Assembly: GCA_030667985.1 (NCBI GenBank) | Contig: DAOUUU010000012.1 | Coordinates: forward strand, 1-32,365 | Direction of reading: 5' to 3' | DNA length: 32,365 nt | Source of the DNA: Candidatus Krumholzibacteriota bacterium | GTDB lineage: Bacteria; Krumholzibacteriota; Krumholzibacteriia; Krumholzibacteriales; Krumholzibacteriaceae | Shown: piece by piece, positions 1 to 32,365 of the stretch | Numbering within the stretch: position 1 is the stretch's first letter | How the letters are laid out: each line of letters opens with the position of its first letter | Program-made: the position numbers and the translations under genes | Notes under the pieces: model-generated | Told to the model about the DNA's origin: nothing | What the model saw: the letters and a program-made list of their open reading frames with translations, nothing else | Database searches by the model: none

Positions 1-1
1 C

Positions 2-1735
2 GACTTCGATCTCGACGGCGATGCAGATCTTGCGGTATTGAACGAGGCATCGTGTGATTTCGTGATCCATTTCAACCAGGGCGATGGGACATTCATCAAC
101 GGAGCCACCTATACTTCCGCTTGGCCTACTATTGGCCTCTATTATATGCATAGCTTGGATGTCGATGACGATGGCTATATCGATTTGGCCTTAACCTGTT
201 CTAATGGAAGCCTGAGATTGTTTCTGGGTGATGGAGAGGGGAATTTTCAGGAGGACAATTATTATTATTGGGTCGGATCGAGTCATCCGGAATTGTGCAG
301 TGGAGACTTCGACCTCGATGGAGATTCCGATCTAGCCGCTGCCTCCTATTCGGACAAGGTGTCCATCCTCATAAACTATGGAGACGGCACGTTCAGATCT
401 CCATTGTACTATAACCTTTATAATAGTAAGAACATCTATTCTTCGGATCTCAACGGTGACGGGGATATCGATCTCGTCTCAATATGGAATGCGGGCAGTA
501 CAGTGGCCATATTTCTGGGTAATGGAGACGGAACGCTGGAGCATTTCATCGACTACACAGTCGGGCCAAATGCCACATCGATATGCATCGCTGATTACAA
601 TGGTGATCTTATCGAAGATCTCGCCGTGATCAACAATTCCTCTTATACCGTGTCCGTTTTCCTCGGCAATGGAGACGGCACGTTCCAGAACAAAACTGAC
701 TTCGCGGCAGGAAACGATCCTCTGATGGCCTGCACCGACGACTTCGACGGCGATGGCGACAGCGATCTCGCTATAACGAATGGCGACACACGGACGGTCT
801 CGGTTCTGATCGGAAACGGTGACGGGTCGTTTCAGATTCCTGAGAGCTTTCCGACAACAGAGTTGGTAAAACAACCTTACGGTATATGCACGTCTGATTT
901 TGACGGGGATGACGACAACGATCTAGCGGTCGGAGCCGATTCGTTAGGTGGGTATCCTAAAGGCCTAGGGATCATGATGAATAACGGTGACGGGACGTTC
1001 CAACCGCCGGTGACATACAGGTCCGAATGGAAAACGAGGAAACTCGTCGCAGCCGACCTCGACAGGGATGGTGACGACGACATCGTCGCAAAGTATATAG
1101 GCGGGATTCAGATTTCCATGAACAACGGGGATGGGACATTCGAGTTTTCCGATGAATACTATATAAATGGGATGGGTTCGTTTTGCGTATCGGACTTCAA
1201 TCATGATAGAGTTCTTGATATTATTACGGTAGGCTCGGATCATGTAGACCCTATCTTGTTCTTTATGGGAAATGGTGATGGAACATTCCAGGAGAAGCAG
1301 ACATTCATTACACAATCTGATGGTTTTGATGTCTGCGCTCCCGATCTGGATGGAGACGGGGATCCGGATATCGCGGCCTCACTGAGTTTTTCCATCATGA
1401 TCACCCTCAACCTTACTCCCATTGCTACTGCAGCGGAGATCGAATCGGCGATACCTTCATCTCCGCTCCTGTCGCAGAACTTCCCCAATCCATTCAATCC
1501 GGTCACTACCTTCAGGTTCGCGCTGCCGGAAGCCGGTCATGTACGCATCGCGGTGTATGACGCGGCGGGGCGCAGGGTGGCTGTTATAGCCGACCGTCAT
1601 TTCCAGACCGGAGATTCAGAAGTAGCCTGGGATGGTAGGAACAAAAACGGCAGGGTGCTCGCCTCCGGCATATATTTCGCCCGGATGACGGTGAAAGGCT
1701 ACACTTCGGTAAAAAAGCTCGTCCTGCTCAGATAG
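2..1735 (+). CDS. Secreted FG-GAP/VCBS repeat protein with C-terminal sorting domain (5' partial)
   Basis: The reading frame is open through the left edge, so the true start lies outside the window. The visible part carries about nine repeats built around Gly-Asp-Gly-Thr-Phe (for example GNGDGTF) alternating with Asp-rich DFDGDGDSDLA-type calcium-binding loops. This is the FG-GAP/VCBS beta-propeller pattern of extracellular adhesin-like proteins. The last 90 residues start with QNFPNPFNP and end with ASGIYFARM...KKLVLLR, the FlgD-like/type IX-style C-terminal sorting domain widespread in FCB bacteria, so the protein is probably exported and surface-attached or released. The ligand is unknown. 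The gene looks less GC-rich than its neighbours. It converges on moaB with only 4 bases between stops and no obvious terminator. The family call is firm; the function is not. Confidence 0.88.
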   Translation, partial: DFDLDGDADLAVLNEASCDFVIHFNQGDGTFINGATYTSAWPTIGLYYMHSLDVDDDGYIDLALTCSNGSLRLFLGDGEGNFQEDNYYYWVGSSHPELCSGDFDLDGDSDLAAASYSDKVSILINYGDGTFRSPLYYNLYNSKNIYSSDLNGDGDIDLVSIWNAGSTVAIFLGNGDGTLEHFIDYTVGPNATSICIADYNGDLIEDLAVINNSSYTVSVFLGNGDGTFQNKTDFAAGNDPLMACTDDFDGDGDSDLAITNGDTRTVSVLIGNGDGSFQIPESFPTTELVKQPYGICTSDFDGDDDNDLAVGADSLGGYPKGLGIMMNNGDGTFQPPVTYRSEWKTRKLVAADLDRDGDDDIVAKYIGGIQISMNNGDGTFEFSDEYYINGMGSFCVSDFNHDRVLDIITVGSDHVDPILFFMGNGDGTFQEKQTFITQSDGFDVCAPDLDGDGDPDIAASLSFSIMITLNLTPIATAAEIESAIPSSPLLSQNFPNPFNPVTTFRFALPEAGHVRIAVYDAAGRRVAVIADRHFQTGDSEVAWDGRNKNGRVLASGIYFARMTVKGYTSVKKLVLLR

Positions 1736-1739
1736 TGAA

Positions 1740-2207
1740 TCAGTGGCCCTCGCCGCGGATCATGTCGCAGGCGTGCGGGAGAATGGGAAGAAGCAGCTTC
1801 GCGCAGAAGACCGCTCCCTTCACAGAGCCGGGAAGGTTGACTATTATCGTCGTGCCTTTATATCCGGCAACCCCCCTCGAGAGGACGGCGTTCAGGGTCT
1901 CTTTGCAAGACTCGCTTCTTAAGTACTCGGCTATCCCAGGTATCATACGGTCGCAGAAACTCATTGTCACATCGGGCGTGTTGTCCCTCGGGCCGATGCC
2001 GGAGCCCCCAGTAGTCAGGATGACGTCGTACTCCGCATGCTTTTCAAATGCTTTCTCGATCTCGGCCGCCTCGTCCGAGACTATGAGCCGCTCTACCACG
2101 GCACCAGAAATACCTTTCTTGAGTGTTTCCTCGACGGCCGGGCCAGACCTGTCCTCGTAGACCCCTTCCGAGGCCCTGTCAGATATCGTAAGAGCCAGTA
2201 TCTTCAA
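1740..2207 (-). CDS. moaB: Molybdopterin adenylyltransferase family, MogA/MoaB
   Basis: MogA/MoaB proteins activate molybdopterin by adenylylation before MoeA inserts the metal, in the cytoplasm. The signature TTGGSGIGPRDNTPD is at residues 65-79, and the 155-residue length is normal for the one-domain family. I chose the TTG at 2207 because a strong GAGGAGGGG ribosome site lies about 10 bases upstream and the protein then begins MKILALTISD, as in the family. The longer frame to 2264 adds an unrelated-looking N-terminus. The start overlaps the end of the MOSC gene by 29 bases, so the two are translationally coupled. It is the last gene of the minus-strand cofactor block. MogA and MoaB cannot be told apart with certainty here. 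Confidence 0.9.
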   Translation of the reverse strand: MKILALTISDRASEGVYEDRSGPAVEETLKKGISGAVVERLIVSDEAAEIEKAFEKHAEYDVILTTGGSGIGPRDNTPDVTMSFCDRMIPGIAEYLRSESCKETLNAVLSRGVAGYKGTTIIVNLPGSVKGAVFCAKLLLPILPHACDMIRGEGH

Positions 2208-2619
2208 GAGTGATCTCCCCTCCTCTTGTGACTTTCGCGAATATGCCCTTTGTCGGCATGACACACTCGCCCACCTGCTCCATGATCGAGCACCCCTTGT
2301 GGCAGGCCTTGCCGATCTGTGTAATCTCCAGTTCTACATTTCCGATGACGAGCCTTGTCCCGACCGGCAGCGCCGGCAGATCGATGCCCCTTGTCGTTAT
2401 ATTCTCCGCGAAATCCCCGGGCTCGAGCGTTGAAAGCTTCTCCCGCATCTTGTCTATCTCCTCCTCTGCGAGCAGCGATATCTGTCGATGCCAGTCGCCC
2501 GCGTGCGCGTCTCCCACAATGCCGTGGCCCTCGCGCAACGAGATTCTATTCACCGGTTTTTTCGGCTCGCCCTTTTTCTCGCTTATATTTATCGATACGA
2601 TCTTGAACGTATCTTTCAT
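2179..2619 (-). CDS. MOSC domain protein
   Basis: MOSC domains carry sulfur or bind molybdenum cofactor, and stand-alone versions are often found in moa/mog operons. The 146-residue protein has the core pattern GKACHKGC at residues 103-110 followed by GECVMPTKGIFAKV at 117-130. This gives C106, H107, C110 and C119 as candidate sulfur-carrying or metal-binding residues. The start ATG overlaps the end of moaC by 4 bases and the 3' end overlaps moaB, which indicates one transcript. Its precise role, such as sulfuration of the finished cofactor, is inferred only from family and context. The domain call is confident. Confidence 0.9.
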   Translation of the reverse strand: MKDTFKIVSINISEKKGEPKKPVNRISLREGHGIVGDAHAGDWHRQISLLAEEEIDKMREKLSTLEPGDFAENITTRGIDLPALPVGTRLVIGNVELEITQIGKACHKGCSIMEQVGECVMPTKGIFAKVTRGGEITLEDTGSYDI

Positions 2620-3065
2620 GCCGGTTCCTTCGTCTTGCTCTGGAGTCTGATATCGCCGATCGTCATCTCCTTGTCGACCGCCTTACACATATCGTAGATC
2701 GTAAGCGCCGCGACCGAGACAGCCGTAAGCGCTTCCATCTCGACGCCGGTCCTAGCCGTGGCTACAGCTTCAGCGCGTATATCGATCCTGTTCTCCTCGA
2801 TATCGAAATCAACGCTCACGCGGTCGAGCGGCAGCGGATGGCACAGGGGAATCAGATCACCGGTCCTTTTCGCCGCCATGATACCTGCCATGCGGGCCGT
2901 GGCGAGCGGGTCGCCCTTTTTGATGAGCCCATCTGTGATCATCTCGGCCGTCTCGGCTTTAAGATGGACGGCGCCCGTGGCAACGGCGATCCTCTTTACG
3001 ACAGGCTTGCCCGATACATCTACCATCTTCACACTACCCGATTCGTCGATATGCGAAAATTTCAT
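2616..3065 (-). CDS. moaC: Cyclic pyranopterin monophosphate synthase MoaC
   Basis: MoaC converts the 3',8-cyclo-GTP product of MoaA to cyclic pyranopterin monophosphate, the first stable intermediate of molybdopterin synthesis. Family motifs are all visible: LIPLCHPLPL at residues 71-80, TGVEMEALTAVS at 106-117 and IYDMCKAVDK at 123-132, with D125 and K128 matching the catalytic Asp/Lys pair. The length is 149 residues, close to the usual 160. The ATG at 3065 has a GGAGG site just upstream. The longer frame to 3140 reads into the moaA coding sequence and is rejected. The gene lies 4 bases after moaA, so the two are co-transcribed. Confidence 0.96.
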   Translation of the reverse strand: MKFSHIDESGSVKMVDVSGKPVVKRIAVATGAVHLKAETAEMITDGLIKKGDPLATARMAGIMAAKRTGDLIPLCHPLPLDRVSVDFDIEENRIDIRAEAVATARTGVEMEALTAVSVAALTIYDMCKAVDKEMTIGDIRLQSKTKEPA

Positions 3066-3069
3066 TTTC

Positions 3070-3888
3070 CTATCCTCCGATCTGACACATGAGCCTGTTC
3101 TCGCAGCAGGTTCCCTCCTGGGGTTTGCTCTCGACCGCACATCTTATGCTTCCCTCGATATCTTCCAGGTCGACACTGATCTCCTTGTTCGAGAAGAGAC
3201 AGGGCTTGAGATAACCGTCGGCTGTGAGCCTGAGCTTGTTGCATTCATCGCATGGATGCGGGCGATCGAAAACATGCGGATATTTCAATTCGTCCTTGCG
3301 GTTGTAGAGTGAGAACTGCTTTATCGTCTGCAGGAACAGTCCGTTCATCTCGCAGAATCTCCGCATCGCATCGATCTCGGCGGGGATCGTTCCCTCCGAT
3401 ACGATCATGTTGATCTTGACCGGATCGAGTCCCGCAGCGCGTGCAGCAGCGACGCCTTTAAGAACATCTTCGAGTTCGCCGCCACGCGTTATCTCGGAAA
3501 ACTTCCTCTCGTCGAGCGTGTCCAGGGAGATATTGATGCGCTTTAGCCCCGCAGCTTTGAGCTCCCTCGCCCTGTTCGACGTAAGAAGCGAACCGTTCGT
3601 CGTCATCGAGATATCCTCGAGGCCATTGATACCGCTCAGCATCGCTACGAGCTGCCCGATGCTCTTTCGCACGAGCGGCTCGCCGCCCGTGAGCCGTACT
3701 CTGTCGAAGCCGAGCCGAGCCGCTACGCCCGCGATACGCGTGATCGCCTCGTACGGCAGAATCTCGTCGTGTGATTTCAGAGAAATGCCTTCTTCCGGCA
3801 TGCAGTAAACGCACCGGTAGTTGCACCGGTCTGTGACCGATATCCTGAGGTAGTGGATCCTTCTGCCGAATCTGTCTGTGAGGCTCAA
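3070..3888 (-). CDS. moaA: GTP 3',8-cyclase MoaA, compact form (radical SAM)
   Basis: MoaA is the radical SAM enzyme that rearranges GTP in the first step of molybdopterin synthesis. The SAM cluster motif is CX3CX2C at C22, C26 and C29. The second cluster is C213, C216 and C230 in the family spacing CX2CX13C, and the protein ends in the conserved Gly-Gly tail. At 272 residues it is about 55 shorter than the roughly 329-residue E. coli protein. The missing part lies between the KINMIV strand (159-164) and C213, where the usual RFIE segment is absent. The second-cluster loop reads CNKLRL rather than CNRLRV. The start is a TTG at 3888 with a GGAG about 8 bases upstream; no ATG is available. It heads the moaA-moaC-MOSC-moaB group. 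Confidence 0.88.
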   Translation of the reverse strand: MSLTDRFGRRIHYLRISVTDRCNYRCVYCMPEEGISLKSHDEILPYEAITRIAGVAARLGFDRVRLTGGEPLVRKSIGQLVAMLSGINGLEDISMTTNGSLLTSNRARELKAAGLKRINISLDTLDERKFSEITRGGELEDVLKGVAAARAAGLDPVKINMIVSEGTIPAEIDAMRRFCEMNGLFLQTIKQFSLYNRKDELKYPHVFDRPHPCDECNKLRLTADGYLKPCLFSNKEISVDLEDIEGSIRCAVESKPQEGTCCENRLMCQIGG

Positions 3889-3968
3889 ATCTCACTCCAT
3901 ATCTTCGATTAACGCATTTTTGTTTATATCATAATCTGTGCGAGTCTCATTCGACCGTGCACGTTTTA
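3889..3968. other. Intergenic gap between moeA and moaA
   Basis: These 80 bases separate the moeA stop from the moaA start, both genes being on the minus strand. This is one of the few gaps in the block. It is AT-rich near 3918-3945 and, read on the minus strand, holds TATAAA-like and TATGAT-like hexamers. There is no convincing -35 partner. A promoter for the moaA group could sit here, but read-through from moeA is equally possible. I see no hairpin terminator and no Moco-riboswitch-like structure. Confidence 0.3.
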
Positions 3969-5162
3969 CTAATCCGCTACCCGTGTCTCCCTCGTAAGTG
4001 TCACAGCTACATTCTCGCCCGCTTTGATCTCACTCGTACCGACCGGCACGGCGATGAAGCCGTCGGCGAGCGTGTATGCGTGTATATGAGCGGATCCGTG
4101 ATACTCGATCGCTCTCGCTTTGCCATCCTTGTCGAAACGGACGGGAATGTGGGCGATCCGGTCCGACTTTCGCCTCGCCACCGGCTCGGACAGGCGAGCC
4201 GTGACCGTGACGGTTCCACCCTCCGATCCCATGAGCCTGTAGCAGAAAGGGCGGACGAGGAGCTCGAAGACGACAAAGACAGAGACCGGATTTCCCGGCA
4301 GGCCGAAGACAAATGTATCGCCCCGCCGGCCGAAGACGGTCGGCTTGCCCGGCTTCATGGCGACCTTCTCGAATAGAAGATCGAAGCCCTTATCCTCGAG
4401 AACAGCCGGCACATGATCGAACTCCCCCATCGACACGCCGCCTGAGAGGAGAAAGATATCGACCCGATCCATTTCCTCCTCGATGACAGCCCCGATCGCC
4501 TCGGGCGAATCCTCCACGATACCAAGCGGTACGGGCACGCACGCGGCACGTGCGACCTGGCTCTGAAGCTGTGAGCTGTTGCTGTCCCGTATCTGCGCCG
4601 CCGATGGTTTCTTGGAAGGCGAGAGAAGCTCGCTCCCTGTAGTGATAATCCCGATTCTGGGCCTTATAGCCACCGGCACTTCGGCGCATCCGACCGCCGC
4701 TAAGACCGCGACTTCGGCGGGGGTGATAATGGTCCCCTTACGCAGCACGACATCGCCGGTTTCAACATCTTCAGCCTGATAGCAGATATTGAGCACACTC
4801 GATTTCTTTGTGATGACGACCCGCCCGTCACGGATCTCGGTATGTTCGATCATCACAACGCAGTCGGCCCCCTCCGGCACGACTCCGCCCGTCATGATCT
4901 TTGCACATTGGCCCCCGGCAATCTTCTCAGAAGGCGTCCGCCCCGCTGGAATCGTTTCGATGATCTCGAGCGCCAACCCGAGATCTGCCTTTCTGCAGGC
5001 GTATCCGTCCATCGCCGATTTATCGAAGGGGGGCATATCGATATCGGAGACGATATCTTCTGCAAGCACTCTCCCACACGTCTGATCAAGGGAAGCTGTC
5101 TCGCCGCCGAGATATAGGACCGAATCCATGACGATGCGACGGGCATCCTCGAACGGTATCAT
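3969..5162 (-). CDS. moeA: Molybdopterin molybdenumtransferase MoeA
   Basis: MoeA inserts molybdate or tungstate into adenylylated molybdopterin. Visible motifs are MPPFDKSAMDGYA at residues 43-55, the catalytic-domain SGGVSMGEFDHV at 240-251, and GLPGNPVSVFVVFE at 287-300. The four-domain length of about 397 residues is normal. Two ATG codons are possible: 5171, which abuts a GAAGGGGG run, and 5162, which sits about 9 bases from it. I prefer 5162. It starts 2 bases after mobB ends, so the pair is co-translated. In an organism with Wtp uptake and AOR, MoeA may handle tungsten; the sequence does not decide the metal. There is no extra C-terminal substrate-binding domain. Confidence 0.95.
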   Translation of the reverse strand: MIPFEDARRIVMDSVLYLGGETASLDQTCGRVLAEDIVSDIDMPPFDKSAMDGYACRKADLGLALEIIETIPAGRTPSEKIAGGQCAKIMTGGVVPEGADCVVMIEHTEIRDGRVVITKKSSVLNICYQAEDVETGDVVLRKGTIITPAEVAVLAAVGCAEVPVAIRPRIGIITTGSELLSPSKKPSAAQIRDSNSSQLQSQVARAACVPVPLGIVEDSPEAIGAVIEEEMDRVDIFLLSGGVSMGEFDHVPAVLEDKGFDLLFEKVAMKPGKPTVFGRRGDTFVFGLPGNPVSVFVVFELLVRPFCYRLMGSEGGTVTVTARLSEPVARRKSDRIAHIPVRFDKDGKARAIEYHGSAHIHAYTLADGFIAVPVGTSEIKAGENVAVTLTRETRVAD

Positions 5163-5164
5163 AC

Positions 5165-5599
5165 TCAGCATCCCCCTTCAGGAACGGCGCCGGCTAATAG
5201 AATGATCTCCACGACAGTCTTTTCATCGATCTCGAGATCGTGCATGAGCTGCGCGATCGTGCAGCGGCCGACTCGTTCCCCCCGGATGATGTCCGCGTTC
5301 TTGGACAGGCCGACGGCCGACAGCTTTGGCTCGCCGCCGGGGAGATAGATCGCACAGTCGGGCTTTATCTCTTTCAAGATACTGTTGCTCTCTATAACGA
5401 GAAAACCGGCATCGTGATTCTCGTCCGCGATTACGTAATAGGGCGTACCGACATGGTAGAAAACGTTCCCCACATCCTCTTTCTCTGTCCCATGACCGAT
5501 CTTTACATGGACCGCACCAGGGAGCAGCCGGCAGAGCCGTTCCGCGAGCTTTGTCTTGCCCACATTCGAATGAGCGCCAGATATGGCTATTGTCTTCAT
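5165..5599 (-). CDS. mobB: MobB-like P-loop GTPase
   Basis: The 144-residue protein begins with a nucleotide-binding P-loop, GAHSNVGKT, at residues 8-16, and continues with the HVKIGHG segment typical of MobB, the GTP-binding adaptor in molybdopterin guanine dinucleotide synthesis. It is slightly shorter than E. coli MobB (about 170). No mobA is present in the window, and AOR-type enzymes use a non-guanylated bis-pterin, so its role here is unclear. It may chaperone cofactor or serve enzymes encoded elsewhere. It lies between the 62-residue gene and moeA on the same strand. Family membership rests on the P-loop and context. Confidence 0.75.
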   Translation of the reverse strand: MKTIAISGAHSNVGKTKLAERLCRLLPGAVHVKIGHGTEKEDVGNVFYHVGTPYYVIADENHDAGFLVIESNSILKEIKPDCAIYLPGGEPKLSAVGLSKNADIIRGERVGRCTIAQLMHDLEIDEKTVVEIILLAGAVPEGGC

Positions 5600-5623
5600 C
5601 GTCCCGTCCCCGCTACTGCGAAA

Positions 5624-5812
5624 CTAGAAGCACCCCAGCTGGCAGCTGATTAGCTTGATACCGTTCTGGCTGCACAATTCACCGATCTCCCTGAGCGGAA
5701 CCTCGTACTTCTTCGCGATCTCGAAGGCCTCCACGCAGGGAAGCTTCTTCGTATCGTCTATCTCGATCGCCGTTTCCTCGATGACCTTTAACAGTTCTTC
5801 AGCGTTCATCAT
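5624..5812 (-). CDS. Small conserved-looking protein ending CQLGCF, unknown function
   Basis: I do not recognise a characterised family. The 62-residue product starts at an ATG preceded by GGAGG at 6 bases spacing and overlaps the end of modE by 14 bases, which makes it a real coupled gene. It reads as two or three helices followed by IGELCSQNGIKLISCQLGCF. There are Cys residues at C26, C47, C57 and C61, the last two spaced CX3C at the extreme C-terminus. The AFEIAKKYEVPLREIGELC stretch resembles a short helix-turn-helix. The context between modE and mobB suggests a role in metal or cofactor handling, or as a partner of the one-domain ModE. That role is inference only. Confidence 0.7.
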   Translation of the reverse strand: MMNAEELLKVIEETAIEIDDTKKLPCVEAFEIAKKYEVPLREIGELCSQNGIKLISCQLGCF

Positions 5813-6161
5813 CTATACCTCCAATGATTGGTTTCAAATACTCTTCGAATGCTTCATTCATGCACGAACTAACCTCGCTCCGGAACTTCTCCCAGGCGTC
5901 GAGTAACTGCACTCCGAATTCGGTCAGCTCGGTCGCTCCGCCCGACGAGCCGCCCCTCGTCTTCCTCACGATCGCGCGGCCGAAAGCTTCCTCGGCGCTC
6001 TTGATATCGCCCCAGGCCTTGCGGTAACCCCTGCCGAGCTCTCTCGCAGCCTCCTGTATCGAACCGTGCTCTCTCACCGCCATGAGCAGGCGCCACTTTC
6101 CGTCCCCGAAGAGACCCTCGTCCTCATCGGACAGGAGATAGAGCTTAGCGTGAGGTTCCAT
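5799..6161 (-). CDS. modE: One-domain ModE-type transcriptional regulator
   Basis: ModE regulates molybdate uptake and molybdoenzyme genes. The 120-residue protein contains only the winged helix-turn-helix half. LLMAVREHGSIQEAARELG spans about residues 25-43 and the RGGSSGGATELTEFG wing spans 69-83, both hallmarks of ModE. The molybdate-binding TOBE domains of the 262-residue E. coli protein are absent, so oxyanion sensing must come from a partner or not occur. The start ATG has a GGAGG 9 bases upstream. It lies 3 bases after wtpC. A ModE-like operator occurs in front of wtpA (see 9090-9113), suggesting autoregulation of the operon. Confidence 0.88.
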   Translation of the reverse strand: MEPHAKLYLLSDEDEGLFGDGKWRLLMAVREHGSIQEAARELGRGYRKAWGDIKSAEEAFGRAIVRKTRGGSSGGATELTEFGVQLLDAWEKFRSEVSSCMNEAFEEYLKPIIGGIDDER

Positions 6162-6164
6162 GTC

Positions 6165-7211
6165 TCATGCCTCCACAAAGCGCACGGCGCTCGCCTTTAT
6201 GCTCGTCCAGACCCTCTTGCCGCACTCGAGACCCAGGCCCTCGGCCGACTCCTTTGTGACCAGGGCCGCGATCTCGACTCCAATATCGACGATAACCTCG
6301 ATACCGAGACGCACGGGAAAAATATCGGTAATAACTCCGGCGAACACGTTACGCGCACTCGTCCGCGACGGCTCGAGCGATATAATGACATCCTCGCTCC
6401 GTATGATGATGTAACCCTCGCCCTCCTTCGCGTCGGTCAGGATGGAGAGTACGAGCCCCGAGAAACGAAACTCAGCATCGCCGCCCGCTATGAGTACACC
6501 GGGGAAAAAGTTCCTTATTCCTATGAAACGTGCCACGAATTCGGAGGCGGGGCGGCGGAATATCTCATCAGGCGGCCCGGTCTGGACAACCGTTCCCCTC
6601 TCCATGACGCCGATACGGGTCGCGAGAGCGATCGCCTCTTCGTAATCATGCGTCACGTGCACCATCGTTAACCCGCTCCGGTTCAATCTCCTGAGTAGCG
6701 CCCTCATGCCCGACCGCGCGCTGACATCAAGCGAAGATAGCGGTTCGTCGAGGAGCAGGCACTTAGGCTCTGTCACGAGAGCTCTCGCCAGCGCCACGCG
6801 CTGGGCCTCACCCCCGCTCAGGGTCCCGGGCCTGCGTTCCAGGAATGATGTGATCTCGAGATCGCGGGCGATCTCTTCGGTCTGCTTATAAGTGCGGCCG
6901 CGCCCGGCGCCCCTGCTCCGGAGGCCGTAGGCGATGTTCTTTCTGACTGTCATGTGCGGAAAGAGCGCTTGATCCTGAAAGACGAGCCCGATATTTCTGT
7001 TCTGTATCGGTTCTTGCGTGATCTCCCTGCCGTCGAACAGGATCCTCCCTGCGTCGGGAAAAGTAATGCCGGTAATCGTCTCCAGGAGGATCGTCTTGCC
7101 GACGCCCGAGGCTCCAAGAAGGACAAAGTAGTCTCCCCGTCCGACATCAAAGCTGACGTCTCTGACGGCGAAATCACCCAGCTTTTTGGAAAGGCCCTCA
7201 ACCTTCAGCAT
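6165..7211 (-). CDS. wtpC: Tungstate/molybdate ABC transporter ATP-binding protein
   Basis: This cytoplasmic ATPase powers oxyanion import. Motifs in order are Walker A GASGVGKT (33-40), Q-loop FQDQALFPHMTV (78-89), signature LSGGEAQRVALARAL (131-145), Walker B CLLLDEP (151-157) and the switch His in MVHVTHDYEEA. About 60 C-terminal residues match the TOBE-type oxyanion-binding domain found on ModC/WtpC. I chose the ATG at 7211, directly after a GGGGGGAGG site. The frame to 7247 would begin inside wtpB without a better site. It overlaps wtpB by 14 bases. ModC versus WtpC is assigned from the neighbouring binding protein. Confidence 0.93.
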   Translation of the reverse strand: MLKVEGLSKKLGDFAVRDVSFDVGRGDYFVLLGASGVGKTILLETITGITFPDAGRILFDGREITQEPIQNRNIGLVFQDQALFPHMTVRKNIAYGLRSRGAGRGRTYKQTEEIARDLEITSFLERRPGTLSGGEAQRVALARALVTEPKCLLLDEPLSSLDVSARSGMRALLRRLNRSGLTMVHVTHDYEEAIALATRIGVMERGTVVQTGPPDEIFRRPASEFVARFIGIRNFFPGVLIAGGDAEFRFSGLVLSILTDAKEGEGYIIIRSEDVIISLEPSRTSARNVFAGVITDIFPVRLGIEVIVDIGVEIAALVTKESAEGLGLECGKRVWTSIKASAVRFVEA

Positions 7212-7992
7212 GACGCCTCCCCCCTGCCACGACCCTGAGGACGACAAAGAAGGCGAGACAGACCCCGATAAAGAGAACAGCCACGGGCCGCGCGTACTTG
7301 AGCCCGAAGGCGCCGAAGCGCTCGTAGATCAGGACCGGCGTGATCATCGGGTGGTAGGCAACAACGAGAACCGCCCCGAACTCGCTCATCCCCCTCGCCC
7401 ACATCAGAATCGATCCGGACAGGATAGACCGCCACGCCATCGGCACAGAGATCGTCAGGAAGACCCTGAGCGGCGAGGCGCCGAGGTTCAGCGCCGCCTT
7501 CTCGAGCTGCTCCGGCACTGCGGCGAAGCCGTCGCGGGCCGCGTTTATAAGAAAAGGTACGCTGACAAAGGCCATCGCCGCCATGATCCCTGCATATCCG
7601 CCGACGAAGCGCACACCCACACGTTCCCCCAGGTCGCCGATCAGAGTGCCCCGCGAGATAATCCCGAGAAGCGCTATCCCGGCGGCCGAATGGGGGATCA
7701 CGATCGGCAGGTCAATGATCCCGTTCACGAGCTGCTTCAGGGGAAACCGCTTCCTTGCGAGGATATAGGCGAACGGCACCGATACCACAGCGAAGATGAG
7801 CGTCGCCCCCATCGATGCGAGCAGTGTGAGCCGCACGCTTCCCGCAACCTCCGGGTCTCGCGCGGTCTCTGCAAGCTGCCCACCAGTGGTACTGAGAAGC
7901 ATGCCGAGAAGAGGCGCAACGATAAAGAGGAGCACGAGCCCTCCGAGCCCCATGAATATCAGATGCACAGGTTCAAATCTTTTCCTGGTCAT
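7198..7992 (-). CDS. wtpB: Tungstate/molybdate ABC transporter permease
   Basis: This 264-residue inner-membrane permease has five to six hydrophobic segments, beginning at about residue 10 with LIFMGLGGLVLLFIVAPLLG. The family EAA-like loop ALNLGASPLRVFLTISVP is followed by RGMSEFGAVLVVAYHPMITP, typical of ModB/WtpB. It sits 6 bases after wtpA and overlaps wtpC, so it forms the channel of one transporter. The ATG at 7992 has only a weak ribosome site, which fits translational coupling to wtpA. Confidence 0.92.
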   Translation of the reverse strand: MTRKRFEPVHLIFMGLGGLVLLFIVAPLLGMLLSTTGGQLAETARDPEVAGSVRLTLLASMGATLIFAVVSVPFAYILARKRFPLKQLVNGIIDLPIVIPHSAAGIALLGIISRGTLIGDLGERVGVRFVGGYAGIMAAMAFVSVPFLINAARDGFAAVPEQLEKAALNLGASPLRVFLTISVPMAWRSILSGSILMWARGMSEFGAVLVVAYHPMITPVLIYERFGAFGLKYARPVAVLFIGVCLAFFVVLRVVAGGRRHAEG

Positions 7993-7998
7993 GATAGA

Positions 7999-8973
7999 TC
8001 AACTCACCGGACCGGGTGGAAGGGCGAAGCCTTTGAGCTCGTCGGGGAGCTTATCGTACGTGTCCGTCGGTGAAGGCACAAGCGGCGGCTGCCCGTTCCG
8101 CTCCATAATAGTAAGACCCTTATCGACGTCCAGCAGAAACCGGACGAACTCGAGCGCGAGCGAAGGATCGGGGGCGTTCTTCGGGATCGTGACGCCGTAG
8201 ACCATCGGCGCGCCGCGTTTTGTGATCGTGGTTCCAGGCTCCCTGCCAGATATCTCGACCGATACCGCCTTGTACACCTTCGCAAATTCAGGGCTCTTCA
8301 GGTTTATCTCGTCCGGAAGGAGTAGATAATCGAGTCCATGCTGCTGCGCCACGGACCGGTATAAAAAGATGAAGTCTATCGTGCCGGTCTCCAGCAGTGC
8401 CAAGAGATCGGTCTCCTTGGGACGGATATACTCGGTGTCCTTTTCGAGAAGCTGTGCGCTAAGACCCTCCATGCCGTAATACATCCCCGCCAGCTTCATC
8501 GCGAGTACCGCCCTGTAGCCGCACGGGTCGGAGTCGGGGTCCGACCTGCCGAAGGCGACACCGTCCCGGAGCAGAAGCTCGTGCCAGTTTTCGACATTTA
8601 TCTCGTCAGAGCCCCGCGACTTGTCATGGTAGACGATCGCCATCTCGTTGCCGGCGAACCTGATATTCCAATCGGCATGCTCGGGGATCAAAAGCTCGTC
8701 GATCACCGTGTAGTCGGCCGAAGCCATCACATCGCACCACCTGTCGAGGTCCGCGATCTTGCGTGCGCACGCCCGGCTTCCCGCCGCCTCGAGAAGAACA
8801 CGGACACCGGAATGTTCCTTCTCGAACTCATCGGCGATCTGCCTAAGCGGCACTGCCAGGCTTCCCGCGTGAAAGATCACCAGCTCCCGAGACCCGGACC
8901 GCTCGCCTTCTGTCGAACAGGAAGCTAACATCATGGCTGCTATCGTCATCAATGCTAAAGAGAGTTTATTCAA
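7999..8973 (-). CDS. wtpA: Tungstate/molybdate-binding lipoprotein WtpA
   Basis: This is the extracytoplasmic oxyanion-binding component. The sequence FHAGSLAVPL (34-43), EAAGSRACARKIADL (62-76) and CDVMASADYTVID (80-92) is the WtpA/ModA type-II pattern seen in archaeal and bacterial high-affinity tungstate binders. I place the start at the TTG at 8973, because a GAGGTG site sits about 6 bases upstream and the protein then has a compact lipoprotein signal ending LASC (C19). A GTG at 8982 is the alternative and adds three residues. It is the first gene of the operon and diverges from the AOR genes. Tungstate preference is inferred from the WtpA-like motif and the AOR neighbour. Confidence 0.93.
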   Translation of the reverse strand: MNKLSLALMTIAAMMLASCSTEGERSGSRELVIFHAGSLAVPLRQIADEFEKEHSGVRVLLEAAGSRACARKIADLDRWCDVMASADYTVIDELLIPEHADWNIRFAGNEMAIVYHDKSRGSDEINVENWHELLLRDGVAFGRSDPDSDPCGYRAVLAMKLAGMYYGMEGLSAQLLEKDTEYIRPKETDLLALLETGTIDFIFLYRSVAQQHGLDYLLLPDEINLKSPEFAKVYKAVSVEISGREPGTTITKRGAPMVYGVTIPKNAPDPSLALEFVRFLLDVDKGLTIMERNGQPPLVPSPTDTYDKLPDELKGFALPPGPVS

Positions 8974-9082
8974 GGACTTCACCTCAATACTATCGAGAGC
9001 CTTTTCATGGCTTCAACCCGTGTCGATGATGATTCCTGCCTTTAACGCACCATATGCTAATGGAAATCGGAATAAGGCCGCG

Positions 9083-9088
9083 TGTCAA
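9083..9088 (-). promoter_or_regulatory. Candidate -35 box for the wtpA operon
   Basis: Read on the minus strand these bases are a perfect TTGACA, lying immediately downstream of the ModE-like operator and about 110 bases upstream of wtpA. The best -10 at 17 bases spacing (TTCCAT) is poor, so the promoter is only a candidate. Confidence 0.35.
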
Positions 9089-9089
9089 G

Positions 9090-9113
9090 GGATATGTTCG
9101 AATGAACATAACG
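9090..9113. promoter_or_regulatory. ModE-like operator in the wtpA/AOR divergent region
   Basis: The core is a perfect 18-base inverted repeat, TATGTTC-GAAT-GAACATA, at 9093-9110. Taken as an 8-8-8 element it reads GGATATGT, eight bases, ACATAACG. This resembles the E. coli modA operator as I recall it (CGTTATAT, eight bases, ACATAACG). The right half is identical and the left half matches the ideal mirror CGTTATGT at 6 of 8 bases. It overlaps the likely -35 of the AOR promoter and abuts a TTGACA on the other strand, so one bound regulator could control both units. Binding by the local ModE is inference. Confidence 0.6.
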
Positions 9114-9131
9114 ATTTCGGCTTTATATAAA
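9103..9131 (+). promoter_or_regulatory. Candidate promoter of the split-AOR operon
   Basis: A TGAACA hexamer (9103-9108, 4 of 6 to the sigma-70 -35) lies exactly 17 bases from TATAAA (9126-9131, 5 of 6 to the -10). Transcription would start near 9138, leaving a leader of about 60 bases before the ATG at 9199. The -35 sits inside the palindromic operator, the arrangement expected for repression. Confidence 0.55.
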
Positions 9132-9198
9132 TTCCAAAACGTTGTATATTTCCCATTCCGAATAAATGCAACCAATGACAGCGAGAAGGAGCTCCCGA

Positions 9199-12100
9199 AT
9201 GGCGGAAAAACTCATAAAAAAGATGAAGGATGCCCACGAGACACTCTGCGAATTCCCCTTCGAGGTAATCGAATTGGAAAAGGGTTACGCGAGAAGGTGG
9301 CTCAGGGTAGACCTCGACAAGAACGAGATCGGTATCCACCCGGTCTCACAGGAGATGATAGACCTCTGGACGGGTGGCAAGGGATTCGACCTCTGGCTCA
9401 CCTTCCAGGAGATCGACAAGGAGACGAGATGGGACAGCCCGAACAACCCGATCTGCTTCTCCTCGGGACCGCTCGGCGGCACTACTTCATTTCCCGGCTC
9501 GGGCAAAACGCTCGTAACCGCCATCTCCCCCCTCACAGATTCGATGATGGACTGCAACGTGGGCGGCTACTTCGGCCCCTACCTGAAATTCGCGGGACTC
9601 GATGCGCTGATGGTGACGGGAAAGGCGAAGGAGGATGTCATAGTCCTGATCGACGCGGTCGCCGGCAAGGTCACGATCGAAAAGGCCCCTCTTGAAAGCG
9701 TCGACTCTCATCTTCTCTCCGAGGAGCTGACCGAGATGTACGCGGACAACGAGCTCGACCGCAGGAACATCGCCTGCGTCTCGGCGGGCCGTGGAGCGGA
9801 GCACACCCGCATGGGAGTCCTGAACTTCTCCTTCTATGACTGGCGGCGAGACTTTCCCAGGATCAAGCAGGCGGGGCGGGGCGGCATCGGAACCGTCTTC
9901 AGGAACAAGAAGATCAAGGCCGTGATCGCGAAGAACCGTCAGATCACCCCCGCCTGGCGCATCGCCGAAAACAAGGTCGCAGAGCTTACAACCCCCAAGA
10001 AGATCTCTGTCCAGACATGCAAGAGCGAGATCGACACGATCCACGAGATCATCGAGAAGTGGAACAGCGATCCTGAATATGTCATCGAGATGATGCAGGA
10101 CATACAGGAACGCTACCGCCACATATCAAAGACCGCGATAGATGAGATCTGCAAGAAGACCGGCCGGCAGAAAGCCCATCTCTATCACATCGCCACCTTC
10201 TACAAGGCATTCAGCCTCGAGCCGCGCGGAGAAACGACCATCCAGGTCTGCCTCGGAACTGCCTGTCACGTCAAGGGCGGATCCCGAATCCTCGATTCCT
10301 TCGAGCGCGTGCTAGGGATAGAGACGGGCCAGACTACAGGGGACAACAAGTACACACTCGAGGCGGTCGCCTGCCTCGGCGCCTGCAGCATCGCGCCTGT
10401 CGTTAAGATCGGCGAAGAGGTCTTCGGCAACGTCAAGGCGAAGGATGTCGAAAAGCTCCTGAAAGAAGCGGCCAAGGCGGAGAAACCCGACGCCAAGAAG
10501 GATGAAAAGACCGCGAAGGCAGCCGGAAAGAAGAAAAAGAAGATCGATCTTGATAAAATCGCAGCGGCCGAAAAGAAATCGGCTGCCGGCTACAAGAAGA
10601 TGCTTATGGTCTGCACCGGCACCGGCTGCGTATCGGCGAAGGGTTTTGTCATCCGCGACCGCCTGATAAAGGTGCTCGAGGAACGCAAACTCGACAAGGA
10701 TTTTCTAGTCGTCGGCACTGGGTGCAACGGCTTCTGCGCAATGGGGCCGATAATAGTCACGCAGCCGGACGGCACCTTCTACCAGAAAGTGAAAGAGAAG
10801 GATATCACAGAGATCGTCGACGCGCTCGTCGAAGGAAAAGTCGTTGAGCGGCTTCTGCATACCGATCCCGTCTCGGGCGCGGTGAACGAGAAAATGGAAG
10901 AGATCGCCTTCTTCAGCAAGCAGCAGCTGATAGCGCTCAGGAACAAGGGCCTGATAGATCCGGAGAATATCGATCACTACATCGCGCGCGGCGGCTATCA
11001 ATCATTGAAAAAGATCTTGGCAAACACCGAGCCAGAAGGGGTCATACAGGAGGTGATCGCTTCGGGCATCAGGGGACGCGGTGGAGGAGGATTCCCCGCG
11101 GGTGTCAAGTGGAAGTCCGGCCTCGAGGCTGCCCGTGAGCGCGAGGAGGAGATCTATGTCGTCTGCAACGCCGACGAGGGAGACCCGGGTGCCTTCATGG
11201 ACCGGAGCATCATCGAGACAGACCCCCACTCGGTAATCGAGGGGATGGTGATAGGCTCCTACGCCGTGGGCGCCGCCCAAGGATACATCTACATCAGAAA
11301 GGAGTACCCGCTCGCCATGGTGCGGCTGGAGAAAGCGATCGCTCAGGCGAGAGAGTACGGCCTGCTCGGTGATGATATACTCGACAGCGGGCACAGCTTC
11401 GACATACACATACATCGGGGCGCCGGCGCCTTCGTATGCGGGGAGTCGAGTGCTCTGATGATATCGATGGCGGGAAAACCGGGCGAACCGCGCGCAAAGT
11501 ATGTGCACAGCGTCGAGTACGGCTACCGGGACAAACCGACCGTGCTGAACAACGTAGAGACCTGGGCAAACATACCGGCGATCATGGAAAAGGGGGCGAA
11601 ATGGTTCGCCTCAATCGGCTCGGGAGATGTGAGCGACAACCCGTGGGGCGGATCGAGCGGGACCAAGGTGTTCTCTCTGGTCGGCAATATCCGGAATACT
11701 GGACTCGTCGAGGTCCCGATGGGGATCACGCTGAGAGAGATCATCGAGGAGGTGGGCGGCGGCATACCGGACGGACGCGAGTTCAAGGCGGTCCAGACGG
11801 GCGGCCCAAGCGGCGGATGCCTGCCCGCTAACAAGCTCGACATGCCGGTCGACTTCGACTCCCTGACAGAGGCAGGCTCTATGATGGGCTCGGGTGGCAT
11901 GATCGTGATGAACGACCGCGCTTGCATGGTCGATGTAGCGAAATACTTCGTCGATTTTCTAATGGACGAATCATGCGGCAAGTGTACACCCTGCCGCGAG
12001 GGGCTTCACCTGATGCACAACATACTCTCTGACATCTGTGAAGGCCGCGGCGAGGAAGGAGATATCGAAAAACTGGAGGAGCTGTGCGGCACAATCAAGG

Positions 12101-12405
12101 AGATGAGCCTATGCCAACTCGGAGGCTCCGCACCCAATCCGGTTCTCAGCACGATCAACTATTTCCGCGAGGAGTATGAACAGCATATAAAGGAGAAACG
12201 ATGCGTTGCGGGGGTGTGCAAAACACTCATTGAATACCGCATCGACGATGACAAGTGCACAGGCTGCACGCTGTGCGCCAAGAACTGTCCGGCCGAATGC
12301 ATCTCGGGCGAGCCGAAAAAAATCTACACTATCGACGGCACAAAATGCATAAAGTGCGGGATCTGTTACGAAGTCTGCAAATTCGACGCAGTGGAGGTGA
12401 TATAA
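9199..12405 (+). CDS. AOR domain 1 fused to NuoE and NuoF: NAD(H)-linked diaphorase subunit of a split AOR complex
   Basis: This 1068-residue fusion has several modules. Residues about 25-250 are AOR N-terminal domain 1: KGYARRWLRVDL (28-39), WTGGKGF (57-63), SPLTDSMMDCNVGGYFGPY (110-128) and AGRGGIGTVFRNKKIKAV (225-242), the base of the tungstopterin pocket. Residues 280-425 are NuoE with a [2Fe-2S] site (C351, C356, C392, C396). A Lys/Ala-rich linker (425-467) follows. Residues 468-1000 are NuoF: an N-terminal [2Fe-2S] domain (C472, C477, C509, C513), the FMN/NADH site GRGGGGFPAGVKW (626-638), and a [4Fe-4S] site (C926, C929, C932, C972). H996, C1002 and C1007 resemble the HydB zinc region. 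The tail is a 2x[4Fe-4S] ferredoxin (C1020-C1060). The ATG at 9199 follows AGAAGGAG; the in-frame ATG at 9166 lacks one. No AOR domain 2 or 3 is present here. The next gene supplies them and overlaps by one base. Confidence 0.93.
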   Translation: MAEKLIKKMKDAHETLCEFPFEVIELEKGYARRWLRVDLDKNEIGIHPVSQEMIDLWTGGKGFDLWLTFQEIDKETRWDSPNNPICFSSGPLGGTTSFPGSGKTLVTAISPLTDSMMDCNVGGYFGPYLKFAGLDALMVTGKAKEDVIVLIDAVAGKVTIEKAPLESVDSHLLSEELTEMYADNELDRRNIACVSAGRGAEHTRMGVLNFSFYDWRRDFPRIKQAGRGGIGTVFRNKKIKAVIAKNRQITPAWRIAENKVAELTTPKKISVQTCKSEIDTIHEIIEKWNSDPEYVIEMMQDIQERYRHISKTAIDEICKKTGRQKAHLYHIATFYKAFSLEPRGETTIQVCLGTACHVKGGSRILDSFERVLGIETGQTTGDNKYTLEAVACLGACSIAPVVKIGEEVFGNVKAKDVEKLLKEAAKAEKPDAKKDEKTAKAAGKKKKKIDLDKIAAAEKKSAAGYKKMLMVCTGTGCVSAKGFVIRDRLIKVLEERKLDKDFLVVGTGCNGFCAMGPIIVTQPDGTFYQKVKEKDITEIVDALVEGKVVERLLHTDPVSGAVNEKMEEIAFFSKQQLIALRNKGLIDPENIDHYIARGGYQSLKKILANTEPEGVIQEVIASGIRGRGGGGFPAGVKWKSGLEAAREREEEIYVVCNADEGDPGAFMDRSIIETDPHSVIEGMVIGSYAVGAAQGYIYIRKEYPLAMVRLEKAIAQAREYGLLGDDILDSGHSFDIHIHRGAGAFVCGESSALMISMAGKPGEPRAKYVHSVEYGYRDKPTVLNNVETWANIPAIMEKGAKWFASIGSGDVSDNPWGGSSGTKVFSLVGNIRNTGLVEVPMGITLREIIEEVGGGIPDGREFKAVQTGGPSGGCLPANKLDMPVDFDSLTEAGSMMGSGGMIVMNDRACMVDVAKYFVDFLMDESCGKCTPCREGLHLMHNILSDICEGRGEEGDIEKLEELCGTIKEMSLCQLGGSAPNPVLSTINYFREEYEQHIKEKRCVAGVCKTLIEYRIDDDKCTGCTLCAKNCPAECISGEPKKIYTIDGTKCIKCGICYEVCKFDAVEVI

Positions 12406-14402
12406 TGGCTACGGAAAAGATCACGATCACGATAGACGGCAAGGAAGTTTCAGTAGTCAAGGGCTCCTACCTTCTCGGCGTCCTCCGCGACAACGGAGTC
12501 CATGTCCCCACCCTCTGCTTCCACAAGGACCTCACGCCTCAAGGGCTCTGCAGGCTCTGCACGGTCGAGATCGAGCAGCGGGGCAGAAAGAAACTTGTTA
12601 CATCCTGCAACTTCCCGGTCCGCGGAGAGATAAAGGTGGAGACCGCTTCGGAGCGGGTAAAGGCTCACCGCAAGCGGCTCGCCGAGATGTATCTTGGCCG
12701 CTGGCCGGAGGTGCCCACGATCCAGGCGATCGCAAAGCTCTGCGGCGCGACCGACAGGGAGAAGTACAGGAGCGAGCTGACCGACGAGAATCCCAAGGCA
12801 TGTATCCTCTGCGGTCACTGCGTGCTCGCATGCGACGAGTTCGTCATGGAGCGCATCCTCGATTTCGCCGGCCGCGGCATCAAGAGGCATCTGACGATGC
12901 CGTTCGGCGAGGTGGATCCCCACTGTATCGGCTGCACCTCCTGCGCATACGTCTGTCCCACCGGAGCAATCGAGATCGTGGACGACATGAACCATCCGGT
13001 CGACCCGCAGCTCATACGCGAATACGGCATGAAGATCAACGCTGAGATGGCGACGCTGGACAAATCACAGTGCCGGATGCGCGAAGTCGGCACGGCGAAT
13101 ATCGTCGACGTCATGGACGCCTACGACCTCCTTCCAGTCCATAACTACCAGTACGGGGCGCACGAGGACACGCCGAAGATCAACTCGGTAACGCTCAAAC
13201 AGGACTACTTCACACAGGATCACCCTGACGGATGCTGGAAGGGATGTTCGATGGCCTGCGCCAAGACGGTCGACGGCTTCGAGATCAAGACCGGCCCCTA
13301 CAAAGGCCAGATCGTTACGGTCGACGGGCCGGAGTACGAGACGGCAGCCGCCTGTGCCAACATGGGTTGTTTCGACGGCGATTTCGTCGTCGAGTTCAAC
13401 TTCTATTGCGACACATACGGGATCGACACGATCTCGATGGGCACCTGCACGGCCTTTGTCATGGAATGCTACGAGAACGGCATCATCACGAAAGAGCATA
13501 CGGGCGGCAAGGAACTGAAGTTCGGCGCGACCGCCGAGGTACTCGAGTGCCTCCACGAGGCGGCGCTGGGCAAAGGTTTCGGCGTCGAGGTCGGACAGGG
13601 GATACGCAGGCTCAAAGAAAAATGGGCCAAGGAGCTCGGCGCGGATCCAGATTTCCTGAAGGATATCGGGATGGAAGCGAAGGGGCTCGAGTACAGCGAG
13701 TACATGTGCAAGGAATCACTCGCGCAGCAGGCCGGGTACACACTGGCGGTGAAGGGACCGCAGCACGACGAGGCATGGCTCATCTTCATGGATATGGTCA
13801 ACAACCAGATCCCCTCCTTCGAGGACAAGGCCGAGGCGCTCTACTACTATCCTCTCTGGAGAACATGGTTCGGACTCCACGGCCTCTGCAAGCTGCTCTG
13901 GAACGATGTGGTGCCGCTCAGCAACAAGAACTTCAAGCCGCAGGAGGCGGCCAAGGTCCCCGAGCATGTCGAGGACTTCTTCAAGTTCCACGAGGGGATG
14001 ACCGGCATTCCGCTCGACGAGGAGAGCATGCTGGCCCAGTCGGCACGAGTGCATAACCTCCAGCGCGTCATGTCGCGCATGTTCGGTTTCGGCACGAGAA
14101 AAAACGACATACCCCCCTACCGGGCGGTCGGTCCCGTGACAAAGGCCGAGTACGAATCCAGGGCCGAGCGGTATGACAAACAGATGAATGAAATCATCGG
14201 TATCGATCCCGAGGGAAAGAACATAGAGGAAAAGATAAAGATCCTCCGCGAGTACCGGATGGAACAGTACAACAAGGTCGTGGACTCCGCCTATCTGCGC
14301 CGCGGATGGACGAGTAACGGCGTCCCGAAGATAGAGCGGCTGAAAGAACTCGGTATCGATCTTCCCGAGCTCGTCGAAATCGTAAAGGACGATCAGGAGT
14401 GA
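12405..14402 (+). CDS. NuoG/HydA-type ferredoxin head fused to AOR domains 2-3: catalytic subunit of a split AOR complex
   Basis: The 665-residue protein starts at an ATG sharing one base with the upstream stop (TAATG); the longer frame to 12255 lies inside the previous gene. Residues 1-80 are a NuoG-type [2Fe-2S] domain (C38, C49, C52, C68). The His/Cys cluster motif that usually follows is missing. Two [4Fe-4S] sites come next (C133, C136, C139, C143 and C174, C177, C180, C184). From about 205 the protein is AOR domains 2 and 3: GTANIVDVMD, LLPVHNYQYG, the cluster CX3CX3C at C277, C281 and C285 with a distant C494 (LHGLCKL), GPEYETAAACANMG (308-321) and YGIDTISMGT (338-347). AOR domain 1 is absent. 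The usual KG-E-P-DPRG segment is replaced by VKGPQHDEAW (449-458), so the substrate may differ from simple aldehydes. It probably forms a heteromer with the upstream gene product. Confidence 0.93.
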   Translation: MATEKITITIDGKEVSVVKGSYLLGVLRDNGVHVPTLCFHKDLTPQGLCRLCTVEIEQRGRKKLVTSCNFPVRGEIKVETASERVKAHRKRLAEMYLGRWPEVPTIQAIAKLCGATDREKYRSELTDENPKACILCGHCVLACDEFVMERILDFAGRGIKRHLTMPFGEVDPHCIGCTSCAYVCPTGAIEIVDDMNHPVDPQLIREYGMKINAEMATLDKSQCRMREVGTANIVDVMDAYDLLPVHNYQYGAHEDTPKINSVTLKQDYFTQDHPDGCWKGCSMACAKTVDGFEIKTGPYKGQIVTVDGPEYETAAACANMGCFDGDFVVEFNFYCDTYGIDTISMGTCTAFVMECYENGIITKEHTGGKELKFGATAEVLECLHEAALGKGFGVEVGQGIRRLKEKWAKELGADPDFLKDIGMEAKGLEYSEYMCKESLAQQAGYTLAVKGPQHDEAWLIFMDMVNNQIPSFEDKAEALYYYPLWRTWFGLHGLCKLLWNDVVPLSNKNFKPQEAAKVPEHVEDFFKFHEGMTGIPLDEESMLAQSARVHNLQRVMSRMFGFGTRKNDIPPYRAVGPVTKAEYESRAERYDKQMNEIIGIDPEGKNIEEKIKILREYRMEQYNKVVDSAYLRRGWTSNGVPKIERLKELGIDLPELVEIVKDDQE

Positions 14403-14404
14403 CG

Positions 14405-15016
14405 ATGGATTCCATCTTTGACCGAAACGTCCCCGGCACGACCGAGAAGCTCGCCGTCGCCACGGTCGGCATCGCCGGCTGCGGGGGCCTCGGTTCCAAC
14501 GCGGCGGTAGCGCTCACCAGGGCCGGCGTCGGGCGGCTCATCCTGGTCGACCACGACCGTGTGGAGTCATCGAACCTGAACCGACAGCACTATTTCCAGT
14601 CCGACATCGGGAAGGCGAAGGTCGAGGCCCTTGGCCGTCACTTAAAAGCGATCAATCCCGCCATCGCGCTCGAGCTGCACGATATCGAGCTGAAGCCTGA
14701 TGAGGCGGAGAAGATCTTTGCAGGCGCCGATATCCTGATAGAGGCTTTCGACCGGGCCGAGAACAAGCGCTGGCTCATCGAGACCTGGTGCAAGGCCTTC
14801 CCCGAAAGACACATCGTCTGCGGCAGCGGCCTCTCGGGCTGCGGGGCTACCGATAAGCTCAAGATCCATTCTGCCGGATACATCCACTTCTGCGGAGACG
14901 AGGAGACAGATATGAGCCTCGGGCTCTGCGCGGCACGTGTAGGGATAGTCGCCAACATGCAGGCCAATGTGGCAATCGAGATATTGACCATAGCCGCGGA
15001 TGCGAAAAAAGACTGA
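14405..15016 (+). CDS. Short ThiF/HesA/MoeB-family adenylyltransferase
   Basis: These enzymes adenylate the C-terminal glycine of ubiquitin-like sulfur carriers such as MoaD or ThiS. The 203-residue protein has the nucleotide-binding GCGGLGSN (25-32), LVDHDRVESSNLNRQ (47-61) and DIGKAKVE (67-74) patterns. It is a short version without the MoeB zinc CXXC pairs or a rhodanese domain. It resembles the roughly 200-residue ThiF-family type found beside AOR and thiamine genes. The ATG at 14405 has AGGAG at 5 bases spacing; a GTG at 14399 would overlap the AOR stop. With the sulfur carrier next door it most likely serves pterin dithiolene sulfur insertion. A thiamine role cannot be excluded. Confidence 0.88.
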   Translation: MDSIFDRNVPGTTEKLAVATVGIAGCGGLGSNAAVALTRAGVGRLILVDHDRVESSNLNRQHYFQSDIGKAKVEALGRHLKAINPAIALELHDIELKPDEAEKIFAGADILIEAFDRAENKRWLIETWCKAFPERHIVCGSGLSGCGATDKLKIHSAGYIHFCGDEETDMSLGLCAARVGIVANMQANVAIEILTIAADAKKD

Positions 15017-15043
15017 CGGCCGTTATATTTGAAAGAAGATCAC

Positions 15044-15244
15044 GTGATCACGATCAACAACAGAGACAAGATCGAGTGGAGAGATGGAATGACGGTGCAG
15101 GTCCTGCTCGACGATATGGGATACAGCTACACACTGATCACGGTAACGGTAGACGGCCGACTCGTCTCCGAGGAAGAGTACGATTCCTTTGTCATAGACG
15201 ACGGCGCCAGCGTCGGCGTCTTCCACCTCGCCCACGGCGGCTGA
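15044..15244 (+). CDS. MoaD/ThiS-family sulfur carrier protein
   Basis: The product is about 66 residues and ends in the diagnostic Gly-Gly (AHGG), the site of adenylation and thiocarboxylation. It begins MITINNRDKIEW, like ThiS/MoaD beta-grasp proteins, and contains GMTVQVLLDDMGY. I chose the GTG at 15044 because a GAAAGAAG stretch lies upstream and the family N-terminus aligns; a TTG at 15029 is the alternative. It sits 27 bases after its likely activating enzyme. In this setting it probably donates sulfur to the AOR pterin, although no moaE is in the window. MoaD versus ThiS cannot be settled by sequence alone. Confidence 0.85.
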   Translation: MITINNRDKIEWRDGMTVQVLLDDMGYSYTLITVTVDGRLVSEEEYDSFVIDDGASVGVFHLAHGG

Positions 15245-15363
15245 GAAGCACACGGCAACCTCCACGATTACAACCATTCAGTGACTCAACGCCATGCCCC
15301 CGGCACCCCCCGACTCAATCATTTGTGTATCAAGATCATCCAAGACCATATATATCCATTTAA

Positions 15364-15391
15364 GTCATTATTTGTTATTTTACGTCATTAT
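15364..15391 (+). repeat. Pair of 8-base direct repeats, candidate regulator site
   Basis: GTCATTAT occurs at 15364-15371 and again at 15384-15391, 20 bases apart. This is about two helical turns, just upstream of the -35 at 15396. Such spacing suits a dimeric activator or an autoregulator. No protein is assigned. Confidence 0.4.
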
Positions 15392-15395
15392 ATTC

Positions 15396-15425
15396 TTGCG
15401 AATGTTGGTTTTAAAACACTATACT
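15396..15425 (+). promoter_or_regulatory. Candidate promoter of the HTH regulator and downstream genes
   Basis: TTGCGA (15396-15401) and TATACT (15420-15425, 5 of 6 to consensus) are separated by 18 bases in an AT-rich stretch. Transcription would start near 15432, about 50 bases before the ATG. Confidence 0.5.
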
Positions 15426-15482
15426 GCCAATCCACGTCTTCAATCACAGAATCCGCGAGGTCCAGGGAGGTGACGGGAACTG

Positions 15483-16376
15483 ATGAGCAAAGAGCTGATG
15501 ACGACCAGAGAGGTCGCCAAGTACCTTAAACTCAACGAAAAGAAGGTCTACGCGCTGGCGAAGGGCGGGGATATGCCCTGCACGAAGGTGACAGGCAAAT
15601 GGCTCTTCCCGAAGGAGCACATCGATTCCTGGATAGAAAAAAGCGTCCATCCCGCCTCGATGCCGGAAGAGTTCGAACATATCAAAATCGTCGGAAGCCA
15701 CGACCCGGCGATCGATCTCCTCGCATCTGAGGTGAACGGCCGATTTCCGCGCATCACACTACTCGCGGCCCACATAGGCAGCCTCGGAGGACTGGAGGCG
15801 CTTGCCCGCGGCGAGGCTCATATCAGCGGCATACACCTGCTCGATCCAGAAACGAACGATTACAATCTCAGCTACGTAAAAAAAGTTGCAGCTGGTCTGA
15901 ACCCTGTCGTCGTCCACTTCCTCGACCGTGAACAGGGCCTGATGACGCAGCCGGGCAATGCCCTCCAGATAGAGGGAATCAAGGATCTCACAAGACAGGG
16001 AGTACGCTTCATAAACAGGCAGAAGGGCTCTGGAACGAGGATACTCCTCGATTTCAACCTCGAGAGGCTGGGTATTGCTCCGGACGGGATAACAGGCTAC
16101 GACGATTGCGCATCGACTCACACGGAAGTCGCCACGGCAATAAGGAGCGGCAGCGCCAACGCCGGCCTCGGTCTGCGCACGGCGGCTGTCAGTGCCAATC
16201 TGGATTTCATTTCAATAACAAAAGAACGGTACGACCTCGTCATACCGAGGACATACTTCTATACGGAACCGGTACAGAAGTGTTTAGAGGTTGTCCGCTC
16301 CAAGCACTTCATGGAAAGGGTGGAACGCCTGGGCGGATACGATACGACCGATTCAGGCACTGTGCTCGTATGGTAA
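15483..16376 (+). CDS. Excisionase-type HTH fused to a periplasmic-binding-like (PBP) sensor domain
   Basis: Residues 5-53 are an excisionase/MerR-like DNA-binding domain (MTTREVAKYLKLNEKKVYAL, then KWLFPKEHIDSWIEK). Residues about 65-297 are the PBP-like domain also found at the C-terminus of archaeal MoeA and in molybdate-linked regulators. Its hallmark FINRQKGSGTRILLD is at 177-191, followed by GYDDCASTHTEVATAI and SGSANAGLGL. There is no signal peptide, so it is a cytoplasmic one-component regulator that probably senses molybdate, tungstate or a cofactor product. A GGGAGG lies about 12 bases before the ATG at 15483; an in-frame ATG at 15498 is possible. Position after the AOR operon suggests it controls that operon or the downstream genes. 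Ligand and targets are inferred. Confidence 0.85.
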   Translation: MSKELMTTREVAKYLKLNEKKVYALAKGGDMPCTKVTGKWLFPKEHIDSWIEKSVHPASMPEEFEHIKIVGSHDPAIDLLASEVNGRFPRITLLAAHIGSLGGLEALARGEAHISGIHLLDPETNDYNLSYVKKVAAGLNPVVVHFLDREQGLMTQPGNALQIEGIKDLTRQGVRFINRQKGSGTRILLDFNLERLGIAPDGITGYDDCASTHTEVATAIRSGSANAGLGLRTAAVSANLDFISITKERYDLVIPRTYFYTEPVQKCLEVVRSKHFMERVERLGGYDTTDSGTVLVW

Positions 16377-16428
16377 CAGGCGGGATCTGGGAAACGGCCG
16401 GAGAGTTTAACTCTACAAAAGGAGCGTA

Positions 16429-17676
16429 ATGCGTAACGATCACTTCACATTCACCTGGAAACATGCGGCGCTCACGATCCTGATATCTGCCGCGGGTGCG
16501 GCCATCGGCATCGGCTGCTCGGACGACACGAGCACGAATCCGACCGAGATCATCTCTTCCAGATCTTACCAGGGTCACGCGACTGACGCGGACATCAACA
16601 GCTTCGTCAAGACCTACCCCCATACGGTCGGAACCAGACTCGACGACTGTCAGACCTGCCACAAGGGTGGAGCGGTGAATGACGGCGAAGGCGATGTGTG
16701 GGCCAACGCCTGTGATTACTGCCACTATGTGATCCATCCCCCCGCCGGCTGGTCCGGACTGCCGGAGAGCTTCGAGGAGACATTGAATCCCTACGGGGCG
16801 GCATACAACGACGCGGGAAGGAACGCAGGCGGCCTGGATGATATTGCGGGCCTCGACAGCGATAACGACGGTTACACCAACACGGAGGAGATATCGGAGC
16901 TTCGCTACCCGGGCGATGACGGAAGCTACCCCGGTCTCGACATCTGCCCGATGATCACGTTGACCATGGCGGAACTCAAAGCGATGCCGCCCCACACACA
17001 GTTCGGGCTCGCCAACACAACGAAGCAGCAGTTCGACTTCTACGCGACCTACACCGGGGTTAAAATCGTGGACATACTCGCGGAGAAAGGCATCGATCTC
17101 ACGGGCGCGACCAGCATCGATATACTGGCACCGGACGGGTACGCAAAATCCTTCACCCTCGCACAGATCACCGAACAGTATCCCGATCACAGATTCTTCT
17201 CCGGTTTCGGCGTCGAGGATCTCGGGACCGACTGCGCCTTCGTCGAGTACCCAGACGAGACCTACGGTCTAGCGTACGGGGAATGGATAGGCGAGGAGCT
17301 TGGCCACGAACAGTGGCACATCTTAGCCTACGAACGCGAAGGACTGCCAATCGAGGAATCCTATCTCGATCCTGTGACAGGAAGGATCGAAGGGGAAGGC
17401 CCGTTCAGAAACGTCATCCCCCCCGGCTCTCCTGATGACGATCTCAACACGCCCGACCGGGGAAAAAATGCCGAGACGAGCGGCTGCATGTTGCCTGAGT
17501 GGAATTACGACTACGAGAAGGATCACAACGCAAGCAGCATGGTGAAAGGAACCGTCATCATCCGCATCAATCCAATGCCGGAAGGTTGCGAGGAGTTCGA
17601 TATCATAAACGGTGGATGGGCAATGATCGACGCGGCGGTCATACTTATCTACGGACATAATGTGACGGGAGAGTGA
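16429..17676 (+). CDS. Exported two-CXXCH lipoprotein of unknown family, possible redox partner
   Basis: The 415-residue protein has an N-terminal hydrophobic segment ending AIGIGC (C30), probably a lipoprotein signal although the -3 residue is not canonical. Two haem-binding motifs follow: CQTCH (74-78) and CDYCH (95-99). Next is a calcium-loop-like DSDNDGYTNTEE (143-154), as in thrombospondin type-3 repeats. The rest begins ITLTMAELKAMPPHT (176-190) and includes a GV-IVDIL segment and IEGEGPFRNVIPP (320-332). This recalls the extracytoplasmic pterin-oxidoreductase-like fold, but I cannot name a family. An AAGGAG site sits 4 bases before the ATG. It lies 52 bases after the regulator and may share its transcript. 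A periplasmic electron-transfer role is inference. Confidence 0.75.
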   Translation: MRNDHFTFTWKHAALTILISAAGAAIGIGCSDDTSTNPTEIISSRSYQGHATDADINSFVKTYPHTVGTRLDDCQTCHKGGAVNDGEGDVWANACDYCHYVIHPPAGWSGLPESFEETLNPYGAAYNDAGRNAGGLDDIAGLDSDNDGYTNTEEISELRYPGDDGSYPGLDICPMITLTMAELKAMPPHTQFGLANTTKQQFDFYATYTGVKIVDILAEKGIDLTGATSIDILAPDGYAKSFTLAQITEQYPDHRFFSGFGVEDLGTDCAFVEYPDETYGLAYGEWIGEELGHEQWHILAYEREGLPIEESYLDPVTGRIEGEGPFRNVIPPGSPDDDLNTPDRGKNAETSGCMLPEWNYDYEKDHNASSMVKGTVIIRINPMPEGCEEFDIINGGWAMIDAAVILIYGHNVTGE

Positions 17677-17753
17677 TACGGTTGCAGCCCCTTGCTCCGA
17701 AAGCATGTTCATTACGATAAAGTCACTCCACTCACTTGGAACGGCCGTCCTTC

Positions 17754-18917
17754 ATGCCTAGAAACATTGCCATTATTCTCTCTATCCTCGTCCTGACCGG
17801 CTTCGTCACGCCCGCCGCGGCGGATTCTCCAAGGATAGGCATCGAGGTAAACTCGAGCTTCTGGGTCACGATCTACGAGGAGGTGGAGAACGGGCTCGTT
17901 CAGCCTGGAAGCGGCGACGCCGCCGCCGATCACGCCTCCGGCTTCAACTTCAAGCTCGGGCGGATCGCACTAACCTTCGAATCTCCCGACCGGAAGATAG
18001 AGGCGCTAGTCAGGCTGCGCCTCGAGGAGCGGACGGACGTAATTTCCTTCTGGGGCGCCTATCACGCAGCTCCCTGGCTCGGGGCGTATATCGGGCAGAT
18101 GAAGATCCCATCGACCGCCGAGGTTCTCGCCCCCGATCACCTGATCGACTTCCTGTCGAGAACTACATTCGGCCGCAATGTCGGCGACTTCTCGCTCTCG
18201 AGAACCCCCTACATCTCTTCGATCATGTCGGCAAAATCGTACGACCGAGATCTGGGAATCGCGCTAAAAGGCAGGTTTCCTCTCGGCGAGATACCCTTCG
18301 CGCGATACTTCATCATGGTAAGCAACGGCATCGGCGCGAACAGGTACATAGGCGGCGATACTAGCGAGGAATTCATCTACACCAACAGCTTCGGCGATTT
18401 TTACTACGGCGCCAGGCTTGAGATCGCCCCCTCCCCCATAATCGCGCTCGGAACCCATCTCAGCATGAACAAGCACGACAATATGACCCTCGGAGACAGA
18501 GGGCCCGTCTACGACATCGACCGCCGCGTCTGGACCGCCGACTCGAGGATCGAGCTTCCGACCGGACTGCGCCTCGAGGGATTCTACGGAGTGGGCTCTA
18601 TGGACGATTTTCTCGAATCCCAGAATTACAGGTTCGATTACAGTGGGTGGGGCATATGGGCGGTTCAGCCTCTGCTTGATGGGATGTTCGAGCTCTGCTT
18701 CCGGTACGACACCTTCACCCATGAATACAACAATGACGGAAACGACACTAGCCAGAACGACTTGACAGCGGGAATCAACTACCGCCCCTCCGAGTATCTG
18801 AGGCTGCAGCTAAACTACGCCTTTAAACAAACCATGAATGAATACGAGGAAGACCTCTCCGACAACATCCTCTACTTGAACGCGCAGTTCATTTTCGATG
18901 CCTTCTTGATGGAGTAA
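17754..18917 (+). CDS. Outer-membrane porin, phosphate-selective (OprO/P)-like
   Basis: The protein is about 387 residues with a signal peptide (LSILVLTGFVTPAAADS). The mature part is full of alternating hydrophobic/polar beta-strands and aromatic girdle residues, for example VSFWGAYHAAPWLGAYIGQM and YRLQLNYAFKQTM-type strands. It ends in a strand with a terminal hydrophobic pattern (NAQFIFDAFLME). This is the OprO/P-like 16-strand barrel pattern. I chose the ATG at 17754; the upstream TTG at 17736 is not better supported. The 77-base gap before it shows only a poor promoter with 15-base spacing. It may import an anion used by the neighbouring system, such as tungstate; that is speculation. 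Confidence 0.75.
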   Translation: MPRNIAIILSILVLTGFVTPAAADSPRIGIEVNSSFWVTIYEEVENGLVQPGSGDAAADHASGFNFKLGRIALTFESPDRKIEALVRLRLEERTDVISFWGAYHAAPWLGAYIGQMKIPSTAEVLAPDHLIDFLSRTTFGRNVGDFSLSRTPYISSIMSAKSYDRDLGIALKGRFPLGEIPFARYFIMVSNGIGANRYIGGDTSEEFIYTNSFGDFYYGARLEIAPSPIIALGTHLSMNKHDNMTLGDRGPVYDIDRRVWTADSRIELPTGLRLEGFYGVGSMDDFLESQNYRFDYSGWGIWAVQPLLDGMFELCFRYDTFTHEYNNDGNDTSQNDLTAGINYRPSEYLRLQLNYAFKQTMNEYEEDLSDNILYLNAQFIFDAFLME

Positions 18918-18930
18918 GCACGGCTCGTTC

Positions 18931-19242
18931 TCAGACATCCTCGACGAACACGGCCATAGCGAAATCGGAGAGCACCCTCGCCTTGTGACAGTGCTTCTCC
19001 CCGTCGGGGATAAAAACACCGTCACCCTCCTCATACACCCTTACGCCGTCGTCGAATTCGATCTCGAGGCTTCCCTCGAGTATATAACCATAGTGCCCCC
19101 TGCTGCACCAGTGAGGCTCCAGTTTTTGTGAATACTCGACGATCCTGAGTATCTTTCCGCCGCGCCTGATGACCTTGTGCTTTATCCCAGCCATCGGGGA
19201 TTCCCATTCCAATTCTCCGAAATCAATCTTGTAGTCATCCAT
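18931..19242 (-). CDS. Small cupin-domain protein
   Basis: This single cupin of 103 residues contains PHWCSRGHYGYILEGSLEIEF, the first cupin motif with two His, and GDGVFIPDGEKHCHKAR, the second motif with further His residues. A metal-binding barrel is therefore likely. No specific reaction can be assigned. It is convergent with the porin (13 bases between stops) and lies 21 bases downstream of the HIT gene on the same strand. Confidence 0.85.
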   Translation of the reverse strand: MDDYKIDFGELEWESPMAGIKHKVIRRGGKILRIVEYSQKLEPHWCSRGHYGYILEGSLEIEFDDGVRVYEEGDGVFIPDGEKHCHKARVLSDFAMAVFVEDV

Positions 19243-19263
19243 TTGTCGACCGTCCTCAAAGGC

Positions 19264-19635
19264 TCAAGGGTACTTCTGTTTCTTGGGGATCACGCCGCGG
19301 ACACCCCCCTTGGGGTCGCGGCGGTCGCCGGAGTAGCGTGGAATAAAGTGGATATGCAGATGCATGATCGATTGACCCGCCGCCCGGCCGCTATTGATGC
19401 CGATGTTGTAGCCGTCCGGAGCATACTCCTCTTCCACAAATTCTCTCACGCGGCGCGTGAGCGCCGATAGGGCACGGAGCTCATCAGGTGTCGCCTCGAA
19501 GATATCGGCAAGGTGGCGTTTGGGAATCACGAGGATATGGCCGTGGGAGACGGGATAACGATCGAAGATCGCCAATGCGAGATCGTTCTCCACGATGATC
19601 TCACCGGGCTCGCAGAAGGGACAGGTGGTATCCAA
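19264..19635 (-). CDS. HIT family nucleotide hydrolase/transferase
   Basis: The histidine triad motif HLHIHFIP is at residues 92-99, with H92, H94 and H96. The earlier PVSHGHILVIPKRHLADIFE region is typical of the family. A zinc-type CPFC at residues 5-8 adds to the Hit-like pattern. Length is 123 residues. The start is a TTG at 19635 preceded by GGAG. HIT proteins cleave nucleotide phosphoramidates or dinucleoside polyphosphates. The role here is general housekeeping. Confidence 0.93.
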   Translation of the reverse strand: MDTTCPFCEPGEIIVENDLALAIFDRYPVSHGHILVIPKRHLADIFEATPDELRALSALTRRVREFVEEEYAPDGYNIGINSGRAAGQSIMHLHIHFIPRYSGDRRDPKGGVRGVIPKKQKYP

Positions 19636-19690
19636 TTTACTACTCCAATCGAGATTGTCATGTATCCGAGGCCCTATAGATGATTACCGT

Positions 19691-20554
19691 CTATTTCAAA
19701 TCGACGCCCTTGATCTCTCTTCCGGCACCCGCCGTAATATAACGTTTGCCGTATACCTCTTCAAATACGGCCATCGTATTCTCGCCGGTGCAGTGGCTCG
19801 GAGCGACATACTTCACTCCCATCTCATCGAATGTCTCGATGATCGCTTCGACCCGGGCCCTGCTCGATCCCTTGAGGTGCCATCCACCCATCACCAGGAG
19901 CGGACTTCTCCCGACGAGTTCCTTCGCCTTCGCTACGATCTCCGCGATACCCGGATGGGCGCATCCTGTGATCACAATCGGTCCCCGGTCGGTCACGATC
20001 GACATCGACTGTTCCGGGATCGCGTCCCCCATCACGCCGCATGAGCGGACTCCTGGAACTATCTCGACCTGTTGACTCACATCGATAGGCTCGATGCCGT
20101 GTTTCGATATTAAATCCCGGATCTCTCCACCGAACGCCTCCGGAATGTATACACGGACTTCCCGATTAGACTCTAGAAATCCCCCGAGGCCGCCCGTGTG
20201 ATCGCCGTGCTCGTGCGAGAGAACAATGATGTCGATGGCGGCGGGATCGACATCTAGATATTCCATATTTTCCATCAGAATCGATCCGTGCCCGCCCGTA
20301 TCGAAGAGAATCATGGTTCCCGGGATCTCCACGAGGCATGAATATCCCCAGGAGGTTTTGCATCCATCCGAAAAGGGGAAATTATCATACATTACGGTCA
20401 GGGTAACACTGTCGGCGGGAATCAGCGCTTCTTCTAGATTCATACCGGATACCTCCTCGCCGTTCACCGCGAGCGGCGACAGTGAAGCCAATAGAATAAC
20501 AGCAGCGATGATGCCGTGATGAATCTGCAGAAACCTCCATCGCGATAATGACAT
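19691..20554 (-). CDS. Exported metallo-beta-lactamase-fold protein
   Basis: The 287-residue protein has an N-terminal hydrophobic signal (GIIAAVILLASLSPLAVNGEE) and the zinc site SHEHGDH at 113-119, with H114, H116, D118 and H119. Later it has ITGCAHPG and a C-terminal SHCTGE. The arrangement, with MILFDTGGHG before the zinc motif, resembles the group related to dihydropterin-methyl-ribofuranosylaminobenzene phosphate synthase. The signal peptide puts this copy outside the cytoplasm. The substrate is unknown. It lies 23 bases after the C1 peptidase stop, probably on one transcript. Confidence 0.88.
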   Translation of the reverse strand: MSLSRWRFLQIHHGIIAAVILLASLSPLAVNGEEVSGMNLEEALIPADSVTLTVMYDNFPFSDGCKTSWGYSCLVEIPGTMILFDTGGHGSILMENMEYLDVDPAAIDIIVLSHEHGDHTGGLGGFLESNREVRVYIPEAFGGEIRDLISKHGIEPIDVSQQVEIVPGVRSCGVMGDAIPEQSMSIVTDRGPIVITGCAHPGIAEIVAKAKELVGRSPLLVMGGWHLKGSSRARVEAIIETFDEMGVKYVAPSHCTGENTMAVFEEVYGKRYITAGAGREIKGVDLK

Positions 20555-20577
20555 TACACTCGTCTCCCATCATTCCG

Positions 20578-21978
20578 CTATTTATCAAACGCGGACCGCA
20601 TAGGATCCCACGCGGGCAGAACCGTGGGCTCGGTGTCGAGCAGCGCGAGTACATTCTTAGGTACATACTTCTTGTGGACGATCACCGTGAACACATACTC
20701 GTCGAACCAGCAGTTGTACATCGACCAGAGGCCCTTGTTGCCGCGATCGGTGCCCCACGAGTTCTCGACAAGCCACTTAACCGGCTTGTCCTTCTTTGAA
20801 TCCACACCGATAAATACCATCGCATGGTTCGGCGTGCTGTGCCGGTAGAGTATCCTGTCCGTCTTGGTAAGCCCGGCATCTATGCCTGTCAGGGAGTTGT
20901 AGTCGTACATTCCTGTCGCCATGATGCCGTTCTCTACATCGTTCTCTTTACCCACGTCAGCCGCGAACCAGACCGGATCCCCCTTCAGCACGGAAGCGTA
21001 GGCATATTCCCTGAGCTTCTGCGCCTCGACATTGATAAATGACATGTCGGAGGCATCTGGCATGTTGCGGCAGTACTTGATTCGGTAATATCTGTCGTAG
21101 TCGTGCGCCGCATGGTCGAAGAGCGTGACATAATCCTTGAGGTCCACGCCGACCGCATCCTTGTAGAAGGATTTCGGCGTGTGCTTGATCTCGTGGATCT
21201 TCGCTTCCTTGTCCTCGTAGCGCCATGTGAATTCCTCGGGCGGGACGCCGAGGTGGAGCGCCAGCACCCTGTAAAAACCTTTAAGCATCCCCATCTTCCG
21301 TTCGCGCAGGGCCGCCTCGTCCTTACCGGCGGCCGCCATCGCTCGGAGCTCGACCGCGCAGCTTCGCGCCATCTTATTGAGCAGCTGATTCATGCGGCGC
21401 GTGTTGCTGCTGTTCTTCGTCTCGGGGCTCACATCTTTCGGCACGGCGCCGTACTTCTCGATGAGATCTACGACATAATTCCACCAACCGCCGTCCGGCA
21501 CGGGGTCGGAAAGGAGCGTCTGGAGCTCACGGTCATCTATTTCCGTACTGCGCGTCTCGATTATCGCCTCGAGGAACATATTCGCCTTCTCCAGCTTGTC
21601 CCAGAAGAAGAGATGATTCTCGCTGAACTCGAACTCGGCGATATTGAAGTTCTTCATTACGGTGGGACGCATGATGTTGAAGCCGGCGAAGAGCCAGCAG
21701 CGGCCGCTGCTCTTCTGGTTCGTTATCCCCTTGGTCTCGATCTTGTGATCGAAGAGATCGTCATGCTGTATAAACAGCTCCCGGTTATAGGCAAGGTCGC
21801 GGGTGTCGCTGTTCGTGATAGCGTTCATAAGCGCCCTGTTGCCGTCGTCGAGCTTGAACGAAAGCTTGAGCTCATTGATCGCTTTCTGTGTAAGGGCGGC
21901 GTTGTCTTGCGCAAAAGCGGGCAACGCTACACACAGAACCAGAAGAAGGGCGACCGATGTAGTGATGCTTCGTCTCAT
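20578..21978 (-). CDS. Exported C1B cysteine peptidase (aminopeptidase C/bleomycin hydrolase-like)
   Basis: The catalytic Cys lies in NQKSSGRCWLFAGFN (C94), the His in TPNHAMVFIGV (H385) and the Asn in KWLVENSWGTD (N406), matching the PepC/bleomycin hydrolase family. The 466-residue length is usual. Unlike the cytosolic enzymes it begins with a clear signal peptide (LLLVLCVALPAFAQ), so it acts in the periplasm or outside. I chose the ATG at 21978 because AAGGAG lies 9 bases upstream; a TTG at 21984 is the alternative. It probably trims peptides from amino termini. Confidence 0.93.
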   Translation of the reverse strand: MRRSITTSVALLLVLCVALPAFAQDNAALTQKAINELKLSFKLDDGNRALMNAITNSDTRDLAYNRELFIQHDDLFDHKIETKGITNQKSSGRCWLFAGFNIMRPTVMKNFNIAEFEFSENHLFFWDKLEKANMFLEAIIETRSTEIDDRELQTLLSDPVPDGGWWNYVVDLIEKYGAVPKDVSPETKNSSNTRRMNQLLNKMARSCAVELRAMAAAGKDEAALRERKMGMLKGFYRVLALHLGVPPEEFTWRYEDKEAKIHEIKHTPKSFYKDAVGVDLKDYVTLFDHAAHDYDRYYRIKYCRNMPDASDMSFINVEAQKLREYAYASVLKGDPVWFAADVGKENDVENGIMATGMYDYNSLTGIDAGLTKTDRILYRHSTPNHAMVFIGVDSKKDKPVKWLVENSWGTDRGNKGLWSMYNCWFDEYVFTVIVHKKYVPKNVLALLDTEPTVLPAWDPMRSAFDK

Positions 21979-22033
21979 GAGCAATGGCTCCTTTCAGCGC
22001 GGGGACGTCAAACCGAATCAATGTGGATTATTC

Positions 22034-22046
22034 CTACCGAAGGTAG
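22034..22046. repeat. Small inverted repeat CTACC-GAA-GGTAG
   Basis: A perfect 5-base stem with a 3-base loop lies in the 5' leader of the C1 peptidase gene. It is too short for a terminator and has no U-tract. It could be a weak leader hairpin. Confidence 0.3.
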
Positions 22047-22060
22047 CCGCAGTGCACAGC

Positions 22061-22076
22061 ATTTTCAATGGAAAAT
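22061..22076. promoter_or_regulatory. Inverted repeat ATTTTC-AATG-GAAAAT upstream of the C1 peptidase
   Basis: Perfect 6-base arms with a 4-base spacer lie about 85 bases upstream of the peptidase start, in the 160-base gap between it and the batE stop. This is a plausible operator. No regulator is identified and no strong promoter hexamers flank it. Confidence 0.35.
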
Positions 22077-22138
22077 TCGCTTGAAATGTATGGGATTTGC
22101 CGCATTTGTTCACGCCGTGCGCAGATGAACAAGACTAG

Positions 22139-23029
22139 CTACGGGATTACGCGCTCGCCGGAACTCTGAGGAATCCAGCCCCTCGACCCGTTTCCGAGCT
22201 CGATATGAATCCAGCCGGGACGCTCCTCCAGGGTGGTGAACTCGGTACCGGCGTGCAGAGGCTCGGTGAAGCTCGGTTGATACGTATCGGCATCGCCTTT
22301 GCGCGCGATGACCTCCCGGGCCGTAACGACACCTTCGGGATTTCTTGCCGCCTGAACAGTCTCGACTATGATCGAGACGAGAAAGAGGCCGCAAACGACC
22401 GACGCGACTACGAGCAGCGTTCGAAGGACCGGCCACCGAACAAGGAGAATGAGCGAGGCCAGCGTCCATACAACGGCAAAGGCAGCTGCGAATATCGCGA
22501 GTCTGATCCGCGAAGGCAGATCGTAGTGAAGGAAAAAGAGGGTTTTGAATATCCGCTCGCTCTCCTCGAGCTCGATCCGGTCCGCCCTGCGGCTCCTCGC
22601 GTACTCGAGGTTCTGCTTCAGGTTCTCATCCTGGGGTATATAGAGAACAGCTCGTTTGTAGTTCAGGATAGAGCGTCCCAGATCGCCGATGCGGAAGTAG
22701 GTGTTCGCGATGTTGTAGTAGAGCCGTCCGTTCCGCACTCCTTCCTCGCGTGCTAAAGCCTCGTAGTGCAGAAGGGCCCGTTCGTAATGACCTCGTGCCG
22801 CTGCAGGATCGCTCCGATCGAGCGAAACGCCGAGCCTGAACGCCTCCTCGGCAGAAACCAGGTGTTCGCCAAGTTCCACTTCGCTCAATCCGGCGGATGA
22901 TGCATTTTCCAGCGGGACCAGGCATAGCAGTAACGCGGCGAAAAGAATGGAGAATGCGGCAGCGGTGGTGTGTACCGTCCGCCTTCTAGAGCTGCTTGTC
23001 ATCGCTGCTTTGTATTTCGTCACTATCAT
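22139..23029 (-). CDS. batE: BatE-like TPR protein with SH3-type tail
   Basis: The 296-residue protein has a signal-anchor (FSILFAALLLCLVPLENASS), then TPR helices (HYERALLHYEALAREEG, YYNIANTYFRIGDLGRSILNYKRA), then two transmembrane segments at about 170-220. The C-terminal bacterial SH3-like domain ends TTLEERPGWIHIELGNGSRGWIP. This order matches BatE of Bacteroidetes-type Bat operons, thought to help build or stabilise cell-envelope complexes under stress. The start ATG follows GGAGAG. It is the last gene of the operon, 20 bases after batD. Confidence 0.85.
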   Translation of the reverse strand: MIVTKYKAAMTSSSRRRTVHTTAAAFSILFAALLLCLVPLENASSAGLSEVELGEHLVSAEEAFRLGVSLDRSDPAAARGHYERALLHYEALAREEGVRNGRLYYNIANTYFRIGDLGRSILNYKRAVLYIPQDENLKQNLEYARSRRADRIELEESERIFKTLFFLHYDLPSRIRLAIFAAAFAVVWTLASLILLVRWPVLRTLLVVASVVCGLFLVSIIVETVQAARNPEGVVTAREVIARKGDADTYQPSFTEPLHAGTEFTTLEERPGWIHIELGNGSRGWIPQSSGERVIP

Positions 23030-23049
23030 GGTCTCTCCAAAATAACTCC

Positions 23050-24954
23050 CTACATGATCTCGTCGATCTTCTTAGCCGTATCGATGATCCGCCTGGTGAG
23101 CGATTCCGGGTCTGCCGGACCGAACGCGGTCCCGGCATAGGCCCCGGCCTCGAGAGCGTGGATTATTTCCAACAAAGCGACTATCAGCTCTTGGGGGGCG
23201 CCTCTCTCGTCGAACACCTTTTCGATGTCGAGGGCGGTGATCGTCGCGCCTGTGCGGTCCAGCTTATCGCCGAGGTAGTCCCTGAGCGCGTCCAGCGCCG
23301 GTTCCTGAAAATCGCCGCCGCGGGCCGTCGCTTTCGACGCTTCGCCGAGGCTCCGCTGAAGCCGTTTGAAGGCGCCACGCGCACGTTTAGCCGCCGGATC
23401 GCGCCTCCTGCCTCTCATGAACAACAAACCGGAGAGAAGAGCAGAGTAGAACAGGGGCGGAATCAATATAGCGGCAAGCCAACCGGGCTTCGTCACGACC
23501 GAGAGGATCCCGTACTCCTGCAGCTCGAGCACCGATGAGCCCTCGAAGTTATAGGCGATACCCTCACTCCACTGCTCTATAGGGGCACCCAGGGGCGCAG
23601 CCTCGACACCCTCGGCATCGCTCGCCGTCACCACGCGCGTCGGATTCACCTTGATCGGTATCGGCTTTGAACGAGCAGTCCTGTACCGTCCTTCTTTCGT
23701 GTCGAAGTAGACGAGCTCGACCGGCGGGATCTCCTCTATCTCCTCGCTCCGTGCTCGGATCGTCTGCGTGAATACCTTCTTCCCGCCCTGGATCGTCCCG
23801 TCGGCACGTTCTTCCGGGATCTTGAAATCCCGCGCGAGGAAAGTCTGATTCTGAAGCGGAGGCATCTTGATATGCTCGAGATAGTCGGAACCCTCGATCG
23901 TCAGTGTGAGTGTTATCGGATCCCCGATATTGACCTCGGCAGGCTCAGCGGAAGCTGTGAGCCGGTACTCGCCGACATGGCCGGCGAATCCCGACGGGCG
24001 CCCCTCTGTGGGCAGATCCCTTACGAGCAGGCTGAGTTTATTCGATGGCACGACATACTTCTTGATCTCGCCCCGTCTGAAGCTGAAGAAATCATCCCTG
24101 AAGAAATCATCGAAGAAATCACGACGTGATACTCGGCCTGTCGCCGATTCGCAGGCGACGAGGAATTCGGGTATCACAAAGGAACCGGGGCGTTTCGGAA
24201 TCATGGCGATCCTGAAGTTCAGTGTGGCATAGGTCACGCCGTCCAACATCGCCCGGCCCTTCTCGGCGATGACCTCGCTTCCTCCGACCGGTACCCGATA
24301 GTAGCGCTTGCTGTTGTCGATCTGGACCTCGGGCGCCGCGAAATCGAAATCCGGGTTCGTCAAGAGAGGCGCCGTGAACCTGAAGTCCTGAACATCGCGC
24401 CGCAGGTACCAGATCACATCGAGCGTGACAGGCTCTCCGACATAACAGGTCTCCCTGGATAGTCTGATGCGGAGCTTGAATTCCTCCGTCTCGCCCGGTT
24501 TCGTCACCTCTATCGTCAGCGGAATCGTTCTGTAGGACTCCCCCGCCGTCTTGACGGTGATCTGCGGAATAACGAGGGTGCCGACCCTGGTCGGCGTGAA
24601 CCGGTAGGAGAATATGAATCCGCGCTGCACTACGCGTTGCAGTTTGCCGTTGATGATCGTGATCGATTGGCTGCTGTTGTTCGAGCCGCCGAGATACTCT
24701 ATGTTGAAATCCTTGACCTCCGAAAAGTTGGGCTGCTCGGCCGAGTCCGCTCCATCCACGACGATCTGAACAAGAAAGGATTCGCCCACGTAGACGACGC
24801 GGGATTCGACCTGGAGGCGGAGAGAAACCTCCTCCTGTGCGTTCGCGGCCGATGGGACAAGAAGCCCCAGAACGATCACGAGGGCGATCGAAATCGATCC
24901 AACCGCCGCACCGAGAGTGTATAATGATCTCGTTCTTTGTGTCAGTTCACGCAT
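23050..24954 (-). CDS. batD: BatD-like membrane-anchored protein
   Basis: This 634-residue protein has a signal peptide (LVIVLGLLVPSAANAQ) followed by repeated oxygen-tolerance-type beta domains. These contain patterns such as SRVVYVGESFLVQIVVDG and ETCYVGEPVTLDVIW, and later AEPAEVNIGDPITLTLTIEG. A transmembrane segment lies near residue 485 (LAAILIPPLFYSALLSGLLF), followed by a basic helical cytoplasmic tail. This is the BatD layout. It starts directly after the batC stop (24955) with no gap. The exact role is unknown; the Bat complex has been linked to aerotolerance in Bacteroides and to envelope assembly elsewhere. Confidence 0.9.
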   Translation of the reverse strand: MRELTQRTRSLYTLGAAVGSISIALVIVLGLLVPSAANAQEEVSLRLQVESRVVYVGESFLVQIVVDGADSAEQPNFSEVKDFNIEYLGGSNNSSQSITIINGKLQRVVQRGFIFSYRFTPTRVGTLVIPQITVKTAGESYRTIPLTIEVTKPGETEEFKLRIRLSRETCYVGEPVTLDVIWYLRRDVQDFRFTAPLLTNPDFDFAAPEVQIDNSKRYYRVPVGGSEVIAEKGRAMLDGVTYATLNFRIAMIPKRPGSFVIPEFLVACESATGRVSRRDFFDDFFRDDFFSFRRGEIKKYVVPSNKLSLLVRDLPTEGRPSGFAGHVGEYRLTASAEPAEVNIGDPITLTLTIEGSDYLEHIKMPPLQNQTFLARDFKIPEERADGTIQGGKKVFTQTIRARSEEIEEIPPVELVYFDTKEGRYRTARSKPIPIKVNPTRVVTASDAEGVEAAPLGAPIEQWSEGIAYNFEGSSVLELQEYGILSVVTKPGWLAAILIPPLFYSALLSGLLFMRGRRRDPAAKRARGAFKRLQRSLGEASKATARGGDFQEPALDALRDYLGDKLDRTGATITALDIEKVFDERGAPQELIVALLEIIHALEAGAYAGTAFGPADPESLTRRIIDTAKKIDEIM

Positions 24955-26157
24955 CTACCAATCCTTGTCCACCTTCTTATACCCACGCCGGCCCGTCTCC
25001 TGTCTACGCTTTTTGTTTTCCTCCTCCTCCTCGATGATCGCTTGCGCTGTCTCATCGCGGGGCTCATGCGCCTCGGGCTGTTGCTTCTCGGCCTGCTGCT
25101 CCTGATCCTCCTGCGACTGTTCCTGCTGCCCGGCCTGCTGCTGACCTTCCTGCTGCTGTTGCTGTTGTTGCTGCTGATCCTGCTCCTCGGTTAAACTCTC
25201 GATCGCCTTCTCGAGCTGCTCGCGCGCCCGGTCCTGCGCACCAGCCGCCGCACCCGGATCCTTACCCGAAAGCTCCCCCTGCGCCATCGCCTGGTTGGTC
25301 AGCGACGAATCTATAGCCCCTAGCGCCTGCTGGACAGGCGGAGGCTGCTGATCAGCGGGAAAGAGTCCCCGAAGCTTCTCCTGCACGGCGCCTGTATCAT
25401 TCTCTATGTCCCCCTGGCCGCTCCGGGCCTCGTCGATACGCCTTTCCCACCCGGCTCCGCGATCGGCGCTTGAATCGAGCTCTCTGCTCTCATCGGCCGA
25501 CATGCTCTCGCGTTGCACGAGGGACTTGAGCGAGTCGACGATCTCTTTCATCTGCTCCTGCATCTGCTCCATCATCTCGCGCTGTTTGTTTATCCGGTCG
25601 AGGAGATCCTTGATCGTGAGCCGCGCGATCTCGAGATTGAAGGCGGCGTCCGAGAGCGCAGGGTCCTTCTCCAGAGCGGTCTGGTAGAAACCGACCGCCT
25701 CCTTGTAATGCTCGAGCGCCTTCTCGAGATCTGAATCCTCCTGCCGTTCCGCCTGCTTGAAAGCTGTATTACCGATGTTGTACCAGGCCATTGCCTCGAG
25801 ACCGAGATCGTCGCTCTTGAGCGCCGCCTTCTCGAAATGCTCGCGCGCTGAAGCGTACTGCTCCCTTTTTAAATATGCGAGCCCCCTGTCGAGAGCGACA
25901 ATGGGTGATTCGGGCGCGTCGACCGAGGCGCGCTCGTAATATTCGAGTGCCTTATCGAGCTCGCCCTTCTCAAGACTACGGTTTCCCTTTTTAACCAGGG
26001 AGCGAGGGGATTCGGCGAACGAGGCTGCTGCGCCGATCAGCAGGAAGATGGCGGCAGCGGCCACGATTGCGGCATAACGGGCCGAGCATAAGCCCCGACC
26101 AGAAGATAATCCACTAAAGTGGCCGTGTTGTGTCGTTTCTGAGCGCCAGGCCATCAT
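24955..26157 (-). CDS. batC: BatC-like TPR protein with Gln-rich tail
   Basis: The 400-residue protein has an N-terminal membrane signal (YAAIVAAAAIFLLIGAAASFA) and TPR repeats (LVKKGNRSLEKGELDKALEY, ALDRGLAYLKREQYASARE, AWYNIGNTAFKQ). A coiled-coil stretch with INKQREMMEQMQEQMKEIVD follows. The tail is very Gln/Glu-rich (bases about 25060-25195), including nine consecutive Gln. I chose the ATG at 26157, which overlaps the batB stop in ATGA. The longer frame to 26409 lies antiparallel-free but inside batB coding sequence and is rejected. It fits the BatC position between batB and batD. Confidence 0.85.
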   Translation of the reverse strand: MMAWRSETTQHGHFSGLSSGRGLCSARYAAIVAAAAIFLLIGAAASFAESPRSLVKKGNRSLEKGELDKALEYYERASVDAPESPIVALDRGLAYLKREQYASAREHFEKAALKSDDLGLEAMAWYNIGNTAFKQAERQEDSDLEKALEHYKEAVGFYQTALEKDPALSDAAFNLEIARLTIKDLLDRINKQREMMEQMQEQMKEIVDSLKSLVQRESMSADESRELDSSADRGAGWERRIDEARSGQGDIENDTGAVQEKLRGLFPADQQPPPVQQALGAIDSSLTNQAMAQGELSGKDPGAAAGAQDRAREQLEKAIESLTEEQDQQQQQQQQQEGQQQAGQQEQSQEDQEQQAEKQQPEAHEPRDETAQAIIEEEEENKKRRQETGRRGYKKVDKDW

Positions 26158-27167
26158 CCTGTAACCCTCTTTCGCTCCAGGATCAGCATTTCGACCGCGA
26201 GCAGGAATGCCGCTAAACCGAGGAAGATCTGGTATTTCTCCTCGTAGAGCTTGATCGTCATCGACTCGATCTCCCGCTTCTCCTCGCCCGCGATCAGGCT
26301 CGTATAGACGCTGCCGAGATCTATCGTCCCGGTCGCCACGTTCAGGTATCTCCCGCCCGGTGTTGCGTTCACCATCTTTCTCAACGTCTCGGCATCGAGC
26401 CGGCTCCATATCTCACGGCCCTTGTATGTAAGAAAGGTCTTGTTTCCTCTCTCGTCGGTGACCGGGATCCTCTTCCCCTGGTTCTCATTGCCGAGACCGA
26501 CCGCGATAATTCGCACCCCGCGTTCGCCCGCTTCCTCCGCGGCCTCGACGGGGAAGGAATCGTGATCCTCGCCATCCGTTATTAAAATGATATCCTTGTA
26601 CTTGCGTTCCTGATCGTCGAACGCCTCGTCGAGCGCCTTGCGCAGGGCGTCGCCGATCATCGTTCCTCCGCGCGAGATGCTAGAAGGCGTGAGATCGTCC
26701 AGCATCAGACCGAAGAATCCATAGTCGAGAGTCAAGGGACACTTGAGGACCGCGCTGCCGGCGAAGGCGACAAGCGCCACCCGGTCGCCCTCGAGGCGGC
26801 CGATCATATCCCTCATCGCGATCTTCGCCCTGTCGAGACGGTTAGGGGCGAGATCCTCGGCGAGCATGCTGCGCGATACGTCGAGAACGAATACGATATC
26901 GCGCCCCCGGCGCTCTACCGTCTGGGGCTTGGGATTCCATGCGGGACGCGAGAGAGCGAATACGATCAGAGCGAAAGCCGCTATTACGAGCACATCCTTC
27001 CAGCGCCTGTTCACGGGGCTCGCTGTCAATCGGACGCGGCCGAGGAGCTCGGCATCGACGAAGGCCCTGAGCGCCCTGCGCCGCGCGAAACCGGCCCACA
27101 CGAAGAGCGCTATGAGCCCCGGCACGGCCCAGAGAAGCATGAGAGCATTTACATTACCCAGATGCAT
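26154..27167 (-). CDS. batB: BatB-like von Willebrand A membrane protein
   Basis: This 337-residue protein has two N-terminal transmembrane segments and one near the C-terminus (FLGLAAFLLAVEMLILE), around a von Willebrand A domain. The metal-ion-dependent adhesion site (MIDAS) DVSRS follows RDIVFVL, with T and D partners in SRGGTMIGDAL and ITDGEDHD. The layout and the following TPR gene match BatB. The start is at an ATG with a weak ribosome site, 6 bases after batA. The protein presumably displays its domain in the periplasm with BatA. Confidence 0.92.
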   Translation of the reverse strand: MHLGNVNALMLLWAVPGLIALFVWAGFARRRALRAFVDAELLGRVRLTASPVNRRWKDVLVIAAFALIVFALSRPAWNPKPQTVERRGRDIVFVLDVSRSMLAEDLAPNRLDRAKIAMRDMIGRLEGDRVALVAFAGSAVLKCPLTLDYGFFGLMLDDLTPSSISRGGTMIGDALRKALDEAFDDQERKYKDIILITDGEDHDSFPVEAAEEAGERGVRIIAVGLGNENQGKRIPVTDERGNKTFLTYKGREIWSRLDAETLRKMVNATPGGRYLNVATGTIDLGSVYTSLIAGEEKREIESMTIKLYEEKYQIFLGLAAFLLAVEMLILERKRVTG

Positions 27168-27173
27168 GGCAGA

Positions 27174-28232
27174 TCACGGTATCCTTCTCAATAGGGTGGC
27201 GGCGAGCAGCACCTCGAGCAGCAGCGCCACCATCGCCGCTATGGTGAACGGCACAAAGTGCTCTCTGTAATCGATGTGCCTGACAGACTCTATCTCGCTT
27301 CTTTCGAGCTCGTCGATCTCTGCGTATATGGCCCTGAGGGATTCCTCGTCCTCGGCCACGCGCGCGATGCCGCCGGTCTTCTCGGCTATCGCCTCGAGCG
27401 TCCCGGTGTCGACGCCGCCCCCCGACGGGACCTTGAAACTACCGAGCAGCGTTCGCACCGTCTTAACGCCCTCCCTGCTGCCGACTCCGATCGTATAGAT
27501 CTTTATCCCCCATTCGGCCGCGACCTCGGCGGCCTGGATGGGCGTACGGCGGCCGTAATTATTCTGGCCGTCTGTCAGCAGGATGATGATCTTGCTCTTG
27601 ATGTCGTATTCCTTCTCGCCGCCGTCCGAGTACTTGGCCATATCCTCCTCGGCTGTCTTGAGCCGAGCCGCGGCGAGGGCAAGCGCGTCGCCTATCGCCG
27701 TGCCGTCCTCGTTCCTTCGTTTCACCAGATCGACGCTGTCAAGGAACCGGATGAGGGCCCCGTGTCCGAGGGTCAGGGGAGCCATGGTGTCCGAGTACCG
27801 GGCGAAGGCTATCATCCCGATCAGATCGTTCGGCCGGCCGCTCAATTCGGCGCCGTTCCCTGTGACGAACTCCTCGAAGACACGTTTGACGACCTCGAGG
27901 CGGTTGAGCCTTCCTCCGCCGTACTCCATCTCTGCTCCCATGCTGCCGGAACGGTCGAGAACCATCTCGATTGCTATTCCCCTGGTCACGTCCTTGACCT
28001 TCTCGCGGCCCATCTGCGGGCGAGCGAGAGCTATGACGACGAGCAGAATCGCAATAAGTCGCAGCATAAGAGGTAAAAAGGCAAGACGCCTCCTTAGCGA
28101 GCCTCCTGCGGCACGGGCGTTTCTGAGCGACGAGAAGTGTACGCTCCCCCGCTTCCCGCGCCTGGAGATATAGAACAGGATAAGAAGCACTATGATAAGT
28201 GCGAGAAATGCCCATGGCGAAGCGAATCTCAT
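27174..28232 (-). CDS. batA: BatA-like von Willebrand A membrane protein
   Basis: The 352-residue protein begins with a transmembrane segment (PWAFLALIIVLLILFYISRR) and has a second at about 53-70 and a third near the C-terminus (FTIAAMVALLLEVLLAATLL). The von Willebrand A domain has MIDAS DRSGSM and LLTDGQNNYG, with the third loop DGTAIGDALAL. It is paralogous to the downstream batB. The start ATG has AAAGAG just upstream, 4 bases after the previous gene's stop. Confidence 0.92.
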   Translation of the reverse strand: MRFASPWAFLALIIVLLILFYISRRGKRGSVHFSSLRNARAAGGSLRRRLAFLPLMLRLIAILLVVIALARPQMGREKVKDVTRGIAIEMVLDRSGSMGAEMEYGGGRLNRLEVVKRVFEEFVTGNGAELSGRPNDLIGMIAFARYSDTMAPLTLGHGALIRFLDSVDLVKRRNEDGTAIGDALALAAARLKTAEEDMAKYSDGGEKEYDIKSKIIILLTDGQNNYGRRTPIQAAEVAAEWGIKIYTIGVGSREGVKTVRTLLGSFKVPSGGGVDTGTLEAIAEKTGGIARVAEDEESLRAIYAEIDELERSEIESVRHIDYREHFVPFTIAAMVALLLEVLLAATLLRRIP

Positions 28233-28236
28233 CTCT

Positions 28237-29223
28237 TTACGCAGCCTCGGTGGCCGCCGCCCTCACCTCCTCACTCGGCTTCGTCGCCTCGATGAAATCG
28301 CGGGCCGTCGCGAAGGTCCGTTTGACATCCTCCTCGACCGGCTTCAGGGAAGCGAACTTCACAAGGTCGCAATGCACGAGAAATTCCGCGATTATCCGTT
28401 TCCGCCCCTCCTCGACGGGCAGGCCCTCGCGGGCCTCGGCCAGAAACTCCTCGGTTGTGCGTTCGGGCGCCTTGAGACCGAACCGATCCTCGATGTATCG
28501 CCTCAGGATATCGGCCACCTCGGCTGTGAATTCCTTGTATAGCTGTTTTTCTATCAGACCCCGCGCGCGAAGGTCTTCGAGCGCACGGTAGGCGATCTCG
28601 TGCGCAGGAACTCGCAGCGCCGCCGCGGTCTTTGCGGTGCGCCGGCGCCAAAGCAGGTATATCACAGCGGCAGCGGCGAGAACAGCGGCCGCGATGATAA
28701 TCGCAACTGTGTAATCGGCCGGAATATACACGGGTCCCGCGGCATTCCTGATCTCGAGCTCCGCAAGATCCTCGGGCAGTATCGAGTTTACCCTCACCCT
28801 CAGCGTGTCTGATTCTACCGCGTATACGACGCTGTCCCCCTCCGCAGTGAAGCGGACCGTCATCGGCGGAATCGCGTAGTCGCCCGAGAGAAAGGGCTCT
28901 AGCTCGTATGTTCTTTTCGTCACGACCGTGTCTCCGTGGAGCTCCGGGCGGAAGGTCTCGTAATCGACTATACCGAACAGCTCGAGCTTCTCGCCGAAGC
29001 TCGGGAGCTCGGCCCGGTAACCATCCCGCACCCTGATCTCCAGGAGCATCGTGACGCGCTCGGCGATCGTGATCTCCTTCCTGCTCAAAGCAGCCCTGAA
29101 GGAGACGGGGCCCCGCCGGTAAGTCTCGTCGATCTCGAACGAACCCGCGACGGTACCATTCTCTTGCCCGCCGCAGGAAGCGAGAATCGCGACAACCATG
29201 CTTATCAATACTGTTCTTTTCAT
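28237..29223 (-). CDS. BatD-like lipoprotein with DUF4381-type cytoplasmic tail
   Basis: This 328-residue protein has a lipoprotein signal ending ILASC, and one BatD-like beta domain (FRAALSRKEITIAERVTMLLEI). A transmembrane segment (VAIIIAAAVLAAAAVIYLLW) lies at about 173-192. A helical cytoplasmic domain follows, resembling the family usually placed between DUF58 and BatA (RGLIEKQLYKEFTAEVADILRRYIEDRFGL). It looks like a mini-BatD carrying the helical domain. Its start overlaps the previous gene by 4 bases. A lipobox and an internal membrane span together are unusual, so one may be a chance match. Confidence 0.75.
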   Translation of the reverse strand: MKRTVLISMVVAILASCGGQENGTVAGSFEIDETYRRGPVSFRAALSRKEITIAERVTMLLEIRVRDGYRAELPSFGEKLELFGIVDYETFRPELHGDTVVTKRTYELEPFLSGDYAIPPMTVRFTAEGDSVVYAVESDTLRVRVNSILPEDLAELEIRNAAGPVYIPADYTVAIIIAAAVLAAAAVIYLLWRRRTAKTAAALRVPAHEIAYRALEDLRARGLIEKQLYKEFTAEVADILRRYIEDRFGLKAPERTTEEFLAEAREGLPVEEGRKRIIAEFLVHCDLVKFASLKPVEEDVKRTFATARDFIEATKPSEEVRAAATEAA

Positions 29224-30269
29224 TCGCTATCGAGTTTTGAGCTGTGGATCACGACATCGTACCGCTCCCCAAGCTCTTCAAGGAGACGGCGCTGCGCCTC
29301 CATCTCCTTTTTAGAACGTATCGCCATATAGATCCGGTCCTGCACCTCTTCAAACGGCGCGAGCTTTTCGTTTTCCTTGAACTCTTCCGGATTCGCGTCG
29401 TAGTAGGCCTTCATCTCCTCCGGGTCAACCGTGACCTCCTCCGCCACGGCGAGGTCAAGACGCCGCTGAGCGAGAAGCTTGCGTTCGAGGTTCCGCGTCA
29501 CAGCACGGTACTCCGGTTCTTCGTGGAGTTTCTGTTCCATCGCGCTACGGTAAAGGAGTTCCTCGGCAACAAAGCGTTCGAGCCACTGGCTGTAACCGCC
29601 CTGCTTGCGGATGTTATCTATGAGGGTTTTCTTTTGCGCCGTGCGTTCCTCGGCCGTGAACCCTCCTGCCACCTGCGAAAGCTGCGCGTCGACCTCCGAC
29701 TCGATCATCGCGTCGAGTTCGACCCTTGTAATCTTCCGGTCACCGATCTCGGCCAGTACCTCCCCACCGCTCAAATCGGAACCAGGCACCGCCGTCCGCC
29801 TCTCTAGCTCATTCGACAGGGCCGCGAATCGCCCGAGGGATTCGAGGCACTCTGCCACGCGTCTCGATATCTCCGGCTCGATCTCATCTACCGAAGCGAA
29901 GCTCTCAGAGCGATAGTAGGCATCGAGAGCATCCTCATAGGCCCCCGCCTTCTGGTTTATCGTACCGATCCGGTACCAGATCCTGGCGCTCTTCTCGCTG
30001 CCCGCCCCCGAGGCTTCGAGGTAGTCGGTCCAGGCGCGAGCCGCTGGAACGGACAGCCCCTGCCTCTCGAACCTCAGGGCAAGAGATTCCAGCTCACCCT
30101 CAGAAAGGCCTCCACCAGAACCGCCCCCTCCCAACATACCAGCGACCTGAAGCACGAGTATCGCGAGCGCTATGATCAACACGGCGGCCGATACTTGCAG
30201 AAGTGTCTTGCCCCCTTTGTCCCTGCCGTTCTTTCTGCCCGGCAGATTAAAATCATTATCGTCCGTCAT
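29220..30269 (-). CDS. TPR plus SurA-like, parvulin-less chaperone-type membrane protein
   Basis: This 349-residue protein has an N-terminal transmembrane anchor (LLQVSAAVLIIALAILVLQVAG), then two TPR-like helical pairs (RAWTDYLEASGAGSEKS, RIGTINQKAGAYEDALDAYY). The C-terminal half resembles the SurA/PpiC N-domain (LAEIGDRKITRVELDAMIE, then YYDANPEEFKENEKLAPFEEV). The peptidyl-prolyl isomerase domain expected after that segment is missing, and the sequence goes straight to the closing helix. It may act as a periplasmic chaperone. I chose the ATG at 30269, 5 bases after AGGAGG; a TTG at 30272 is the alternative. It is not part of the standard Bat set. Confidence 0.75.
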   Translation of the reverse strand: MTDDNDFNLPGRKNGRDKGGKTLLQVSAAVLIIALAILVLQVAGMLGGGGSGGGLSEGELESLALRFERQGLSVPAARAWTDYLEASGAGSEKSARIWYRIGTINQKAGAYEDALDAYYRSESFASVDEIEPEISRRVAECLESLGRFAALSNELERRTAVPGSDLSGGEVLAEIGDRKITRVELDAMIESEVDAQLSQVAGGFTAEERTAQKKTLIDNIRKQGGYSQWLERFVAEELLYRSAMEQKLHEEPEYRAVTRNLERKLLAQRRLDLAVAEEVTVDPEEMKAYYDANPEEFKENEKLAPFEEVQDRIYMAIRSKKEMEAQRRLLEELGERYDVVIHSSKLDSE

Positions 30270-30278
30270 CAATACCTC

Positions 30279-31154
30279 CTAGTATCTTCTCTCGCGCGAC
30301 CTGAAGAAATGCACGAGCTTCGGCACATAGTCCCTGTCAGTCATCACATCGATCTGGTCGACTCCCATCGAAGAAAAGAGTTCCTTGAAACGCTGCTGCT
30401 GCTCCCTTCCAAAACGCTCGTACCGTTTGCGGACTTCCCGGCTGCTCGTATCGATCAGCACAGTCTCGCCCGTCTCCGCATCCTCAAGTTCTAGAAGCCC
30501 AACATCGGGAAGCCTCACCTCTCGCGGATCGGTGACTGTCACGGCGATCAGGTCGTGCCGCTTGCCCAGCACGCGCATCTTCTTCTCGAAGCCCTCCGCC
30601 TGGAAATCAGAGACGAGGAAAACGACGGAGCGTTTCGACGTCACACGGCCCAGGTAATCGAGCGCGCCTGCGATGTCGGTGCTCGCGGGACGCGGTTTGA
30701 AGTTCAACAATTCCCTGATGACCCGAAGCACATGCTTTGTGCCCTTCTTCGGCGGAATAAACATCTCTACCTGGTCGGTGAAGACTATCAGGCCCACCTT
30801 GTCGTTGTTCTTTACGGCCGAGAAGGAAAGCAGCGCGCAGAACTCTGCAGCTATCTCGTTCTTGAGCTTGTGGACGCTCCCGAAGGAACCGGACGCGGAG
30901 AGATCCACCAGGAATATGACCGTGAGCTCGCGCTCCTCAACGAAGCGCTTCACGTAGGGGTGCCCGGTGCGTGCGGTGACGTTCCAGTCTATGGTACGGA
31001 TCTCGTCCCCCGGCATATATTCGCGGACCTCGTCGAATTCCATCCCCCGGCCGCGGAAAACGCTTCCGTACTCGCCCGCCAGGACGTCATTCACCACTTT
31101 TCGCGTCGTGATCTGAAGAACGCGTATCTTTCTTGCGAGCTCTTTAGTTATCAT
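30279..31154 (-). CDS. DUF58 protein
   Basis: The 291-residue protein shows the DUF58 signature REYMPGDEIRTIDWNVTART followed by VKRFVEERELTVIFLVDLSAS, a degenerate MIDAS-like motif. These cytoplasmic proteins accompany MoxR ATPases and probably act as partners or substrates. Its start ATG overlaps the moxR stop by 4 bases. No membrane segment is evident. Confidence 0.93.
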   Translation of the reverse strand: MITKELARKIRVLQITTRKVVNDVLAGEYGSVFRGRGMEFDEVREYMPGDEIRTIDWNVTARTGHPYVKRFVEERELTVIFLVDLSASGSFGSVHKLKNEIAAEFCALLSFSAVKNNDKVGLIVFTDQVEMFIPPKKGTKHVLRVIRELLNFKPRPASTDIAGALDYLGRVTSKRSVVFLVSDFQAEGFEKKMRVLGKRHDLIAVTVTDPREVRLPDVGLLELEDAETGETVLIDTSSREVRKRYERFGREQQQRFKELFSSMGVDQIDVMTDRDYVPKLVHFFRSRERRY

Positions 31155-32140
31155 GGCACCGCTACGTTGTCGAAGATTACAGAGACAACATCCTCGGAGG
31201 TCTTCTCCTCCGCCTCCGCCTCGTATGTGATGATGACCCGGTGACGAAGGACATCCATCCCGATCGCCTTGACGTCCTGAGGCGTCACATAGCCCCGTCC
31301 TTGGAGAAGCGCGTGAGCGCGGGAGGCCATTGTCAGGTAGATCGTTGCGCGGGGCGAGGCTCCGTACTGAATCAGGTCGCCAATGTTCAGGCCGTAGTCA
31401 GACGGCTCTCTGGTAGCCTGCACGACATCTACGATATAGTCCTCTACCTTCTCGTCCATGTAGATCTCATCGGTAAGGTTCCTCAGCCTCAGGATATCGG
31501 CCGGCTCGAGGACCGCCTCGGCCTTCAGGCCGGGATTCGAACGCGCCATCCTCTGGAGAATCTTCTTCTCCTCGCCCTTCTTCGGGTAGGTGATCTTGAG
31601 CTTGAACATGAAGCGGTCGACCTGCGCTTCAGGCAGCGGATAGGTCCCCTCCTGTTCGATCGGGTTCTGCGTGGCGAGGACCATGAAGGGTTCCTCCAGC
31701 TTGTGGCTCTCCTCGCCGATAGTGACCTGGCGCTCCTGCATCGCCTCGAGAAGTGCGCTCTGAACCTTTGCCGGCGCGCGGTTGATCTCGTCGGCAAGTA
31801 TGATATTGGCAAAGATCGGTCCCTTCTTGGTCGAGAAATTTCCCGACTGCGGATTATAGATCAATGTGCCGATCAGGTCGGCGGGCAGAAGATCGGGTGT
31901 GAACTGGATCCGTCGGAAAGAGGCCTGGACCGACTGCGCGAGCGTTGTAACCGACAGGGTCTTGGCGAGTCCCGGCACTCCCTCGATCAGTACGTGATTG
32001 TTGCAGAGAAGCCCTATCAAGAGCCTCTCTATCAGATACTCCTGGCCGATGATCACCTTTTTGATCTCACCCCGTACGCGGTCGAGGACGGCGCTCTCCT
32101 TCTGTACCTTCTCGCCTATCTGCTTTACGTCGATAGTCAT
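31151..32140 (-). CDS. MoxR-family AAA+ ATPase
   Basis: The 329-residue ATPase has Walker A GVPGLAKT (54-61), Walker B ILADEINRAPAKVQSALLEAMQE and sensor 1 LATQNPIEQEGTYPLPEAQVDRF. All are typical of MoxR chaperones that activate von Willebrand A partners. I chose the ATG at 32140, with AAGGAGAGG about 9 bases upstream. The frame to 32266 has no such site. It heads the nine-gene Bat operon; tight overlaps follow throughout. Confidence 0.95.
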   Translation of the reverse strand: MTIDVKQIGEKVQKESAVLDRVRGEIKKVIIGQEYLIERLLIGLLCNNHVLIEGVPGLAKTLSVTTLAQSVQASFRRIQFTPDLLPADLIGTLIYNPQSGNFSTKKGPIFANIILADEINRAPAKVQSALLEAMQERQVTIGEESHKLEEPFMVLATQNPIEQEGTYPLPEAQVDRFMFKLKITYPKKGEEKKILQRMARSNPGLKAEAVLEPADILRLRNLTDEIYMDEKVEDYIVDVVQATREPSDYGLNIGDLIQYGASPRATIYLTMASRAHALLQGRGYVTPQDVKAIGMDVLRHRVIITYEAEAEEKTSEDVVSVIFDNVAVP

Positions 32141-32235
32141 TGTCTGAACCTCTCCTTCCGTTTCTCGAGTCCGCCGGGTGATATGTACCGGCCCGGACGC
32201 ATTGACAATCAGAGTGTGTATCGTCGATCGAGCCC

Positions 32236-32252
32236 CCGTCCAAAAGGGACGG
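32236..32252. repeat. Hairpin CCGTCC-AAAAG-GGACGG in the moxR leader
   Basis: A perfect 6-base GC-rich stem with a 5-base loop lies about 100 bases upstream of the moxR ATG, just downstream of the predicted -10. It could be an operator or a leader hairpin. No U-tract follows on the transcribed strand, so it is not a clear terminator. Confidence 0.4.
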
Positions 32253-32262
32253 ATGTTTGAAT

Positions 32263-32291
32263 ACAATAATAGATTCCGCGCGGCCTTTCAA
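32263..32291 (-). promoter_or_regulatory. Candidate promoter of the MoxR/Bat operon
   Basis: On the minus strand TTGAAA (32286-32291, 5 of 6 to -35) and TATTGT (32263-32268, 4 of 6 to -10) are 17 bases apart. Transcription would start near 32255, leaving a leader of about 115 bases before moxR. The rest of the window to 32365 holds no recognisable gene. Confidence 0.5.
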
Positions 32292-32365
32292 GGGGAGGCC
32301 TTGCGCCACACGCCGCCCGGCCGCCCAGGCGGGCTCTACCATGTTACACGCGCAAGGACGAAAAA

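Follow-up and report, generated by a model that had tools for sequence, protein, structure and literature searches.

A ModE-type operator lies at positions 9090-9113 of the window, by which we mean the contig G000:C157 in full, 32,365 bases of a metagenome-assembled genome (2.5 Mb) from the Krumholzibacteriota. In our judgement it is likely to be the operator of the adjacent wtpABC-modE-CQLGCF-P-loop-moeA-moaA operon and to be bound by the single-domain ModE encoded there, in a closed loop of autorepression. The AOR genes on its other side would in general not be a target, and the small protein encoded next to modE, here called the CQLGCF protein, would be the likeliest partner of the regulator.

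Gene neighbourhood of the operator

Minus-strand genes extend leftwards from the operator: wtpA, wtpB, wtpC, modE, the 62-aa ORF, the P-loop ORF, moeA and the moaA-like gene. The plus-strand genes to its right are the AOR pair, thiF and a short ORF resembling worX. The modE gene within the wtpA operon had already been recognised in an earlier reading of the sequence alone. The features on which the argument draws are as follows.

3070-3888, minus strand: moaA-like radical SAM gene (Radical_SAM and weak Mob_synth_C matches)
3969-5171, minus strand: moeA (MoeA_N, MoCF_biosynth, MoeA_C)
5165-5599, minus strand: small P-loop protein, MobB-like by position (conserved G-x-GK(T/S); weak CbiA at best)
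5624-5812, minus strand: 62-aa CQLGCF protein, candidate partner or sensor (start overlaps the modE stop; invariant C26, C47, C57)
5799-6161, minus strand: modE, 120 aa, restricted to the DNA-binding domain and proposed to read the operator (HTH_1; TIGR00637; PDB ModE matches)
6165-7247, minus strand: wtpC, ATPase that carries a TOBE domain (Pfam TOBE over its cut-off, NF040840 under)
7198-7992, minus strand: wtpB, permease (NF040839, E 6e-85, below its cut-off)
7999-8982, minus strand: wtpA, tungstate-binding lipoprotein (NF003196 and TIGR03730 above cut-off)
9060-9065, minus strand: candidate wtpA -10, TTCCAT (spacing 17, weak in the window)
9083-9088, minus strand: wtpA -35 hexamer, TTGACA (1 base beyond the operator)
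9090-9113, no strand assigned: ModE-type operator, 8-8-8 element (held-out matrix, conservation, mismatch count)
9122-9127, plus strand: conserved AOR promoter -35, TTTATA (TT(T/C)ATA-17-TATATT type)
9145-9150, plus strand: conserved AOR promoter -10, TATATT (same promoter type in relatives)
9199-12405, plus strand: AOR gene 1, joining an AFOR N domain to NuoE-, ferredoxin- and NuoF-like parts (first listed with a start at 9166)
12405-14402, plus strand: AOR gene 2, joining a NuoG-like N part to AFOR domains 2-3 (domain matches)

The true start of wtpC is probably slightly inside the frame given. Relatives retain the same gene order, with the moaA-like gene again after moeA, and in G005 the position of the P-loop protein is taken by a frame that reads by eye as MobB-MobA. 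The small ORF after thiF (15044-15244) ends in AHGG, MoaD/ThiS-like as judged by eye, and is probably the worX of the AOR operon.

The operator element

The operator reads GGATATGT-TCGAATGA-ACATAACG, two inverted half-sites of the CGNTATRT type in 8-8-8 register. In the right half the agreement with the CGTTATGT/ACATAACG half-site is complete; the left half carries two mismatches, both of types that also occur in the sites of relatives. This agrees with the sequence-only reading, which had described an 8-8-8 element whose right half matches the E. coli modA operator. The perfect 18-base palindrome that it placed at 9093-9110 is not one, because two 7-base arms (TATGTTC and GAACATA) flank a 4-base centre, GAAT, so that only 14 of 18 positions equal the reverse complement.

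A search for CGTTATGT-N8-ACATAACG with at most two mismatches returned a single match in the window and none in 100 shuffles, and a matrix built from 11 relatives with the window held out scored the operator at 32.2 bits, against 14.8 bits for the best of 40 simulated windows. Genome-wide, the plain consensus with two or three mismatches is not discriminating: the window's own genome gave one match versus two for a reversed control at up to two mismatches, and four versus four at up to three. A degenerate pattern derived from the wtpA sites, SGWTATGY-N8-RCATAWCS, matched the same genome once, with no control matches. Since the plain consensus does no better than its reversed control, the evidence for the operator lies in its position, its conservation and the degenerate pattern.

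Some further matches were set aside. A second one in the window (15021-15044, 17.0 bits) abuts the start of the worX-like ORF, is without support in relatives and was treated as chance. Away from wtpA, plain-consensus matches with at most two mismatches numbered six in 25 genomes, equal to the six control matches; they include one in a sugar-epimerase gene and one in a redox-protein gene (both named by eye), and only the g7 matches upstream of the operon of ORF 16429 were retained as a lead.

Conservation at wtpA and recurrence before other operons

The gene wtpA was detected in 18 of 58 genomes, the window's own included. Two of the 17 relatives (G013 and G015) have contigs that begin inside wtpA and were excluded from the upstream counts, leaving 15 with readable upstream sequence. 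Lack of conservation of the palindrome in relatives had been named beforehand as one observation that would refute the earlier reading; instead the element is kept upstream of wtpA in 11 of the 15, all 11 in the window's order of Krumholzibacteriota. No operator was found upstream of wtpA in the other four (G030, G033, G036 and G042), which belong to other families of the class outside that order. The 12 wtpA sites, window and 11 relatives, have leave-one-out scores of 24-33 bits.

Across 78 genomes of the phylum, the degenerate pattern gave 17 matches in 16 genomes and its reversed control none. Eleven of these lie at wtpA and do not count as independent support, because both pattern and matrix were drawn from wtpA sites. 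Three more, nearly identical to the wtpA sites, stand before CQLGCF-modE operons: in G005, G054 and G061 the site is located away from the wtpA promoter, directly before the ribosome-binding site of an operon that contains the 62-aa gene and modE. Two others (G006:C36 and G013:C76) directly precede the orthologue of window ORF 16429, which is accompanied by its porin-like partner. The remaining match, in G062, is unexplained; it scores 20.0 bits (L168, G062:C167:107-130) and lies about 120 bp upstream of a 398-aa P-loop frame, and no ModE was found in that genome. A Chitinivibrionales genome carries the same operon, CQLGCF protein included, and a short way upstream of its wtpA there is a site of lower score, 18.0 bits. 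A single frame with a Gram-negative porin domain in G006 has a 25.8-bit ModE-type site just upstream (L070:4889-4912, G006:C18).

The site tracks the regulator. ModE is present in 22 of the 78 genomes, and the site occurs in 13 of these 22 versus 3 of the 56 genomes without ModE (Fisher p 8e-7, uncorrected for kinship); outside families f1 and f2 the corresponding figures are 2 of 6 and 1 of 47 (p 0.03). In two of the three site-bearing genomes without ModE (G009 and G021) the site is at wtpA and the contig ends before the place of modE. Conversely, the ModE gene of G033 has no site nearby and that of G052 only a 9.7-bit one.

This co-occurrence, together with the ModE half-site printed in PMC2700814 that the element carries, also bears on the idea that another regulator reads the operator, for instance the TaoR-like protein encoded in the window (15483-16376). 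Its gene does lie downstream of the AOR genes on the same contig, and TaoR is described in PMC11980592 as a regulator of a tungsten AOR. The TaoR-like gene does not go wherever this AOR and its promoter go, however: full-length relatives were found in only 3 of the 25 genomes of the order, and in all three the gene precedes the ORF-16429 operon. We therefore regard a reader of this kind as very improbable, and keep ModE as the proposed reader.

The surroundings of the TaoR-like gene were compared over the window (15483-18917) and the loci L132, L133, L071 and L169. In all 3 genomes with the full-length gene (HTH_17 and PBP_like), it precedes an operon for a Porin_O_P protein and a secreted protein that has CxxCH motifs and matches nothing in Pfam. 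Two genomes of genus g7 that lack a full-length TaoR-like gene have a ModE-type site of 29-32 bits directly upstream of the same operon instead.

Position at the wtpA promoter and mode of control

The TTGACA facing wtpA, which had been said to touch the element, is on the minus strand at plus-strand positions 9083-9088 and starts one base beyond the operator. This distance is the same in all 12 sites, the window and 11 relatives. The hexamer begins TTGAC in 11 sites and TTGCA in one; it is the full TTGACA in 7 of the 12 and matches at five of six positions in four more. The candidate -10 is less uniform, matching TATAAT at three of six positions in the window and G011 and at four or five of six in the other ten. 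Near-consensus -35 hexamers are unusual in activator-dependent promoters.

We propose that the single-domain ModE, itself a product of the operon, binds 9090-9113 in dimeric form, immediately next to the wtpA -35. With enough metal in the cell, uptake of tungstate (perhaps also of molybdate) and the pterin-cofactor genes would be shut off, so that the operon's own ModE would repress the operon in a closed loop. Tungstate is the presumed signal because wtpA passes both WtpA models. A repression operator in an autoregulatory loop is the best reading, because the site borders a strong -35 on its upstream side and, in three other genomes, falls between promoter and ribosome-binding site.

The main alternative is an activator site, at which ModE just upstream of the wtpA -35 would help RNA polymerase. 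Activation would explain the strict one-base spacing, invariant in 12 of 12 sites; the -10 is weak in the window and G011; and E. coli ModE also activates moaABCDE, as stated in PMC11980592. The strength of the -35, full in 7 of 12 sites and one position short in four, argues against it, as do G005, G054 and G061, where the site would follow any promoter and precede the ribosome-binding site, as suits a repressor site. On balance we think activation unlikely and retain repression as the probable mode. No Moco/Tuco riboswitch match at the Rfam gathering score was found in the window.

The AOR operon has its own promoter

The sequence-only reading had the operator overlap an AOR-facing promoter, TGAACA-17-TATAAA, and proposed that one site coordinates metal import with enzyme production. 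The sequence itself is present (9103-9131), and its promoter role is not supported: none of 11 relatives has it overlapping the operator, even with two mismatches, and it looks like a chance match whose TATAAA overlaps a different, conserved AOR -35. A promoter of the TT(T/C)ATA-17-TATATT type precedes the AOR gene in 10 of 10 loci, and in 12 of 14 in a wider set with up to two substitutions allowed. AOR gene 1 starts at 9199, not at 9166.

The distances on the two sides of the operator behave differently. From operator to conserved AOR -35 the gap is 8 (window), 10, 28, 35, 35, 50, 131, 133 and 174 bp. Among the 14 AOR loci of the wider set, five lack an operator within 1.5 kb; three of these five, those of G009, G020 and G022, where AOR is located away from wtpA, nevertheless keep the AOR promoter. 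The motif scan suggested for regions upstream of wtpA and AOR was accordingly positive at wtpA in the relatives (11 of 15) and returned no site at AOR away from wtpA, nor did the degenerate pattern match any such AOR gene in the 78 genomes of the phylum. Because the wtpA -35 gap is fixed, the AOR gap is variable and the AOR promoter persists without the operator, we link the operator to wtpA and take the AOR promoter to be independent of the operator.

A single operator switching both the wtp and the AOR operons, and so coordinating import with enzyme production, would be attractive where the two share a control region: the operator lies in the common aor1-wtpA intergenic region in nine loci, window included, and comes within 8-10 bp of the AOR -35 in two of them, the window and G002. 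The spread of that gap from 8 to 174 bp, against a wtpA gap fixed in 12 of 12 sites, speaks against such a switch, as do the uniqueness of the previously proposed AOR-facing promoter to the window (0 of 11), the three genomes whose AOR promoter has no operator, and the lack of pattern matches at AOR genes away from wtpA. We thus find coordination through one site improbable and favour an AOR operon that uses its own conserved promoter and in general is not a target of the operator. In the window, where the gap is only 8 bp, a local influence on AOR is possible; nothing shows selection for it.

At the AOR -35 region itself (window 9121-9133), many relatives have a conserved CTTTATATCTGAA, degenerate in the window, G007, G011 and G014, which is possibly the site of another AOR regulator.

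The AOR catalytic chain (9199-14402) appears split and re-fused across the two genes: in gene 1 an AFOR N domain corresponding to 1AOR residues 6-210 stands beside NuoE-, ferredoxin- and NuoF-like parts, and in gene 2 domains 2-3, corresponding to 1AOR from residue 240, follow a NuoG-like part. Both genes are conserved in relatives at 60-83% identity, and each has parts similar to the electron-bifurcating AOR in PDB entry 9mqx. Since a 2026 survey of the enzyme family demanded that a single chain contain both domains, it would overlook split forms (PMC13328260).

A single-domain ModE and its small neighbour

The window ModE consists of 120 aa and has no TOBE domain; the canonical E. coli type carries one or two metal-binding TOBE/MOP domains at its C-terminus. 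HTH_1 is above its cut-off, TIGR00637 is matched with E 9e-20 at 70.6 bits, under the cut-off of 98.5, and the sequence matches to the PDB ModE entries 2ijl, 1b9m and 1o7l (2e-11 to 3e-7) cover the winged helix only. Three ModE frames elsewhere (G015:C258:2648-2995, G022:C241:17580-17927 and G052:C152:11715-12056) contain one internal stop each, through decay or assembly error.

Because this ModE is without a metal-binding domain, its signal must come from elsewhere. A separate TOBE protein was considered as sensor and discarded, the sole TOBE domain over cut-off in the window's genome being that of wtpC; wtpC itself may be the sensor. The likeliest partner would be the adjacent three-cysteine CQLGCF protein. 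Its 62-aa frame starts inside the modE stop region in the window, and an alignment over 14 genomes retains C26, C47, C57 and the end CQLG-x-F. It was found in 18 of 80 genomes of the phylum, in all 18 with ModE beside it, and the gene order varies, the 62-aa gene preceding modE in G005, G052, G054 and G061. Four genomes (G023, G024, G030 and G058) have ModE and no CQLGCF protein, and G030 also has no wtpA operator. In G033 (L100, G033:C14) a CQLGCF-like segment forms the C-terminus of a 320-aa frame that looks by eye like MobA; the frame that follows, of 280 aa, looks by eye like MobB with a ModE helix attached. This fusion is a clue to physical partnership of the CQLGCF, MobA/MobB and ModE proteins.

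The CQLGCF protein has no Pfam, NCBIfam or PDB sequence match above noise. Its fold was modelled with confidence (pLDDT 92.6) and had no clear match, with a best Foldseek E of 0.54 and VIA-align Z of at most 6.0 against unrelated small domains. Our choice of partner comes from gene neighbourhood only: ModE adjacency in 18 of 18 genomes, the overlap in the window, the occurrence in either order, the G033 fusion and the Chitinivibrionales operon. More tentatively, the protein, perhaps with the adjacent P-loop protein, might be a detached sensor that sets whether ModE holds the wtp operator, reporting tungstate, molybdopterin or iron-sulfur/redox state.

Discussion

The E. coli modABC operator, with the consensus ATCGCTATATA-N6-TATATAACGAT (PMC2700814), shares with the element described here the outer half-sites CGNTAT...ATANCG, the 8-8-8 register and the place upstream of an oxyanion ABC transporter. 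In contrast to E. coli, G/C replaces A/T inside the halves (TATGT/ACATA), the operator serves tungstate wtpABC and abuts the -35, and the ModE is without TOBE domains. The modDABC site of Geobacter sulfurreducens in Table 6 of PMC545781 is likewise of the E. coli type and adjoins a transporter, modE being co-localised there too, although in that species ModE is full-length and the transporter is for molybdate.

Regulators reduced to the DNA-binding domain have precedents. In PMC545781, the ModE proteins of Desulfovibrio and D. psychrophila are of this form, and the sensing mechanism of the single-domain Desulfovibrio ModE is stated as not clear; the Desulfovibrio sites given there, CGGTCACG-N14-CGTGACCG, are unrelated to the window operator, and the passages on these proteins mention no partner of the CQLGCF kind, unlike here. 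Campylobacter jejuni ModE (Cj1507c) also has no metal-binding domain and represses both a molybdate and a tungstate transporter, according to the summary of PMC7011364. The same summary relays the proposal that it belongs to a multiprotein complex and identifies no partner, whereas the Krumholzibacteriota offer the CQLGCF protein as a candidate. TaoR, as cited in PMC11980592, resembles the present case in being tied to tungsten AOR and in having a TaoR-like gene in the window; it differs in its DNA-binding family and is not general in the window's order. A literature search of titles and abstract beginnings found no description of this operator or of the CQLGCF protein.

The analysis places a defined ModE-type operator on the tungstate importer of an uncultured phylum, where the regulator is encoded in the operon itself. 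It also corrects the link from that operator to the neighbouring tungsten enzyme, which is tempting and lacks support. The conserved CQLGCF neighbour is a concrete, testable candidate for the sensing question raised by single-domain ModE proteins. The part most worth following is the missing sensor of ModE and its constant small neighbour, which, if the proposed role is true, would explain metal sensing by ModE proteins that have no domain for binding it.

Follow-up and report, generated by a model that had tools for sequence, protein, structure and literature searches.

A probable tungsten aldehyde oxidoreductase of Krumholzibacteriota with its catalytic unit divided between two electron-transfer polypeptides

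In the solved structures of the aldehyde oxidoreductase (AOR) family matched in this study, the catalytic subunit is a single polypeptide. Two adjoining genes in the window, the whole 32,365-nucleotide stretch of Candidatus Krumholzibacteriota DNA analyzed here, raise the question of whether an AOR can be built from two proteins, each of which also carries an electron-transfer module. An earlier note on this DNA had proposed that AOR domain 1 stands in front of NuoE and NuoF in gene 1, that domains 2-3 stand behind a NuoG-like head in gene 2, and that the two genes together make one complete AOR fused to diaphorase modules. Literature searches for a split AOR or for an AOR of Krumholzibacteriota returned nothing relevant.

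Gene 1 (9199-12405, forward strand) encodes 1068 amino acids from an ATG at 9199 preceded by GAGAAGGAG. Open reading frame, Pfam/NCBIfam, PDB sequence, and AlphaFold and Foldseek analyses gave the order AOR domain 1, NuoE, a thioredoxin-like [2Fe-2S] domain, NuoF and two [4Fe-4S] motifs. AOR domain 1 (AFOR_N, PF02730/IPR013983) occupies residues 33-245 (9295-9933; E = 1.9e-46) and covers positions 2-197 of the 199 in the Pfam profile, and residue alignment placed K103, N120, G122, K223 and R227 at PfAOR positions R76, N93, G95, R182 and R186. The NuoE/BfuC domain that follows (10039-10467; Pfam match at residues 281-423) has the complete BfuC [2Fe-2S] cysteine set, C351, C356, C392 and C396. 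The BfuB part opens with the thioredoxin-like [2Fe-2S] domain (10594-10878; C472, C477, C509 and C513, by NCBIfam and alignment) and continues with the NuoF domain (10960-12189; Pfam match at residues 621-996), in which the [4Fe-4S] cysteines are C926, C929, C932 and C972 and the FMN/NADH motifs GRGGGGFP and CNADEGDPGAF are intact; it closes with two [4Fe-4S] ferredoxin motifs (12238-12399; C1020-C1060, by Pfam and alignment). All of its BfuB cluster cysteines align to 7q4v_B and 9mqx_B. With the BfuB-specific extra motifs retained, namely the thioredoxin-like [2Fe-2S] domain, KRCxxGVC and the two C-terminal [4Fe-4S] motifs, the domain set reads as a HydB/BfuB-type diaphorase and not as a bare NuoF. 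The diaphorase fusion of the earlier note stands as to the modules present, but the generic label gives way to the electron-bifurcating BfuABC/WorABC type.

Gene 2 (12405-14402, forward strand; open reading frame, Pfam and Foldseek) encodes 665 amino acids, and its ATG shares one base with the TAA of gene 1; the residue numbering used here starts at 12402, so that each number is one higher than when counted from the ATG. Its NuoG/WorA-like ferredoxin head (12414-12974; Fer2_4 and Fer4 in Pfam, and PDB sequence comparison) has one [2Fe-2S] set (C39, C50, C53 and C69) and two [4Fe-4S] sets (C134-C144 and C175-C185), and its nearest solved sequence is 9mqx_A. Behind the head, AOR domains 2-3 (AFOR_C, PF01314/IPR001203) were matched at residues 209-652 (13026-14357; E = 1.1e-86) over profile positions 3-385 of 385, and residue alignment identified the AOR residues T231, E313, Y434 and H455 and the cluster ligands C278, C282, C286 and C496. 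When the single-chain AlphaFold models, which were of middling confidence (pLDDT 74 and 72, lowest in the active-site and Fe-S segments), were compared by Foldseek, the top matches were 9mqx_B for gene 1 (E = 3e-60) and 9mqx_D for gene 2.

Because the AFOR_N and AFOR_C models were each matched over nearly their full length, together they make up one complete AOR. Alignment with 30 single-chain sisters showed no part lost or present twice, and the break lies in the linker between the domains, in agreement with the proposed cut between domains 1 and 2. A second complete AOR elsewhere in the host genome was also considered and ruled out, since family profile searches of the host assembly (2.5 Mb, 93.5% complete) gave no further AFOR_N or AFOR_C match; the domain assignments, the completeness of the pair and the lack of a separate AOR partner in the earlier note were thus all borne out. 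The AOR is made from two proteins because electron-handling genes sit exactly between its halves.

Going beyond the earlier note, the same arrangement was found at 41 loci in uncultured microbes that belong to about a dozen phyla and include one archaeon. The order is always AORN, NuoE, NuoF and ferredoxin head-AORC, in four, three or two genes. Of the pterin, catalytic and cluster positions, 15 were tested (five in gene 1 and ten in gene 2), and each is invariant in 41/41 loci, among them the PfAOR catalytic residues T243, E313, Y427 and H448 and the four cluster cysteines; in the split clade and the sister single-chain clade alike, PfAOR R76 and R182 are uniformly replaced by lysine and D489 by glycine. 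In the tree, the split rows lie on one side of a branch from the single chains with a support of 93, and although the two AOR halves are on different chains, their distances are correlated (r = 0.88). An origin of the halves from two unrelated AORs was rejected, as one and the same single-chain clade groups with the split rows in the N-domain tree and in the C-domain tree. The split is both widespread and old. As for the direction of change, the outgroup state favors fission of a single chain, in a tree whose root position is unsure because rooting on distant AORs depends on long outgroup rows and on a branch with a length of 2.4 changes per column. Since the split recurs in about a dozen phyla, the active site is expected to be shared by the two proteins. 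Known AOR structures imply that the pterin would sit at the subunit interface, across which its pocket would close.

We consider it likely, at a probability of roughly 0.78, that the products of genes 1 and 2 form a single tungsten aldehyde oxidoreductase complex whose catalytic unit (WorL) extends over two polypeptides, is joined to a bifurcating or NAD-linked module and arose by cassette insertion. Domain 1, which would cradle the pterins from one side, stands at the N-terminal end of the BfuC-BfuB electron-transfer chain, and domains 2-3, with the putative catalytic residues and [4Fe-4S] cluster, stand at the C-terminal end of the BfuA-like ferredoxin chain; assembly of the electron-transfer module would bring domain 1 against domains 2-3 and close the pocket at the interface. 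Electrons would pass from tungsten to the AOR [4Fe-4S] cluster, the clusters of the ferredoxin head, BfuC/BfuB and FMN, and from there to NAD+ and ferredoxin together by bifurcation, or they might flow in reverse to reduce acids. The simplest origin would be that a BfuC-BfuB-BfuA (NuoE-NuoF-NuoG-head) cassette entered an AOR gene at the linker between domains 1 and 2 and that genes then fused step by step.

The electron-transfer module has decayed in some relatives. The FMN loop or other diaphorase parts are gone in at least six lineages, while both AOR halves are still conserved: in the loci that lack the FMN loop, the halves keep mean identities of 69% and 73%, and identity falls from 63 to 46% in NuoE and from 77 to 53% in NuoF. 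The conservation of both halves beside a decayed FMN/NADH site suggests that they work as one enzyme. The relatives concerned could use only ferredoxin or another acceptor, and NAD-linked bifurcation would accordingly not be general to the group. A more tentative idea, to which we give somewhat less than even odds, is that the tungsten site is gated by assembly, with one wall of the pterin pocket on BfuC and the other on BfuA, so that the enzyme becomes catalytic only once the bifurcating module closes, and that lineages which later lost the NADH/FMN site keep the diaphorase mainly as a clamp on the two halves.

Because all split loci come from MAGs and one layout occurs in the bins of two organisms (L023 and L024), an assembly, frameshift or binning artefact has to be weighed. 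We regard it as practically negligible: the halves are separated by nearly 1,000 codons of NuoE, NuoF and NuoG head, which remain open and conserved across the 41 loci from different genomes, the contig studied here spans at least 32 kb, and genomes of few contigs carry the split (two contigs in G020 and four in G054). It is also very improbable that domain 1 is a relic or structural spacer, with gene 2 working alone or not at all. The separation of the domains and the diaphorase decay in the group would fit such a reading, but the ligand positions of domain 1 are invariant in 41/41 loci, the domain is conserved about as well as domains 2-3 even where the fused diaphorase decays, and one locus without NuoE/NuoF (L043) retains a separate domain-1 gene.

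The other alternatives concern what a real split enzyme does. It might be a simple NAD(H)-linked aldehyde oxidoreductase or acid reductase in which the extra ferredoxin domains serve as conduits. Sequence alone cannot reveal bifurcation, and the diaphorase losses in at least six lineages agree with such an enzyme; nevertheless, extra clusters separate bifurcating from non-bifurcating Bfu homologues (PMC9304861), and gene 1 retains every BfuB-specific extra cysteine motif, which makes this reading possible but rather unlikely. We find it improbable that the enzyme performs another chemistry, since T243, E313, Y427 and H448, listed as conserved in aldehyde-oxidizing members (PMC13328260), are invariant here, although the lysine and glycine substitutions at R76, R182 and D489 in the split and sister clades would suit that reading and BamBC is a known non-aldehyde member of the family (PMC13328260).

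The surroundings of the proposed two-chain tungsten enzyme would fit a tungstopterin cofactor. Upstream, on the reverse strand, lie a ModE-like regulator with the tungstate ABC transporter genes WtpC, WtpB and WtpA (5799-8982; NCBIfam) and the pterin cofactor genes MogA/MoaB, MOSC, MoaC, MoaA and MoeA (1740-5171). Downstream, on the forward strand, are a ThiF/MoeB-like adenylyltransferase (14399-15016; Pfam/NCBIfam), which is a downstream neighbor in 12 of the 22 relatives' loci examined, and a ThiS/MoaD-like, WorX-like carrier of 66 amino acids ending in GG (15044-15244). The presence of RnfC in the host links its ferredoxin and NAD pools. Within the window, the neighbors are cofactor and transport genes only and give no substrate clue. 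In the archaeal split locus (L047), L-glutamate gamma-semialdehyde and piperidine-6-carboxylate dehydrogenases lie downstream, and some single-chain sisters adjoin a sarcosine-oxidase-like triad or proA/proB; amino-acid semialdehydes are a possible lead from these neighbors, too thin to commit to.

A 2026 classification requires both AOR domains in one protein for WorL (PMC13328260), and the domains here are on two chains, so that the split group would have been missed. A natural fission at the pterin pocket would offer a direct system for studying insertion of the bis-pterin tungsten cofactor and pocket closure, and the case shows how an enzyme can incorporate a bifurcating electron module. 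Because the NADH site has decayed repeatedly while the AOR halves stayed intact, the contribution of each electron branch can be tested.

Among known systems, the single-chain sister AOR clade (about 720 amino acids; for example Geosporobacter L060, Alkaliphilus L061 and Lokiarchaeota L052) shares about 60% identity in domains 2-3, the same K/K/G substitutions and a ThiS neighbor, but its members are one chain and usually have a WorS-like polyferredoxin gene, but not NuoE/NuoF, as a neighbor. The NADH-binding subunit of Aromatoleum aromaticum AorABC differs from that of the split enzyme, and to our knowledge AorABC has no NuoE/F/G-type module. Like the split enzyme, AorABC (8c0z) is an NAD-linked AOR with separate electron-transfer proteins, whereas its AOR subunit is a single chain, as judged from the chain length in 8c0z. 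The benzoyl-CoA reductase BamBC/BamIHG likewise combines an AOR-family subunit with WorABC-like subunits, but BamB is a single chain, the complex is large and Hdr-like, and its chemistry is different.

In Type 1 Bfu enzymes (HydABC, Nfn-Bfu and Fdh-Bfu), the catalytic domain is fused behind the BfuA ferredoxin head, an order also seen here. The Bfu survey places Wor in Type 2 alone, where its S and L subunits are separate proteins, and Pyrococcus furiosus has served as the host for a Bfu enzyme (PMC9304861). The split enzyme differs from Type 1 in that half of its catalytic unit is on BfuA and the other half on BfuC. Of the systems with a solved structure, the most closely related is WorABCSL, the electron-bifurcating Class IV WOR of Acetomicrobium mobile (PDB 9mqx), to which the top solved matches belong, by sequence for the ferredoxin head of gene 2 and by fold for both chains. 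The two enzymes share a BfuABC-type module whose cluster cysteines and FMN motifs agree, an AOR-family catalytic domain and a MoaD/ThiS-like partner, and the head is nearest to WorA. WorABCSL has five subunits including the ferredoxin WorS, whereas the split enzyme has two: the WorABC module of Class IV WOR is found in genes 1 and 2, and no separate WorS-like polyferredoxin gene occurs among the scanned genes around the operon. In WorABCSL, WorL is one chain; here it is two, each fused to an electron-transfer chain.

The predicted tungsten aldehyde oxidoreductase (AOR) of the window is distributed over two genes. Gene 1 (9199-12405, forward strand, 1068 aa) contains AOR domain 1 (residues 33-245), NuoE (281-423), a thioredoxin-like [2Fe-2S] stretch, NuoF (588-997) and, after NuoF, two [4Fe-4S] motifs. 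It overlaps by one base with gene 2 (12405-14402, forward strand, 665 aa; residues counted from 12402), in which a Fer2_4/Fer4 head precedes full AOR domains 2-3 (residues 209-652). The window's genome has no further match to AFOR_N or AFOR_C. By using gene 2 as a query against GTDB contigs, we collected relatives of two kinds, those matching over the whole of gene 2 and those matching only from residue 195 onward with approximately 60% identity; the latter encode AOR as one chain of about 720 aa. In an alignment with 30 single chains, gene 1 tracks the single-chain AOR as far as the linker ...KKIKAVIAKNRQITP and gene 2 picks up at the next residues (DDMNHPVDP..., where the single chain has DLNHPV...); no AOR fold residue is lost or duplicated across the cut.

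AOR halves on separate chains were found in 41 loci. Residue numbers of PfAOR, our reference, were placed by alignment and by four residues named in PMC13328260. At the positions of R76, N93, G95, R182, and R186 in gene 1 and of T243, C288, C291, C295, E313, D338, Y427, H448, D489, and C494 in gene 2, the residue was the same as the window's in 41/41 split loci; it is lysine at R76 and R182 and glycine at D489, as in 30/30 single-chain sisters, and that of PfAOR at the other tested positions. The roles of the remaining tested positions and the precise numbering of 338 and 489 follow the 1aor structure. In loci with NuoE and NuoF, the gene order is invariably AOR domain 1 (AORN), NuoE, NuoF, and ferredoxin head-AOR domains 2-3 (AORC), in four-gene (L040, L045, L049, L050), three-gene (L007, L015-L017, L022, L023, L030, L032, L034, L047, L051), or two-gene forms (the window and some other loci). 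Judged by record titles, the hosts include Krumholzibacteriota, Acidobacteriota/Aminicenantes, Eiseniibacteriota, Sumerlaeota, Cloacimonadota, Myxococcota, Bdellovibrionota, Bacillota, Fermentibacterota, Elusimicrobiota, Coatesiibacteriota, and one archaeon (Thermoplasmatota), with no isolate among them. Of 69 genomes from the window's own phylum that are at least 80% complete, 15 carry gene 2.

Several loci depart from this picture. An 18 kb Coatesbacteria locus lacks both NuoE and NuoF: its AORN gene adjoins the ferredoxin head-AORC gene (L043:7177-9974), and a phosphoglucomutase gene comes next. This locus could have lost the cassette secondarily or represent a stage that precedes it. A 520-aa gene 1 relative (L036:3261-4820) has just NuoE/NuoF fragments behind AOR domain 1. 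A gene 2 relative (L006:7968-9992/L091) is interrupted by a single in-frame TAA about 79 codons into the gene, a sequencing error or a pseudogene. L023 and L024, binned in one study as Clostridia and as Dojkabacteria, have an identical layout, which is probably misbinning.

The pairwise distances of AORN and AORC were correlated at 0.88 (36 loci), while those of AORN and NuoF were correlated at only 0.12, though they share one operon and, in two-gene forms, one chain. Because this gap arises mostly from loci with the FMN loop (NADEGDPGAF) deleted or broken, and the values in intact loci alone were 0.90 and 0.84, the co-evolution signal is modest on its own. Stronger evidence that the two halves form one unit is the contrast in decay: in loci without the loop, identity drops from 77% to 53% in NuoF and from 63% to 46% in NuoE, whereas the AOR halves show no fall between intact and broken loci (AORN, 68% vs 69%; AORC, 72% vs 73%). 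Along the tree, the loop state has changed six times or more. The FMN/NADH loop is deleted or broken in L008, L011, L012, L013, L018, L019, L022, L027, L028, L033, L039, and L114, losses that span at least six lineages with the AOR halves unchanged; the NuoE [2Fe-2S] is also lost in L008, L012, L013, and L039, and the thioredoxin-like domain in some of these gene 1 relatives.

In gene 1, the stretch of residues 464-1065 matches Acetobacterium HydB (E=3e-222), as well as NiFe-HydB and WorB of 9mqx, the bifurcating WOR (WorABCSL) of Acetomicrobium mobile, with all cluster cysteines aligned. The best match of the gene 2 ferredoxin head, whose one [2Fe-2S] and two [4Fe-4S] motifs are unvarying across 22 sequences, is WorA of 9mqx (E=4e-34). 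In Foldseek searches with AlphaFold models of middling confidence, the top match of gene 1 was 9mqx_B and that of gene 2 was 9mqx_D (WorL); 9mqx_A was also among the matches. The extra clusters of BfuB are missing from non-bifurcating homologues (PMC9304861), and the presence of their cysteines in gene 1 indicates, at the level of sequence, that the electron module is of the bifurcating type; we infer that the window's enzyme bifurcates.

Upstream of gene 1, on the opposite strand, are genes for a ModE-like protein, WtpABC (tungstate uptake), MoeA, MoaA, MoaC, a MOSC protein, and MogA/MoaB. The MoaA (3070-3888, reverse strand) is short (272 aa), retaining the C-terminal CxxC...C motif without part of the usual C-terminal domain. 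Downstream of gene 2 are ThiF, present behind the split operon in 12 of the 22 relatives' loci examined, and a ThiS-like protein with a GG end; MoaD/ThiS genes adjoining AOR genes are already known (PMC1779556), as is a neighbor of this type, WorX (PMC13328260). Also on the forward strand, an HTH joined to a PBP-like domain known from the C-terminus of some MoeA proteins (15483-16376) is plausibly a metal- or cofactor-responsive regulator, and a GEGP-motif diheme protein is followed by a phosphate-selective porin-like protein (16429-18917). RnfC was found in the window's genome. The archaeal split operon (L047:11008-14164) is followed by ThiF, piperidine-6-carboxylate dehydrogenase, and L-glutamate gamma-semialdehyde dehydrogenase, the dehydrogenases being a possible substrate clue. 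Single-chain AORs of Clostridia (L054-L078) have upstream a sarcosine-oxidase-like DAO, a pyridine-nucleotide oxidoreductase, [2Fe-2S] proteins, and a polyferredoxin, with proA/proB downstream in L056, L060, and L066.

In a tree without a distant outgroup, one branch (support 93) separated split from single-chain AORs; with such an outgroup, the root position was unsure. Since AOR is one chain in the other known families, the simplest history would be that a BfuCBA cassette came to sit within an AOR gene, at the linker, and that stepwise gene fusions followed. The inserted order C-B-A also favors this history because it matches WorCBASL, the operon order of bifurcating WOR (PMC13328260).

The 2026 WOR classification gathered WorL proteins with both domains required in one protein (PMC13328260), so that the split group would be passed over, and the word "split" is absent from its text. 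In the Bfu survey, Wor is presented with S and L as distinct subunits (PMC9304861). We found no published report of a split AOR in the open-access literature. Compared with bifurcating WOR, the window's enzyme would, as read from its sequence, resemble it in working mode, but it falls outside the one-chain criterion and its operon is without WorS.
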